From Nitrospirota bacterium (GTDB lineage: Bacteria; Nitrospirota; Thermodesulfovibrionia; UBA6902): a DNA stretch of 39,506 nt. The DNA lies in assembly GCA_016217725.1 (NCBI GenBank), contig JACRHB010000029.1, positions 1-39,506 of the forward strand. The letters are read 5' to 3'. The notes under the pieces were generated by a model that saw only the letters and a list, made by a program, of their open reading frames with translations, had not been told where the DNA came from and did no database searches. Position 1 is the stretch's first letter. Every line of letters starts with the position of its first letter. This document shows, one piece after another, positions 1 through 39,506 of this stretch. The position numbers and the translations under genes were made by a program.

Positions 1-48
1 AAGTCCTATGAATATGTCATAATCTTTTGGTAAATAATTTAGTGTCAT
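1..48 (-). CDS. 5' end of a gene leaving the window, possibly IS110-family transposase
   Basis: Reading leftwards from an ATG at 48 there are 16 open codons, MTLNYLPKDYDIFIGL, before the window ends. A strong ribosome binding site (AAAGGAGGG) lies 5-6 nt before the ATG, so a real gene starts here. The string YDIFIGL just before where an Asp would follow resembles the start of IS110-type DEDD transposases, whose first catalytic Asp sits in a (F/Y)IG(I/L)D motif. That assignment rests on a few residues only. Upstream, at 80-101, is a 22-bp perfect palindrome. Confidence 0.5.
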   Translation of the reverse strand, partial: MTLNYLPKDYDIFIGL

Positions 49-79
49 GCTTTCCCTCCTTTAATTGTTTATCTCTTTT

Positions 80-101
80 GAAGGATAACATGTTATCCTT
101 C
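80..101. repeat. 22-bp perfect palindrome upstream of the edge gene
   Basis: The sequence is self-complementary over 22 bp, with half-site GAAGGATAACA. It lies 32-53 bp upstream of the start codon at 48. It could be an operator for that gene, or a structured part of an IS110 non-coding end if the gene is an IS110 transposase. No second copy was seen in the window. Confidence 0.6.
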
Positions 102-211
102 TCAGGGAAAGCTTGACACTTTAACATATCATCTCTGTGGTTAATTTTTTCTTTTCATTTTGTACAGAATCTATCTGCTAAGGGACTAAAAAGCCAAGAA
201 GTGCAGGAGAC

Positions 212-328
212 ATGAAAAAGATATTAACAGGTGTTGATAATATCTTGACAACTTTCTGTTTATTCTTTTCATTAGCCATAGGAACAATCTCGGTTTTTTC
301 TTTAATTACAAGGCGTTACACGGGTTGA
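212..328 (+). CDS. possible 38-aa single-span membrane peptide
   Basis: An ATG at 212 opens 38 codons: MKKILTGVDN, then a hydrophobic stretch of about 20 residues rich in L, F, I and S, then a short basic tail (TRRYTG). AGGAG stands only 2 nt before the ATG, which is too close for a normal ribosome binding site. The lysine start, single hydrophobic span and basic end fit a small membrane protein. The ORF is short, however, and sits in AT-rich DNA, so chance is possible. The rest of 49-472 holds no gene I can support. Confidence 0.25.
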   Translation: MKKILTGVDNILTTFCLFFSLAIGTISVFSLITRRYTG

Positions 329-409
329 TTGACTTTAAAAAATCTTAACCCGGCTAATGGAGATATTGTTAAATCAATATAGTAAACACCATATAAATAT
401 GATCTAAAA

Positions 410-430
410 GAAAGCCGATTAATGGCTTGG
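410..430 (-). terminator. weak hairpin downstream of the HDOD-GGDEF gene
   Basis: Read on the minus strand, AAGCC and GGCTT form a 5-bp stem with a 7-nt loop, followed by a T-rich stretch (TTTCTTTT). It lies about 45 nt past the stop codon of the HDOD-GGDEF gene. The stem is short, so this is a weak terminator candidate. Confidence 0.3.
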
Positions 431-472
431 TTTGTTTCTTAGTTAAGAATTATTTCAATTCGCAAGGTCTGC

Positions 473-1993
473 TTAATTATTACTGTGCAACGATACTATG
501 CTTATCCTGTTTCTTCCGGTCATCTTTGAATTGTACAGGGCTTTGTCTGCCGCCTCGACTATATCTGTTTTGGTTCTATGTCCCTTTTGGGGTTCATAAG
601 AGGTTACGCCTAAGCTTATTGTAAGCTTTACCGGCTGGTCGTCTAATTTTATCTCCAATTTTTCCACGGCCTCTCTAAGTCTTTCCGCAACGACTACCGC
701 GCCCTTTAAATCCGTCTCGGGCAGCACGACCGCAAACTCCTCCCCGCCGTATCGCGCAGCCGTGTCGGGCGTTCTGATGGCCCTGTTCAACAGGTCGCCG
801 ATAAAGCGCAGGACTATATCGCCGCGCGGATGGCCGAAGGTGTCATTAACCTTCTTAAAGTGATCAATGTCAAAGATAATAAGAGATAAAGGGTGCCGAT
901 ATCTATCCGCTCTTCCGACTTCTTTATCCAGCAGCTCCTGGAAAAACCTGTGGTTGAATATCCCGGTCAGCCCATCCCGAAAGGCGAGCCCACTAAGCTT
1001 CTCATTTGCCTTTTTGAGCTCTTTTGCGAGGTTCTCAACCTTCTTCTTTTCTTGTTTGAGCTCCATTACAAGCTGCTCATAAGACAGGTTCAGTTTGCCG
1101 AGCTCCTCATTTGCCTCCTGTAATATTTGGGAATAAGGCTTCATATTGCCGGGATCGATCTCGAACGTTGAGAGTATCTCTATGGTCTTTTCCGCGACTG
1201 AATCTATAAATTCGCTGATTTCGTCATCGGTTATGTTTAATTTATCCTTGAGCAGCCTCTTCAGCTCCTCAACTTTTTCAAGACTTTTATTGCTGTGATA
1301 AATGGAAGACGCAAGGTCGGAAAGCATAAGCATATTAACCGTCGTTAGCAACTCCTGAGGGCATTCGCTTGACCTGTGATGATATGTGATCGGCAAGTAG
1401 ATGTTTTCGGGTATTCCCCATTTTTTAAGTATCTCCCCGCCCACCTCCTGATGGTCAAAGCCGAAAACAGCCCTCTCCGCCTCAACAGTAGTTGCATGTG
1501 AAATCCTTTTTTCGTCAATAACCTTAAGATAATCTTCGGGCTTGCTCGTATACATGACAAGGACGCCTATGTCCATAAGCAAGGGCGTGACGAACGTGTC
1601 GTCGCGCTTCATCCTTAATTTCGACGCTATCATTCCGGCGCTTACCGCCGCAGTGAGGGACCTTTTCCAGAAAAGCTCATGGTCAAACTCGTCAACCGGA
1701 TTTCTCCTAAATCCTTTTACGATGGCAAAAGACAGGGCGATATTCTTCAGCGCCTCCAGCCCCAATATATTTACCGCCCTCTCTATCGAGTCCACCTTAT
1801 ACGGAAGGGCATAGAAAGATGAATTTGCTATCCTTAATATCTTGGCCGTCAGGGCGGGGTCATAAGAGATAATGTCGGCAAGCTCCCGGATGGAAGACTT
1901 GCTCTTTTTTGCCTCCTGTATTATTTTCAATGCAACGGCGGGAAGCGACGGCAGCGTTGCAATTCCTTTTAAAAGCGTGTCCAGGGCATTCAC
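473..1993 (-). CDS. HDOD domain-diguanylate cyclase (GGDEF) signalling protein
   Basis: This is a 506-residue cytoplasmic signalling protein. Residues about 7-205 form an HDOD domain (LPSLPAVALKIIQ start, later a GFDHQEVGGEIL segment), a degenerate HD-fold sensor or regulatory module. A coiled coil follows at about 300-335, then a C-terminal GGDEF domain. The active-site motif is RYGGEEF near residue 416, a functional variant of GGDEF. An RTPD motif stands five residues before it and matches the inhibitory RxxD I-site, so the domain should make c-di-GMP from two GTP with product inhibition. The start is a GTG with a poor ribosome binding site (GGATGAG). No EAL partner or effector is nearby, so the pathway controlled is unknown. 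Confidence 0.9.
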   Translation of the reverse strand: MNALDTLLKGIATLPSLPAVALKIIQEAKKSKSSIRELADIISYDPALTAKILRIANSSFYALPYKVDSIERAVNILGLEALKNIALSFAIVKGFRRNPVDEFDHELFWKRSLTAAVSAGMIASKLRMKRDDTFVTPLLMDIGVLVMYTSKPEDYLKVIDEKRISHATTVEAERAVFGFDHQEVGGEILKKWGIPENIYLPITYHHRSSECPQELLTTVNMLMLSDLASSIYHSNKSLEKVEELKRLLKDKLNITDDEISEFIDSVAEKTIEILSTFEIDPGNMKPYSQILQEANEELGKLNLSYEQLVMELKQEKKKVENLAKELKKANEKLSGLAFRDGLTGIFNHRFFQELLDKEVGRADRYRHPLSLIIFDIDHFKKVNDTFGHPRGDIVLRFIGDLLNRAIRTPDTAARYGGEEFAVVLPETDLKGAVVVAERLREAVEKLEIKLDDQPVKLTISLGVTSYEPQKGHRTKTDIVEAADKALYNSKMTGRNRISIVSLHSNN

Positions 1994-2050
1994 ATCTCAT
2001 CCATCGATAGAAAGGGCTATTGATAAATAATTGTTTTGCGTAATATAGTG

Positions 2051-2056
2051 TATAAT
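2051..2056 (+). promoter_or_regulatory. -10 box upstream of glgB
   Basis: TATAAT, preceded by GTG, lies 68 bp before the glgB start. No good -35 hexamer at 16-18 bp spacing is visible; TTGTTT is only 14 bp upstream. It is the best promoter candidate in the divergent HDOD-glgB spacer. Confidence 0.4.
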
Positions 2057-2123
2057 ACTTACCTTATATTCGGTTTCGGGATTTTAAAACTTTAATATCC
2101 GATCAGCTATGGAAGGAGAACGG

Positions 2124-4028
2124 ATGGTGCGTCACGACGTAAGCCCCTTTACAGATCATGACATATATCTCTTTAAGGAGGGGAACAATTTCAAAATTTA
2201 CGATAAGCTCGGCTCCCACCCGATGATCGATGACGGGCTGGAAGGCGTTTATTTCGCCGTATGGGCGCCTAATGCGGAAAAAATATCCGTTATCGGAGAC
2301 TTCAACGGATGGGATAAGGCCTCACATCCCCTTACGCCGAGATGGGACGGCTCCGGCATATGGGAGGGATTCATTCCAGGCATAACCAACGGAGCGATAT
2401 ATAAATATCATATCCTCTCCAAATACAATGAATACAGCGTCGATAAGTGTGATCCCTATGCGGCATATTACGAGGTACCTCCAAAGACCGCCTCTGTAGT
2501 ATGGGATTTAAATTACGCATGGAATGACGACGGGTGGATGACAACCAGGCGTAAGGCTAACGCTTTAAATGCGCCTTTTTCCGTATATGAAGCTCATCTC
2601 GGCTCCTGGAGACGCGTTCCGGAAGAGGACAACAGGTTTCTTACCTACAGAGAGTTAGCCGGTTATTTAACGGAGTATGTAAAAGAAATGGGGTTTACCC
2701 ATGTTGAATTACTGCCTGTGATGGAGCATCCTTTTTACGGTTCATGGGGCTATCAAACCGTGGGATATTTCGCGCCCACAAGCAGATACGGAACCCCTCA
2801 GGATTTAATGTATCTGATTGATCAGCTGCATCAAAACGGCATCGGCGTTATAATCGACTGGGTCCCTTCTCATTTTCCTTCCGACGAGCACGGCCTTGCA
2901 TACTTTGATGGAACATATCTTTACGAGCACCAGGATCCCCAGAAGGGATATCACCCGGAGTGGAACAGCTACATATTCAATTACGGCAGGAATGAAGTGA
3001 GGAACTTCCTTATCAGCAGCGCCATGTTCTGGCTTGACAAGTATCATATCGACGGTATCAGGGTGGACGCTGTCGCATCAATGCTTTACCTGGACTATGC
3101 AAGGCAAAACGGCGACTGGTCCCCGAATATATACGGCGGGAAAGAAGACCTGGACGCAATAAGCTTTTTAAAAAGATTGAACGAAGCGGTCTACGGCGCT
3201 CACCCCGATATCCAGACCATTGCCGAGGAGTCAACAGCCTGGCCTATGGTTTCAAGGCCGACGCATGTAGGGGGGCTTGGCTTCGGCATGAAATGGAACA
3301 TGGGATGGATGCACGACACGCTTACATACATGTCGAAAGACCCTCTTTACAGAAAATATCGTCACGACCAGCTTACCTTCAGCATCTGGTATGCATTCGC
3401 AGAGAACTTCGTGCTCCCGCTTTCACACGATGAAGTCGTACACGGCAAGGGGGCGCTTATCGGGAAAATGCCGGGAGACGAGTGGCAGAGGTCTGCAAAT
3501 CTCAGGCAATTATTCGGATACATGTACGGACATCCCGGCAAGAAGCTGTTGTTTATGGGCGGAGAGATCAGTCAATGGAAAGAGTGGGATCACGAAGAGA
3601 GCCTGGAGTGGCATTCCCTGAACTATCCGTTTCAGCAGGGCATCCAAAAGTGGGTCAAGGATTTAAACCACCTCTATAGAACTGAGCCTTCCCTGCATGA
3701 GCTTGATTTTTCAGTTAAAGGCTTTGAGTGGATAGACTGTCACGACTGGGAGGAAAGCGTAATAAGCTTTATAAGAAAGAGTAAAAACGCAAATGAAATA
3801 ATACTTGTTGTCTGCAATTTTACACCCGTTGTGAGAGAAAATTATATCGTTGGTGTACCACGCGGCGGCTTCTGGAGGGAGATACTGAATAGCGATTCCG
3901 AGATATACGCCGGCAGCGGCTGTGGAAATGCCGGAGGCGCTCAGGCCGTTCCGATACCCGCGCAGGGGAGAGACTTTTCCCTTTCCCTGAAACTCCCGCC
4001 GCTTGGGGTTTTGTTTTTCAAAGGCTAA
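2124..4028 (+). CDS. glgB: 1,4-alpha-glucan branching enzyme
   Basis: The protein cuts alpha-1,4 linkages of glycogen and re-attaches the chain by an alpha-1,6 bond. It has 634 residues, normal for GlgB. An N-terminal CBM48-like domain ([20 protein letters not shown]) is followed by a GH13 barrel with the nucleophile Asp in GIRVDAV (about residue 315), the acid/base Glu in TIAEEST (about 368) and the transition-state Asp in [12 protein letters not shown]. The ATG at 2124 is preferred over the one at 2109 because AAGGAG lies 5 nt before it, within the upstream codons. No other glycogen gene is adjacent, so it is probably a single-gene unit. Confidence 0.95.
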
Positions 4029-4032
4029 GGAG

Positions 4033-4091
4033 GTAGCGTCGCGGTTTATCTTCGACGATGGGAAGCGCTCCCAGTAAATGAGGGCGCTACA
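4033..4091. repeat. double-hairpin repeat, copy 1 (between convergent genes)
   Basis: This 59-bp unit matches 5329-5387. Each has two potential stems: GTCG..GG-TTTAT-..CGAC and AGCG-C-C ... GGGCGCT. Here the first stem is partly degenerate. It lies just after glgB and overlaps the last codons of the PEP-CTERM gene, so it may serve as a terminator for both convergent genes. Confidence 0.6.
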
Positions 4092-4929
4092 TCCTTCTCA
4101 AATAACTACCGCCCGCAAAAAGCATCCCGCCTGCAACAAACAGTATAGAGCTTATCGGCTCAGGTACAACCGCAGGTTGATAAGATATGTTCATGTTGGC
4201 ATCGTTCAACGTAATCCATCTGTTCTTATTTGTGACTTGCCCGAGGGGAACGGCGGTCCAGAAAAAAGAATCCCCCGCGTCCATTGAGATTGAAAAGTCA
4301 ATCGGAATTACCGTATTGGGACAGTTCCCAAAATTAGCGCCGCACTCCACATCATTGGAGAACGGACTGGTAAAAAGCTCATTCTTGAGCAAATTCATAC
4401 TGCCGGCAGAAGCGTCAAGGTATCCCATAATCAGTTGTACATCAACGGGTGACGCCCAAAAGTTACCCGTATAAGACAGACTTTGCCCGCCCCAGAACAG
4501 CTTGAGCGACCCTTGAATGTCGATATAGGCGTCATTGCCGGTCGGGTTTGTCCATCTGATAAGAGCCGAGTTCCGATTAGGATTGTAGCCGGAATAGAAG
4601 TTTGTATTTTGATCCCAGCGGCTTATGTTGACGTCATTATCGTACATTGCCTGTCTTTTCCATCTGCCGTTTCCGGGCGTCGGATCCGTCCAATAATAAG
4701 CCATGTTCGAGGTATTCGAGTAATTCATGCCGGTGAGCCACTCATATCCCCAAACCGTATTCCCCAGCTTGTCTTTTTTAAAATCCAGATCATTCGTTAC
4801 TAAAAAATCTCCATTCCGATCCCATATGAAACCAGCCGGATAATCCGCACTCGACCGTGCTGCAACACCGCATAGGAGAATAGCTGCAGCGAAAATTCCC
4901 AATAAAACCTTCTGCGCTTTTCGAAACAT
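4087..4929 (-). CDS. PEP-CTERM sorting-domain exported protein, 5' end interrupted
   Basis: The C-terminus has the PEP-CTERM signal: VPEP, a hydrophobic span, then a basic end (SYLRRM). Such proteins are exported and anchored or processed by an exosortase. The N-terminus is a signal peptide (MFRKAQKVLLGIFAAAIL..AARSSA). The roughly 240-residue mature part is rich in W, N, G and Y and has no catalytic motif I recognise. An open frame continues upstream to 5040, but those residues come from a 97-bp insertion element. Removing the element and one target duplication restores an in-frame start at 5062 with a good GGAGG site (predicted MVISLLTLMFRKAQ). With the insertion the 5062 frame ends at a stop inside the element, so translation now needs re-initiation at 5040 or 4929. 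No exosortase gene is in the window. Confidence 0.8.
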   Translation of the reverse strand: MFRKAQKVLLGIFAAAILLCGVAARSSADYPAGFIWDRNGDFLVTNDLDFKKDKLGNTVWGYEWLTGMNYSNTSNMAYYWTDPTPGNGRWKRQAMYDNDVNISRWDQNTNFYSGYNPNRNSALIRWTNPTGNDAYIDIQGSLKLFWGGQSLSYTGNFWASPVDVQLIMGYLDASAGSMNLLKNELFTSPFSNDVECGANFGNCPNTVIPIDFSISMDAGDSFFWTAVPLGQVTNKNRWITLNDANMNISYQPAVVPEPISSILFVAGGMLFAGGSYLRRM

Positions 4930-4948
4930 TAGTGTTAATAAGCTAAAG

Positions 4949-5045
4949 GGGGTATGCACATCATGACACCTGATACTGGATGTTGTGGCTTTACTGCCAT
5001 CTGTGCGGCTATCTATTGTAGTTGGTGCCGTCAAGTGCATACCCC
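4949..5045. mobile_element. 97-bp insertion element, copy 1 (MITE-like)
   Basis: The unit is identical along its length to 25840-25936. Its ends are inverted: GGGGTATGCAC at the left and GTGCATACCCC at the right. An 8-bp direct repeat TAAGCTAA flanks it at 4939-4946 and 5048-5055, as expected for a target-site duplication. It has no coding capacity, so a transposase would have to act in trans. It separates the PEP-CTERM gene from its original start codon and ribosome binding site. Confidence 0.8.
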
Positions 5046-5059
5046 ATTAAGCTAATAAC

Positions 5060-5076
5060 CATAAATTTACCTCCGG
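5060..5076 (-). promoter_or_regulatory. original start codon and RBS of the PEP-CTERM gene
   Basis: On the minus strand CCGGAGG is followed 7 nt later by ATG (5062-5060) and four codons that run into the insertion element. With the element and one duplication removed, these codons are in frame with the signal peptide. They are therefore most likely the ancestral start. Confidence 0.65.
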
Positions 5077-5157
5077 CGTATTCTCTTATCCCTTTTCAGC
5101 CAGCAGGTTTAACCATGTTGGGCTGTTTTGAAAAATTCGTTCATTAATCAAAATGCT

Positions 5158-5175
5158 TTGCCACTTATGTGGCAA
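5158..5175. promoter_or_regulatory. palindrome TTGCCAC-TTAT-GTGGCAA
   Basis: A perfect 7-bp inverted repeat lies about 100 bp upstream of the original PEP-CTERM start. It could bind a dimeric regulator or form a hairpin. On the minus strand it includes TGGCAAAGCATTTTGAT, a poor match to a sigma-54 -24/-12 element. Apart from this and the repeat at 5329-5387, I see nothing in 5080-5428. Confidence 0.35.
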
Positions 5176-5328
5176 GCAATAGGTATGCCTGCATAAATGC
5201 ATTAAATTTAACTTGTTATTCGGGGGGTTAGATAATTACAGATTTATGTATTATTAAAGCTTGGGTGAAATCCCCACCTTCATCCGTTTATTTGCCCACA
5301 CCGGATTAAATATTGTCCGCTCTTTAAC

Positions 5329-5387
5329 GTAGCGTCGGGGTTTATCCCCGACGGAAAAAAGCGCCCCCAATAAATGAGGGCGCTGCA
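5329..5387. repeat. double-hairpin repeat, copy 2
   Basis: This is the better conserved copy of the repeat at 4033-4091, with stems GTCGGGG-TTTAT-CCCCGAC and AGCGCCC ... GGGCGCT. It lies about 40 bp past the end of the nuoG-like gene, next to another short palindrome (CCCCTCCCTTAGC ... at 5393-5421). It may help end transcription, though no U-tract follows. Confidence 0.65.
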
Positions 5388-5428
5388 AATTCCCCTCCCT
5401 TAGCAAGGAGAGGTAGGGGTGGTTTTGA

Positions 5429-7891
5429 TTACACCGTCTCAACCTTCACCACATCCAAATGAATCCCTCCCTTATCTGAAAGGCTCGTGAGGGCGCTTAC
5501 GCCGCTGTGGGGGAAATGCGCAGGGACATAGATGACGCCGTCGGGGACGTTGTCGGAGACAACGGCTTTGAGATATGCCTTACCGCGTCTTGAGGTAACC
5601 TTTACGTGTCCGTTGTCTGAAATGCCGAGCCGTTCAGCGTCATGCTCATTCATCTCGACAATCGCCTCGGCCGCAACAAGGCTGAGCGCTTTCGACCTTG
5701 TCGAACTGCTGCCTGCATGCTGCAGTATATCCCGGACAGCCATGTTCAGAGGATACTCTTTATCCGGTTCTTCACCGGGGGTATAGTGAACAGGGTTAAA
5801 ACAAGGCTGGGGGCTGAAGGCTGAAGGCTGAACCTCGGGCAGTAAAGCAATTTCTTTTGAAATGGTTTCAAGATTTCTGTTGCCCATGTCTTTTCCCATA
5901 GTCAGGGCAAGCTTGTTGATGATTTGCCAGTCGGGAAGCGCTTGTCCCATCGGTTCAATTGCTTTACAGACCTTTTGCGTAACTCCTTCGGCGTTTGTAT
6001 AAGTCCCGTCTTTTTCCGCCCAACTCGAGGCAGGCAGTACCACGTGAGCCAGTTTTGCCGTCTCTGTCAATGCGATGTCCTGTACGATCAGCAGGTTTAA
6101 TGATTTCAATGCAGTGATGATATTTGCGCTGTCCGGGAATGTGGAGACCGGGTCCGCGCCCATTATATAAAGCGCCTTGAGGGAGTAAGGCTCATACAGC
6201 ATCTCGCTTATGTCTTTTCCTGAAGCGCTTGCATCCGGTCTGACACCCATCTGATAACTGCCGAAGGTGTTGGCGTATTCCGCCGGTATCTGGAGGGCGT
6301 CGGGACTGTCGCCAAGCAGATTAATTAAATTTGCGGCGGCTAAGACCGTATTAAGTCCTTTTGTATTTTCAGAAACGCTGATGGAAAGGGTGAGCAATCT
6401 GTTTTTGGCTTTAGCCAATGCCTCTGCTGCTGCGGCAAGCTCTTCTTCGGCAATGCCTGTAATCTCCGATACCCTTACAGGGGTGTAATCTTTTAACGCT
6501 TCCTCAAGCTCCGAATACCCTGCGATCTTTGAGGCGTCTTGTTTATTAATGAGACCCTTGTCTATCATCACCTTCATTATTCCGTTAAGGAACGCTATGC
6601 CTGTACCCTGTTTAATCCTGGCCCATTGGGTGCTGTGCCGTGTCAGCTTTGTCGCCCTGCTGTCGGCAACGATAAGCTCCGCCCCCTGTCTTTTTGCCTT
6701 CAGGATGTTGAGACCGAAAACAGGATGTGTAACGCTGAGGTCGGACTCAATGACAAGGATAACTTCTTTGCCGAGAGGAGATTTCAGATTGATCTTATGG
6801 CCTGTCATGCCAAAGGCCTCTTTCCAGGCCTTCTCGGCAAGTCCGTAACCGAAGGCTGCGGAGGAATCAATATTGCCGGAGCCGACGACCTTCCGCATGA
6901 ATCTCTGCAATATGTAATTCTCCTCGTTCGTACACCGGGGCGAGCCGAGCGCTCCTATGGAAGACGGGCCTGAGGCATTGATTATGCTCTTCAGCCTGTA
7001 GCTTATGGAATTAAGCGCCTCATCCCATGAGACAGGCACAAGCTCTCCGTCTTTCCTTATCATGGGAGACGTGAGCCGGTTCTCGCTGTAAATGTAATCA
7101 ACACCGAACCTCCCCCTGCCGCAGAGATTTCCTTCGCTTACTCCGGTGTCTTCCTTACCCCTTGATCTCAATATCTTCCCATCCGTTATCCCCAGAGTAA
7201 GGGTGCAGCCGCAACTGCAGAAGGGGCATATGGTATCTTTCTCTTCAAGAGACCATTGCCGCGCCTTGAACTTGAAGGGCTTGCTCAGAATGGCGCCCGT
7301 AGGACATACGTCAATGCACTGGCCGCAGTAATCGCATTCAAGAGGCTCTCCGAATGCAGGCTGCACTACGGTGGGGAAGCCGCGCCCGATGAATCCCAGC
7401 GCCCCCCGGCCCTGATGCTCCGCGCAAAGCCGCACGCATTTGCCGCATAGTATGCACCTGTTTGAATTCAACTCCACAAAGGGGCTTCTTAAATCAGGCA
7501 GCGTACTTTTCCTCTGCCTCACAAAGCGTCCCTCCGGTCTGCCGTATTCATATGCCAAATCCTGCAGCTCGCATTCTCCCGCCTTGTCGCAGACGGGACA
7601 GTCCAGGGGGTGGTGCACCAGCATGAACTCAAGCACGTTCCGGCGTATCTTTCTGACCTTCGGGCTTTCGGTGAACACAACTATCCCTTCACCCGCCAAC
7701 GTCGCGCACGACGCTTCGAGCTTCCTCTGCCCCTAAATCTCCACGATACACAGCCTGCAACCTCCGTAAGGCAATAACCTTTTGTCATAGCAGAGATGGG
7801 GTATCTTTATGCCGTTGCCCAATGCGGCCTGAAGGATGGTGCTGCCTTTTTCCGTCTCTACCTTTTTACCGTTTATTGTCAGTTCTATCAT
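5429..7891 (-). CDS. NuoG-like NADH dehydrogenase subunit, interrupted by an in-frame TAG
   Basis: The frame from the ATG at 7891 (GGAGG 8 nt before) encodes about 820 residues with one amber codon at 7735-7733. Before it is a [2Fe-2S] ferredoxin fold ending CRLCIVEI. After it come GQRKLEASCAT, the His-Cys cluster motif (HHPLDCPVCDKAGECELQD), a 2x[4Fe-4S] ferredoxin segment, a molybdopterin-type [4Fe-4S] domain (CPFCSCGC) and a molybdopterin-oxidoreductase fold with its C-terminal binding domain. Where formate dehydrogenases carry Cys or Sec this has NIDSSAAFGYG, so it looks like a NuoG rather than an active formate dehydrogenase. It is the last gene of the operon. Residues near the middle of the second half (PSAFSPQP) come from a 7-bp tandem repeat. 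Confidence 0.85.
7733..7735 (-). other. in-frame amber codon inside nuoG-like gene
   Basis: Reading in the gene frame the codons are GAG ATT TAG GGG CAG AGG. NuoG relatives commonly read VEIEGQRKL at this point, so TAG is probably GAG changed by one base. The fourth [2Fe-2S] Cys (ASCAT) lies after the stop, so neither half can bind that cluster alone. Confidence 0.8.
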
Positions 7892-7917
7892 CTTACACCT
7901 CCGTTTTTCAGAATTAA

Positions 7918-8040
7918 CCACAGATAAAAGAATATTTCATCCGCAGATTTCGCAGATTACACAGATTAAAAGTGACTAACAAGAAAATCTGTGCAACTCT
8001 GTGTAATCTGTGGATCAATTCTCTTCCTGTTCTGTGGTTT
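7918..8040. repeat. imperfect inverted repeat in the nuoF-nuoG spacer
   Basis: The left part contains repeated CAGATT/CACAGATT strings and the right part their complements (AATCTGTG, TGTGTAATCTGTGG), giving a long imperfect hairpin between the two genes. Its role is unknown. It resembles the other intergenic palindromes of this window and may be an inactive repeat. Confidence 0.55.
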
Positions 8041-8076
8041 CAATTTTTTTCTCCTTTTTCATAAGATGGTTTGACA

Positions 8077-9960
8077 TTACTTACCGACCCCTGCCAGGCT
8101 TCCCGCCGCCATCCCTGCAATGAACTGCAAGTCAGCCTCGTTGGCGCTTCGCGCGGAGGCGGGAAGGATCTTTATCGAGCCGAACTTGCAAGTATCAACG
8201 CAGGTTCTGCACCGCACACATGATTCCTGCATGATCTTATGGGGCTTTTTCTTTTCGCCTTCAATTGCGTTTGAAGGACACGCCCTCTGGCATGCGCCGC
8301 AGCCTTTACAGAGTTTTTCATCTATGTAGAATGTGCAAAGGTCGCGGCATGCTCCTGCCGAACACCATTTGTCTTTTATGTGCGCTTCATACTCGTGCCT
8401 GAAATGTCTTATCGTTGAAAGCACGGGATTAGGGGCGGACTGGCCCAGCCCGCAAAGGGACGCCGAGATGATAGTCTCCGACATCTCTTCCAGCATCTCT
8501 ATATCTCCTTCTTTCCCCCTGCCTTCACATATATCAATGAGCAGGTCGTGCATCAGCTTGGTCCCGAGCCTGCAGGGGGCGCATTTCCCGCAGGATTCGT
8601 CCGCGGTAAATTCAAGGAAAAACTTCGCGGTGCTGACCATGCAGGTGCTCGTATCCATTACGACCATTCCCCCGGAGCCTACGATGGCGCCGCTCTTTTC
8701 GATGGCCTCATACGTCACCGGTATGTCGAGGTATGCCTCCGGGATACAGCCTCCCGAAGGGCCTCCCAATTGCACGGCCTTGAATTTGCTTCTCTTATTT
8801 ATTATCCCGCCGCCGATATCGAAGATGATCTTCCTCAGGGGTGTATCCATCGGGACTTCCACCAGGCCGACATTATTTATAGCTCCTGTAAGCGCAAAGA
8901 CCTTAGTGCCTGCGCTTTTTTCTGTTCCAAGGCTCCTGTACCATCCGGCGCCGTTTAAGACAATCTGCGGAATATTTGCAAAGGTCTCAACGTTGTTCAG
9001 AACGGTCGGCTTATCCCACAATCCCTTGACTGCGGAACGCCACAGCTTCGGTCTCGGCATGCCGCGTTTTCCTTCGATGGAGCGCATCAGGGCCGTAGCC
9101 TCTCCGCACACAAATGCGCCTGCGCCCTGATAAATCTCAAGGTCAAAGTCAAACCCCGTGCCCAGGATGTTGCTGCCTAACAACCCCGCCTCATAACACT
9201 GATCTATGGCGATTTGAAGACGTTTCACTGCCAGGGGATATTCAGCCCTTACATAGATATAGCCTTTATGTGATTCAGTTGCAACGCCGCAGATGATCAT
9301 CCCCTCAATTACTGCTTGTGGGTCTCCCTCCATAACCGCCCTGTCCATAAATGCCCCCGGATCGCCTTCATCACCGTTGCATACGACATATTTCACATCG
9401 GATTTGATCTTCAGCCCGAGCTCCCATTTCTTCCCTGTGGGAAAACCCGCCCCGCCTCTTCCCCGTAAGCCTGAGTCTGAAACCACCTTTACTATCTCTT
9501 CGGGTTTCATAAGGGTCAGCGCTTTTGAAAGCGCCTTATACCCGTCCATCGTGATATAGTCTTCGATCCTCTCCGGGTCGATAAGTCCCTTGTTTTTAAG
9601 CACTAAAAATACCTGGTGCTTGAAGAAGGGGATATCGTGTATTGATGGTATGGCAATTTTTTTATCCTGCTCTTTAAATGTTAATTTCTGATATGCTCTC
9701 CCTTTAAGAAAATGCTCTTCAACCAGAGCCGGTACATCTTCAACTGTCAATCCCTCATAAAATATCTCCTCCGGATGCACAATCATAACCGGCCCCTTGG
9801 CACAGAACACATTGGATCCCGAGATGACCAATTTTACTTCTTCATCAATTCCATTTTTCCTGAATTCCTCTTCAAGGGCAGCCTTGACCTTCGTTGTTCC
9901 GCATGCCATACAACATGTGCATCCGCAAAGCATTGCATGTGAACGAACCGCGGTTTCCAT
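8077..9960 (-). CDS. NADH-binding diaphorase subunit, NuoF/HndC-like
   Basis: The 627-residue protein oxidises or reduces NAD(P) through FMN and passes electrons along Fe-S clusters. In order it has a thioredoxin-like [2Fe-2S] domain (LCGCTCCMACG .. VFCAKGP), the NADH/FMN site (GLRGRGGAGFPTGKKW, then YVVCNGDEGDPGAF), an SLBB region, and the NuoF [4Fe-4S] motif CGKCAPCRLGT with distal Cys in SLCGLGQSAPNP. A C-terminal 2x[4Fe-4S] ferredoxin follows (CKGCGACQRACP, CVRCRTCVDTC). This architecture is that of bifurcating HndC/HydB-type subunits, larger than NuoF of complex I. The start at 9960 follows AAAGGAGG; the open frame further upstream is read-through of the 66-bp repeat. It is cotranscribed with its neighbours. 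Confidence 0.93.
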   Translation of the reverse strand: METAVRSHAMLCGCTCCMACGTTKVKAALEEEFRKNGIDEEVKLVISGSNVFCAKGPVMIVHPEEIFYEGLTVEDVPALVEEHFLKGRAYQKLTFKEQDKKIAIPSIHDIPFFKHQVFLVLKNKGLIDPERIEDYITMDGYKALSKALTLMKPEEIVKVVSDSGLRGRGGAGFPTGKKWELGLKIKSDVKYVVCNGDEGDPGAFMDRAVMEGDPQAVIEGMIICGVATESHKGYIYVRAEYPLAVKRLQIAIDQCYEAGLLGSNILGTGFDFDLEIYQGAGAFVCGEATALMRSIEGKRGMPRPKLWRSAVKGLWDKPTVLNNVETFANIPQIVLNGAGWYRSLGTEKSAGTKVFALTGAINNVGLVEVPMDTPLRKIIFDIGGGIINKRSKFKAVQLGGPSGGCIPEAYLDIPVTYEAIEKSGAIVGSGGMVVMDTSTCMVSTAKFFLEFTADESCGKCAPCRLGTKLMHDLLIDICEGRGKEGDIEMLEEMSETIISASLCGLGQSAPNPVLSTIRHFRHEYEAHIKDKWCSAGACRDLCTFYIDEKLCKGCGACQRACPSNAIEGEKKKPHKIMQESCVRCRTCVDTCKFGSIKILPASARSANEADLQFIAGMAAGSLAGVGK

Positions 9961-9982
9961 ATCTTCCTCCTTTCGGTGAAAT

Positions 9983-10050
9983 TCGTGAATCGTGTCCGTT
10001 GTCCGTGTCCGTTTTTTTTTAACGGTCACGTTAACCGGACACGGTTTACG
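9983..10050. repeat. 66-bp palindromic repeat, copy A
   Basis: The left part CGTGTCCGTTGTCCGTGTCC and right part ACGTTAACCGGACACG form an imperfect hairpin. It fills the gap between the hndB-like stop codon (10057-10055) and the ribosome binding site of the nuoF-like gene. Related copies are at 11398-11463, 12915-12979 and 31411-31476. Confidence 0.8.
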
Positions 10051-10054
10051 ATTT

Positions 10055-10438
10055 TTAATATATCGCTTCGCTTCCAAGCGCCAATGCGTACTTTTCTACG
10101 GGATTGCCGCCTATAATGTGCTCTTTGAATATCTCCTTGATCTTCTCTTCATTGAGGTCGCCGTATATGACAGGGGGCTGATCCACCAATTCAATGACAG
10201 CCATAGGCTCGCGGGCGCAGAGTCCGCCGCAGCCCGAGGTTTTCACAATGATATCGTTTGTTCCGGCAAGGGCTATCTCATTCATCAGCGCTGTCATAAC
10301 GTTCCTGGCGCCGGCAGCGATCCCGCAGGTTCCCATATGTACTACAACTTTAGCTTTGTAACCGCCTTTTCTGAGAGTGAACGTTGCCTTATTCTCTTCC
10401 TGTATTCTCTGAAGTTCCGCTATGGTCAGTTTAGTCAT
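10055..10438 (-). CDS. HndB-like thioredoxin-fold ferredoxin
   Basis: A 127-residue protein with the thioredoxin-like [2Fe-2S] pattern seen in HndB: GTCGIAAGARNV near residue 36 and TSGCGGLCAREP near 68. Only three cysteines are present in total (38, 70, 74), so cluster binding should be tested rather than assumed. It probably passes electrons within the diaphorase complex. The ATG at 10438 is chosen because AAAGGAGG stands 8-9 nt before it. It sits between the receiver-NuoE fusion and the nuoF-like gene, the same position hndB has between hndA and hndC. Confidence 0.85.
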   Translation of the reverse strand: MTKLTIAELQRIQEENKATFTLRKGGYKAKVVVHMGTCGIAAGARNVMTALMNEIALAGTNDIIVKTSGCGGLCAREPMAVIELVDQPPVIYGDLNEEKIKEIFKEHIIGGNPVEKYALALGSEAIY

Positions 10439-10480
10439 AATGCTCCTCCTTTCTCTCTGCAGCACTCCTTGCAGTGTTTT

Positions 10481-10576
10481 GTCATTCCGGGCTTGACCCG
10501 GAATCCAGTCTTTTCCTGGATTCCCGCTTAAGCCTGTCCCCGAAGGTAGTGATCGGGGAGGCTGCGGGAATGACGG
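10481..10576. repeat. GTCATTCC-type palindromic repeat, copy 1
   Basis: It begins GTCATTCCGGGCTTGACCCG and ends GCGGGAATGAC, with further inner complementarity (GGAATCCAG / CTGGATTCC). A related copy is at 38534-38602. It lies in the spacer between the receiver-NuoE fusion gene and the hndB-like gene. Confidence 0.7.
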
Positions 10577-10617
10577 CTATAGAACCCTTTTACTCGTTAC
10601 GCTTCACGCATTACGAA

Positions 10618-11373
10618 TTACGTTCCTCTTGCCTCCTCTAATTCTCTCATTTTGATAAACTCGTTGACTGCATCAACTACCCTCTTCCCCGTCTTCCAGG
10701 GCACGCCTCTCCAGGCCCTTCCGCTGCCGGTTTTGAAATATGAGGTGTCGCCGCTTCCGGGCTTGGTCCTGAAGCAGGAGTAAAACGAAACTATGCTGCG
10801 TACTTCAGAAGGGTAAATATTCAGCGCGCGCGCAATGCGCTCCTGTATCATTGAGGGGAGATACCCCAAGATTTTCTGGGAGTCCAGCAGCACCCTCACT
10901 ATGCTGTTTGATTCTTTCCCGTATTGATGAATCACGTTGTCCAATTCCGCAAGCACTGTCGGCGGGAATTCTTCTTCCGGCTCTTTCTCAGAGGCCTTTA
11001 CCTGTATCAATTCAAGCGCCTTATTTGTCACTTCTTTCAACAGCGCCGGAGTAAAGGGCTTTCTCAAGTGGCTGATTATGCCGAGCTTGTGCGCCTCTTT
11101 AATGGTCTCCTGCATCATGTAGTCCGCCATGACCACAATGCTGACGCCGGGCCGGGATTGCCTTATCCACTTTATGAGATAAATACTGTCCATCCCCGGC
11201 ATTGCAAGGTCTATGAGAGCAAGCTCATAATTATTCCGCTCTATCCGGTCCTTCGCCATTTCTCCGCTGAGCACGCCTTCAACGGAATAGCCTTCGTGAT
11301 TAAGTGCCTTCCATGCGCTCTTGATGACCTCAGGGTCATCGTCTGCGATTAAAATGTTTATGCTGTTTTTCAT
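10618..11373 (-). CDS. receiver domain fused to NuoE N-terminal helical domain
   Basis: The 251-residue protein starts at 11373 after AAAGGAGG. Residues 4-120 are a CheY-like receiver: acidic D11-D13, phospho-acceptor D55 (LALIDLAMPGMD) and K105 (LRKPF). The Thr/Ser switch position seems to be Ala (A83 in VVMADY). Residues about 140-205 match the NuoE/HoxE/HndA helical N-terminal domain (LDSQKILGYLPSMIQERIA, then SEVRSIVSFYSCF). The C-terminal 45 residues do not carry the thioredoxin-like [2Fe-2S] domain that normally follows. It occupies the hndA position of the operon. It may dock on the NuoF-like subunit and make it phosphorylation-responsive; this is inference. Confidence 0.85.
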   Translation of the reverse strand: MKNSINILIADDDPEVIKSAWKALNHEGYSVEGVLSGEMAKDRIERNNYELALIDLAMPGMDSIYLIKWIRQSRPGVSIVVMADYMMQETIKEAHKLGIISHLRKPFTPALLKEVTNKALELIQVKASEKEPEEEFPPTVLAELDNVIHQYGKESNSIVRVLLDSQKILGYLPSMIQERIARALNIYPSEVRSIVSFYSCFRTKPGSGDTSYFKTGSGRAWRGVPWKTGKRVVDAVNEFIKMRELEEARGT

Positions 11374-11397
11374 CGTCGTTCCTCCTTTCGGTGAAAT

Positions 11398-11463
11398 TCG
11401 TGATTCGTGTCCGTTGTCCGTGTCCGTGTTTCTTACGGTCACGTTAACCGGACACGTTTCACG
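11398..11463. repeat. 66-bp palindromic repeat, copy B
   Basis: Same unit as copy A, with CGTGTCCGTTGTCCGTGTCC at the left and ACGTTAACCGGACACG at the right. It contains the TGA stop of the nfnB-like gene (11461-11459) and ends close to the ribosome binding site of the receiver-NuoE gene. Confidence 0.8.
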
Positions 11464-12889
11464 CTTTAAACTCCCAATACTTCCACTTAAGATAATCGTT
11501 GATCCCATTCGCTGCCCTCCTTCCTGCGCCCATTGCCAGGATGACCGTTGCAGAGCCTGTAACGATGTCTCCACCGGCAAAGACGCCCTTCTTTGAAGTC
11601 ATGCCTGTGCCTTCTTCGGCTGCAATATACCCGCTCCTGTTAACCGTTAAATCCGGCATGGTCTTTGTTAAAAGCGGATTCGCCCTGGTCCCCAATGCCG
11701 GGATCGCCACGTCTATCTCGACCTGAAACTCGCTGCCTTTAACCGGAACCGGCTTTCTCCTCCCCGATTCATCAGGCTCTCCCAATTCCATCTTTATACA
11801 TTCAACCGCGCAGACGTTGCCCTTGCCGTCATCGATGAATCTTGTCGGGTTTGTCAGAAGCATGAACTCTATGCCTTCCTCATGCGCATGGTGGACTTCC
11901 GCCTTCCTTGCAGGCATCTCAGCCTCGGATCGCCTGTATATGAGGTAGACCTTTTCAGCGCCGAGCCTTAACGCCACTCTCGCAGCATCCATGGCGACGT
12001 TGCCGCCGCCCAATACCGCAACCCTTCGGCCTCTCTTTATAGGGGTGTCATATTCGGGGAAGAGATACGCCTTCATCAGATTGGCCCTTGTCAGAAACTC
12101 ATTTGCGGAGCAGACGCCGTTGAGATTCTCTCCCGGTATCCCCAAAAACATCGGCAGGCCTGCGCCTATGCAAATGAAGCATGCGTCATATCCATCCCCA
12201 TCCAACAATTCATCAATTGTATGCAGTTTCCCGATCACTGCATTCAGCACAAGCTCAACGCCGAGCTTCCTGATATACTCGACCTCCCGCTCCACTATCG
12301 CCTTCGGAAGCCTGAACTCCGGTATGCCGTATATCAATACGCCCCCCGGCTTATGCAAGGCCTCAAATAACGTAACCTGATGTCCGGCCTTTGCCAGATC
12401 GACCGCACAGGTCAAACCCCCGGGGCCTGAGCCTATCACGGCAGCTTTTCTGCCCGTAGGTTTCGGCAGCTCCGGAATCTTCATGTCGCCGTGGTCCGCC
12501 TCATAATCGGCAACGAATCTCTCCAGGTTCCCTATCGCAACGGACTTCCCCTTCTTTCCCATAAGACAGCGTGCTTCACACTGAACCTCCTGGGGACAGA
12601 CCCTTCCGCAGACGGCAGGCAAGGCGTTCCTTTCCTTGACCTTGTAACAGGCGTCCAGGAATTTTCTCTCTTTTATCAGAGCGATGAACGCGGGAATATC
12701 CACCTCAACCGGGCAGCCCTGCCTGCAGGGGCCGTTCTTGCAGGATAAACATCTGGACGCCTCCTCAACCGCCTCATCCGGCGTATATCCATAGGGAACC
12801 TCCAAAAAATTTCTTGCCCTTACCAGAGGCGGCTGCTCCCTCATGTCTACTCTGGGTTTTGTTTTTTTCTCCTCTATCATTGTTTCCAT
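11459..12889 (-). CDS. NADPH-binding subunit of an Nfn-type transhydrogenase (GltD/GltA-like)
   Basis: This 476-residue flavoprotein belongs to the glutamate-synthase small-subunit family. The N-terminus has the two [4Fe-4S] cysteine sets (CLSCKNGPCRQGCP and CGRVCPQEVQCEARC). An FAD-binding Rossmann motif (VIGSGPGGLTCAVDLA) and an NADPH-binding one (VAVLGGGNVAMDAARVAL) follow, then a GVFAGGDIVTGSATV FAD motif near the end. Adjacent to the NfnA-like gene and without a glutamate synthase large subunit, it is best read as NfnB, which couples NADPH, NADH and ferredoxin by electron bifurcation. GGAGG lies 10 nt before the ATG. An alternative start, MIEEKK, is 9 nt downstream. Confidence 0.9.
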   Translation of the reverse strand: METMIEEKKTKPRVDMREQPPLVRARNFLEVPYGYTPDEAVEEASRCLSCKNGPCRQGCPVEVDIPAFIALIKERKFLDACYKVKERNALPAVCGRVCPQEVQCEARCLMGKKGKSVAIGNLERFVADYEADHGDMKIPELPKPTGRKAAVIGSGPGGLTCAVDLAKAGHQVTLFEALHKPGGVLIYGIPEFRLPKAIVEREVEYIRKLGVELVLNAVIGKLHTIDELLDGDGYDACFICIGAGLPMFLGIPGENLNGVCSANEFLTRANLMKAYLFPEYDTPIKRGRRVAVLGGGNVAMDAARVALRLGAEKVYLIYRRSEAEMPARKAEVHHAHEEGIEFMLLTNPTRFIDDGKGNVCAVECIKMELGEPDESGRRKPVPVKGSEFQVEIDVAIPALGTRANPLLTKTMPDLTVNRSGYIAAEEGTGMTSKKGVFAGGDIVTGSATVILAMGAGRRAANGINDYLKWKYWEFKA

Positions 12890-12914
12890 ATTTTCTTAAC
12901 CTCCATTGAAAACC

Positions 12915-12979
12915 GTTATTCGTGTCCGTTGTCCGTGTCCGTGTTTTCTTACGGTCACGTTAACCGGACACGTTTCACG
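12915..12979. repeat. 66-bp palindromic repeat, copy C
   Basis: Same unit as copies A and B. It overlaps the TGA stop of the nfnA-like gene (12977-12975) and ends about 8 nt before the ribosome binding site of the nfnB-like gene. Confidence 0.8.
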
Positions 12980-13811
12980 ATCTCCGAGCCATGTCTTCTC
13001 TTATATGGTTCATAGCAATGTTCTCCTCAGGAATATACCCCTGAAGTCGCTTCATGAGCAGATCGAAATCCACTTCATGACCGTTGAACTCAGGGCCGTC
13101 AACGCACGTGTATTTTGTCTCCCCTCCAACCTGCACCCTGCAGCCGCCGCACATTCCCGTGGCGTCAATCATGATCGAATTCAGGCTGACGATCGTTTCC
13201 ACCCGGTGTTTTTCCGTTGTCTTACACACGAACTTCATCATGATCGCAGGCCCGATAGCGACCACGAGATTTACCTTCTCTTTACTCAGGATTTCATCAA
13301 GGGGGATAGTCACCACCGCCTTTGTGCCGTAGGAGCCGTCGTCCGTGGTAATAATCAGGTCGTCGGAAACATTGCGCATCTTCTCTTCCCAGAAAAGTAT
13401 TGACTTCGTCCTTGCGCCTATGATTGAAATAACCTTGTTGCCAGCTTCTTTCAGCGCCCGCGCTATCGGGAAAACAGGCGCGATACCTACCCCGCCGCCC
13501 ACACAAACGACGTTCCCGAATTTTTTAATGTGGGAATGGTTGCCGAGCGGGCCGATGACGTCGGTTATGAAATCGCCTTCATTCAACGTCCCAAGATGAT
13601 GGGTCGTCTTACCGACCTTCTGAAAGACAGTGGTTATGGTTCCCCTCTCCCTGTCAAAATCGGCGATGGTCAAGGGCACCCGCTCCCCCTGCTCGTGGGT
13701 CCTCAGGATAAAAAAATTACCCGGCTTCGCCTTCCTTGCGATGCCTCTCGCCTCGATGTCGAACAAAGTGATTTGCTCCGAGAGCTCTTCCTTTTTTAAA
13801 ATTTTGTACAG
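12975..13811 (-). CDS. NAD-binding subunit of an Nfn-type transhydrogenase (PyrK/SudB-like)
   Basis: The protein is a ferredoxin:NADP reductase-like flavoprotein with an FAD region (AKPGNFFILR .. RVPLTIADFDRE), an NAD-binding region (VCVGGGVGIAPVFPIARAL) and a C-terminal [2Fe-2S] motif (CGGCRVQV .. YTCVDGPEF). With the next gene it makes an NfnAB pair. The first ATG/GTG/TTG-type start is a TTG at 13766, which would cut off the first beta strand. The reading frame instead extends to CTG at 13811, 8 nt after AAGGAGG, giving (M)YKILKKEELSEQITLFDIE, which matches the family N-terminus. An in-frame TAA lies two codons further upstream. CTG is therefore the likely start, an unusual one. It is the first gene of the operon. 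Confidence 0.88.
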   Translation of the reverse strand: MYKILKKEELSEQITLFDIEARGIARKAKPGNFFILRTHEQGERVPLTIADFDRERGTITTVFQKVGKTTHHLGTLNEGDFITDVIGPLGNHSHIKKFGNVVCVGGGVGIAPVFPIARALKEAGNKVISIIGARTKSILFWEEKMRNVSDDLIITTDDGSYGTKAVVTIPLDEILSKEKVNLVVAIGPAIMMKFVCKTTEKHRVETIVSLNSIMIDATGMCGGCRVQVGGETKYTCVDGPEFNGHEVDFDLLMKRLQGYIPEENIAMNHIREDMARRS

Positions 13812-14260
13812 TGCTTAGACCTCCTTCCCGTTTTGAATTGACTTGCTGTTTATCTTTTTTTCCATCCCGATTGTTGTCCTTCTTAGTCATATAATCAAAT
13901 AAATGCATCGCCCTGTAAATCGAGAGGAAATCAAAGGTTTATTGAAAGGGATTCCCTATAGTGAACTAAGTAATTCTTCCTGCATGGAATGGCATAATGG
14001 ATTCTGAATAAATCTCTTATGCCGGATTAGATAATTTCCCTATGCGGGATATGGGGGGTCTCGACATTCGCAACCGGTGCCAATAGTCAGGCGTGCCGCT
14101 TTTCTTTAAGTAGCAGCGGGACAAGAATGAAGACTCCCCGCCGCAAGCGGACGGGGTATCAAGGGATTAATTTGAAAAATCCCCCCTACCCCCCCTTTTA
14201 CAAAGGGGGAACTTATAAGGAACCGCCGCGAAGACAGCGGGGTATTATAAGAATAAAACC
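13812..14260. other. intergenic stretch with short palindromes
   Basis: No gene is supported here. A CCCC-TACC-CCCC ... AAAGGGGG palindrome lies at 14179-14211, of the same type as 39459-39496. A smaller one, CCCCGCCGC-AAG-CGGACGGGG, is at 14136-14156. The promoter of the redox operon should lie in 13830-13960, but I see no clear -35/-10 pair. Confidence 0.5.
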
Positions 14261-14365
14261 ATGACCATCAGCCGCCCTCAACTTACAGTAATCACCGGGA
14301 TCAACGACGTGGGGACGTCAACAACTTCACTCTTTTCCAACAAACTGTTAGAATATACGGCATGA
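14261..14365 (+). pseudogene. remnant of a P-loop (AAA/zeta-toxin-like) gene
   Basis: Thirty-four codons read LTVITGINDVGTSTTSLF with a stop soon after. The string is aligned as a degenerate Walker A (GxNGxGKST), in which the Lys is lost. N-terminal P-loop toxins or kinases often start with such a segment. The rest of the gene is absent, so this is a fragment at the edge of the toxin-antitoxin remnants that follow. Confidence 0.4.
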
Positions 14366-14374
14366 GGCTAATAT

Positions 14375-14698
14375 ATGACGCAACAATCTCTTGACAATAT
14401 TTTAAAAGAAACTGTCCAACGCATTCTCTCTGTTGTGCAGCCTAAAAAAGTGCTGCTTTTCGGTTCAGCTTCTCGCGGAGAAATGCATAAAGACAGTGAC
14501 ATTGATATTCTTGTTGTGGTTCAATCGGGTACACATCGACGCAAAACTGCGCAGAAGATTTATCGGAACATGATTGGCGTTGGTTTTGCTGTTGATATAA
14601 TCGTAGTTACCGATGACGATATGGAGGAGTTTAAAGATAACCTCGGCATGGTAATTCGTCCTGCTCTTGAAGAAGGGAAAATATTATATGCCGCATGA
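14375..14698 (+). CDS. MNT-type nucleotidyltransferase antitoxin
   Basis: A 107-residue minimal nucleotidyltransferase with the motif LLFGSASRGEMHKDSDIDIL (GSx10DxD), giving the metal-binding Asp pair, plus a third Asp in AVDIIVV. MntA-type proteins neutralise HEPN toxins by modifying them. GAGG lies 7 nt before the ATG. The stop overlaps the start of the HEPN gene by 11 nt, the usual coupling for MNT-HEPN pairs. The partner is truncated, so the module is probably inactive although this gene looks intact. Confidence 0.85.
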   Translation: MTQQSLDNILKETVQRILSVVQPKKVLLFGSASRGEMHKDSDIDILVVVQSGTHRRKTAQKIYRNMIGVGFAVDIIVVTDDDMEEFKDNLGMVIRPALEEGKILYAA

Positions 14699-14879
14699 TA
14701 ACAAGAACGGACTTGGAACTCCTGAAGAATGGTTGAAAAGGGCCAAAAGTAATCTTGCGATTGCCAGGCAGCCTAAAACAGAAGATATATTCCTGGAAGA
14801 TTATTGCGTTGAGCTTCAGCAGGCTGCTGAAAAAGCTTTGAAAGCCGTTCTTCTGTCAACTGACCTCGGATGTCAATAG
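14688..14879 (+). pseudogene. truncated HEPN-domain protein
   Basis: Sixty-three residues match the first half of a HEPN toxin (EEWLKRAKSNLAIA .. LEDYCVELQQAAEKALKAVL) and then end in STDLGCQ and a TAG. Intact HEPN proteins of this type are about 120-135 residues and carry a catalytic RxxxxH motif in the missing half. The break lies near 14860, about 45 bp from the end of the oppositely oriented response-regulator gene. A deletion or insertion probably removed the tail. Confidence 0.75.
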
Positions 14880-14906
14880 TGGACACATGAAGAAGTCTGT
14901 TGAAAA

Positions 14907-15575
14907 TCACGAAAACGACTTGATCGCGTGCATAAGCACGTCGTGCGTGCCCTTCAATTGCAGTTTGATCTTGATATGCTCTATATAGGTCTCGACGGTC
15001 TTGACGCTGAGGTTCAACCGCTCGGCTATCTCGTGCTTTTTCAGGCCCTGCCCGATGAGCTGGTATACTTCCAGCTCGCGGTTGCTGAGAAGCTCCGTGG
15101 GAAAATCGATGTCTTCAAATTTGTTCTTAACGAATTTATGCAGCAGCCTTACGTTTAATTTGTCGCTGACGTATATCTCTCCGCCCAGGACTTTCCTTAT
15201 CGCGGTGAGCAGGTTCCTGGAGGATTCCTGCTTCATGACATAGCCCATCGCGCCTGTCTTAAGACAGCGCTCGGCATACGTGGCTTCATCGTGCATGGAG
15301 AGAACCAGCACCGGCAGACCGGGATGTGTATACGTGAGATTTTCAATAAGCCTGATCCCGCTGCCGTCCCTGAGGGTTATATCAACTATCACGATGTCGG
15401 GCTTGCATTGCGCTATAGCCTGCAAGGCATCTGAAACGTTATCCGCCTCACCGCAGACGGTAATGTCGTCTTCGGTGTTGATAAGACGTGAAAGACCTTC
15501 GCGTAAAATGCAATGGTCGTCAACAATAAAAATCTTTTTCTTCTGCGCCGTTTGCCCATTCGTTGGAGTTTTCAT
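14907..15575 (-). CDS. NarL/LuxR-family response regulator
   Basis: This 222-residue protein has a receiver domain (IVDDHCIL, phospho-acceptor in IVIVDITLRDG, VLSMHD switch, VMKQES with the conserved Lys). A C-terminal LuxR helix-turn-helix follows (LSNRELEVYQLIGQGLKKHE, LSVKTVETYIEHIKIKL). It should bind DNA when phosphorylated by the kinase encoded just upstream at 15688-17505. GGAGGCCTCC, itself palindromic, precedes the ATG by 5 nt. The 112-bp gap to the kinase gene is AT-rich and could hold its own promoter. Confidence 0.93.
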   Translation of the reverse strand: MKTPTNGQTAQKKKIFIVDDHCILREGLSRLINTEDDITVCGEADNVSDALQAIAQCKPDIVIVDITLRDGSGIRLIENLTYTHPGLPVLVLSMHDEATYAERCLKTGAMGYVMKQESSRNLLTAIRKVLGGEIYVSDKLNVRLLHKFVKNKFEDIDFPTELLSNRELEVYQLIGQGLKKHEIAERLNLSVKTVETYIEHIKIKLQLKGTHDVLMHAIKSFS

Positions 15576-15687
15576 TTTAGGGAGGCCTCCTTAATAATTA
15601 TATAGTACAAATATATTGTCCTGTCAATCGCTGAAACATTAAAGGTTCCCATAAAGATATTTCTTATGTTTGCTTAGGGCATTTTCC

Positions 15688-17505
15688 CTATGTCACATCA
15701 CCTTCTCCTGCATCGGGGAAAACACATGTTACAATCGTCCCTTTATCGAGCTCCGACCGGACGTCAAGTGACGCATTGATTATGCCTGCCCTGTATCTCA
15801 TAACTTCCAGCCCCATGCTGCTTATTCGGTCCGGCACGACAAAACCCGTTCCATCATCTTTTATTGTAATTGTAATTTCATTAGTTATCTTGCTTAGCTG
15901 AATTTCGATATGCTTCGGCCTGGCGTGTCTTGCGGCATTGGTAATAGCCTCCTGGGCGATGCGATAGAGGTGTATCAGCGCCGCTGTGTTATATATCCGG
16001 ATAGGGTTTTTGCATATTACGCCGCATGGTATGCCGAACAGTTTTTCGGAGTTGGTCGCAAGGTCCACCATAGCCGTCATCAAGCTGTACTCATCCTTAT
16101 CCAGCATGGGCGAGAGGCCTATCGAGAGCGACTTGACCTGCGCCTTTGCCATCTCAACGAGGTGCGTGATCCTTTCCGCATCTTCAGACTCGGGAATTGA
16201 TTTTTTTCTCAGTGTATTTTCGAGCCCGTGTGTCATAAAGGAAATGGCGGTAAGCTGCTGTCCCAGGTTGTCGTGCAGGTCGTGCCCGATGCGCCTCCGC
16301 TCATGCTCCCTGATCTCGAGGAGCATTCTTTCAAGGTGTTTGCGCTCCGCTATCTCTTTATTCAGCTCATCTCTGGACGCGGTGAGGGCCTTTAAATTCT
16401 CTATCATCAGGTCAAACGTCCTGGATAATTCGCCTATTTCATCTTTTGCCGTGGTGCCGACTTTATAATCCAGATCGCCTTTTCCTATTATTTCACTCCC
16501 CTTATGCAATTCCTTGATCGGGTTGGAGATTGATTTTGCAACGCGAAAGGCGACTATTATCACTCCGAATACGGTCGTAATAAAAATGGCTATCATCCAT
16601 TTCCTGAGCCTGTTGATGGGGGCGTAGACTTCTTTCAAATCCTGTTTTGCCACAAACCCCCAGCGGTTCCGGGGGATATAAGTATAGGCCGCCAAAACCT
16701 TTTCACCTCTGTAATCAGACGTCTCTACAATTCCGGTATTCCCGCGCGAAGCCTCTACGGCGGCCTGCGCCTCGAGCTTCAGCTTGAGCGGCGCATCCTT
16801 GAACCCGCGCAGCTCGTTCAGGACGATAACGTCTTTATTAACGATGAGGGTCTCGCCGGTCTCCCCCATTCCCGTACGATTCGACAAAAGCTTATCGAGA
16901 GAAGCTTCAAGGTTGAATCTGGCAACAAGGACGCCGCTGACGCGGCTGCCGTCCGTCTGACTGAAAATGGGGATGGAAAATGCCATGCACGCCTTGTTCA
17001 GCGTTGAGGAATAATGGATATCCTCGATAAATAAGTTCAGGCTCTTCAAGGCGCCCTCATAATGAAAGTCGTGCGCCGGTCTTCGCCCCTCGCGCTCTTT
17101 ATCGGTTGAGACCATGATCTTTTTGGTGAACGGATTGACGATAAATATCTCATGGAAGTCATCATAATGCTCAAGATATTTCTTGAGAAAACCCCGCGCC
17201 TCTGAAATAATAGCCGTATTGCGCTGCTCCTCTCCGTCGTTCCCTCGACGGATCCTTTCCAGCGCCCGCATCTCGTTATCGCCGGCGATAGTGCGGATAT
17301 CCATGATCCTTTCGTCAAGCCAGTGATTCAATTCGGCGACTTTGATGTCCCTGATGGCCTCGAGCCGGTTGAATATCGACACCTTCATGGCGTTCACCAT
17401 ATGGAAATAAATTGCGACATTGACCATAATCAGGGGGAGCATGGCTATAATGAAAAACCAGAAGGTAAGGCGCACTCCGATGCTGTTGAATTTGAATGCT
17501 TTCAT
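15688..17505 (-). CDS. membrane sensor histidine kinase (HisKA_3, NarX-like)
   Basis: The 605-residue kinase has a first membrane span (about residues 15-35), a 270-residue extracytoplasmic dCache-like sensor, a second span (about 305-330), a HAMP linker and a coiled coil. A HisKA_3 domain follows with the phospho-acceptor in RRRIGHDLHDNLGQQLTA. The ATPase domain has AQEAITNAARHA (N box) and IKDDGTGF (G box). It pairs with the NarL-type regulator downstream. The open frame runs 10 codons further up to 17535, but that part lies in a palindromic repeat, so the ATG at 17505 is preferred. The ligand is unknown. Confidence 0.9.
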   Translation of the reverse strand: MKAFKFNSIGVRLTFWFFIIAMLPLIMVNVAIYFHMVNAMKVSIFNRLEAIRDIKVAELNHWLDERIMDIRTIAGDNEMRALERIRRGNDGEEQRNTAIISEARGFLKKYLEHYDDFHEIFIVNPFTKKIMVSTDKEREGRRPAHDFHYEGALKSLNLFIEDIHYSSTLNKACMAFSIPIFSQTDGSRVSGVLVARFNLEASLDKLLSNRTGMGETGETLIVNKDVIVLNELRGFKDAPLKLKLEAQAAVEASRGNTGIVETSDYRGEKVLAAYTYIPRNRWGFVAKQDLKEVYAPINRLRKWMIAIFITTVFGVIIVAFRVAKSISNPIKELHKGSEIIGKGDLDYKVGTTAKDEIGELSRTFDLMIENLKALTASRDELNKEIAERKHLERMLLEIREHERRRIGHDLHDNLGQQLTAISFMTHGLENTLRKKSIPESEDAERITHLVEMAKAQVKSLSIGLSPMLDKDEYSLMTAMVDLATNSEKLFGIPCGVICKNPIRIYNTAALIHLYRIAQEAITNAARHARPKHIEIQLSKITNEITITIKDDGTGFVVPDRISSMGLEVMRYRAGIINASLDVRSELDKGTIVTCVFPDAGEGDVT

Positions 17506-17530
17506 AACGCCTGCATCGTTAATCGAATTT

Positions 17531-17602
17531 GTCATTCTGAGCGTTAGCGAAGAATCTCATGCTTTCAATTAATTGAGACCCTTCGCTTCGCTCAGGGTGA
17601 CA
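17531..17602. repeat. GTCATTCTGAGC-type palindromic repeat
   Basis: The left arm GTCATTCTGAGCGTTAGCGA and the right arm TTCGCTTCGCTCAGGGTGAC are roughly complementary, with a 20-30-nt AT-rich loop. This type of repeat is widespread between genes in bacterial genomes of this kind. It provides the spurious start codon at 17535. Confidence 0.7.
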
Positions 17603-17640
17603 TGCTGAAATACTTAACCTGCAACATGCTAAAACAAAGA

Positions 17641-17680
17641 AGCCGGGCTGACCGAAGGCTTATTCTTCGGCAGCTCGGCT
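17641..17680. other. strong hairpin between divergent genes
   Basis: AGCCGGGCTGACCGAAG and CTTCGGCAGCTCGGCT pair almost fully around a 7-nt loop. It looks like a terminator stem, with T-rich DNA on the minus-strand side (TCTTTGTTTT). It lies between two divergently transcribed genes, where no transcript is expected to end. An unannotated small RNA or a relic gene end are options. I see no gene in 17681-17930. Confidence 0.5.
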
Positions 17681-17934
17681 ATTTTGATTCTTGGCTTTGA
17701 CACTTCATTCCCCGCCCCCCCTGTTTTTATTGTAAAGGGGTAGGCTTTGTAGAATGCTAAAAGCTATATATTTTTTTATCACAAACGGCCTTGAATTACA
17801 ATTTAAAAAAGCTAATCGACTTATAAGCAGTTGATGAAATTTTATGCAAAGCGTCAATACGGATTTCATAACTCCTTCACTTTCTGACCGCAGCACTTTC
17901 CGGCTTCTTCGCTGCCGCATCACTCCCGCAGGTG

Positions 17935-17964
17935 TTTACAAGCCCAAAGTATCGGATGTATAAT
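17935..17964 (+). promoter_or_regulatory. degP promoter, leaderless arrangement
   Basis: TTTACA at 17935-17940, an 18-bp spacer and a perfect TATAAT at 17959-17964 make a good sigma-70 promoter. The ATG at 17972 begins 7 nt after the -10 box, so transcription should start on or next to the start codon. No ribosome binding site fits between. Confidence 0.7.
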
Positions 17965-17971
17965 TTATTTA

Positions 17972-19447
17972 ATGAAAAAAACAACTTTCTTCCTTTTTGT
18001 AATTATCGCTCTGATTTCAGGCTATGTAATCGGAAACCGTTTCAACATATTCCCCGTTAAATCCTCTACGCCGGCGTATACATATAATTTTCAGGTGCCG
18101 AAGGAGCTTTCCGGAGACGGCGCGGCCTTTTCGGAGATCGTAAAGGTTGTCAGCCCGGTAGTTGTAAATATCTCAACCTCAAAGGTCGTAGAGAGGGACA
18201 CCAGGCCCTTCTCGGATTTTTTTGATGACCAGTTTTCTGATTTTTTTGAGCCGTATCACAAGATGCCGAAGAAGTGGAAAGAGCAGAGTCTCGGCTCCGG
18301 GGTTGTGGTCTCTCCTGACGGTTATATACTTACAAATGCGCATGTCGTTGAAAAAGCGGATGAAATACAGGTCACGCTGTATGATCAGCAGAATTTTAAA
18401 GGTAAGATAATCGGCGCCGACCCCAAGACTGACATCGCGGTCATAAAGATCTCCGTTGAAAACCTCCCGTCCATTAAATGGGGGGACTCGGACAAGATAC
18501 AGGTAGGAGAGTTTGTGCTTGCCTTCGGAAACCCTTACAGCCTGAGCAATACCGTTACAATGGGAATAGTAAGCGCCACAGGGAGGGCGAACGTAGGCAT
18601 CGCCGATTATGAAGATTTTATCCAAACCGACGCAGCCATAAACCCGGGCAATTCCGGCGGCCCGCTCGTAAATATAAAGGGGGAATTGATAGGCGTCAAC
18701 ACCGCCATATTTTCGAGAACCGGCGGATACCAGGGGATAGGCTTTGCCGTGCCTTGCAACATGGCAAAATCGGTCATGACCCAGCTTATCAAAGAGGGCC
18801 GGGTCACCCGGGGATGGCTCGGGATCACGATACAGAATTTTACTCCCGAGCTTGCAAAGGAATTCGGCCTGAACAAATCCGCAGGCGCCCTTGTCACCGA
18901 GATACTTAAAGGGAGCCCGGCTGAAAAGGCCGGGTTAAGAAGGGGAGATATCATCGTTGAGGTGGATGATAAGGAGATCAAGAACGTGGAATCCCTGCGG
19001 AATATCATAGCTCAAAGCAAGGTCGGCAGCAGGATAAAGCTGAAGGTCATAAGGGACGGCAAGACCCTTTCCATCACGGCAGCCATTACGGAATTCCCGC
19101 AGGATCTGGCGCAGGCGGAGCCGCAGGGGCATGAAGAAAAATATTCGATGGAGGAGAATACGCTTGCAGGTTTCAGCGCAATGAATCTCTCACAGGAGAT
19201 AGCGAAACAGTTAGGGCTTCCAAAGGACGAAAAAGGCGTCGTGATCGTCAAGGTAGAGCCCTACAGCGCCGCCGAAGACGCAGGTTTGAAAAAAGGAGAC
19301 GTAATAAATGAGATAAATAAAAAAAGCGTAAAGAGTATCCGCGATTTCAACAGTATAATTTCGAGTATGAGAAAAGGCGACACCTTGCTCCTCTTTATCA
19401 ACAGGAGCGGCAATAAATTTTATATCACCTTAAAACTCTATTCTTAA
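17972..19447 (+). CDS. degP: HtrA/DegP-type periplasmic serine protease
   Basis: This is a 491-residue periplasmic quality-control protease. An N-terminal signal anchor (residues about 5-22) precedes a trypsin-like domain with His in LTNAHVV, Asp in DPKTDIAVIKI and Ser in INPGNSGGPLV. Two PDZ domains follow (GWLGITIQNFTPEL .. and GVVIVKVEPYSAAEDAGLKKG ..). The size and two PDZ domains fit DegP/DegQ. No ribosome binding site is visible, and the -10 box ends 7 nt before the ATG, suggesting a leaderless transcript. The PIN-TRAM gene follows after 15 bp, so they are probably cotranscribed. Confidence 0.94.
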   Translation: MKKTTFFLFVIIALISGYVIGNRFNIFPVKSSTPAYTYNFQVPKELSGDGAAFSEIVKVVSPVVVNISTSKVVERDTRPFSDFFDDQFSDFFEPYHKMPKKWKEQSLGSGVVVSPDGYILTNAHVVEKADEIQVTLYDQQNFKGKIIGADPKTDIAVIKISVENLPSIKWGDSDKIQVGEFVLAFGNPYSLSNTVTMGIVSATGRANVGIADYEDFIQTDAAINPGNSGGPLVNIKGELIGVNTAIFSRTGGYQGIGFAVPCNMAKSVMTQLIKEGRVTRGWLGITIQNFTPELAKEFGLNKSAGALVTEILKGSPAEKAGLRRGDIIVEVDDKEIKNVESLRNIIAQSKVGSRIKLKVIRDGKTLSITAAITEFPQDLAQAEPQGHEEKYSMEENTLAGFSAMNLSQEIAKQLGLPKDEKGVVIVKVEPYSAAEDAGLKKGDVINEINKKSVKSIRDFNSIISSMRKGDTLLLFINRSGNKFYITLKLYS

Positions 19448-19462
19448 GAAAAGGACGGGAAG

Positions 19463-20467
19463 ATGCTATACAGAATTATATTTTTCTTGATCTTTACCGT
19501 AGTCGGCTTCATTCTCGGGATGAGGGAGGGTTTGTCCTATCAGGGCCTTTTGTGGGGCGCGGGCGTAGGCTCCATCGCTCTCATCCTGGAATATGTCCTG
19601 ACTATGGTCGGCTTCGGCACAGTGCTAGGGGGGATGCTGGGCTTATCGGTAGGACTTTTGTTTGCAAAATTGGTTTATTACCCGCTCAAAACCGTTTTCA
19701 CCAGCATGGACGGGACCTATATCGGCGTTGTCTTTAACGCCTTGTTCGGCTACAGCGGATTACTGCTCGGACTGAGGGCGGGCAAGGATTTTACAATATC
19801 TAATTTAGTAAAGGCCTTCAAGACCAGGGTAGAAGAAGAGCATGCCAAGATCATCGACACCAGCATAATAATCGACGGCAGGATCGTGGACGTCTGCGAG
19901 GCGGGCTTCATCGAAGGGACCTTTATCATTCCCCAGTTTATCCTGCAGGAGCTGCAGCACATTGCGGATTCCACCGATTCCCTCCGCAGGGCGCGCGGGC
20001 GGAGGGGGCTTGACATCCTTCACAGGATCCAGAAGATGTCCAATATAACGGTGAAGATCATCGATGAGGACTTCCCGAAGATAAAAGAAGTGGACGCCAA
20101 GCTGGTGGCGCTTGCAAGACTTTTAGGCGCAAAGATCATCACCAACGACTTCAACCTTAACAAAGTGGCCGAGCTTCAGGGCGTCACGGTGCTTAACCTG
20201 AATGAGCTTGCAAATGCATTGAAACCCGTGGTGCTCCCCGGGGAAGCCATGAACATCTTCGTAGTAAAAGAAGGGAAGGAATTCAATCAGGGAGTAGGCT
20301 ATCTCGATGACGGCACGATGGTCGTCGTCGATAATGCAAGAAAATTGATAAACCAGCAGATCGACGTCACCGTGACAAGCGTCTTGCAGACCACTGCGGG
20401 GAGAATGATATTCGCAAAGCTCAAGGAAGACGCGGAGCGGGAAGACCAGAGGGCGGCGCGACATTAG
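19463..20467 (+). CDS. PIN-TRAM domain membrane protein (YacL-like)
   Basis: The 334-residue protein has three or four N-terminal hydrophobic spans (residues about 1-110). A PIN nuclease domain follows (IDTSIIIDGRIVDVCEAGFI, then VDAKLVALARLLGAKIITND, with the acidic residues of the active site) and then a C-terminal TRAM domain (GEAMNIFVVKEGKEFNQGVG, DDGTMVVVDNA). This is the arrangement of Bacillus YacL and its relatives, whose substrate is not well established. It lies between degP and ispD on one strand; in many genomes a gene of this family is next to ispD. Confidence 0.9.
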   Translation: MLYRIIFFLIFTVVGFILGMREGLSYQGLLWGAGVGSIALILEYVLTMVGFGTVLGGMLGLSVGLLFAKLVYYPLKTVFTSMDGTYIGVVFNALFGYSGLLLGLRAGKDFTISNLVKAFKTRVEEEHAKIIDTSIIIDGRIVDVCEAGFIEGTFIIPQFILQELQHIADSTDSLRRARGRRGLDILHRIQKMSNITVKIIDEDFPKIKEVDAKLVALARLLGAKIITNDFNLNKVAELQGVTVLNLNELANALKPVVLPGEAMNIFVVKEGKEFNQGVGYLDDGTMVVVDNARKLINQQIDVTVTSVLQTTAGRMIFAKLKEDAEREDQRAARH

Positions 20468-20512
20468 TGTTTAATAAGTTTGTATCACCGGGCTTGATCG
20501 ATTTTGTTACTT

Positions 20513-20597
20513 TCCCTCTATCAAGAGGGGAGCGAGGTGTGTGTTTTTCTTTTATGTCTTTTTTGTTACACACCCCTACCCCTCTTTTTAGAGGGGA
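20513..20597. repeat. palindromic repeat with CCCTC..GAGGGG arms
   Basis: TTCCCTCTATCAAGAGGGGA and CCCCTCTTTTTAGAGGGGAA are each self-complementary, and GGTGTGTG / ACACACCCC pair across the loop. The same element occurs at 25787-26023, where it is split by the 97-bp insertion element. Confidence 0.65.
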
Positions 20598-20608
20598 AAA
20601 CTACATCA

Positions 20609-21325
20609 ATGAACAAAAAAATCATCGCTATAGTCCCCGCCGCGGGCCTTGGTAAAAGATTCGGCGCAGCCGTTAAAAAAACCTTTTTCAGCCTCAACGG
20701 CGCACCGCTTTTGATCCACGCCTTGAAGCGATTACATAATGAAGATTGCATTGCCGAGATCATCCCGGTACTTGGAGAGAAGGATATTGAGAGCGGTTTT
20801 CAATTAGTTAAAGAATACAATCTCAGCAAGGTAAAACGGATAGCCCCCGGCGGGCCGGAAAGACAGGACTCCATATACAATGCATTAAAACTGCTTCAAC
20901 GGCATGGGATCGGCCCGGATGATATTGTCTTGATCCATGACGGCGTTCGGCCTTTCATCCCAAAAGGCCTGATCGAACGGCTTGTAAGCGGATTAAAAGC
21001 TTTCGACGGCGTTGTGCCCGGAGTGCCCGTTAAGGAGACCCTCAAGGAAGTCAATGAAGAAGGCGTGGTTATTTCAACGGTAAACCGCGCTAGATTCCGA
21101 TCTATCCAGACCCCGCAGGCTTTTTCCTTTGAGGTAATTATGAAAGCATATGACAGGGCGTATGCGGAAGGTTTTTATGCGACGGACGACGCCGCGCTTG
21201 TAGAGAAGGTCGGCGGGAAAGTAAAAATTATTCAAGGCAGTCCTTCTAATATCAAAGTCACGATACCAGAGGATCTGGAGATGGTGGAGTGCCTGCTTAA
21301 TCGGGAAAATACGATCAGGAGATAA
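20609..21325 (+). CDS. ispD: 2-C-methyl-D-erythritol 4-phosphate cytidylyltransferase
   Basis: The enzyme joins CTP and methylerythritol phosphate in the non-mevalonate isoprenoid pathway. The 238-residue protein has the nucleotide-binding start IVPAAGLGKRFG, the Lys in KKTFFSLNGAPLL, GGPERQDSIYNAL, the DGVRPF motif and TVNRARFRSIQTPQAF. The ATG at 20609 is chosen because it puts the AAGLGKR motif at the usual place; the 35 extra upstream codons lie in a palindromic repeat. ispF, often next to or fused with ispD, is not here. It probably ends the degP-PIN-ispD unit. Confidence 0.95.
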   Translation: MNKKIIAIVPAAGLGKRFGAAVKKTFFSLNGAPLLIHALKRLHNEDCIAEIIPVLGEKDIESGFQLVKEYNLSKVKRIAPGGPERQDSIYNALKLLQRHGIGPDDIVLIHDGVRPFIPKGLIERLVSGLKAFDGVVPGVPVKETLKEVNEEGVVISTVNRARFRSIQTPQAFSFEVIMKAYDRAYAEGFYATDDAALVEKVGGKVKIIQGSPSNIKVTIPEDLEMVECLLNRENTIRR

Positions 21326-21382
21326 AAACTCTCCCTCCGAATACTCAACCGCCCCATCCCTGACCTACCCTATTTCCCGAAT

Positions 21383-21634
21383 ATGTGGGAAGGTGAGGGA
21401 GGAAGTAATAGGGTAAGGGTTATAGATATAGCCATTGAATACGAGAGACTTGGGCTGACCCCGGATCAGATAATAGACGCCCATCCCCATCTGACCCTTG
21501 AGGCGGTTCATGACGCCCTGTCATATTATTATGAGAACCAGTCTGCTATAGATGAGGAAATCAGGAAGCGCAAGGAAGAAATAAAAAAGCTCTCAAAGAA
21601 GTACCCATCCAAATTAAAAGAATACGTTGGCTAA
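21383..21634 (+). CDS. DUF433-type antitoxin-like protein
   Basis: An 83-residue protein with the core VIDIAIEYERLGLTPDQII, DAHPHLTLEAVHDALSYYY and a charged C-terminal helix, as in DUF433 proteins that pair with DUF5615 PIN-like toxins. The gene for such a partner overlaps its end by 8 bp. The first residues (MWEGEGGSN) look like read-through of a ribosome binding site (GGGAGG). The true start may be a weak codon just after it, but no ATG, GTG or TTG is present there. Confidence 0.75.
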   Translation: MWEGEGGSNRVRVIDIAIEYERLGLTPDQIIDAHPHLTLEAVHDALSYYYENQSAIDEEIRKRKEEIKKLSKKYPSKLKEYVG

Positions 21635-21842
21635 AATCATCTTCTACACAAATGAAAGCGTCAGTGTAGCCGCAGCCGAGGGGCTTAACCGGCGAGATAT
21701 AAAAGCTATCACTGCAAAAGATGCAGGCAATCTTGGTCTTTCAGATGAAAAGCAGCTTGAGTACGCAAGTCAAAACGGACTGGTTATTGTCACGCATGAT
21801 GACGACTTTTTGTCACTGGCTGCCGGATACATCAAGCCTTAA
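21627..21842 (+). pseudogene. N-terminal part of a DUF5615 (PIN-like) toxin gene
   Basis: From a TTG overlapping the antitoxin gene, 71 codons encode IIFYTNESVSVAAAEGL .. LEYASQNGLVIVTHDDDFLSL, the N-terminal two thirds of a DUF5615 PIN-like protein with its acidic residues. Family members continue with an HAGIVY-type segment and a SIGDLVRNL .. NHVEFL tail. That tail is found about 1 kb downstream at 22831-22932. The gene has therefore been split by inserted DNA. Confidence 0.75.
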
Positions 21843-21922
21843 GGATCACTCCGGCAATGTCGGCGGGTGTTACTAATAAGTTGTGGGAAATTGAAGACAT
21901 AGTCGGTCTGATTAATAAATAA
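21830..21922 (+). pseudogene. C-terminal remnant of an IS1-like transposase
   Basis: In the frame starting at 21830, 30 codons read HQALRITPAMSAGVTNKLWE, then IEDIVGLINK and a stop. The TPAMxAGVT .. LWEIEDIV pattern is typical of the C-terminal end of IS1-type DDE transposases. It begins exactly where the DUF5615 frame is lost. Nothing else of the transposase is present. Confidence 0.5.
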
Positions 21923-22016
21923 TTTTGATACCATAATAAAGCTTGCTTTTCCGCACAGTTAAACCACATAATAATCCTGTGGATATCGGGCCACATCTAT
22001 CCTACCAAAAAAGCTG

Positions 22017-22064
22017 TATAATTAAAGTATGATGTGTAAAGTGCCGTCTAAGAAGATAGGGTAA
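22017..22064 (+). promoter_or_regulatory. -10 box with an 11-codon leader ORF
   Basis: TATAAT at 22017-22022 is followed 6 nt later by an ATG (22029) that opens MMCKVPSKKIG and a TAA at 22062-22064. The next gene starts 3 nt after that stop. The arrangement suggests a leaderless short ORF whose translation could be coupled to the gene at 22068. Confidence 0.4.
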
Positions 22065-22067
22065 ATT

Positions 22068-22451
22068 ATGTCACAAGTTTGTACTATACAAGATAGCCCT
22101 TTAAGGAAGATAAAAATAGCAGAATCTGCTTCTGCGTTAAATGCTGGAATAGTCGTAAGCTCTCTTATCCCACAGACTCTTTCAGATTGCATTACCATTT
22201 CCATAATTTGCTTTATTGCTAAAGTGCAACATTTACCTGAAATTAAAAAAATCGCTTTTAAGCCTAAGGGCAATACCGTTACGATATGGACGTTTATTGA
22301 TGAACCTTCTCCTAAAATACTAAAAAAAATTCATTCCATTGAAATGGAAATGATGGAAAGTATGAATGACATCACTTTCGATTTTACTACTATTTTCAGC
22401 AGCAAGGAACCCTCACCTACCGGCTTTCATGAAATTTCATTAAAGTCTTAA
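22068..22451 (+). CDS. uncharacterised partner of a HEPN-like protein
   Basis: I do not recognise this 127-residue protein with certainty. The second half (TVTIWTFIDEPSPKILKKIH, then NDITFDFTTIF) resembles short proteins that precede HEPN-like genes, with an alternating strand-helix pattern recalling a degenerate nucleotidyltransferase. No GSx10DxD motif is present. Its TAA overlaps the ATG of the next gene by one base (TAATG), so the two are translationally coupled. The base composition is clearly more AT-rich than in flanking metabolic genes, which suggests transfer. Confidence 0.6.
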   Translation: MSQVCTIQDSPLRKIKIAESASALNAGIVVSSLIPQTLSDCITISIICFIAKVQHLPEIKKIAFKPKGNTVTIWTFIDEPSPKILKKIHSIEMEMMESMNDITFDFTTIFSSKEPSPTGFHEISLKS

Positions 22452-22810
22452 TGCCTACTGTAAAACAACATATTAAAAAATCGCAGTATAATGAATCATT
22501 CTTTGAAGATGTAAAGGACAATTATCAGGATTGGGCCATCACTGGTCTTTTTTATGCATCATTACATCTCATAGAGGCTTTCCTTGCGTTGAAAGGCATT
22601 CATGTCGAAAACCATGTTGAAAGAAGTAAATATTTCTCTCGTATAAAGGAATTAAAACCTTTGTATCATGAATATAAATCATTGTATGAATATAGCGTAA
22701 ATGCAAGGTATAAAATGACACCTCTTTCCCTTGATAATATTAATGACTCTTATAAGCTATTTTACGAACCCCTTAAAAATACCATTATTAAGTTAACCAC
22801 TCCTCAGTAA
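22451..22810 (+). CDS. HEPN-like protein of a two-gene module
   Basis: A 119-residue, mostly helical protein. GLFYASLHLIEAFLALKGIH near residue 33 and YEYSVNARYKM near 78 resemble the core helices of the HEPN superfamily, where the second helix often carries an (S/N)xxRY string. The classical RxxxxH nuclease motif is not evident, so function is open. It is AT-rich like its partner and lies wholly inside the DNA that splits the DUF5615 gene. Confidence 0.55.
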   Translation: MPTVKQHIKKSQYNESFFEDVKDNYQDWAITGLFYASLHLIEAFLALKGIHVENHVERSKYFSRIKELKPLYHEYKSLYEYSVNARYKMTPLSLDNINDSYKLFYEPLKNTIIKLTTPQ

Positions 22811-22830
22811 TCCCCAAATTTTCAAACTGA

Positions 22831-22932
22831 CCCATTACCAAATATTCAATAGGTGATCTGGTAAGGAATCTGAAACTGTTATGGGATGTTTTGGAGCAAA
22901 AGGACATGAAGAACCACGTGGAGTTTTTGTAA
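22831..22932 (+). pseudogene. C-terminal part of a DUF5615 toxin gene
   Basis: Thirty-three codons read PITKYSIGDLVRNLKLLWDV then LEQKDMKNHVEFL and a stop. This matches the usual C-terminal tail of DUF5615 proteins (SIGE-I-RGL .. EDM-NHVEFL). There is no start codon or ribosome binding site. It completes the N-terminal part at 21627-21842, from which it is now separated by about 1 kb. Confidence 0.65.
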
Positions 22933-22934
22933 GT

Positions 22935-23318
22935 TTATACCTTTGAAAAAGTCCTGTTCAGCAGCCGGAGGGCTTTTTTGATGAGTTGTAGGTCTTGGGA
23001 GGAGAATTGAGAAAACGGGCCTTTCTCTTTTACAATGATTTTTTGTATAGGAATTCTTTCCTTTGAAAATAAATCTCCTGTTTTTATCCTCAGCGCAGCA
23101 GCAATTTTAACTATGGAGTCGAGGCTTACATTAACCCGCCCCCGTTCAAGCTCGCCGATGAATTTATAATTCAACTCCGCTCTTTCACCCAGTTCCTCCT
23201 GGGTAATGCCTGCGGATTTTCTTAGCTCTTTTAGAGAAATTTCATTAATGTAGATTACAGGCTGACCTTTCTCAGCCTGACTTTCAGCTAACTGCTTGCT
23301 CCATGAATTGAATTCCAT
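22935..23318 (-). CDS. XRE-family transcriptional regulator
   Basis: The 127-residue protein has a central helix-turn-helix of the XRE/Cro type (LKELRKSAGITQEELGERAE, LNYKFIGELERGRVNVSLDS, IVKIAAAL) and a 50-residue C-terminal extension ending in a helix. The ATG at 23318 is preferred to the TTG at 23327 because GGTGG lies at a workable distance. A perfect inverted repeat, ACCTGTCA-TTTC-TGACAGGT, lies 17-36 bp upstream and is the likely site for self-regulation. Its end is only 2 bp from the split DUF5615 gene, so it could also control that locus. Confidence 0.85.
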   Translation of the reverse strand: MEFNSWSKQLAESQAEKGQPVIYINEISLKELRKSAGITQEELGERAELNYKFIGELERGRVNVSLDSIVKIAAALRIKTGDLFSKERIPIQKIIVKEKGPFSQFSSQDLQLIKKALRLLNRTFSKV

Positions 23319-23334
23319 CCGATCCAATCCACCT

Positions 23335-23354
23335 ACCTGTCATTTCTGACAGGT
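23335..23354. promoter_or_regulatory. inverted repeat, probable operator of the XRE regulator
   Basis: Two perfect 8-bp arms (ACCTGTCA / TGACAGGT) are separated by 4 bp, just upstream of the regulator start. Size and position fit a site for a dimeric helix-turn-helix protein. No U-tract follows, so a terminator is less likely. Confidence 0.55.
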
Positions 23355-23461
23355 GTATTTTGACTGCGGAATCTGCTTTAATAATCGGCAAGGTTTTGTT
23401 ATATTCAAGATATTCCATTAAGACAAGATTTCAAAGCAGCAGTATTGTACGAAGGATATAG

Positions 23462-23530
23462 GCCTTCCTCCTTCTGTTTTTGCATGTCAGTGAGGGGACG
23501 ATATGAGGGGCAGGGGAGGAAGGCTAATTT
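23462..23530 (+). other. stem-loop with T-rich end
   Basis: GCCTTCCTC and GAGGAAGGC are perfectly complementary over 9 bp with a loop of about 45 nt. The second arm is followed by TAATTTTTC. It could be a small structured RNA or a transcript end upstream of the RNase H-like gene. There is no independent support. Confidence 0.3.
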
Positions 23531-23597
23531 TTCATTTTGTCGTGATGGTTTCAATTAAATGCCGCCGGGCACAGAGAAAATCTCGATCCCTCTGAAG

Positions 23598-23603
23598 TAT
23601 AAT
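23598..23603 (+). promoter_or_regulatory. -10 box 5 nt before the RNase H-like gene
   Basis: A perfect TATAAT ends 5 nt before the ATG at 23609. There is no ribosome binding site and no clear -35 box. The transcript would start on the start codon, as proposed for degP, fur and the APS-kinase gene. Confidence 0.5.
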
Positions 23604-23608
23604 TTACA

Positions 23609-24121
23609 ATGACTGCTTACCGTTTAAGCGACACGGTGAAATACCCCGCGTATCTTGACATCGAAACGACCGGATTAAGTCCCTACCACAGCAACTTGAC
23701 CGTGATAGGGATACATATTGAGAACGGCTGCGAAGACGTTATTCAGATAATAGGGGACGATATAACTGCATCTGCCTTGATTGAATCGGTAAAGAACGCG
23801 GGTACGCTCTATACGTATAACGGCAGCCGCTTCGATCTGCCGTTCATCAAGGAGAAACTGAATGTCGACCTTACGGACTTCTGTCCGCATAACGACCTGA
23901 TGTACTCCTGCTGGCGAAATAATTTAAGGGGAGGGCTGAAGGCGGTGGAAAGGCAGTTGGGAATTGAGAGGAATTTGACCGACGTCGACGGCTGGGTCGC
24001 CGTGCAGTTATGGAATAGCTATAAATGGAACGGCTGCAATGCTTCCCTGAATAAGTTATTGGAATACAACAAAGAAGACGTCCTGAACCTGAAGAAGCTG
24101 AGAGCGCTTCTGAAGGTCTGA
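23609..24121 (+). CDS. RNase H-like 3'-5' exonuclease domain protein
   Basis: The 170-residue protein matches the YprB-type RNase H-like fold. It has YLDIETTGLSPY (DxE), YNGSRFDLPFIKEKL (second Asp), HNDLMYSCW and YNKEDVLNLKKL (last Asp), together a DEDD-type metal site. LKAVERQLGI .. DGWVAVQLWNSY is the family middle segment. It probably acts on single-stranded DNA or RNA ends, but the substrate is unknown. It stands alone and converges with thrC. A -10 box ends 5 nt before the ATG. Confidence 0.88.
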   Translation: MTAYRLSDTVKYPAYLDIETTGLSPYHSNLTVIGIHIENGCEDVIQIIGDDITASALIESVKNAGTLYTYNGSRFDLPFIKEKLNVDLTDFCPHNDLMYSCWRNNLRGGLKAVERQLGIERNLTDVDGWVAVQLWNSYKWNGCNASLNKLLEYNKEDVLNLKKLRALLKV

Positions 24122-24129
24122 ATATATAA

Positions 24130-25587
24130 TCAACCTCCCGTCAGCGTTTCCAATTGTTCAATTATCGCCCCCGGCTCGGCAGGGACTTTTTGGGGGCGGA
24201 TGGCTTCAAGGTTTATTCCCGCCAATTTTTTTACTGAAGAACACTGCGGTATCGGAATATCGGGATAGGTCTTCTGAAAATCCGGGAACTTCGAGGGAGA
24301 CGCGGTCTCAAGGACCGCAATGATCGAGTTATCGCCGCTGAAATACTGCCGGTATCTGAAAGACGCCGCCACGCCTATCACTCCATGGGGTTCAAGGACG
24401 ATATTATTTCTCCGCCAGAACCTTACGATGTGGGACTCGATGTCCTCGTTTGTAATGATGTCCTCCACGAAAACGTCCCGGCGCAGGCTCTCCGCCACCT
24501 TCGGCGTAATGCTTATTTTTCCCGACAGTATGTCCGGTATGTTTTTTGGGGCTTCGCCGTACAGATATAGGATGCGCTCAAGGTTGGAGGGCACGGAGAT
24601 GTCCATGGAATTTGCGAGCGTATGCTTGTTGCTGAGACTGCCGGAGGAGGTCCCTTTACCGACGATATTCGCAAAGATATTGTTGGCGTTCGTGCCTGCA
24701 ATAAATACCTTGACAGGCAGCCCCATCCGCTTTGCGATCAGGCCGGCGGTGAGATTGCCCAGGTTTCCGGACGGCACCGAAAATAAAATGCTCTGATCCG
24801 GGAACCGCTTATTCAGCTCCGCCCAGATATGGAAGTAATAAACGGTCTGTGGCAGGAGTCTCCAGAGGGAGATGGAATTGGCCGAGGTGAGATTAAAGCG
24901 CTCACGCACGTTATTATCATTAAGCAATCTCTTGGCCAATTGCTGGCAGTCATCGAAGCTCCCGCTGACCGGGACCGCGCGGACGTTTCCCGTTACCGAG
25001 AGCATCTGCTTTTCCTGGACTTCAGATACCCTGTCGGCGGGATAAAGGACGAGGACGCTCGTATTGGGCACGCCGTAAAAGGCCGTCTGTATCGCCGTGC
25101 CCGTATCCCCTGATGTGGCAACTATAATGGCAGCACGCCTCTGCCTGCTCGAGAGATAATGGCTCATCAGTCTTGCCAGAAACCGGGCGGCAATGTCCTT
25201 AAAGCTGCACGAAGGACCCCTGTCGAGGCGGGCAATGACAAGGTTGTTGTCATCCAGGGCGTCTTCAATCGGTATATATATCTCACTATATGCGCCGTCG
25301 CAAATATCCCCAAGGACGTCATCCGGGATATCGTCCTGGGGGAGAAAGCCCCTCATTATCACCCATGCCAATTCCCCGTATGCAAGACCTGATAAATCGT
25401 TGATGGCCGTCTCGTTAAAACAGGGCAGCCCGGCGGGCATGAAGAGCCCGTAATCGGAAGAAAGCCCCCTTTCGAGCACTACGTTCCATTGGTAACGCTT
25501 TTTCGCCTTATGATCCCGTGTAGAAACGAACAGGTGTTCGTCCGCAGAGCCGCCAGGCAGTAATCGGCGCAATTTGTAAATATCCAT
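24130..25587 (-). CDS. thrC: threonine synthase
   Basis: This PLP enzyme turns O-phosphohomoserine into threonine. The 485-residue length fits the long ThrC class. The PLP lysine is in DRGPSCSFKDIAARF. IIVATSGDTGTAIQTAFYG is the phosphate-binding segment, SVPSGNLGNLTAGLIAKRMG holds the PLP-phosphate loop, and EPHGVIGVAA comes late in the chain. The N-terminal segment (YQWNVVLERGLSSDYGLFMP) is typical too. AAAGGAG stands 7 nt before the ATG. No other threonine gene is adjacent. Confidence 0.95.
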   Translation of the reverse strand: MDIYKLRRLLPGGSADEHLFVSTRDHKAKKRYQWNVVLERGLSSDYGLFMPAGLPCFNETAINDLSGLAYGELAWVIMRGFLPQDDIPDDVLGDICDGAYSEIYIPIEDALDDNNLVIARLDRGPSCSFKDIAARFLARLMSHYLSSRQRRAAIIVATSGDTGTAIQTAFYGVPNTSVLVLYPADRVSEVQEKQMLSVTGNVRAVPVSGSFDDCQQLAKRLLNDNNVRERFNLTSANSISLWRLLPQTVYYFHIWAELNKRFPDQSILFSVPSGNLGNLTAGLIAKRMGLPVKVFIAGTNANNIFANIVGKGTSSGSLSNKHTLANSMDISVPSNLERILYLYGEAPKNIPDILSGKISITPKVAESLRRDVFVEDIITNEDIESHIVRFWRRNNIVLEPHGVIGVAASFRYRQYFSGDNSIIAVLETASPSKFPDFQKTYPDIPIPQCSSVKKLAGINLEAIRPQKVPAEPGAIIEQLETLTGG

Positions 25588-25786
25588 TTAAGTCTCCTTT
25601 GTAAAATGGGGCATATGATTAAGATACAGGTAATTATAATTTATTAAAAGTATGCCTATTAGGTCAAATGTTATCAACCGGGTCGCGGTTATCGGTGTAT
25701 GAAATCCTCCCCTTTACAAGGGGAGGTCAAATGTGGTTCTTTCTCATCTCAAATGGGTAAATTCTCCGATTTTGATTGACTGTCTT

Positions 25787-26023
25787 TTCTTCCCCTCTAA
25801 TAAGAGGGGATTAAGGGGTGTGTTTATTTTTATTCTAATGGGGTATGCACATCATGACACCTGATACTGGATGTTGTGGCTTTACTGCCATCTGTGCGGC
25901 TATCTATTGTAGTTGGTGCCGTCAAGTGCATACCCCATTTTATTCTATTAAACACTGTCTTTAATGTCTTCTAACGCCCTCTTAATACACACCCCTGCAC
26001 CCCTCTTTTTAGAGGGGAATTCT
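25787..26023. repeat. palindromic repeat split by the 97-bp element
   Basis: CCCCTCTAATAAGAGGGG at the left and CCCCTCTTTTTAGAGGGG at the right, with GGGGTGTGT / ACACACCCC inside, match the intact repeat at 20513-20597. The 97-bp element with its duplication lies in the loop, so the insertion came after the repeat. Confidence 0.65.
25840..25936. mobile_element. 97-bp insertion element, copy 2 (MITE-like)
   Basis: Identical to 4949-5045. Including flanking bases the terminal inverted repeats are 14 bp (AATGGGGTATGCAC / GTGCATACCCCATT). A 9-bp direct repeat TTTATTCTA flanks it on both sides, a target-site duplication different in sequence from that of copy 1. Confidence 0.85.
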
Positions 26024-26103
26024 TAACTCGCCTTTCTTCTTTAATTAGAAAAGCTCATCTTTACCCACTCATTATGAGAAAGAGCCCAAATTTACCGTTT
26101 TAA

Positions 26104-26538
26104 TTAATTCGAAGGAGGCATCTGAAAGCCGCTGTTGTCGATCTGGGGCACGGGGTTTATGTACAGCGGGAGCGACGCCTCATGCCGTCCGTCAATTGCC
26201 AGGTCTACGGCATATTCGCCTTGCTTCGGGAATTTCAGCCCTTGCAGGTTAAAAATCATATTGGCTGCAAGCGACGTAAGCGGTGTATCCTTGAACCGGA
26301 TGTTCACGCCGGCCTCAAGCGGCGGCACGACTCCTTTTCCGTCCTCATCGACGATGTTGATCTTTACCGCATGAGCGCCTTCTTCCATTTTCATAAAGCG
26401 TATCCTCAAGGCAATAGCGCACTGCGGATGCACGGCGGGCATTTTCTTGGCCCATATCGTATCGAACGTGCCGAGGACGTTCAGTTTTCCCTGGTAATCG
26501 GTTGCGGCGTCGCACAGCACAAAGAGCTCGATCTTCAT
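26104..26538 (-). CDS. DUF6941 family protein
   Basis: A 144-residue protein of unknown function. The start, IELFVLCDAATDYQGKLNVL and GTFDTIWAKKMPAVHP, is the hallmark of small beta-rich proteins annotated DUF6941. No catalytic motif, signal peptide or membrane span is visible. The ATG at 26538 has GGGAG 7 nt upstream, and the open frame beyond it is not needed. It is a lone gene, convergent with none and divergent from the cupin gene. Confidence 0.75.
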   Translation of the reverse strand: MKIELFVLCDAATDYQGKLNVLGTFDTIWAKKMPAVHPQCAIALRIRFMKMEEGAHAVKINIVDEDGKGVVPPLEAGVNIRFKDTPLTSLAANMIFNLQGLKFPKQGEYAVDLAIDGRHEASLPLYINPVPQIDNSGFQMPPSN

Positions 26539-26693
26539 TTTATGTCTCCCGTGTAGGTTATCATGCATGATTATTATCTATATTTCCTTGAAAAATTTCA
26601 TCCGCATCCGATCGGCGTTATGATTTGCGTCATGGCGCACTCCTAATACAAATGTTATAAAAAAAATAAAAAGATATGGAACAGGAGGGAATC

Positions 26694-27008
26694 ATGGAGA
26701 TACTTGATCTGAAGAAGCTGATAAAATTTTACCCGGATAAGATCTCGCGGGAGATGCTTTCCGATAAGCCCGAGATGAGGCTTGCCTTGATGTGTCTTGA
26801 ACCCGGGCAGAAGCTCGAGCCGCACAAGGCGCCTTTGAGGCTCCTGATGTACGTTGTCGAAGGGAAGGGCACGTTCACAGTCGGGGACGAGAAGATTGAA
26901 GCGGCTGAAAAAACCTGTATCCTCTGCGAGCCTATGACCCCGCACGGCTTTACAGCGGACAAAGGTGAAAGGCTTGTCGTCATGGCGGTTGTGACTCCGG
27001 TGGAGTGA
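26694..27008 (+). CDS. small cupin-domain protein
   Basis: The 104-residue protein is a single cupin barrel: KLEPHKAPLRLLMYVVEGKG carries the first motif, with one His and Glu replacing the usual HxH. TPHGFTADKGERLVVMAV carries the second, with its His. Such proteins bind a metal or small ligand, and the substrate cannot be told. AGGAGG lies 5-6 nt before the ATG at 26694, so the ATG at 26676 is not used. The stop is directly followed by a mobile-element relic. Confidence 0.85.
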   Translation: MEILDLKKLIKFYPDKISREMLSDKPEMRLALMCLEPGQKLEPHKAPLRLLMYVVEGKGTFTVGDEKIEAAEKTCILCEPMTPHGFTADKGERLVVMAVVTPVE

Positions 27009-27016
27009 TATATTCA

Positions 27017-27213
27017 AAATCACTGCTGTCCAAAATAATTTCAAATAAGGATGCTGCATGCCTCATAGACACAATGAATCGACGATTAATTGAAACGGCA
27101 AACCTCATCTTACAAGATAAATCTTTGCGGCTCATATTTCCGGTGTGATTTGGAGATGCTCGAATCTTTTTTTAAAAGGAGTCGTCATTGTGTCTATGAG
27201 GCATGCAGCATCC
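27017..27213. mobile_element. 139-bp inverted-repeat element, copy 1
   Basis: A core at 27062-27200 is bounded by CTCATAGACACAATGA and its exact complement. The inverted repeats extend outward to 29 bp each (27049-27077 and 27185-27213). The core matches 39228-39366 in the opposite orientation. The left flank 27017-27047 (ACTGCTGTCCAAAATAATTT ..) matches 39183-39212 in the same orientation. It has no complete gene and is probably a non-autonomous element or IS relic. Confidence 0.7.
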
Positions 27214-27358
27214 TTGAATGATCAGCCCGGTTTAAAATATTTTTATAACGTGATTTTGCGGCTTTTTCTGAGTGATAAAATGTGGTATTATACTTTTTAA
27301 CAAACCCTGAAATTCGTCTGATATATCAGGTTCAATAAATTATAACAGGAGGTGTATA

Positions 27359-27544
27359 ATGAAAAAACCCGTAATCGACTACGACGCATGCACGGGATGC
27401 GGCACATGCGTTGAGATGTGTCCCGAGGTGTTTGAGCTCGGCGACGACGGCAAGGCCTTCGTCAAAGCGGAGGATAAATGCGATACCTGCGATTGCCAGG
27501 AAGCCGCCGACACGTGCCCGTCAGAGGCGATAACCATCCAGTAA
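27359..27544 (+). CDS. small [4Fe-4S] ferredoxin
   Basis: The 61-residue electron carrier has CTGCGTCVEMCPEVFELGDD at the N-terminus and DTCPSEAITIQ at the C-terminus, the pattern of single-cluster ferredoxins (C11, C14, C17 and the distal C53). Additional cysteines at 21, 41, 44 and 46 (CDTCDC) could form a disulfide or bind a second centre. AGGAGG precedes the ATG by 8 nt, and a strong terminator follows. It stands alone as one transcription unit and could serve the Nfn-type complex, though that is only inferred. Confidence 0.93.
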   Translation: MKKPVIDYDACTGCGTCVEMCPEVFELGDDGKAFVKAEDKCDTCDCQEAADTCPSEAITIQ

Positions 27545-27572
27545 CACTAAATAAGATTGAATATTTCTTTGA

Positions 27573-27609
27573 GCCCCGTTGAGAAGCGCTTCTCGACGGG
27601 GCATTTTTA
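27573..27609 (+). terminator. rho-independent terminator after ferredoxin
   Basis: GCCCCGTTGAGAAG and CTTCTCGACGGGGC form a 14-bp stem (one G-T pair) with a very short loop, followed by ATTTTTATT. It is 28 bp past the ferredoxin stop. Confidence 0.9.
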
Positions 27610-27729
27610 TTAAATTTTCAATACCCCGCAATCTCCGATGCGGGGTTCCCTTATACTTCCCTCCCCCTTGACGGGGGAGACTTCAGAATCCCCTTGCCGA
27701 TCATATTATTGAAATTGAATTTCATTTTC

Positions 27730-27759
27730 TTGACAAATCGCAATCATATACGTGATAAT
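27730..27759 (+). promoter_or_regulatory. fur promoter, leaderless arrangement
   Basis: TTGACA at 27730-27735, an 18-bp spacer and GATAAT at 27754-27759 make a good sigma-70 promoter. The ATG of fur at 27766 starts 6 nt after the -10 box and has no ribosome binding site. ATCATATACGTGAT over the spacer is a partial inverted repeat that could bind a regulator, possibly Fur itself. Confidence 0.6.
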
Positions 27760-27765
27760 ATCGTG

Positions 27766-28233
27766 ATGAAAAAGACCGCCGGCCGGGAGCCGGCCGTATC
27801 AAAAAAGATATCGGAGAAAAAAGAGCAGATACGGCTTCACCTGAAGCAGAAAGGCTTTAAAGCCACCCGTCAGAGGGACATTATAGCCGGTGAATTTCTC
27901 AGGAGCGGGGAGCACGTCACCGCCGAAGACCTTTATAAAAATATCAGCAGGAAGCACGACGATATCGGCTTTACAACCGTATACAGGACCTTAAAGCTCC
28001 TTTCAAGATCGGGGCTCGCAACTGAGAGAGTGTTTGCGGACCAGCTCACCAGATACGAGCCTATTTCTTCCGAAAGCCATCATGACCATCTGATATGCCT
28101 GAAGTGCGGAGCGATCACCGAATTCGAGAATTTAAAAATGGAGAGGCTGCAGGAAAAGATCGCCGACGAATTCGGGTTCCATATCGTAACGCACAAGATG
28201 GAATTCTACGGATATTGCAGAGCGTGCAGGTGA
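27766..28233 (+). CDS. Fur-family metal-responsive repressor
   Basis: This 155-residue regulator has a winged helix (LKQKGFKATRQRDIIAGEFL, DIGFTTVYRTLKLLSRSGLA) and a metal-binding half with HHDHLICLKCG and YGYCRACR, the two CxxC pairs of a structural zinc site. Whether it senses iron (Fur) or peroxide (PerR) cannot be decided from the residues seen. The next gene is feoB, which favours iron control. The upstream 24 codons in the same frame overlap a good promoter, so the ATG at 27766 is chosen. Confidence 0.9.
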   Translation: MKKTAGREPAVSKKISEKKEQIRLHLKQKGFKATRQRDIIAGEFLRSGEHVTAEDLYKNISRKHDDIGFTTVYRTLKLLSRSGLATERVFADQLTRYEPISSESHHDHLICLKCGAITEFENLKMERLQEKIADEFGFHIVTHKMEFYGYCRACR

Positions 28234-28254
28234 CCGCATCCGCAAAAAATATTG

Positions 28255-28337
28255 TAGCCACGAATGCACACGAATAAACACGAATGAAAATCTGCGTCCT
28301 AATTTTATTCGTGATAATTCGTGACAATTCGTGGCTA
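28255..28337. repeat. inverted repeat TAGCCACGAAT ... ATTCGTGGCTA
   Basis: The ends are perfectly complementary over 11 bp and the inside holds repeated CACGAAT / ATTCGTG strings, giving a long hairpin in the fur-feoB spacer. It may be an inactive interspersed repeat. Its effect on feoB expression is unknown. Confidence 0.65.
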
Positions 28338-28378
28338 AAAAGATTTTCTAACTTGTGGAAGTTTGGAGATGATAAATA

Positions 28379-30355
28379 ATGCATGAACACTGCCGCAAGA
28401 ACGACGACGTTAAAAGCGACGCCTCAAAAATATTTCTCGTAGGCAACCCTAACGTGGGAAAAAGCGCCATTTTCGGCTTGCTGACCGGGAGATACGTTAC
28501 GGTCTCAAACTATCCCGGCACGACCGTCGAAGTGACAAAAGGCGAAGTCTCGATACACAGGAGCAAGCACATTGTCGTGGATACGCCCGGCGTCAACAGC
28601 CTCGTGCCGATGAGCGAGGATGAAAAAGTTACGAGGGACATCCTGCTTGCCGAAAAACCTGAAGCGGTAGTCCAGGTCATCGATGCCAAAAACATCAAGA
28701 GAGCGCTCTTTCTCACGCTTCAGCTTACCGAAATGAAAGTGCCCCTTATTGTTGATTTGAACATGAAAGATGAGGCTGCAAGCAGAGGAATAGAGATTGA
28801 TGAGAGCGCCTTGAGCAATATTTTCCGGGTGGCCGTGGTCTCAACGGTCGCCGTACAAAAAAAGGGGATTTCCCCCCTTAAAAAGGCTGCTGTCCATCCG
28901 ATGATCTCAAGTTTCAGGTTTTCTTACGATGCGAACATTGAGGAATACGCCGCAAAAATAGAGGCCCTCCTTCCCGAAGCTAACATCTCGAAGCGTTCGC
29001 TGGCGCTCATGATACTTTCAGGGGACAAGACCTTAAAGAGCTGGCTGCTTGCAAACCTGCCCGGGGAAAAAATAAAGCGGCTTGAAGCGCTCAGGGACAG
29101 AGCAGAAGAAAAATATTCAACGCCTTTGAGCTTGGTCATCAGCCAACAGAGACTTAAGGCCGTTGACGGCATCACGGATGAAGTATTGACAAAAACGGCG
29201 CCTGAGAAGACGGGCTGGTCCGGGTTTTTCGGCGAGCTTACGACGCATCCGACGTGGGGCGTGCCTTTTCTCCTTCTGGTCATTTATGCCCTATATGAAT
29301 TTGTGGGAGTATTCGGTGCGGGGACGCTGGTGGATTTGCTTGAAGAAGTGATCTTCGGCAAGTACCTGAACCCGTGGGCTGAGAAGATAGTGACTGCCTT
29401 CATTCCGGGGCAGCTTTTGCAGGAGCTGCTCATAGGCCCGTACGGGATCGTTACAATGGCCCTTACGTATGCGATCGCGATCATCCTACCGATAACGGCA
29501 ACCTTTTTCATCGCATTCTCGATAATGGAGGACTCAGGCTATCTCCCGCGCCTTGCCGCCATGCTGAATAAGATCTTTCAGACGATGGGGCTGAACGGCA
29601 AGGCCGTCCTGCCGATGATCCTCGGGCTCGGATGCGATACCATGGCGACCCTTACGACCAGGATACTCGATACGAAAAAAGAGAGGATAATAGTCACCCT
29701 GCTGCTTGCGCTCGGGGTCCCCTGCTCCGCACAGATCGGCGTGATACTGGGCATGTTCGGCAAGCAGCCGGTTGAGGCGCTGATAGTTTGGCTGGTTGTC
29801 TTAACGGGCGTGATCTTGTTTGTCGGCTTCCTTGCCGCAAGGATAATCCCCGGGCGCAGGACGGATTTCATACTTGAGCTGCCGCCGATCAGGATGCCCC
29901 AATTTTCCAACGTCCTCATTAAAACGTTAAGCCGCATCGAGTGGTATTTAAAGGAGGCCGTCCCCCTCTTCATACTCGGCACGCTGATCTTGTTTACGGC
30001 CGACAAATTAAAGATACTCCCCTTCTTGCGGGATGCGGCGTCCCCGTTGATCGTAAATTTCCTGGGGCTGCCTCCGCAGGCGACGGAATCTTTCATAATG
30101 GGTTTTTTAAGACGTGATTACGGCGCCGCCGGGCTCTTCGCCCTGCAGGAAAAGGGCCTGCTCAATACCGAACAGGTCGTAGTAAGCCTCGTAACCATTA
30201 CGCTGTTCATTCCGTGCATCGCAAATCTGTTCGTAATAATAAAAGAGCGCGGACTGAAAACGGCCCTCATGATCGCGGGCTTTATCTTCCCCTTTTCGGT
30301 CCTTGTCGGAGGGGCGCTTCACAGGCTGCTGCTGTGGATGAAAATCTTCAATTAA
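28379..30355 (+). CDS. feoB: ferrous iron transporter B
   Basis: The 658-residue inner-membrane Fe(II) transporter has an N-terminal G domain: GNPNVGKSAIFGLLTGRYVT (G1), NYPGTTVEVTKG (G2), DTPGVNSL (G3) and DLNMKDEA for the NxxD G4. A long helical spacer leads to about ten membrane spans with the Gate motifs GLGCDTMATLTTRIL and FLRRDYGAAGLFAL. FeoA is not encoded beside it, either before or after, unlike many feo operons. The upstream Fur-family gene suggests iron control. GGAG lies 11 nt before the ATG, a weak site. Confidence 0.95.
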   Translation: MHEHCRKNDDVKSDASKIFLVGNPNVGKSAIFGLLTGRYVTVSNYPGTTVEVTKGEVSIHRSKHIVVDTPGVNSLVPMSEDEKVTRDILLAEKPEAVVQVIDAKNIKRALFLTLQLTEMKVPLIVDLNMKDEAASRGIEIDESALSNIFRVAVVSTVAVQKKGISPLKKAAVHPMISSFRFSYDANIEEYAAKIEALLPEANISKRSLALMILSGDKTLKSWLLANLPGEKIKRLEALRDRAEEKYSTPLSLVISQQRLKAVDGITDEVLTKTAPEKTGWSGFFGELTTHPTWGVPFLLLVIYALYEFVGVFGAGTLVDLLEEVIFGKYLNPWAEKIVTAFIPGQLLQELLIGPYGIVTMALTYAIAIILPITATFFIAFSIMEDSGYLPRLAAMLNKIFQTMGLNGKAVLPMILGLGCDTMATLTTRILDTKKERIIVTLLLALGVPCSAQIGVILGMFGKQPVEALIVWLVVLTGVILFVGFLAARIIPGRRTDFILELPPIRMPQFSNVLIKTLSRIEWYLKEAVPLFILGTLILFTADKLKILPFLRDAASPLIVNFLGLPPQATESFIMGFLRRDYGAAGLFALQEKGLLNTEQVVVSLVTITLFIPCIANLFVIIKERGLKTALMIAGFIFPFSVLVGGALHRLLLWMKIFN

Positions 30356-30377
30356 TGTAAAATGGAGATTGTCCCGC

Positions 30378-30749
30378 ATGCGCGAAACTGAAAACATAAA
30401 CATACGAAAAGCCGTTGTCCTCTGGCTGATTACCGGCATATATATGGGGCTTATTTTTTACCTCTCTTCCAGGACCTGGGAAACACCCGAGCTCCCGACC
30501 GATTTCGACAAGGTTATCCACGCGGTCATCTATATCCCCCTCGCCTTCCTTTTTTACCTTTCACTCAAAAAAAGCGGCCTCAAAAGAAACGTCTTTATCA
30601 CGGCGGTCTTCCTGACGGTTCTTTACGGGATTTCGGATGAGCTCCATCAATCCTACGTGCCCGGAAGGGAAAGCAGCATCGCCGACGCCTTTGCGGATTT
30701 TGCAGGTGCGATGTTGGGAAGCCTTGCGGCAACTTTTCTGAAGACCTGA
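30378..30749 (+). CDS. VanZ-like membrane protein
   Basis: A 123-residue protein with four hydrophobic spans and the VanZ-family motifs GLIFYLSSR, FDKVIHAVIYIPLAFLFYLS and YGISDELHQSYVPGRESSIA-DAFADFAGAMLG. VanZ relatives are linked to glycopeptide tolerance in a few bacteria, but most have no known role. The ATG at 30378 has GGAG 10 nt upstream; the TTG three codons earlier is not needed. It follows feoB by 22 bp and is probably cotranscribed. Confidence 0.88.
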   Translation: MRETENINIRKAVVLWLITGIYMGLIFYLSSRTWETPELPTDFDKVIHAVIYIPLAFLFYLSLKKSGLKRNVFITAVFLTVLYGISDELHQSYVPGRESSIADAFADFAGAMLGSLAATFLKT

Positions 30750-30823
30750 TTCGTTGACTTGCATCCCGAATCGGAATCCTGTATTCTTGTACATATCATT
30801 GCTGAAAATTACAGGAGGTCTTT

Positions 30824-31402
30824 ATGACAAAATCAATAAGAGGCACCAGGACGGAGCAGAATCTTTTAAAGGCTTTTGCCGGAGAGTCGCAGGCCAGGAA
30901 CAGGTACGCTTATTTTGCGGGCGCAGCCGGGAAAGAAGGATATGAGCAGATAGCGGCCTTTTTTCTCGAAACGGCTGAAAACGAAAAAGAGCATGCGAAG
31001 GTCTTTTTTAAATATCTTGAAGGCGGAGATATGGAGATCACGGCAGCTTATCCGGCGGGAAAGCTCGGGAGCACGCAGGAAAATCTCGAGCATGCCGCCG
31101 CGGGTGAAAACCTCGAGTGGACCGTTATCTATGCGGATTTTGAAAAGACAGCTATGGATGAAGGATTCACGGAGATAGCGGAAGCCTTTAAACAAATTGC
31201 GAAGGTCGAAAGATTTCATGAAGCAAGATACAGAAAGCTGTCGTCCAATATAAAGGACGGCGCCGTCTTTAAGAAATCCGCCGCCGCAAAATGGCACTGC
31301 AGGAACTGCGGCTATGTTTTTGAAGGAGACAAAGCCCCGAAGGAATGTCCCGCCTGCAAACACCCGCAGGCCCATTATGAGATCCTGGCTGAAAACTATT
31401 AG
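30824..31402 (+). CDS. rubrerythrin
   Basis: This 192-residue peroxide-reducing protein of anaerobes has a ferritin-like di-iron domain (NLLKAFAGESQARNRYAYFA, ENEKEHAKVFFKYLEGG, EGFTEIAEAFKQIAKVERFH). A C-terminal rubredoxin-like Fe(Cys)4 knuckle follows (WHCRNCGYVF .. CPACKHPQAHYEI). GGAGG precedes the ATG by 5 nt. TTGACT at 30754 may be a -35 box, but no well-spaced -10 is clear. Its place after fur and feoB fits an iron/oxidative-stress neighbourhood. The 66-bp repeat begins 8 nt past its stop. Confidence 0.95.
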   Translation: MTKSIRGTRTEQNLLKAFAGESQARNRYAYFAGAAGKEGYEQIAAFFLETAENEKEHAKVFFKYLEGGDMEITAAYPAGKLGSTQENLEHAAAGENLEWTVIYADFEKTAMDEGFTEIAEAFKQIAKVERFHEARYRKLSSNIKDGAVFKKSAAAKWHCRNCGYVFEGDKAPKECPACKHPQAHYEILAENY

Positions 31403-31410
31403 CCCTTATT

Positions 31411-31476
31411 CGTTAACCGTGTCCGTTGTCCGTGTCCGTTATTTTTTACGGACACGTTAACCGGACACGGTTAACG
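31411..31476. repeat. 66-bp palindromic repeat, copy D
   Basis: This copy has perfect 15-bp ends (CGTTAACCGTGTCCG / CGGACACGGTTAACG) and the inner CCGTTGTCCGTGTCCG string shared with copies A-C. It lies 8 nt after the rubrerythrin stop and 12 nt before the end of the convergent 20-heme cytochrome gene. Confidence 0.85.
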
Positions 31477-31488
31477 CTGCTCCGCCTC

Positions 31489-33984
31489 TTATCTTATTAT
31501 CCTCGGCATTATCGGGCCTTTTCCTTTTTCCACCCTCTCTTCGGGATTGTGATAGAACTTGAACCTGAACAGGGCGTCAAGGCCGTGGCAGTCCATGCAG
31601 AGGAGGCTGTAAGTCTGCATCCTGAGGAAGCTGTTCGTTGCCGTGCCCTCGACATTAACCCCGGCGCCTATGACGTGGAATTTCGGATCCCATTGATGGA
31701 CGTTGTGGCACGAAGGGCATGATATATTGCTGACTGTGACAAATTCACCGGTGCCTTTATCGTAAAGAGGGAAATAATTAGGCTTGCCCTTGATATCCCT
31801 TCCGCCGGCGTTGGTGATGAGCATGCCCTCGGGATGCGAGGCGATCACGGGGATTTTATCTTTTGCGACGCTGTGTTCGGAATGGCATGTATTGCACATC
31901 ATATCCAGTATGCTGGCCCCTTTGCCGAAGCCCTGCGCCCAGAGCTTCAATTGGATTTTACCGTTATGGATCAGATGACAGGCGCCGCACGTCCCGGATT
32001 CGGCGGGAGTCTGCCCGGCGATATTCTTAAACGTCGGCGATATATAAATAAGGTCGTGGTCGGTCTTTTCAAGATAACCTTTGTCGGGGTGGCAATTGTC
32101 GCACAGCTTCGGCGACGGCGAATTTTCGAGTCTTAAAAAACTGTTTTGCGAATTCCCTTCAATATCCTTGTAATGATCTCCGGAGATAACTTTTGCAGGG
32201 TCCCAGCGGTGCGGGTCATGGCAGGTCTCGCAGGTCATCACGCCCTTCTTTGACACCTTCCCCTCTTTGTCGAAGAGCGGTAGGGTGGTAGAAAGCCCTT
32301 TCTCGGCAGGAGAGACGTTCAGGGGATGGGAATAGTCTTTTATCACCTTTTTATTGGCCATGCCCTTTTCATTGTGGCAGCTTATACACAGATCCTGTAC
32401 GGCCTGACCGCTCTTTGTCTTTATCTCCCTCCCCCATAAGTAGCTCTTCTGGCCTCCATGCACTATATGGCAAACGGCGCATAATCCCGATTCGGAAGGG
32501 GTTTTATTCAAGAAATTTTTTTCCTCAGGCGCGATTTTAGCGATGTCGTGTTTTGAGCCTGCTATAGTAAATTTATTATTATGACATTCCCCGCAGATAT
32601 CCGGAGAAGATTTCCTCAGGAAGGAAGTGGTTTGGTCCCCCCCGACGTCTTTTCTTATTTCCCCTTCGGTTGAATCCGCACGCCATCTGTGAGGGTCGTG
32701 ACAGGTGGTGCATGTTACCCTTCCGTCTCTGTCCTGGACGCCGTAAGAGTTAAAAAGAGGAAGCGCCAATTTATCTTTTTCGACGCCTATGACAGTCAGC
32801 AGCAGGTCTTTATCCTCTCTTTCAAAGGGATTGACGTCTACGGGATGCCTGTAGTCCAGGACTTCGGCTTTTTCAGCGACCTTGCCTTTGGTGTGACAGC
32901 TCAGGCAGAGCTGGGTTACGAAATCAGTCCCTTCGCCTGCCTTTCTCGCTTCCTTGTGCGGCAGATGGCAGGCGGAGCATGGGCCCGCCTCAGCAACTGT
33001 CTTTCCGTCCAGATTTTTTTCACCCGGGGCCGAATGCTGAAGATTATGTTTTGTATTTTCGATAGATTGCTTATCCGTGTGGCACGTCAGGCATAAAGTG
33101 GATTTATTGTCCCGCTTTATCAAAAGCAATTTCTGCTCGATTTTATTATTATGCACCTTGTGGCAGGTCTGGCATATGATCTGGGCGTTATACCCCAGCT
33201 CCGCCCCTCTTTGAAGCAGCTCATTGGGTATCTTTGCCTGGTCCGGAGTTATGTTTATGACGTGGAAGTGATTCCTTTTGCCGTCGGGTGTAAAGATATT
33301 TTTATCCGTATGGCATTCAAGGCAGAGATGGGAGTTCTTGGCGCTCTCGATTAAAAAGCTTTCATTCGGCGAGCCGTGCACCGTATGACAGGTTTCGCAA
33401 ATGATATGGTTTTTTTGATCTCCGACGACGGCGCCGTAATTAATAAGGGTTTTGGGGATCTCTTTCTCTCCCGGGCCGACAGGGTGGTTGCCGAACGGCG
33501 GCCCCCCGTCTTTGTCAGGGTGGCACATGACGCACATCGCGGAGTTCTTGTTTGAAGCCCTGATAAAGATGGTCTTTTCCATGCCCATTTCGCTTGAGAC
33601 GCCGTGCGCGGTATGACACGTAAAGCACTGCATCTTGCCGTCCTTGTCCAGGGGGAATACTTTGGGTATCTGCATTGTCGGGGGGGGCGGCTGGTTGACT
33701 TTATGCCTGAGATCGTTGTATACCCTGGCCCTCGAATCGACAACGCTCCCGTCGTGGCAGGAAAAACACATCTCGGGCTTGGCTGCGACCTTTTCCGCGG
33801 TATACTCCACGAGGTCCGAACCCCTGCCGTGAAGATAGAAGGTGTCGATCCAGTTGTAATGGCATATGGCGCATTCCTTTGCCGAGTCGGGATTCCCGGG
33901 CGCCTCGGCCTGCTGGGCAAAAGAAACGCCTTGTAACAAAGCGAATGAAATAATCAGCAGATTAATATAACTTATCTTTTTCAT
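31489..33984 (-). CDS. 20-heme c-type cytochrome, exported
   Basis: The 831-residue protein begins with a signal peptide (MKKISYINLLIISFALLQG..FAQQAEA) and holds 20 CxxCH heme sites, from CAICH near residue 37 to CMDCH near 800. The second half shows a repeated block: CxTCHDPHRW, then SFLR, C-x2-CH-N/P-x-K, a KHDI/DHDL string, TP(S/A)ESG-C-x2-CH-(I/L)-(V/I)H. It therefore probably grew by duplication. The N-terminal part uses CHT(V/A)HG and CHTDK pairs. A long electron wire in the periplasm or at the cell surface is likely. No outer-membrane barrel gene is adjacent. It follows an NHL-propeller gene by 16 bp. Confidence 0.93.
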   Translation of the reverse strand: MKKISYINLLIISFALLQGVSFAQQAEAPGNPDSAKECAICHYNWIDTFYLHGRGSDLVEYTAEKVAAKPEMCFSCHDGSVVDSRARVYNDLRHKVNQPPPPTMQIPKVFPLDKDGKMQCFTCHTAHGVSSEMGMEKTIFIRASNKNSAMCVMCHPDKDGGPPFGNHPVGPGEKEIPKTLINYGAVVGDQKNHIICETCHTVHGSPNESFLIESAKNSHLCLECHTDKNIFTPDGKRNHFHVINITPDQAKIPNELLQRGAELGYNAQIICQTCHKVHNNKIEQKLLLIKRDNKSTLCLTCHTDKQSIENTKHNLQHSAPGEKNLDGKTVAEAGPCSACHLPHKEARKAGEGTDFVTQLCLSCHTKGKVAEKAEVLDYRHPVDVNPFEREDKDLLLTVIGVEKDKLALPLFNSYGVQDRDGRVTCTTCHDPHRWRADSTEGEIRKDVGGDQTTSFLRKSSPDICGECHNNKFTIAGSKHDIAKIAPEEKNFLNKTPSESGLCAVCHIVHGGQKSYLWGREIKTKSGQAVQDLCISCHNEKGMANKKVIKDYSHPLNVSPAEKGLSTTLPLFDKEGKVSKKGVMTCETCHDPHRWDPAKVISGDHYKDIEGNSQNSFLRLENSPSPKLCDNCHPDKGYLEKTDHDLIYISPTFKNIAGQTPAESGTCGACHLIHNGKIQLKLWAQGFGKGASILDMMCNTCHSEHSVAKDKIPVIASHPEGMLITNAGGRDIKGKPNYFPLYDKGTGEFVTVSNISCPSCHNVHQWDPKFHVIGAGVNVEGTATNSFLRMQTYSLLCMDCHGLDALFRFKFYHNPEERVEKGKGPIMPRIIR

Positions 33985-34000
33985 CGCAATTTCAAATCAC

Positions 34001-34969
34001 TCACTCACTCTCTCCCCCTATGCCGTATACGCTCACCCTTTCCGCAAACATCTCCACGACGTAAAGCCTTTTATTTTTGCCGTCAATGAACAGGCCTACA
34101 GGGGTGGTGAATCTCCTGACCGTGCCTTTCGATGCGTCGCCTACTGCGGAATAGAATTCGCCCGATGATCTGAACACCTGGATCACACCCATATAGCTGT
34201 CGCTTACATAGACCTTGTCGTCGTCAAGCGCAACTCCCTTGGGCCTGAAGAATTCCCCTTTTTCGACCCCCCAACCTCCTATGCTCGTAACGTAACGGCC
34301 TTCGGGATTAAGCACCTGGACTCGTGTATTGATTACGTCGGCAACGAACAGATAGTTGTGTTTATCGAGGTCCATAAGAAACGGGTATCTGAACTCCCGC
34401 TCTCCTTCGCCCGGGCTGCCGTATGTATCTATTAATTGCCCGGTCGCCAGACTATATACAAGAATGTAATGATTATTATTGTCCGCCACGTAGAGCTTAT
34501 TCCCGGATTCATCAATCGCTACGTCGGTGGGATCAGCGGGTCTGCCGCTTTTTGAGGAGATCTTTATTTGCCCGAGAAAGCCGCCCGTGGAATTGAAGGC
34601 CTGGACCCTGTGGTTGCCTGAATCAGCTACATAAACCCTTCCCGTGCTGTCGATGTCGATTCCCAGGGGAAAATTGAATTCACCGTTGCCCCCCCCTTTC
34701 TTACCGAAGGAAAAGATGAACTTGCCGCTCTGGTTGAATACCTTTATCTTGTTGTTTACCCCGTCCACCACGTATATAAATCCGTCTCTTGAAACCGACA
34801 CGTCGCTCGGCTCCTTAAAATCGGACGTTATGTCAAAAAGATGCTTGACGTTTGTAAGTCTTATGCCGTAAGCGGGTGACGCAAAATGCGTGGAAAAGAA
34901 AAAGGAAGCGACTATTAAAAATATGAAGCTGCGGATTCTTAAAATGTTATATGGCAGAACGTTGCTCAA
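34001..34969 (-). CDS. NHL-repeat six-bladed beta-propeller, exported
   Basis: The 322-residue protein has an N-terminal signal peptide (RIRSFIFLIVASFFFSTHFA) and at least six NHL repeats, such as DGFIYVVDGVNNKIKVFNQ, TGRVYVADSGNHRVQAFNS and DDDKVYVSDSYMGVIQVF. It is probably periplasmic or secreted and may bind partner proteins. NHL proteins are encoded next to large multiheme cytochromes in metal-reducing bacteria. The start is a TTG with no ribosome binding site; a TATAAT (34984-34979) lies 9 nt upstream. Confidence 0.88.
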   Translation of the reverse strand: MSNVLPYNILRIRSFIFLIVASFFFSTHFASPAYGIRLTNVKHLFDITSDFKEPSDVSVSRDGFIYVVDGVNNKIKVFNQSGKFIFSFGKKGGGNGEFNFPLGIDIDSTGRVYVADSGNHRVQAFNSTGGFLGQIKISSKSGRPADPTDVAIDESGNKLYVADNNNHYILVYSLATGQLIDTYGSPGEGEREFRYPFLMDLDKHNYLFVADVINTRVQVLNPEGRYVTSIGGWGVEKGEFFRPKGVALDDDKVYVSDSYMGVIQVFRSSGEFYSAVGDASKGTVRRFTTPVGLFIDGKNKRLYVVEMFAERVSVYGIGGESE

Positions 34970-35089
34970 GGTAACAGTATTATAACAAATTGAAAATCAA
35001 ACGGTGACGTCATAACTTGAGTGGTTTTAAAATATATCTAACTCAGGTTGAAGAGGCAGAACCGCTCCCTTGACGTTTCAACTCTCAGG

Positions 35090-35992
35090 TTACGTGCCTT
35101 TTTTCTTCACCGGCTCGGGCTGCGGCGCCGGCGCGGGAGCAGGAGCTTCGCCGGGATGGAGCATTCTCGGCATGTAGAATTTTGTATAATTCTTTATCAT
35201 TCCTACTACTTCGGTGCTTATGATGGAATCTATCCTTTCTTTCGGATACCCGAGATCCTCGAAAGGCAGTATGGAAGCTTCTTTTTGATGACATTCTTCA
35301 CACATCACGGGCTGTTTGCTTACGATCTTATGGATCATCTTTTTTGCCTTGGACCTCTGTGATTCCGTGAGGGATTTCTCTTTTTCCCTGTACTCGCGCA
35401 CAAAACCGATCCTTTCTTCCGAATCAATTCTCTCGAGTTTTCCGCCGATGCGCTCAAACGATATTATCTTGGCGCGATAGGTGCCGGGCGTCGAGCCCTT
35501 GACCGGACTTTCCACTATATCGCCGGTCGTCCTGTCGTACCACTTGAACACCCTCACTTTTTGAGAACCCTCGGGCTTTACGTGACAGGTCTCGCAGCCG
35601 ACGAAAAACGCATGCATATTCAAAAAGGCCCTCAAATCCTTCAACTGGTCATGCGGCATGTCTCCGTGGCATTCAACGCAGTAGGACCTTTTGTCGGGGC
35701 CGACCTGGAAACCGATGTGGTGGAAATGTCCTTTTATCCTTTTTTCTTCGAGTATCTTGTAACCGAGGTAGTGCTTTACCTTCTCTTCGCTCTCAAGTAT
35801 GACCTTCTCAAAGGTGGTCTTCTCCGCCTCTTTCTTTTTCTGCTCCTTGAATTTTGTGATTTCGAGCGCCTGTTTCCTGTTGTGATATTCTTCAAAGAGA
35901 TGGGCAAAAGTCACCTGCCAGATTATCGCGATAAAGAATATCACCAACACCATAAAACCCAGCATGTATATTTTGAAAAAGAAGTTCTTCAT
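35090..35992 (-). CDS. membrane-anchored triheme cytochrome c
   Basis: A 300-residue protein with one N-terminal span (about residues 8-30), a charged coiled coil (about 35-80) and three heme motifs: CVECH (residue 105), CETCH (133) and CEECH (about 230). The C-terminus is a Pro/Ala-rich tail (APAPAPAPQPEPVKKKGT). The periplasmic domain should pass electrons from the cytochrome b encoded just before it to soluble carriers. Its ATG overlaps the preceding TGA by four bases (ATGA), so the two are translationally coupled. Confidence 0.88.
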   Translation of the reverse strand: MKNFFFKIYMLGFMVLVIFFIAIIWQVTFAHLFEEYHNRKQALEITKFKEQKKKEAEKTTFEKVILESEEKVKHYLGYKILEEKRIKGHFHHIGFQVGPDKRSYCVECHGDMPHDQLKDLRAFLNMHAFFVGCETCHVKPEGSQKVRVFKWYDRTTGDIVESPVKGSTPGTYRAKIISFERIGGKLERIDSEERIGFVREYREKEKSLTESQRSKAKKMIHKIVSKQPVMCEECHQKEASILPFEDLGYPKERIDSIISTEVVGMIKNYTKFYMPRMLHPGEAPAPAPAPQPEPVKKKGT

Positions 35993-36825
35993 GAGGAAGG
36001 CCCTCCTTCGGCAGATTCGTGTCCGTGAGCGCCGTGCGGCGGCAGTATCTCATGCTCAAGCCCGGCCTTTTTCATGACCTTAACGTAATATTCATAATGC
36101 TCCTCCGCCATCAGCTCCTCAGACAGGTAGCCGGTGAGAAAAACGGTGCCCATAGGAAAAACGGATATTGAGAAATGTACGTTATACCAGTGCCATATGA
36201 ATAAAAACAGCGCCGCAAGCAGGGCTTCGTCGCTGTGCGCTATTAAGGAAAAATTCAAGACCCAGCCGGGCAGGATATGTGTGGCGAGCTCCTTGTTCCA
36301 CATGATCAATCCTGAAAAACCTATGATCACCATGCCCCAGAAAGGCGCCCAGTAGTCGAATTTTTCCTTCCAGGTGAAGTTGTCGCCTTCAGGGCGTTTA
36401 TTAGTCATATATAACAGATACTTCATAAGACCTGCGATGTCCTTTGCGTCCTTGAGGTTTGGAGTAAGCGGCTGGTCTGCCAACACTTTTAAAACTCTGA
36501 CGGTGCTTAGCTTCCCTTCTTTCTTCTTTATCGGAGCGATATAGAATTTGCGTATAACGTATATCAGGTAAACGATGTGAAAGAAAAATAATATCATCAG
36601 GATAGCGCCGGCGGTCTTATGAATGATCGGCGCAACCTTAATGCCTCCGAACAATGCATAGAGATACGGCGCCCAGGAGGCGCTTGAGAATTTAAGCGGC
36701 ATACCCGTTAAAACCAGGATGACGACGCCTACGGCCAGGATAAAATGCTGTATCCTCTGGTTAAGGGTAAACCTGAAGAAATATTTTTTCCCGTCTTTTA
36801 TTTTTATTATCGGATAGCGTTCCAT
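35989..36825 (-). CDS. cytochrome b (formate dehydrogenase gamma/b561-like)
   Basis: The 278-residue inner-membrane protein has four main spans with His residues placed for two b hemes: RIQHFILAVGVVILVLTG, IIHKTAGAILMILFFFHIVY, ATHILPGWVLNFSLIAHSDE and FLFIWHWYNVHFSISVFPMG. It resembles the di-heme cytochrome b of formate dehydrogenase and thiosulfate reductase sets, which oxidise or reduce quinones. It is flanked by two membrane c-type cytochromes, so it is likely the quinol-reactive part of a b/c complex. The C-terminus is His-rich. Confidence 0.9.
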   Translation of the reverse strand: MERYPIIKIKDGKKYFFRFTLNQRIQHFILAVGVVILVLTGMPLKFSSASWAPYLYALFGGIKVAPIIHKTAGAILMILFFFHIVYLIYVIRKFYIAPIKKKEGKLSTVRVLKVLADQPLTPNLKDAKDIAGLMKYLLYMTNKRPEGDNFTWKEKFDYWAPFWGMVIIGFSGLIMWNKELATHILPGWVLNFSLIAHSDEALLAALFLFIWHWYNVHFSISVFPMGTVFLTGYLSEELMAEEHYEYYVKVMKKAGLEHEILPPHGAHGHESAEGGPSS

Positions 36826-36831
36826 TTTTTT

Positions 36832-37890
36832 CTATTTCCTCCCTTTAATTGTGGCATTCGGGAAAAATCTTCTTATCAAATCAAGGAGTATGATCACCAT
36901 TAAAGGCAGCAGCGTGCCGCCGGTCAGTATGATGAAAAATGCGGTGAAGAAGTATTGAGCCGGGCTCTGCTCCAGGCTGAATTCGGAATGAACCCCGTAT
37001 GTTGCAAGCTTCGGCGATGCGCCCGGATGACAATCTATATTGCTGCAGATTTTCCCTCTGTTGTATTCATGGGTTGAAGCCTGCACATTTTTGTGGCTCA
37101 ACATCTGATGGACGGATTCACCTTTGTTTACATGACAGTCAAGACAGTCCGGGATCCTCTCATCAAGGAACCGTGCGGCCTTGCCGTGAAACGTTTCACT
37201 GTATGAAAATACGGCCTTTGTCGATAAGCCGTGTCTCGCGACGATAGTCTCGTCGTCATGACACCTTGCGCATACCTCGGCGATATTAAGAGGGTTTCTG
37301 CTCTTGTGCAGTCTCGTTGTTACGTGATTATAAAACCTGTATATAAAATCTTCTTTTTTGTGACAAACCCTGCATCTGCCCAATGCGGCATCCGAGATCC
37401 CCGGACGCACCTTTTTAAAGAAGGAAAGCGGCCTGTACAGCGGCTCGTCATGGCAGTCTTTGCACATAGGCATGTCTTCAACGTATTTCTTGGGTTTACC
37501 GCTTGCGTCCGTGGTCCCATGAACGCTTTTTGCCAAAAAGGTGTCCACGTCCTTGTGGGAGAATTTCTTTTCCGTCGAAGGCTCTACAATATGGCACTCT
37601 ACAAGACAGTCAACCTTCTTGGCCGGCTTGTGAGGGATCTCCGTGATGTCCGTGTGGCAGCCTTCGCATTTAACCTTGGAGTGCACGCTGTTGACAAAAA
37701 TGGATTCATTGACAAAAAAGAGTCTCATTTTGCCTTCTTCGTCAACCCTGCTCATTCCGGCGTACTTGTGACACAAGAGGCAGTTGCCGATATCGGAGGC
37801 ATATGAATTGCCGGGTGTATGGAGAAGGAATATCAGAATAAAAATCCCGAAGGGAAGAAAGAATTTTGAAGCTCGTCTTAAAGCCGTCAT
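36832..37890 (-). CDS. membrane-bound multiheme cytochrome c with non-standard heme sites
   Basis: This 352-residue protein has an N-terminal signal (LPFGIFILIFLLHTPGNSYA) and a C-terminal membrane span (FFTAFFIILTGGTLLPLMVI). There are six CxxCH sites (CLLCH, CEGCH, CKDCH, CRVCH, CARCH, CLDCH) and two unusual ones, CLVECH (CX3CH, 37591-37608) and CSNIDCH (CX4CH, 37027-37047), so up to eight hemes. It is the first gene of the cluster, with GGTGGGG 7 nt before the ATG. The role is probably electron transfer between the cytochrome b and periplasmic carriers. Confidence 0.9.
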   Translation of the reverse strand: MTALRRASKFFLPFGIFILIFLLHTPGNSYASDIGNCLLCHKYAGMSRVDEEGKMRLFFVNESIFVNSVHSKVKCEGCHTDITEIPHKPAKKVDCLVECHIVEPSTEKKFSHKDVDTFLAKSVHGTTDASGKPKKYVEDMPMCKDCHDEPLYRPLSFFKKVRPGISDAALGRCRVCHKKEDFIYRFYNHVTTRLHKSRNPLNIAEVCARCHDDETIVARHGLSTKAVFSYSETFHGKAARFLDERIPDCLDCHVNKGESVHQMLSHKNVQASTHEYNRGKICSNIDCHPGASPKLATYGVHSEFSLEQSPAQYFFTAFFIILTGGTLLPLMVIILLDLIRRFFPNATIKGRK

Positions 37891-38000
37891 AGTTTTACCC
37901 CACCGTTAAAACCTTATTTTTGACTTTTTACGTTGTGAAAAGAGGAACTGCTTTCGTTCTAATTTACGACAAGAAAAGTTCGTTTGTAAAATAATTAATT

Positions 38001-38006
38001 ATTATA
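38001..38006 (-). promoter_or_regulatory. possible -10 box for the cytochrome cluster
   Basis: TATAAT on the minus strand lies 111 bp upstream of the first cytochrome gene, in an AT-rich stretch. The -35 region is poor. It is the best candidate in this spacer. Confidence 0.3.
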
Positions 38007-38064
38007 GACCTATAAAACCGGATTGACCGGGTAATCTTCGTTTCTAATGACTGTATTCAGATGC

Positions 38065-38484
38065 TCACTCCCCGAGGATTTTCACCAGCACCCGCTTTTT
38101 ACGCATGCCGTCAAACTCGCCGTAGAAGATCTGCTCCCACGGGCCGAAGTCGAGCTTGCCGTTTGTCACGGCCACGACAACTTCACGACCCATTACCTGC
38201 CTTTTCAGATGCGCGTCTCCGTTGTCCTCGCCAGTGCGGTTATGGCGGTATTGAGAAACGGGTTCATGCGGAGCGAGTTTTTCGAGCCAGTCGTCATAGT
38301 CCTGGTGGAGGCCTGATTCGTCATCATTGATGAAGACGGACGCCGTGATGTGCATCGCATTAACAAGCGTCAACCCCTCTTTGATGCCGCTTTCCCTGAG
38401 ACAATCTTCAACCCGCGGCGTGATGTTGATGAATGCGCGGCGAGTGGGGACATTGAGCCAAAGCTCCTTGCGAAAAGATTTCAT
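38065..38484 (-). CDS. YjbQ/UPF0047 family protein
   Basis: The 139-residue protein carries the family motifs [59 protein letters not shown] and [13 protein letters not shown]. YjbQ proteins are small trimeric enzymes reported to have thiamine phosphate synthase activity in vitro, and the physiological role is uncertain. AGGAGG precedes the ATG by 5 nt. It may be cotranscribed with the APS-kinase-like gene upstream, although a palindromic repeat lies between. Confidence 0.93.
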
Positions 38485-38533
38485 AAGCCCTCCTATGAAT
38501 TTGAATTAGAGTCTGCTTATAAAGCGCCGCTTC

Positions 38534-38602
38534 GTCATTCCCGTGAAAACGGGAATCCAGAAGATATAAACTGGATTCCGGCTTAAGGAATGCCGGAATG
38601 AC
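38534..38602. repeat. GTCATTCC-type palindromic repeat, copy 2
   Basis: GTCATTCCCG .. GGGAATCCAG and CTGGATTCCGGC .. GCCGGAATGAC pair over most of their length. It belongs to the same family as 10481-10576 and lies between the YjbQ and APS-kinase-like genes. Confidence 0.7.
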
Positions 38603-38643
38603 AGGCAAACATAGTTTATAGACAGACAATACTTACCTATTGT

Positions 38644-39165
38644 TCATTGTTCATTGACAATTAATTTTACAATCCTCTCCGCCGCTTCATCCGGCGAAAT
38701 TTCTTTTGTGTCGATTGTTAAATCAGGTTCCTCCGGCTCTTCATACGGTACGTTTATCCCCGGCACAGGCCAGCCGGCTCTGCCTTTTTCGTAAATCTCT
38801 TTCGGCGCCGAGTGTGTATCAACCCTCGCTTTCTCGCGCTCCACACATAATTCGATAGGGCATTTCAAATAAACCTCAATAAAATCCGGGATCAGCTTTC
38901 TTGCAAGATCTCTCCACGCTCTCCTGCTGCCGGTGGCGTCAATGATCACGTTATGCCCGAGCTCATAGATGGTCTTTGCTGCATAAACAAGAGACCTGTA
39001 GACGTATTCCCTTTCCGCATCCGAATAATCCGGCTCAGGGGTTACGACCTTTCGCAGCTCATCCATCCTGAGAATTACGGCATCCGGGGCTCTCTTCTTC
39101 AAGGCGGATGAAACCACGCTCTTTCCGCTTCCCGGCAGGCCGGTAATCCAAATGACATAAGGCAT
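38644..39165 (-). CDS. cysC: adenylylsulfate kinase-like P-loop protein
   Basis: The 173-residue P-loop kinase (WITGLPGSGKSVVSSALKKR) has RMDELRKVV, a SDAEREYVYRSLVYAAK segment, NVIIDATGSRRAWRDLARK and EVYLKCPIELCVEREKA. The pattern is that of CysC, which phosphorylates APS to PAPS. Members of the wider family with other substrates look similar, and no sulfate-assimilation gene is adjacent. The ATG at 39165 is chosen over 39183. A -10 box (39177-39172) ends 6 nt before it, so the transcript is probably leaderless. Confidence 0.8.
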   Translation of the reverse strand: MPYVIWITGLPGSGKSVVSSALKKRAPDAVILRMDELRKVVTPEPDYSDAEREYVYRSLVYAAKTIYELGHNVIIDATGSRRAWRDLARKLIPDFIEVYLKCPIELCVEREKARVDTHSAPKEIYEKGRAGWPVPGINVPYEEPEEPDLTIDTKEISPDEAAERIVKLIVNEQ

Positions 39166-39171
39166 GCGGAT

Positions 39172-39200
39172 ATTATACTGCAAAACACTACTGTCCGAAA
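39172..39200 (-). promoter_or_regulatory. promoter of the APS-kinase-like gene within a mobile-element end
   Basis: On the minus strand TTTCGG (39200-39195), 17 bp and TATAAT (39177-39172) precede the ATG by 6 nt. The -35 part lies in the segment shared with 27017-27047, so the promoter may be supplied partly by the element. Confidence 0.45.
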
Positions 39201-39366
39201 TTATTCCAAATAAAAAAGGCCGAACACCTCATAAACACAATGACGACTCCTTTTAAAAAAAGATACAAGCGTCTGCCGAATCATGCCGGCAATATGAACC
39301 GTAAAGATTTATTTCTCAAATGAGGTTCGGCCTTTCAATCAATTGTCGATTCATTGTGTTTATGAG
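39183..39366. mobile_element. 139-bp inverted-repeat element, copy 2
   Basis: The core 39228-39366 is bounded by CTCATAAACACAATGA and its complement and has exactly the length of copy 1. The interior matches copy 1 when reversed. The left flank 39183-39212 (ACTACTGTCCGAAATTATTC ..) matches the left flank of copy 1 without reversal. There is no complete gene. Confidence 0.7.
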
Positions 39367-39396
39367 TAACCCTTCAGTGAAGGGTGGATTAGATAA

Positions 39397-39496
39397 TTCC
39401 CCTCTTTGGAAAAGAGGGGTTAGGGGAGATTTTATTGAATAATTATAGAGTCATATAAAAATCCCCCCTCGCCCCCCTTTGCTAAAGGGGGGATAT
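39397..39496. repeat. C-rich/G-rich palindromic repeats at the window end
   Basis: CCCCTCTTTGGAAAAGAGGGG (39400-39420) and CCCCCCTTTGCTAAAGGGGGG (39473-39493) are short hairpins of the kind also seen at 14179-14211 and 20513-20597. No gene is supported between 39184 and 39506. Confidence 0.6.
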
Positions 39497-39506
39497 TAGA
39501 ACCCGT

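Follow-up and report, generated by a model that had tools for sequence, protein, structure and literature searches.

In the electron-bifurcating HydABC/Bfu enzymes, the HydC/BfuC subunit has an N-terminal helical domain, carries the [2Fe-2S] cluster C1, and works with a HydB/BfuB-type FMN partner; HydC-type chains contact HydB/NuoF. The main text of PMC9304861 places C1 on the mobile C-terminal domain of BfuC, proposes that it moves back and forth from the FMN to the B2 site, and states that all Bfu enzymes conserve it. The same text describes NfnAB, in line with established knowledge, as bifurcating by its own FAD (PMC9304861).

Here we describe a 39,506-nucleotide stretch of DNA from a Nitrospirota bacterium, hereafter the window, in which a CheY-like receiver is fused to a NuoE-type helical domain. 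Like HydC/BfuC, the window protein combines this helical domain with a HydB/BfuB-type FMN partner; unlike HydC/BfuC, it carries an N-terminal receiver and belongs to a clade without C1. The gene order is that of HndABCD of Desulfovibrio fructosovorans (HndA, HndB, HndC, HndD), with the fusion in the HndA slot, but the window HndD has a formate dehydrogenase (FDH)-like domain lacking the catalytic Sec/Cys and no hydrogenase catalytic-domain match in Pfam, and NfnAB is added. The Stn and Nfn-Bfu transhydrogenases likewise join a Bfu core to an NfnB-like NADPH module, which is a domain within BfuA in those enzymes (PMC9304861), whereas the window has separate NfnA and NfnB genes beside a NuoG/FDH-like BfuA.

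Domain organization of the fusion protein

The open reading frames of the window place the fusion gene, 251 codons long, on the minus strand from 11373 down to 10618, with AGGAGG directly upstream of its ATG; the plus-strand frame over these positions is interrupted by stops. An earlier note, made from the letters of the sequence, had reported a 251-residue receiver-NuoE fusion here, which stands once the strand is corrected to minus. The protein is laid out as follows:

10618..11373, minus strand: 251-aa receiver-NuoE fusion lacking the cluster-bearing half (open reading frame and Pfam; member of a 12-copy clade)
11020..11361, minus strand: CheY-like receiver, residues 5-118, with D11, D12, D55, A83, and K105 (PF00072 at 7-115; AF2 pLDDT mostly >90)
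10759..10962, minus strand: NuoE/HydC N-terminal four-helix domain, residues 138-205 (PF01257 positions 2-62 of 145; AF2 helices 138-199; HydC profile matches in the PDB)
10621..10758, minus strand: tail, residues 206-251, without cluster cysteines (alignment; AF2, low confidence)

Pfam searches bear out both halves of the reported fusion: residues 7-115 match Response_reg (PF00072; E 1.7e-20), and residues 145-205 match positions 2-62 of the 145-position profile PF01257 (E 2.3e-11), scoring 44.2 bits against a cutoff of 24.8, so that the NuoE kinship claimed for residues 140-205 lies well above chance. Because the match ends at position 62, the second, cluster-bearing part of NuoE is absent, in agreement with the earlier note, and the four cysteines are missing with it. 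The best two profile matches of the helical domain in the PDB are HydC-type chains (the HydC matches being 7p5h_C, 7t2r_C, and 7q4v_C), which upholds the proposed relationship to subunits contacting NuoF. Among the matches listed in a Foldseek search against the PDB, we found only response regulators or single receivers and no such fusion.

An AF2 model of the window protein, built with 37 related proteins, comprises a confident receiver, four helices (138-199), and a low-confidence tail containing a strand (211-214) and a helix (226-240), with pLDDT between 30 and 65 by block. In a full-length fusion modeled likewise, a strand (211-216) and a helix (226-237) precede the remainder of the thioredoxin-like half. 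Given the similar placement of these elements, in a region of low confidence, residues 207-251 of the window protein may be the remnant of the lost half, namely, its first strand and helix; the tail is too diverged to demonstrate any retained thioredoxin-like fold. The missing half cannot be put down to a frameshift in the window gene, since other genomes have short copies of a similar kind, and all belong to one clade.

Operon and genomic neighborhoods

The fusion gene lies between NfnB and HndB, where the NuoE/HydC gene sits in related operons, so the hndA-like position attributed to it is correct. The genes around it are:

15688..17535, minus strand: HAMP/HisKA_3 histidine kinase, NarX-like (Cache match below the Pfam cutoff); candidate phosphodonor by neighborhood
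14907..15575, minus strand: NarL/FixJ-type response regulator, a conserved neighbor of the short-form clade
12975..13811, minus strand: NfnA/SudB (DHODB-like), with an apparent CTG start (13809-13811) where relatives such as L043, L046, and L049 have Met
11459..12889, minus strand: NfnB/SudA (GltD-like, NADPH and FAD domains; Pfam and profile matches)
10055..10438, minus strand: HndB-like thioredoxin-fold protein with three conserved Cys (just under the Pfam cutoff)
8077..9960, minus strand: HndC/HydB-like (BfuB) FMN subunit with an N-terminal [2Fe-2S] domain, Complex1_51K, NADH_4Fe-4S, and C-terminal 2x4Fe-4S
5429..7891, minus strand: HndD/NuoG-like subunit with an FDH-like pterin domain, catalytic Sec/Cys missing, in-frame TAG at 7733-7735

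The paired DHODB-like and GltD-like subunits of NfnAB/SudAB are recognized with 389 bits by NF004862 (cutoff 220) and with 566 bits by TIGR01316 (cutoff 471.75).

To compare neighborhoods, we counted genes on the same strand within 10 kb using phmmer at thresholds that we set ourselves. Fusions lacking the cluster-bearing half, hereafter short forms, are accompanied in the 11 loci besides the window by NfnA and NfnB (10 each), the NarL-like regulator (10), the NarX-like kinase (8), HndB (10), HndC (11), and HndD (9), with two contigs ending inside the operon, and in none of the 11 by PHP, HATPase, or receiver-GcvH genes; the window carries all of the short-form neighbors. Full-length fusions occupy the same slot before HndB-HndC. 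In 27 such loci, the counts, which are lower bounds because many of the contigs are short, are 26 for HndB, 25 for HndC, 23 for HndD, 25 for the receiver-GcvH-like gene, 18 for HATPase, and 12 for PHP; a NarXL neighbor was found in 0 of the 27, and NfnA and NfnB in just 2 (L076 and L080). A further locus, L079, also has NfnAB and lies outside the 27 because its fusion frame is split. L076 and L080 combine NfnAB and a full-length fusion with two HndC-HndD sets; they look like a merged arrangement, and we infer that the short form could have arisen from such an operon. The link of the short form to NfnAB is not absolute, as L048 (genome G017) has kept the fusion protein with no recognizable NfnAB or HndB within the 19.5 kb read.

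Several other features of these regions were recorded. The receiver-GcvH-like gene of full-length loci is exemplified by L009:10763-11530 (minus strand), which encodes a receiver joined to a domain resembling glycine-cleavage H protein (Pfam GCV_H, E 1.6e-07); genes of this kind lie near the full-length fusion gene in the 25 loci counted above. In L049, two similar proteins of ~250 aa with receiver-like stretches, judged by eye (5173-5946 and 6062-6817, plus strand), lie between the NarXL-like pair and NfnA. The window contains four plus-strand copies, with at most one mismatch, of the 20-bp sequence GGTCACGTTAACCGGACACG (10024-10043, 11437-11456, 12953-12972, and 31450-31469), compared with 0 in 100 shuffles; three of them fall in intergenic gaps of the fusion operon, each within ~20 bases after a stop codon. 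Farther along, at 31489-37890 (minus strand), open reading frames of 831, 300, and 352 aa with many CxxCH motifs form a cluster that resembles, by eye, multiheme c-type cytochromes; together with what look like an NHL-repeat protein and a cytochrome b-like membrane protein, they possibly make up a respiratory module.

Full-length and short fusions in Nitrospirota

A search of 61 genomes, including that of the window, yielded 63 matches at E<=1e-20, spread over 51 of them. One of them is a second fusion in the window's own genome, a 290-aa protein on contig C134 (L009:9814-10686) with the same domain order, a complete PF01257 match (1-144 of 145), and all four Cys, which is 49% identical to the window protein over residues 2-209. 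Our alignment covers 50 of the 63 matches; of the others, 10 were not retrieved for it, and 3 are either truncated by the end of a contig or split (L063, L071, and L079). All 38 aligned full-length fusions have the four [2Fe-2S] cysteines (C-x4-C and C-x3-C), and none of the 12 short ones, window included, has the set: three of the Cys columns are gaps in 12, 12, and 11 of the 12 rows, and the fourth holds Cys in 2. The short forms (frames of 247-274 aa) are 12 copies from 11 genomes, all of the window's own family. In a tree built on the region common to both forms, they constitute one clade with 100/100 support, a result somewhat weakened by the long branches that the tree tool flags on several short-form rows, including the window, L046, L048, and L053. 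The window copy is thus placed by the tree and the cysteine alignment as a secondarily shortened member of one derived clade. Independent losses of the cluster half are unneeded, given that the tree requires one change; more changes remain compatible with it.

Across the phylum, a profile search matched 96 of 295 genomes at E<=1e-40. In 76 of the 96, the match covers both the receiver and NuoE parts, and by hand count all of these belong to the window's class. The remaining 20 show one part only: 12 are from other classes, with the NuoE part (one of these matches runs through a stop as far back as profile position 96), and 8 are from the window's class (one match lying at a contig end). Among named contigs, a single-protein query gave no confirmed relative; a helical-domain alignment matched at least 594 stretches and at least 430 relatives, of which the best 80 were kept, from a set that may omit the closest records to the window's genome. 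Among these best 80 of at least 430 there are 39 fusions, 38 of which are titled Nitrospirae, Nitrospirota, Nitrospiraceae, Thermodesulfovibrio, or Thermodesulfovibrionales and the other Bacterium BMS3Bbin05; no short form occurs among the 80, with the same reservation for records closest to the window, and the loci among them titled with other groups are all unfused. By these matches, receiver-NuoE fusions with the [2Fe-2S] half intact are a common feature of the window's class of Nitrospirota, the relatives of Thermodesulfovibrio.

The arrangement had been thought undescribed, and we indeed found no description of a receiver-NuoE fusion in the literature searched on the topic: the words response regulator, receiver, and CheY are absent from the main text of PMC9304861, and neither response regulator nor receiver occurs in that of PMC11406978. 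The fusion is not unique, however, being common in its class, and it is a variant of known components, receiver proteins and BfuC/NuoE subunits, rather than a new kind.

The partner enzyme

The diaphorase-like, NuoF-like partner expected by the earlier note is present as the adjoining HndC, which is not a plain diaphorase but a BfuB of the bifurcating type. This assignment is made from sequence affinities: the best PDB matches of the window HndC are bifurcating HydB-type chains (7t2r_B, 761 bits; 7q4v_B, 757), the best NuoF scoring 364, and its predicted B2-site residues (C440, C478, H527, C533, and C538) have the same spacing as those of the NiFe-HydB given in the main text of PMC9304861 (C438, C476, H525, C531, and C536). 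C440, H527, C533, and C538 are kept in every row with letters there. At the second position, the 9 short-form rows with letters have 7 Cys and 2 Ser, and 24 of the 29 full-length-locus rows with letters have Thr. According to the same text, roughly two in three BfuB sequences carry Thr here, which makes the potential lower (PMC9304861). The B2 site is thus not the same in short-form and full-length loci; any compensation by this difference for the missing C1 is speculative. A further residue confined to short-form loci is Cys224 of HndC (12 of 12 rows with letters vs 0 of 29), and the N-terminal [2Fe-2S] ligands are kept in the short-form rows with the exception of Ser49 in the window. Among the matches listed, all 11 HndC proteins with at least 75% identity adjoin a short receiver-NuoE gene; the HndC of genome G034 runs off its contig end.

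In HndD, a NuoG-like N-terminal part is combined with an FDH-like domain, and Pfam gives no match to a hydrogenase catalytic domain. Its Sec/Cys position is Gly in the window and in all 35 rows (of 37) with letters there, making formate an unlikely substrate; formate dehydrogenase activity is ruled out by the missing catalytic residue. HndB, considered as a gained replacement for C1, gives no sign of such a role: its three Cys are identical in short-form (11 of 11) and full-length (25 of 25) loci.

Conservation of the receiver and the case for phosphorylation

The window receiver retains D11, D12, D55, and K105, that is, the acidic pocket, the phosphoacceptor Asp, and the Lys, and has Ala83 at the Thr/Ser switch position; D55, K105, and Ala83 had all been read correctly from the sequence. 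Full-length fusions keep D11, D12, D55, and K105 in 38 of 38 rows and T83 in 37. Among the fusions in named contigs, 37 of 39 have Asp at D55 and D12, the exceptions being L107, which is cut, and L104. Since the phospho-sites are near-invariant in the full-length fusions, phosphorylation was probably the ancestral mode of the fusion receiver, and the full-length ancestor may plausibly have been under phosphorelay control. Conservation across the family also indicates that even full-length forms can do without phosphorylation, and that it is weakening in the window's clade. In the full-length fusion L104:7611-8465 (plus strand), the receiver has lost both the acidic pocket and the Lys, and its match to Response_reg (E 0.0026) lies below the cutoff. 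In the short forms, D11 and K105 are kept in 12 of 12 and D55 in 10 (Glu in 2), D12 is kept in 7 (Asn in 5), and His stands for Tyr at 102 in all 12.

The idea of a locked receiver, which the earlier note had attached to Ala83, does not hold as the design of the clade: residue 83 is Thr in 10, Ser in 1, and Ala in 1 of the 12 short forms, the Ala being private to the window copy. An active switch, in which D55 receives a phosphoryl group from the neighboring NarX-like kinase and the receiver shifts the helical domain on HndC to gate the enzyme, seems to us unlikely, even though it accounts for the intact D11, D12, D55, and K105 of the window, for the kinase and regulator beside 8 and 10 of the 11 other short-form loci, and for the constancy of D55 in full-length relatives (38 of 38, and 37 of 39 in named contigs with one cut and one degenerate). 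Speaking against it are the Glu55 and Asn12 substitutions within the clade, Ala83 in the window, the degenerate full-length receiver of L104, and a receiver dN/dS of 0.05-0.30 in short forms vs 0.01-0.07 in full-length pairs, where computable. Phosphorelay control of the window copy, as judged from its residues, is only possible. Conversely, the retention of D55 and K105 in most short forms is unexplained by a purely structural role.

Selection on the short form

Whole-gene dN/dS of the short fusion is 0.12-0.36 (7 of 8 pairs being computable), and that of its operon mates NfnA, NfnB, HndB, HndC, and HndD in short-form pairs is 0.036-0.149, ratios that are rough because synonymous sites are near saturation. 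By region, and where computable, the receiver and helical parts of short forms give 0.05-0.38 and the tail 0.08-0.53, compared with 0.01-0.15 for the regions of full-length forms. The short fusion is under purifying selection, yet evolves faster than its operon partners; together with the close HndC relatives found beside short fusion genes, these values suggest a subunit that is kept under looser constraint.

The window copy itself has blemishes that could reflect early decay or assembly error: the HndD TAG, HndC Ser49, the NfnA CTG, Ala83, and 16 private departures of HndC at otherwise invariant columns, as against 4-9 in six others compared. Private changes in the window HndD and NfnB are unremarkable, and despite the blemishes, operon-mate dN/dS is low. 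The TAG, at 7733-7735 (minus strand) near the N terminus of HndD, where relatives encode an amino acid, is either a sequencing error or a nonsense change; L044, L047, and L052 likewise have a split HndC or HndD frame. We consider it improbable that the NfnAB-linked copy is becoming a pseudogene with a functionless protein. The lost cluster half, the faster evolution, the HndD TAG, the HndC Ser ligand and large number of private HndC changes, and the split frames in L044 and L047 would fit such decay, but the occurrence in 11 genomes of 12 copies, all with frames of 247-274 aa, the whole-gene ratios above (the tail alone reaching 0.53 in one pair), the low ratios of the operon mates, and tail features common to the clade (a Trp, and an FI-K/R motif in 10 of 12) argue for a maintained protein. 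Equally doubtful is a signaling adapter or phosphate sink for the neighboring NarXL pair, with the helical domain used outside the enzyme, because, although NarXL-type genes adjoin the short form even in L048, which lacks NfnAB, none of the 27 full-length loci has a NarXL neighbor at our thresholds, yet full-length fusions occupy the same slot before HndB-HndC, and the helical domain retains its HydC-like signature.

Proposed function

The reading that we favor, and hold to be somewhat more probable than its competitors taken together, is that the window protein is a docking or scaffold subunit of an NADPH-linked Bfu-type enzyme, has a phospho-regulated BfuC as its ancestor, and carries a mainly structural receiver. 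It would be a derived BfuC (HydC/NuoE-type) subunit of a redox enzyme comprising NfnAB and a Bfu-type HndB-HndC-HndD set. The ancestral form would have been a receiver joined to a complete NuoE subunit, a form still common in the class, if the direction of change is as we infer. Sequence, clade, and conservation suggest that, within one family, a second, NfnAB-linked copy lost the mobile [2Fe-2S] (C1) half and kept the helical domain. This domain would dock on the FMN subunit HndC, and the scaffold would hold HndC for electron exchange among NADH, ferredoxin, and, via NfnAB, NADPH, with no electron passing through the short receiver-NuoE subunit. HndC would thus be held by the helical domain yet be unable to use the C1 path, a role that NfnAB may take over. 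The receiver, a probable phospho-switch in the full-length ancestor, would be partly eroded and mainly structural in the cluster-less clade, with residual phospho-control, for instance from the adjacent NarX-like kinase, possible where D55 and K105 remain.

A bolder proposal, which we regard as rather unlikely, is that in the full-length lineage the receiver moves NuoE/HydC, so that a phosphorelay sets the C1 gate, and that the sister NfnAB-linked enzyme runs without C1, bifurcation having moved to the NfnAB FAD or to HndB, or been given up. Two points, the role of C1 as a gate and signaling control of the enzyme itself, are testable because the full-length (L009) and cluster-less (window) copies share one genome. 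In the Bfu mechanism proposed in the main text of PMC9304861, C1 serves as a gate, with the flavin on one side and the low-potential path on the other; a clade with the BfuB ligands but without C1 is a natural test of that mechanism. If true, the bolder proposal would amount to direct two-component control of a bifurcating flavoenzyme along with a natural C1-less Bfu core; a receiver within the C1-carrying subunit of the full-length forms would mean signaling control of the energy-coupling enzyme itself, not of its gene.
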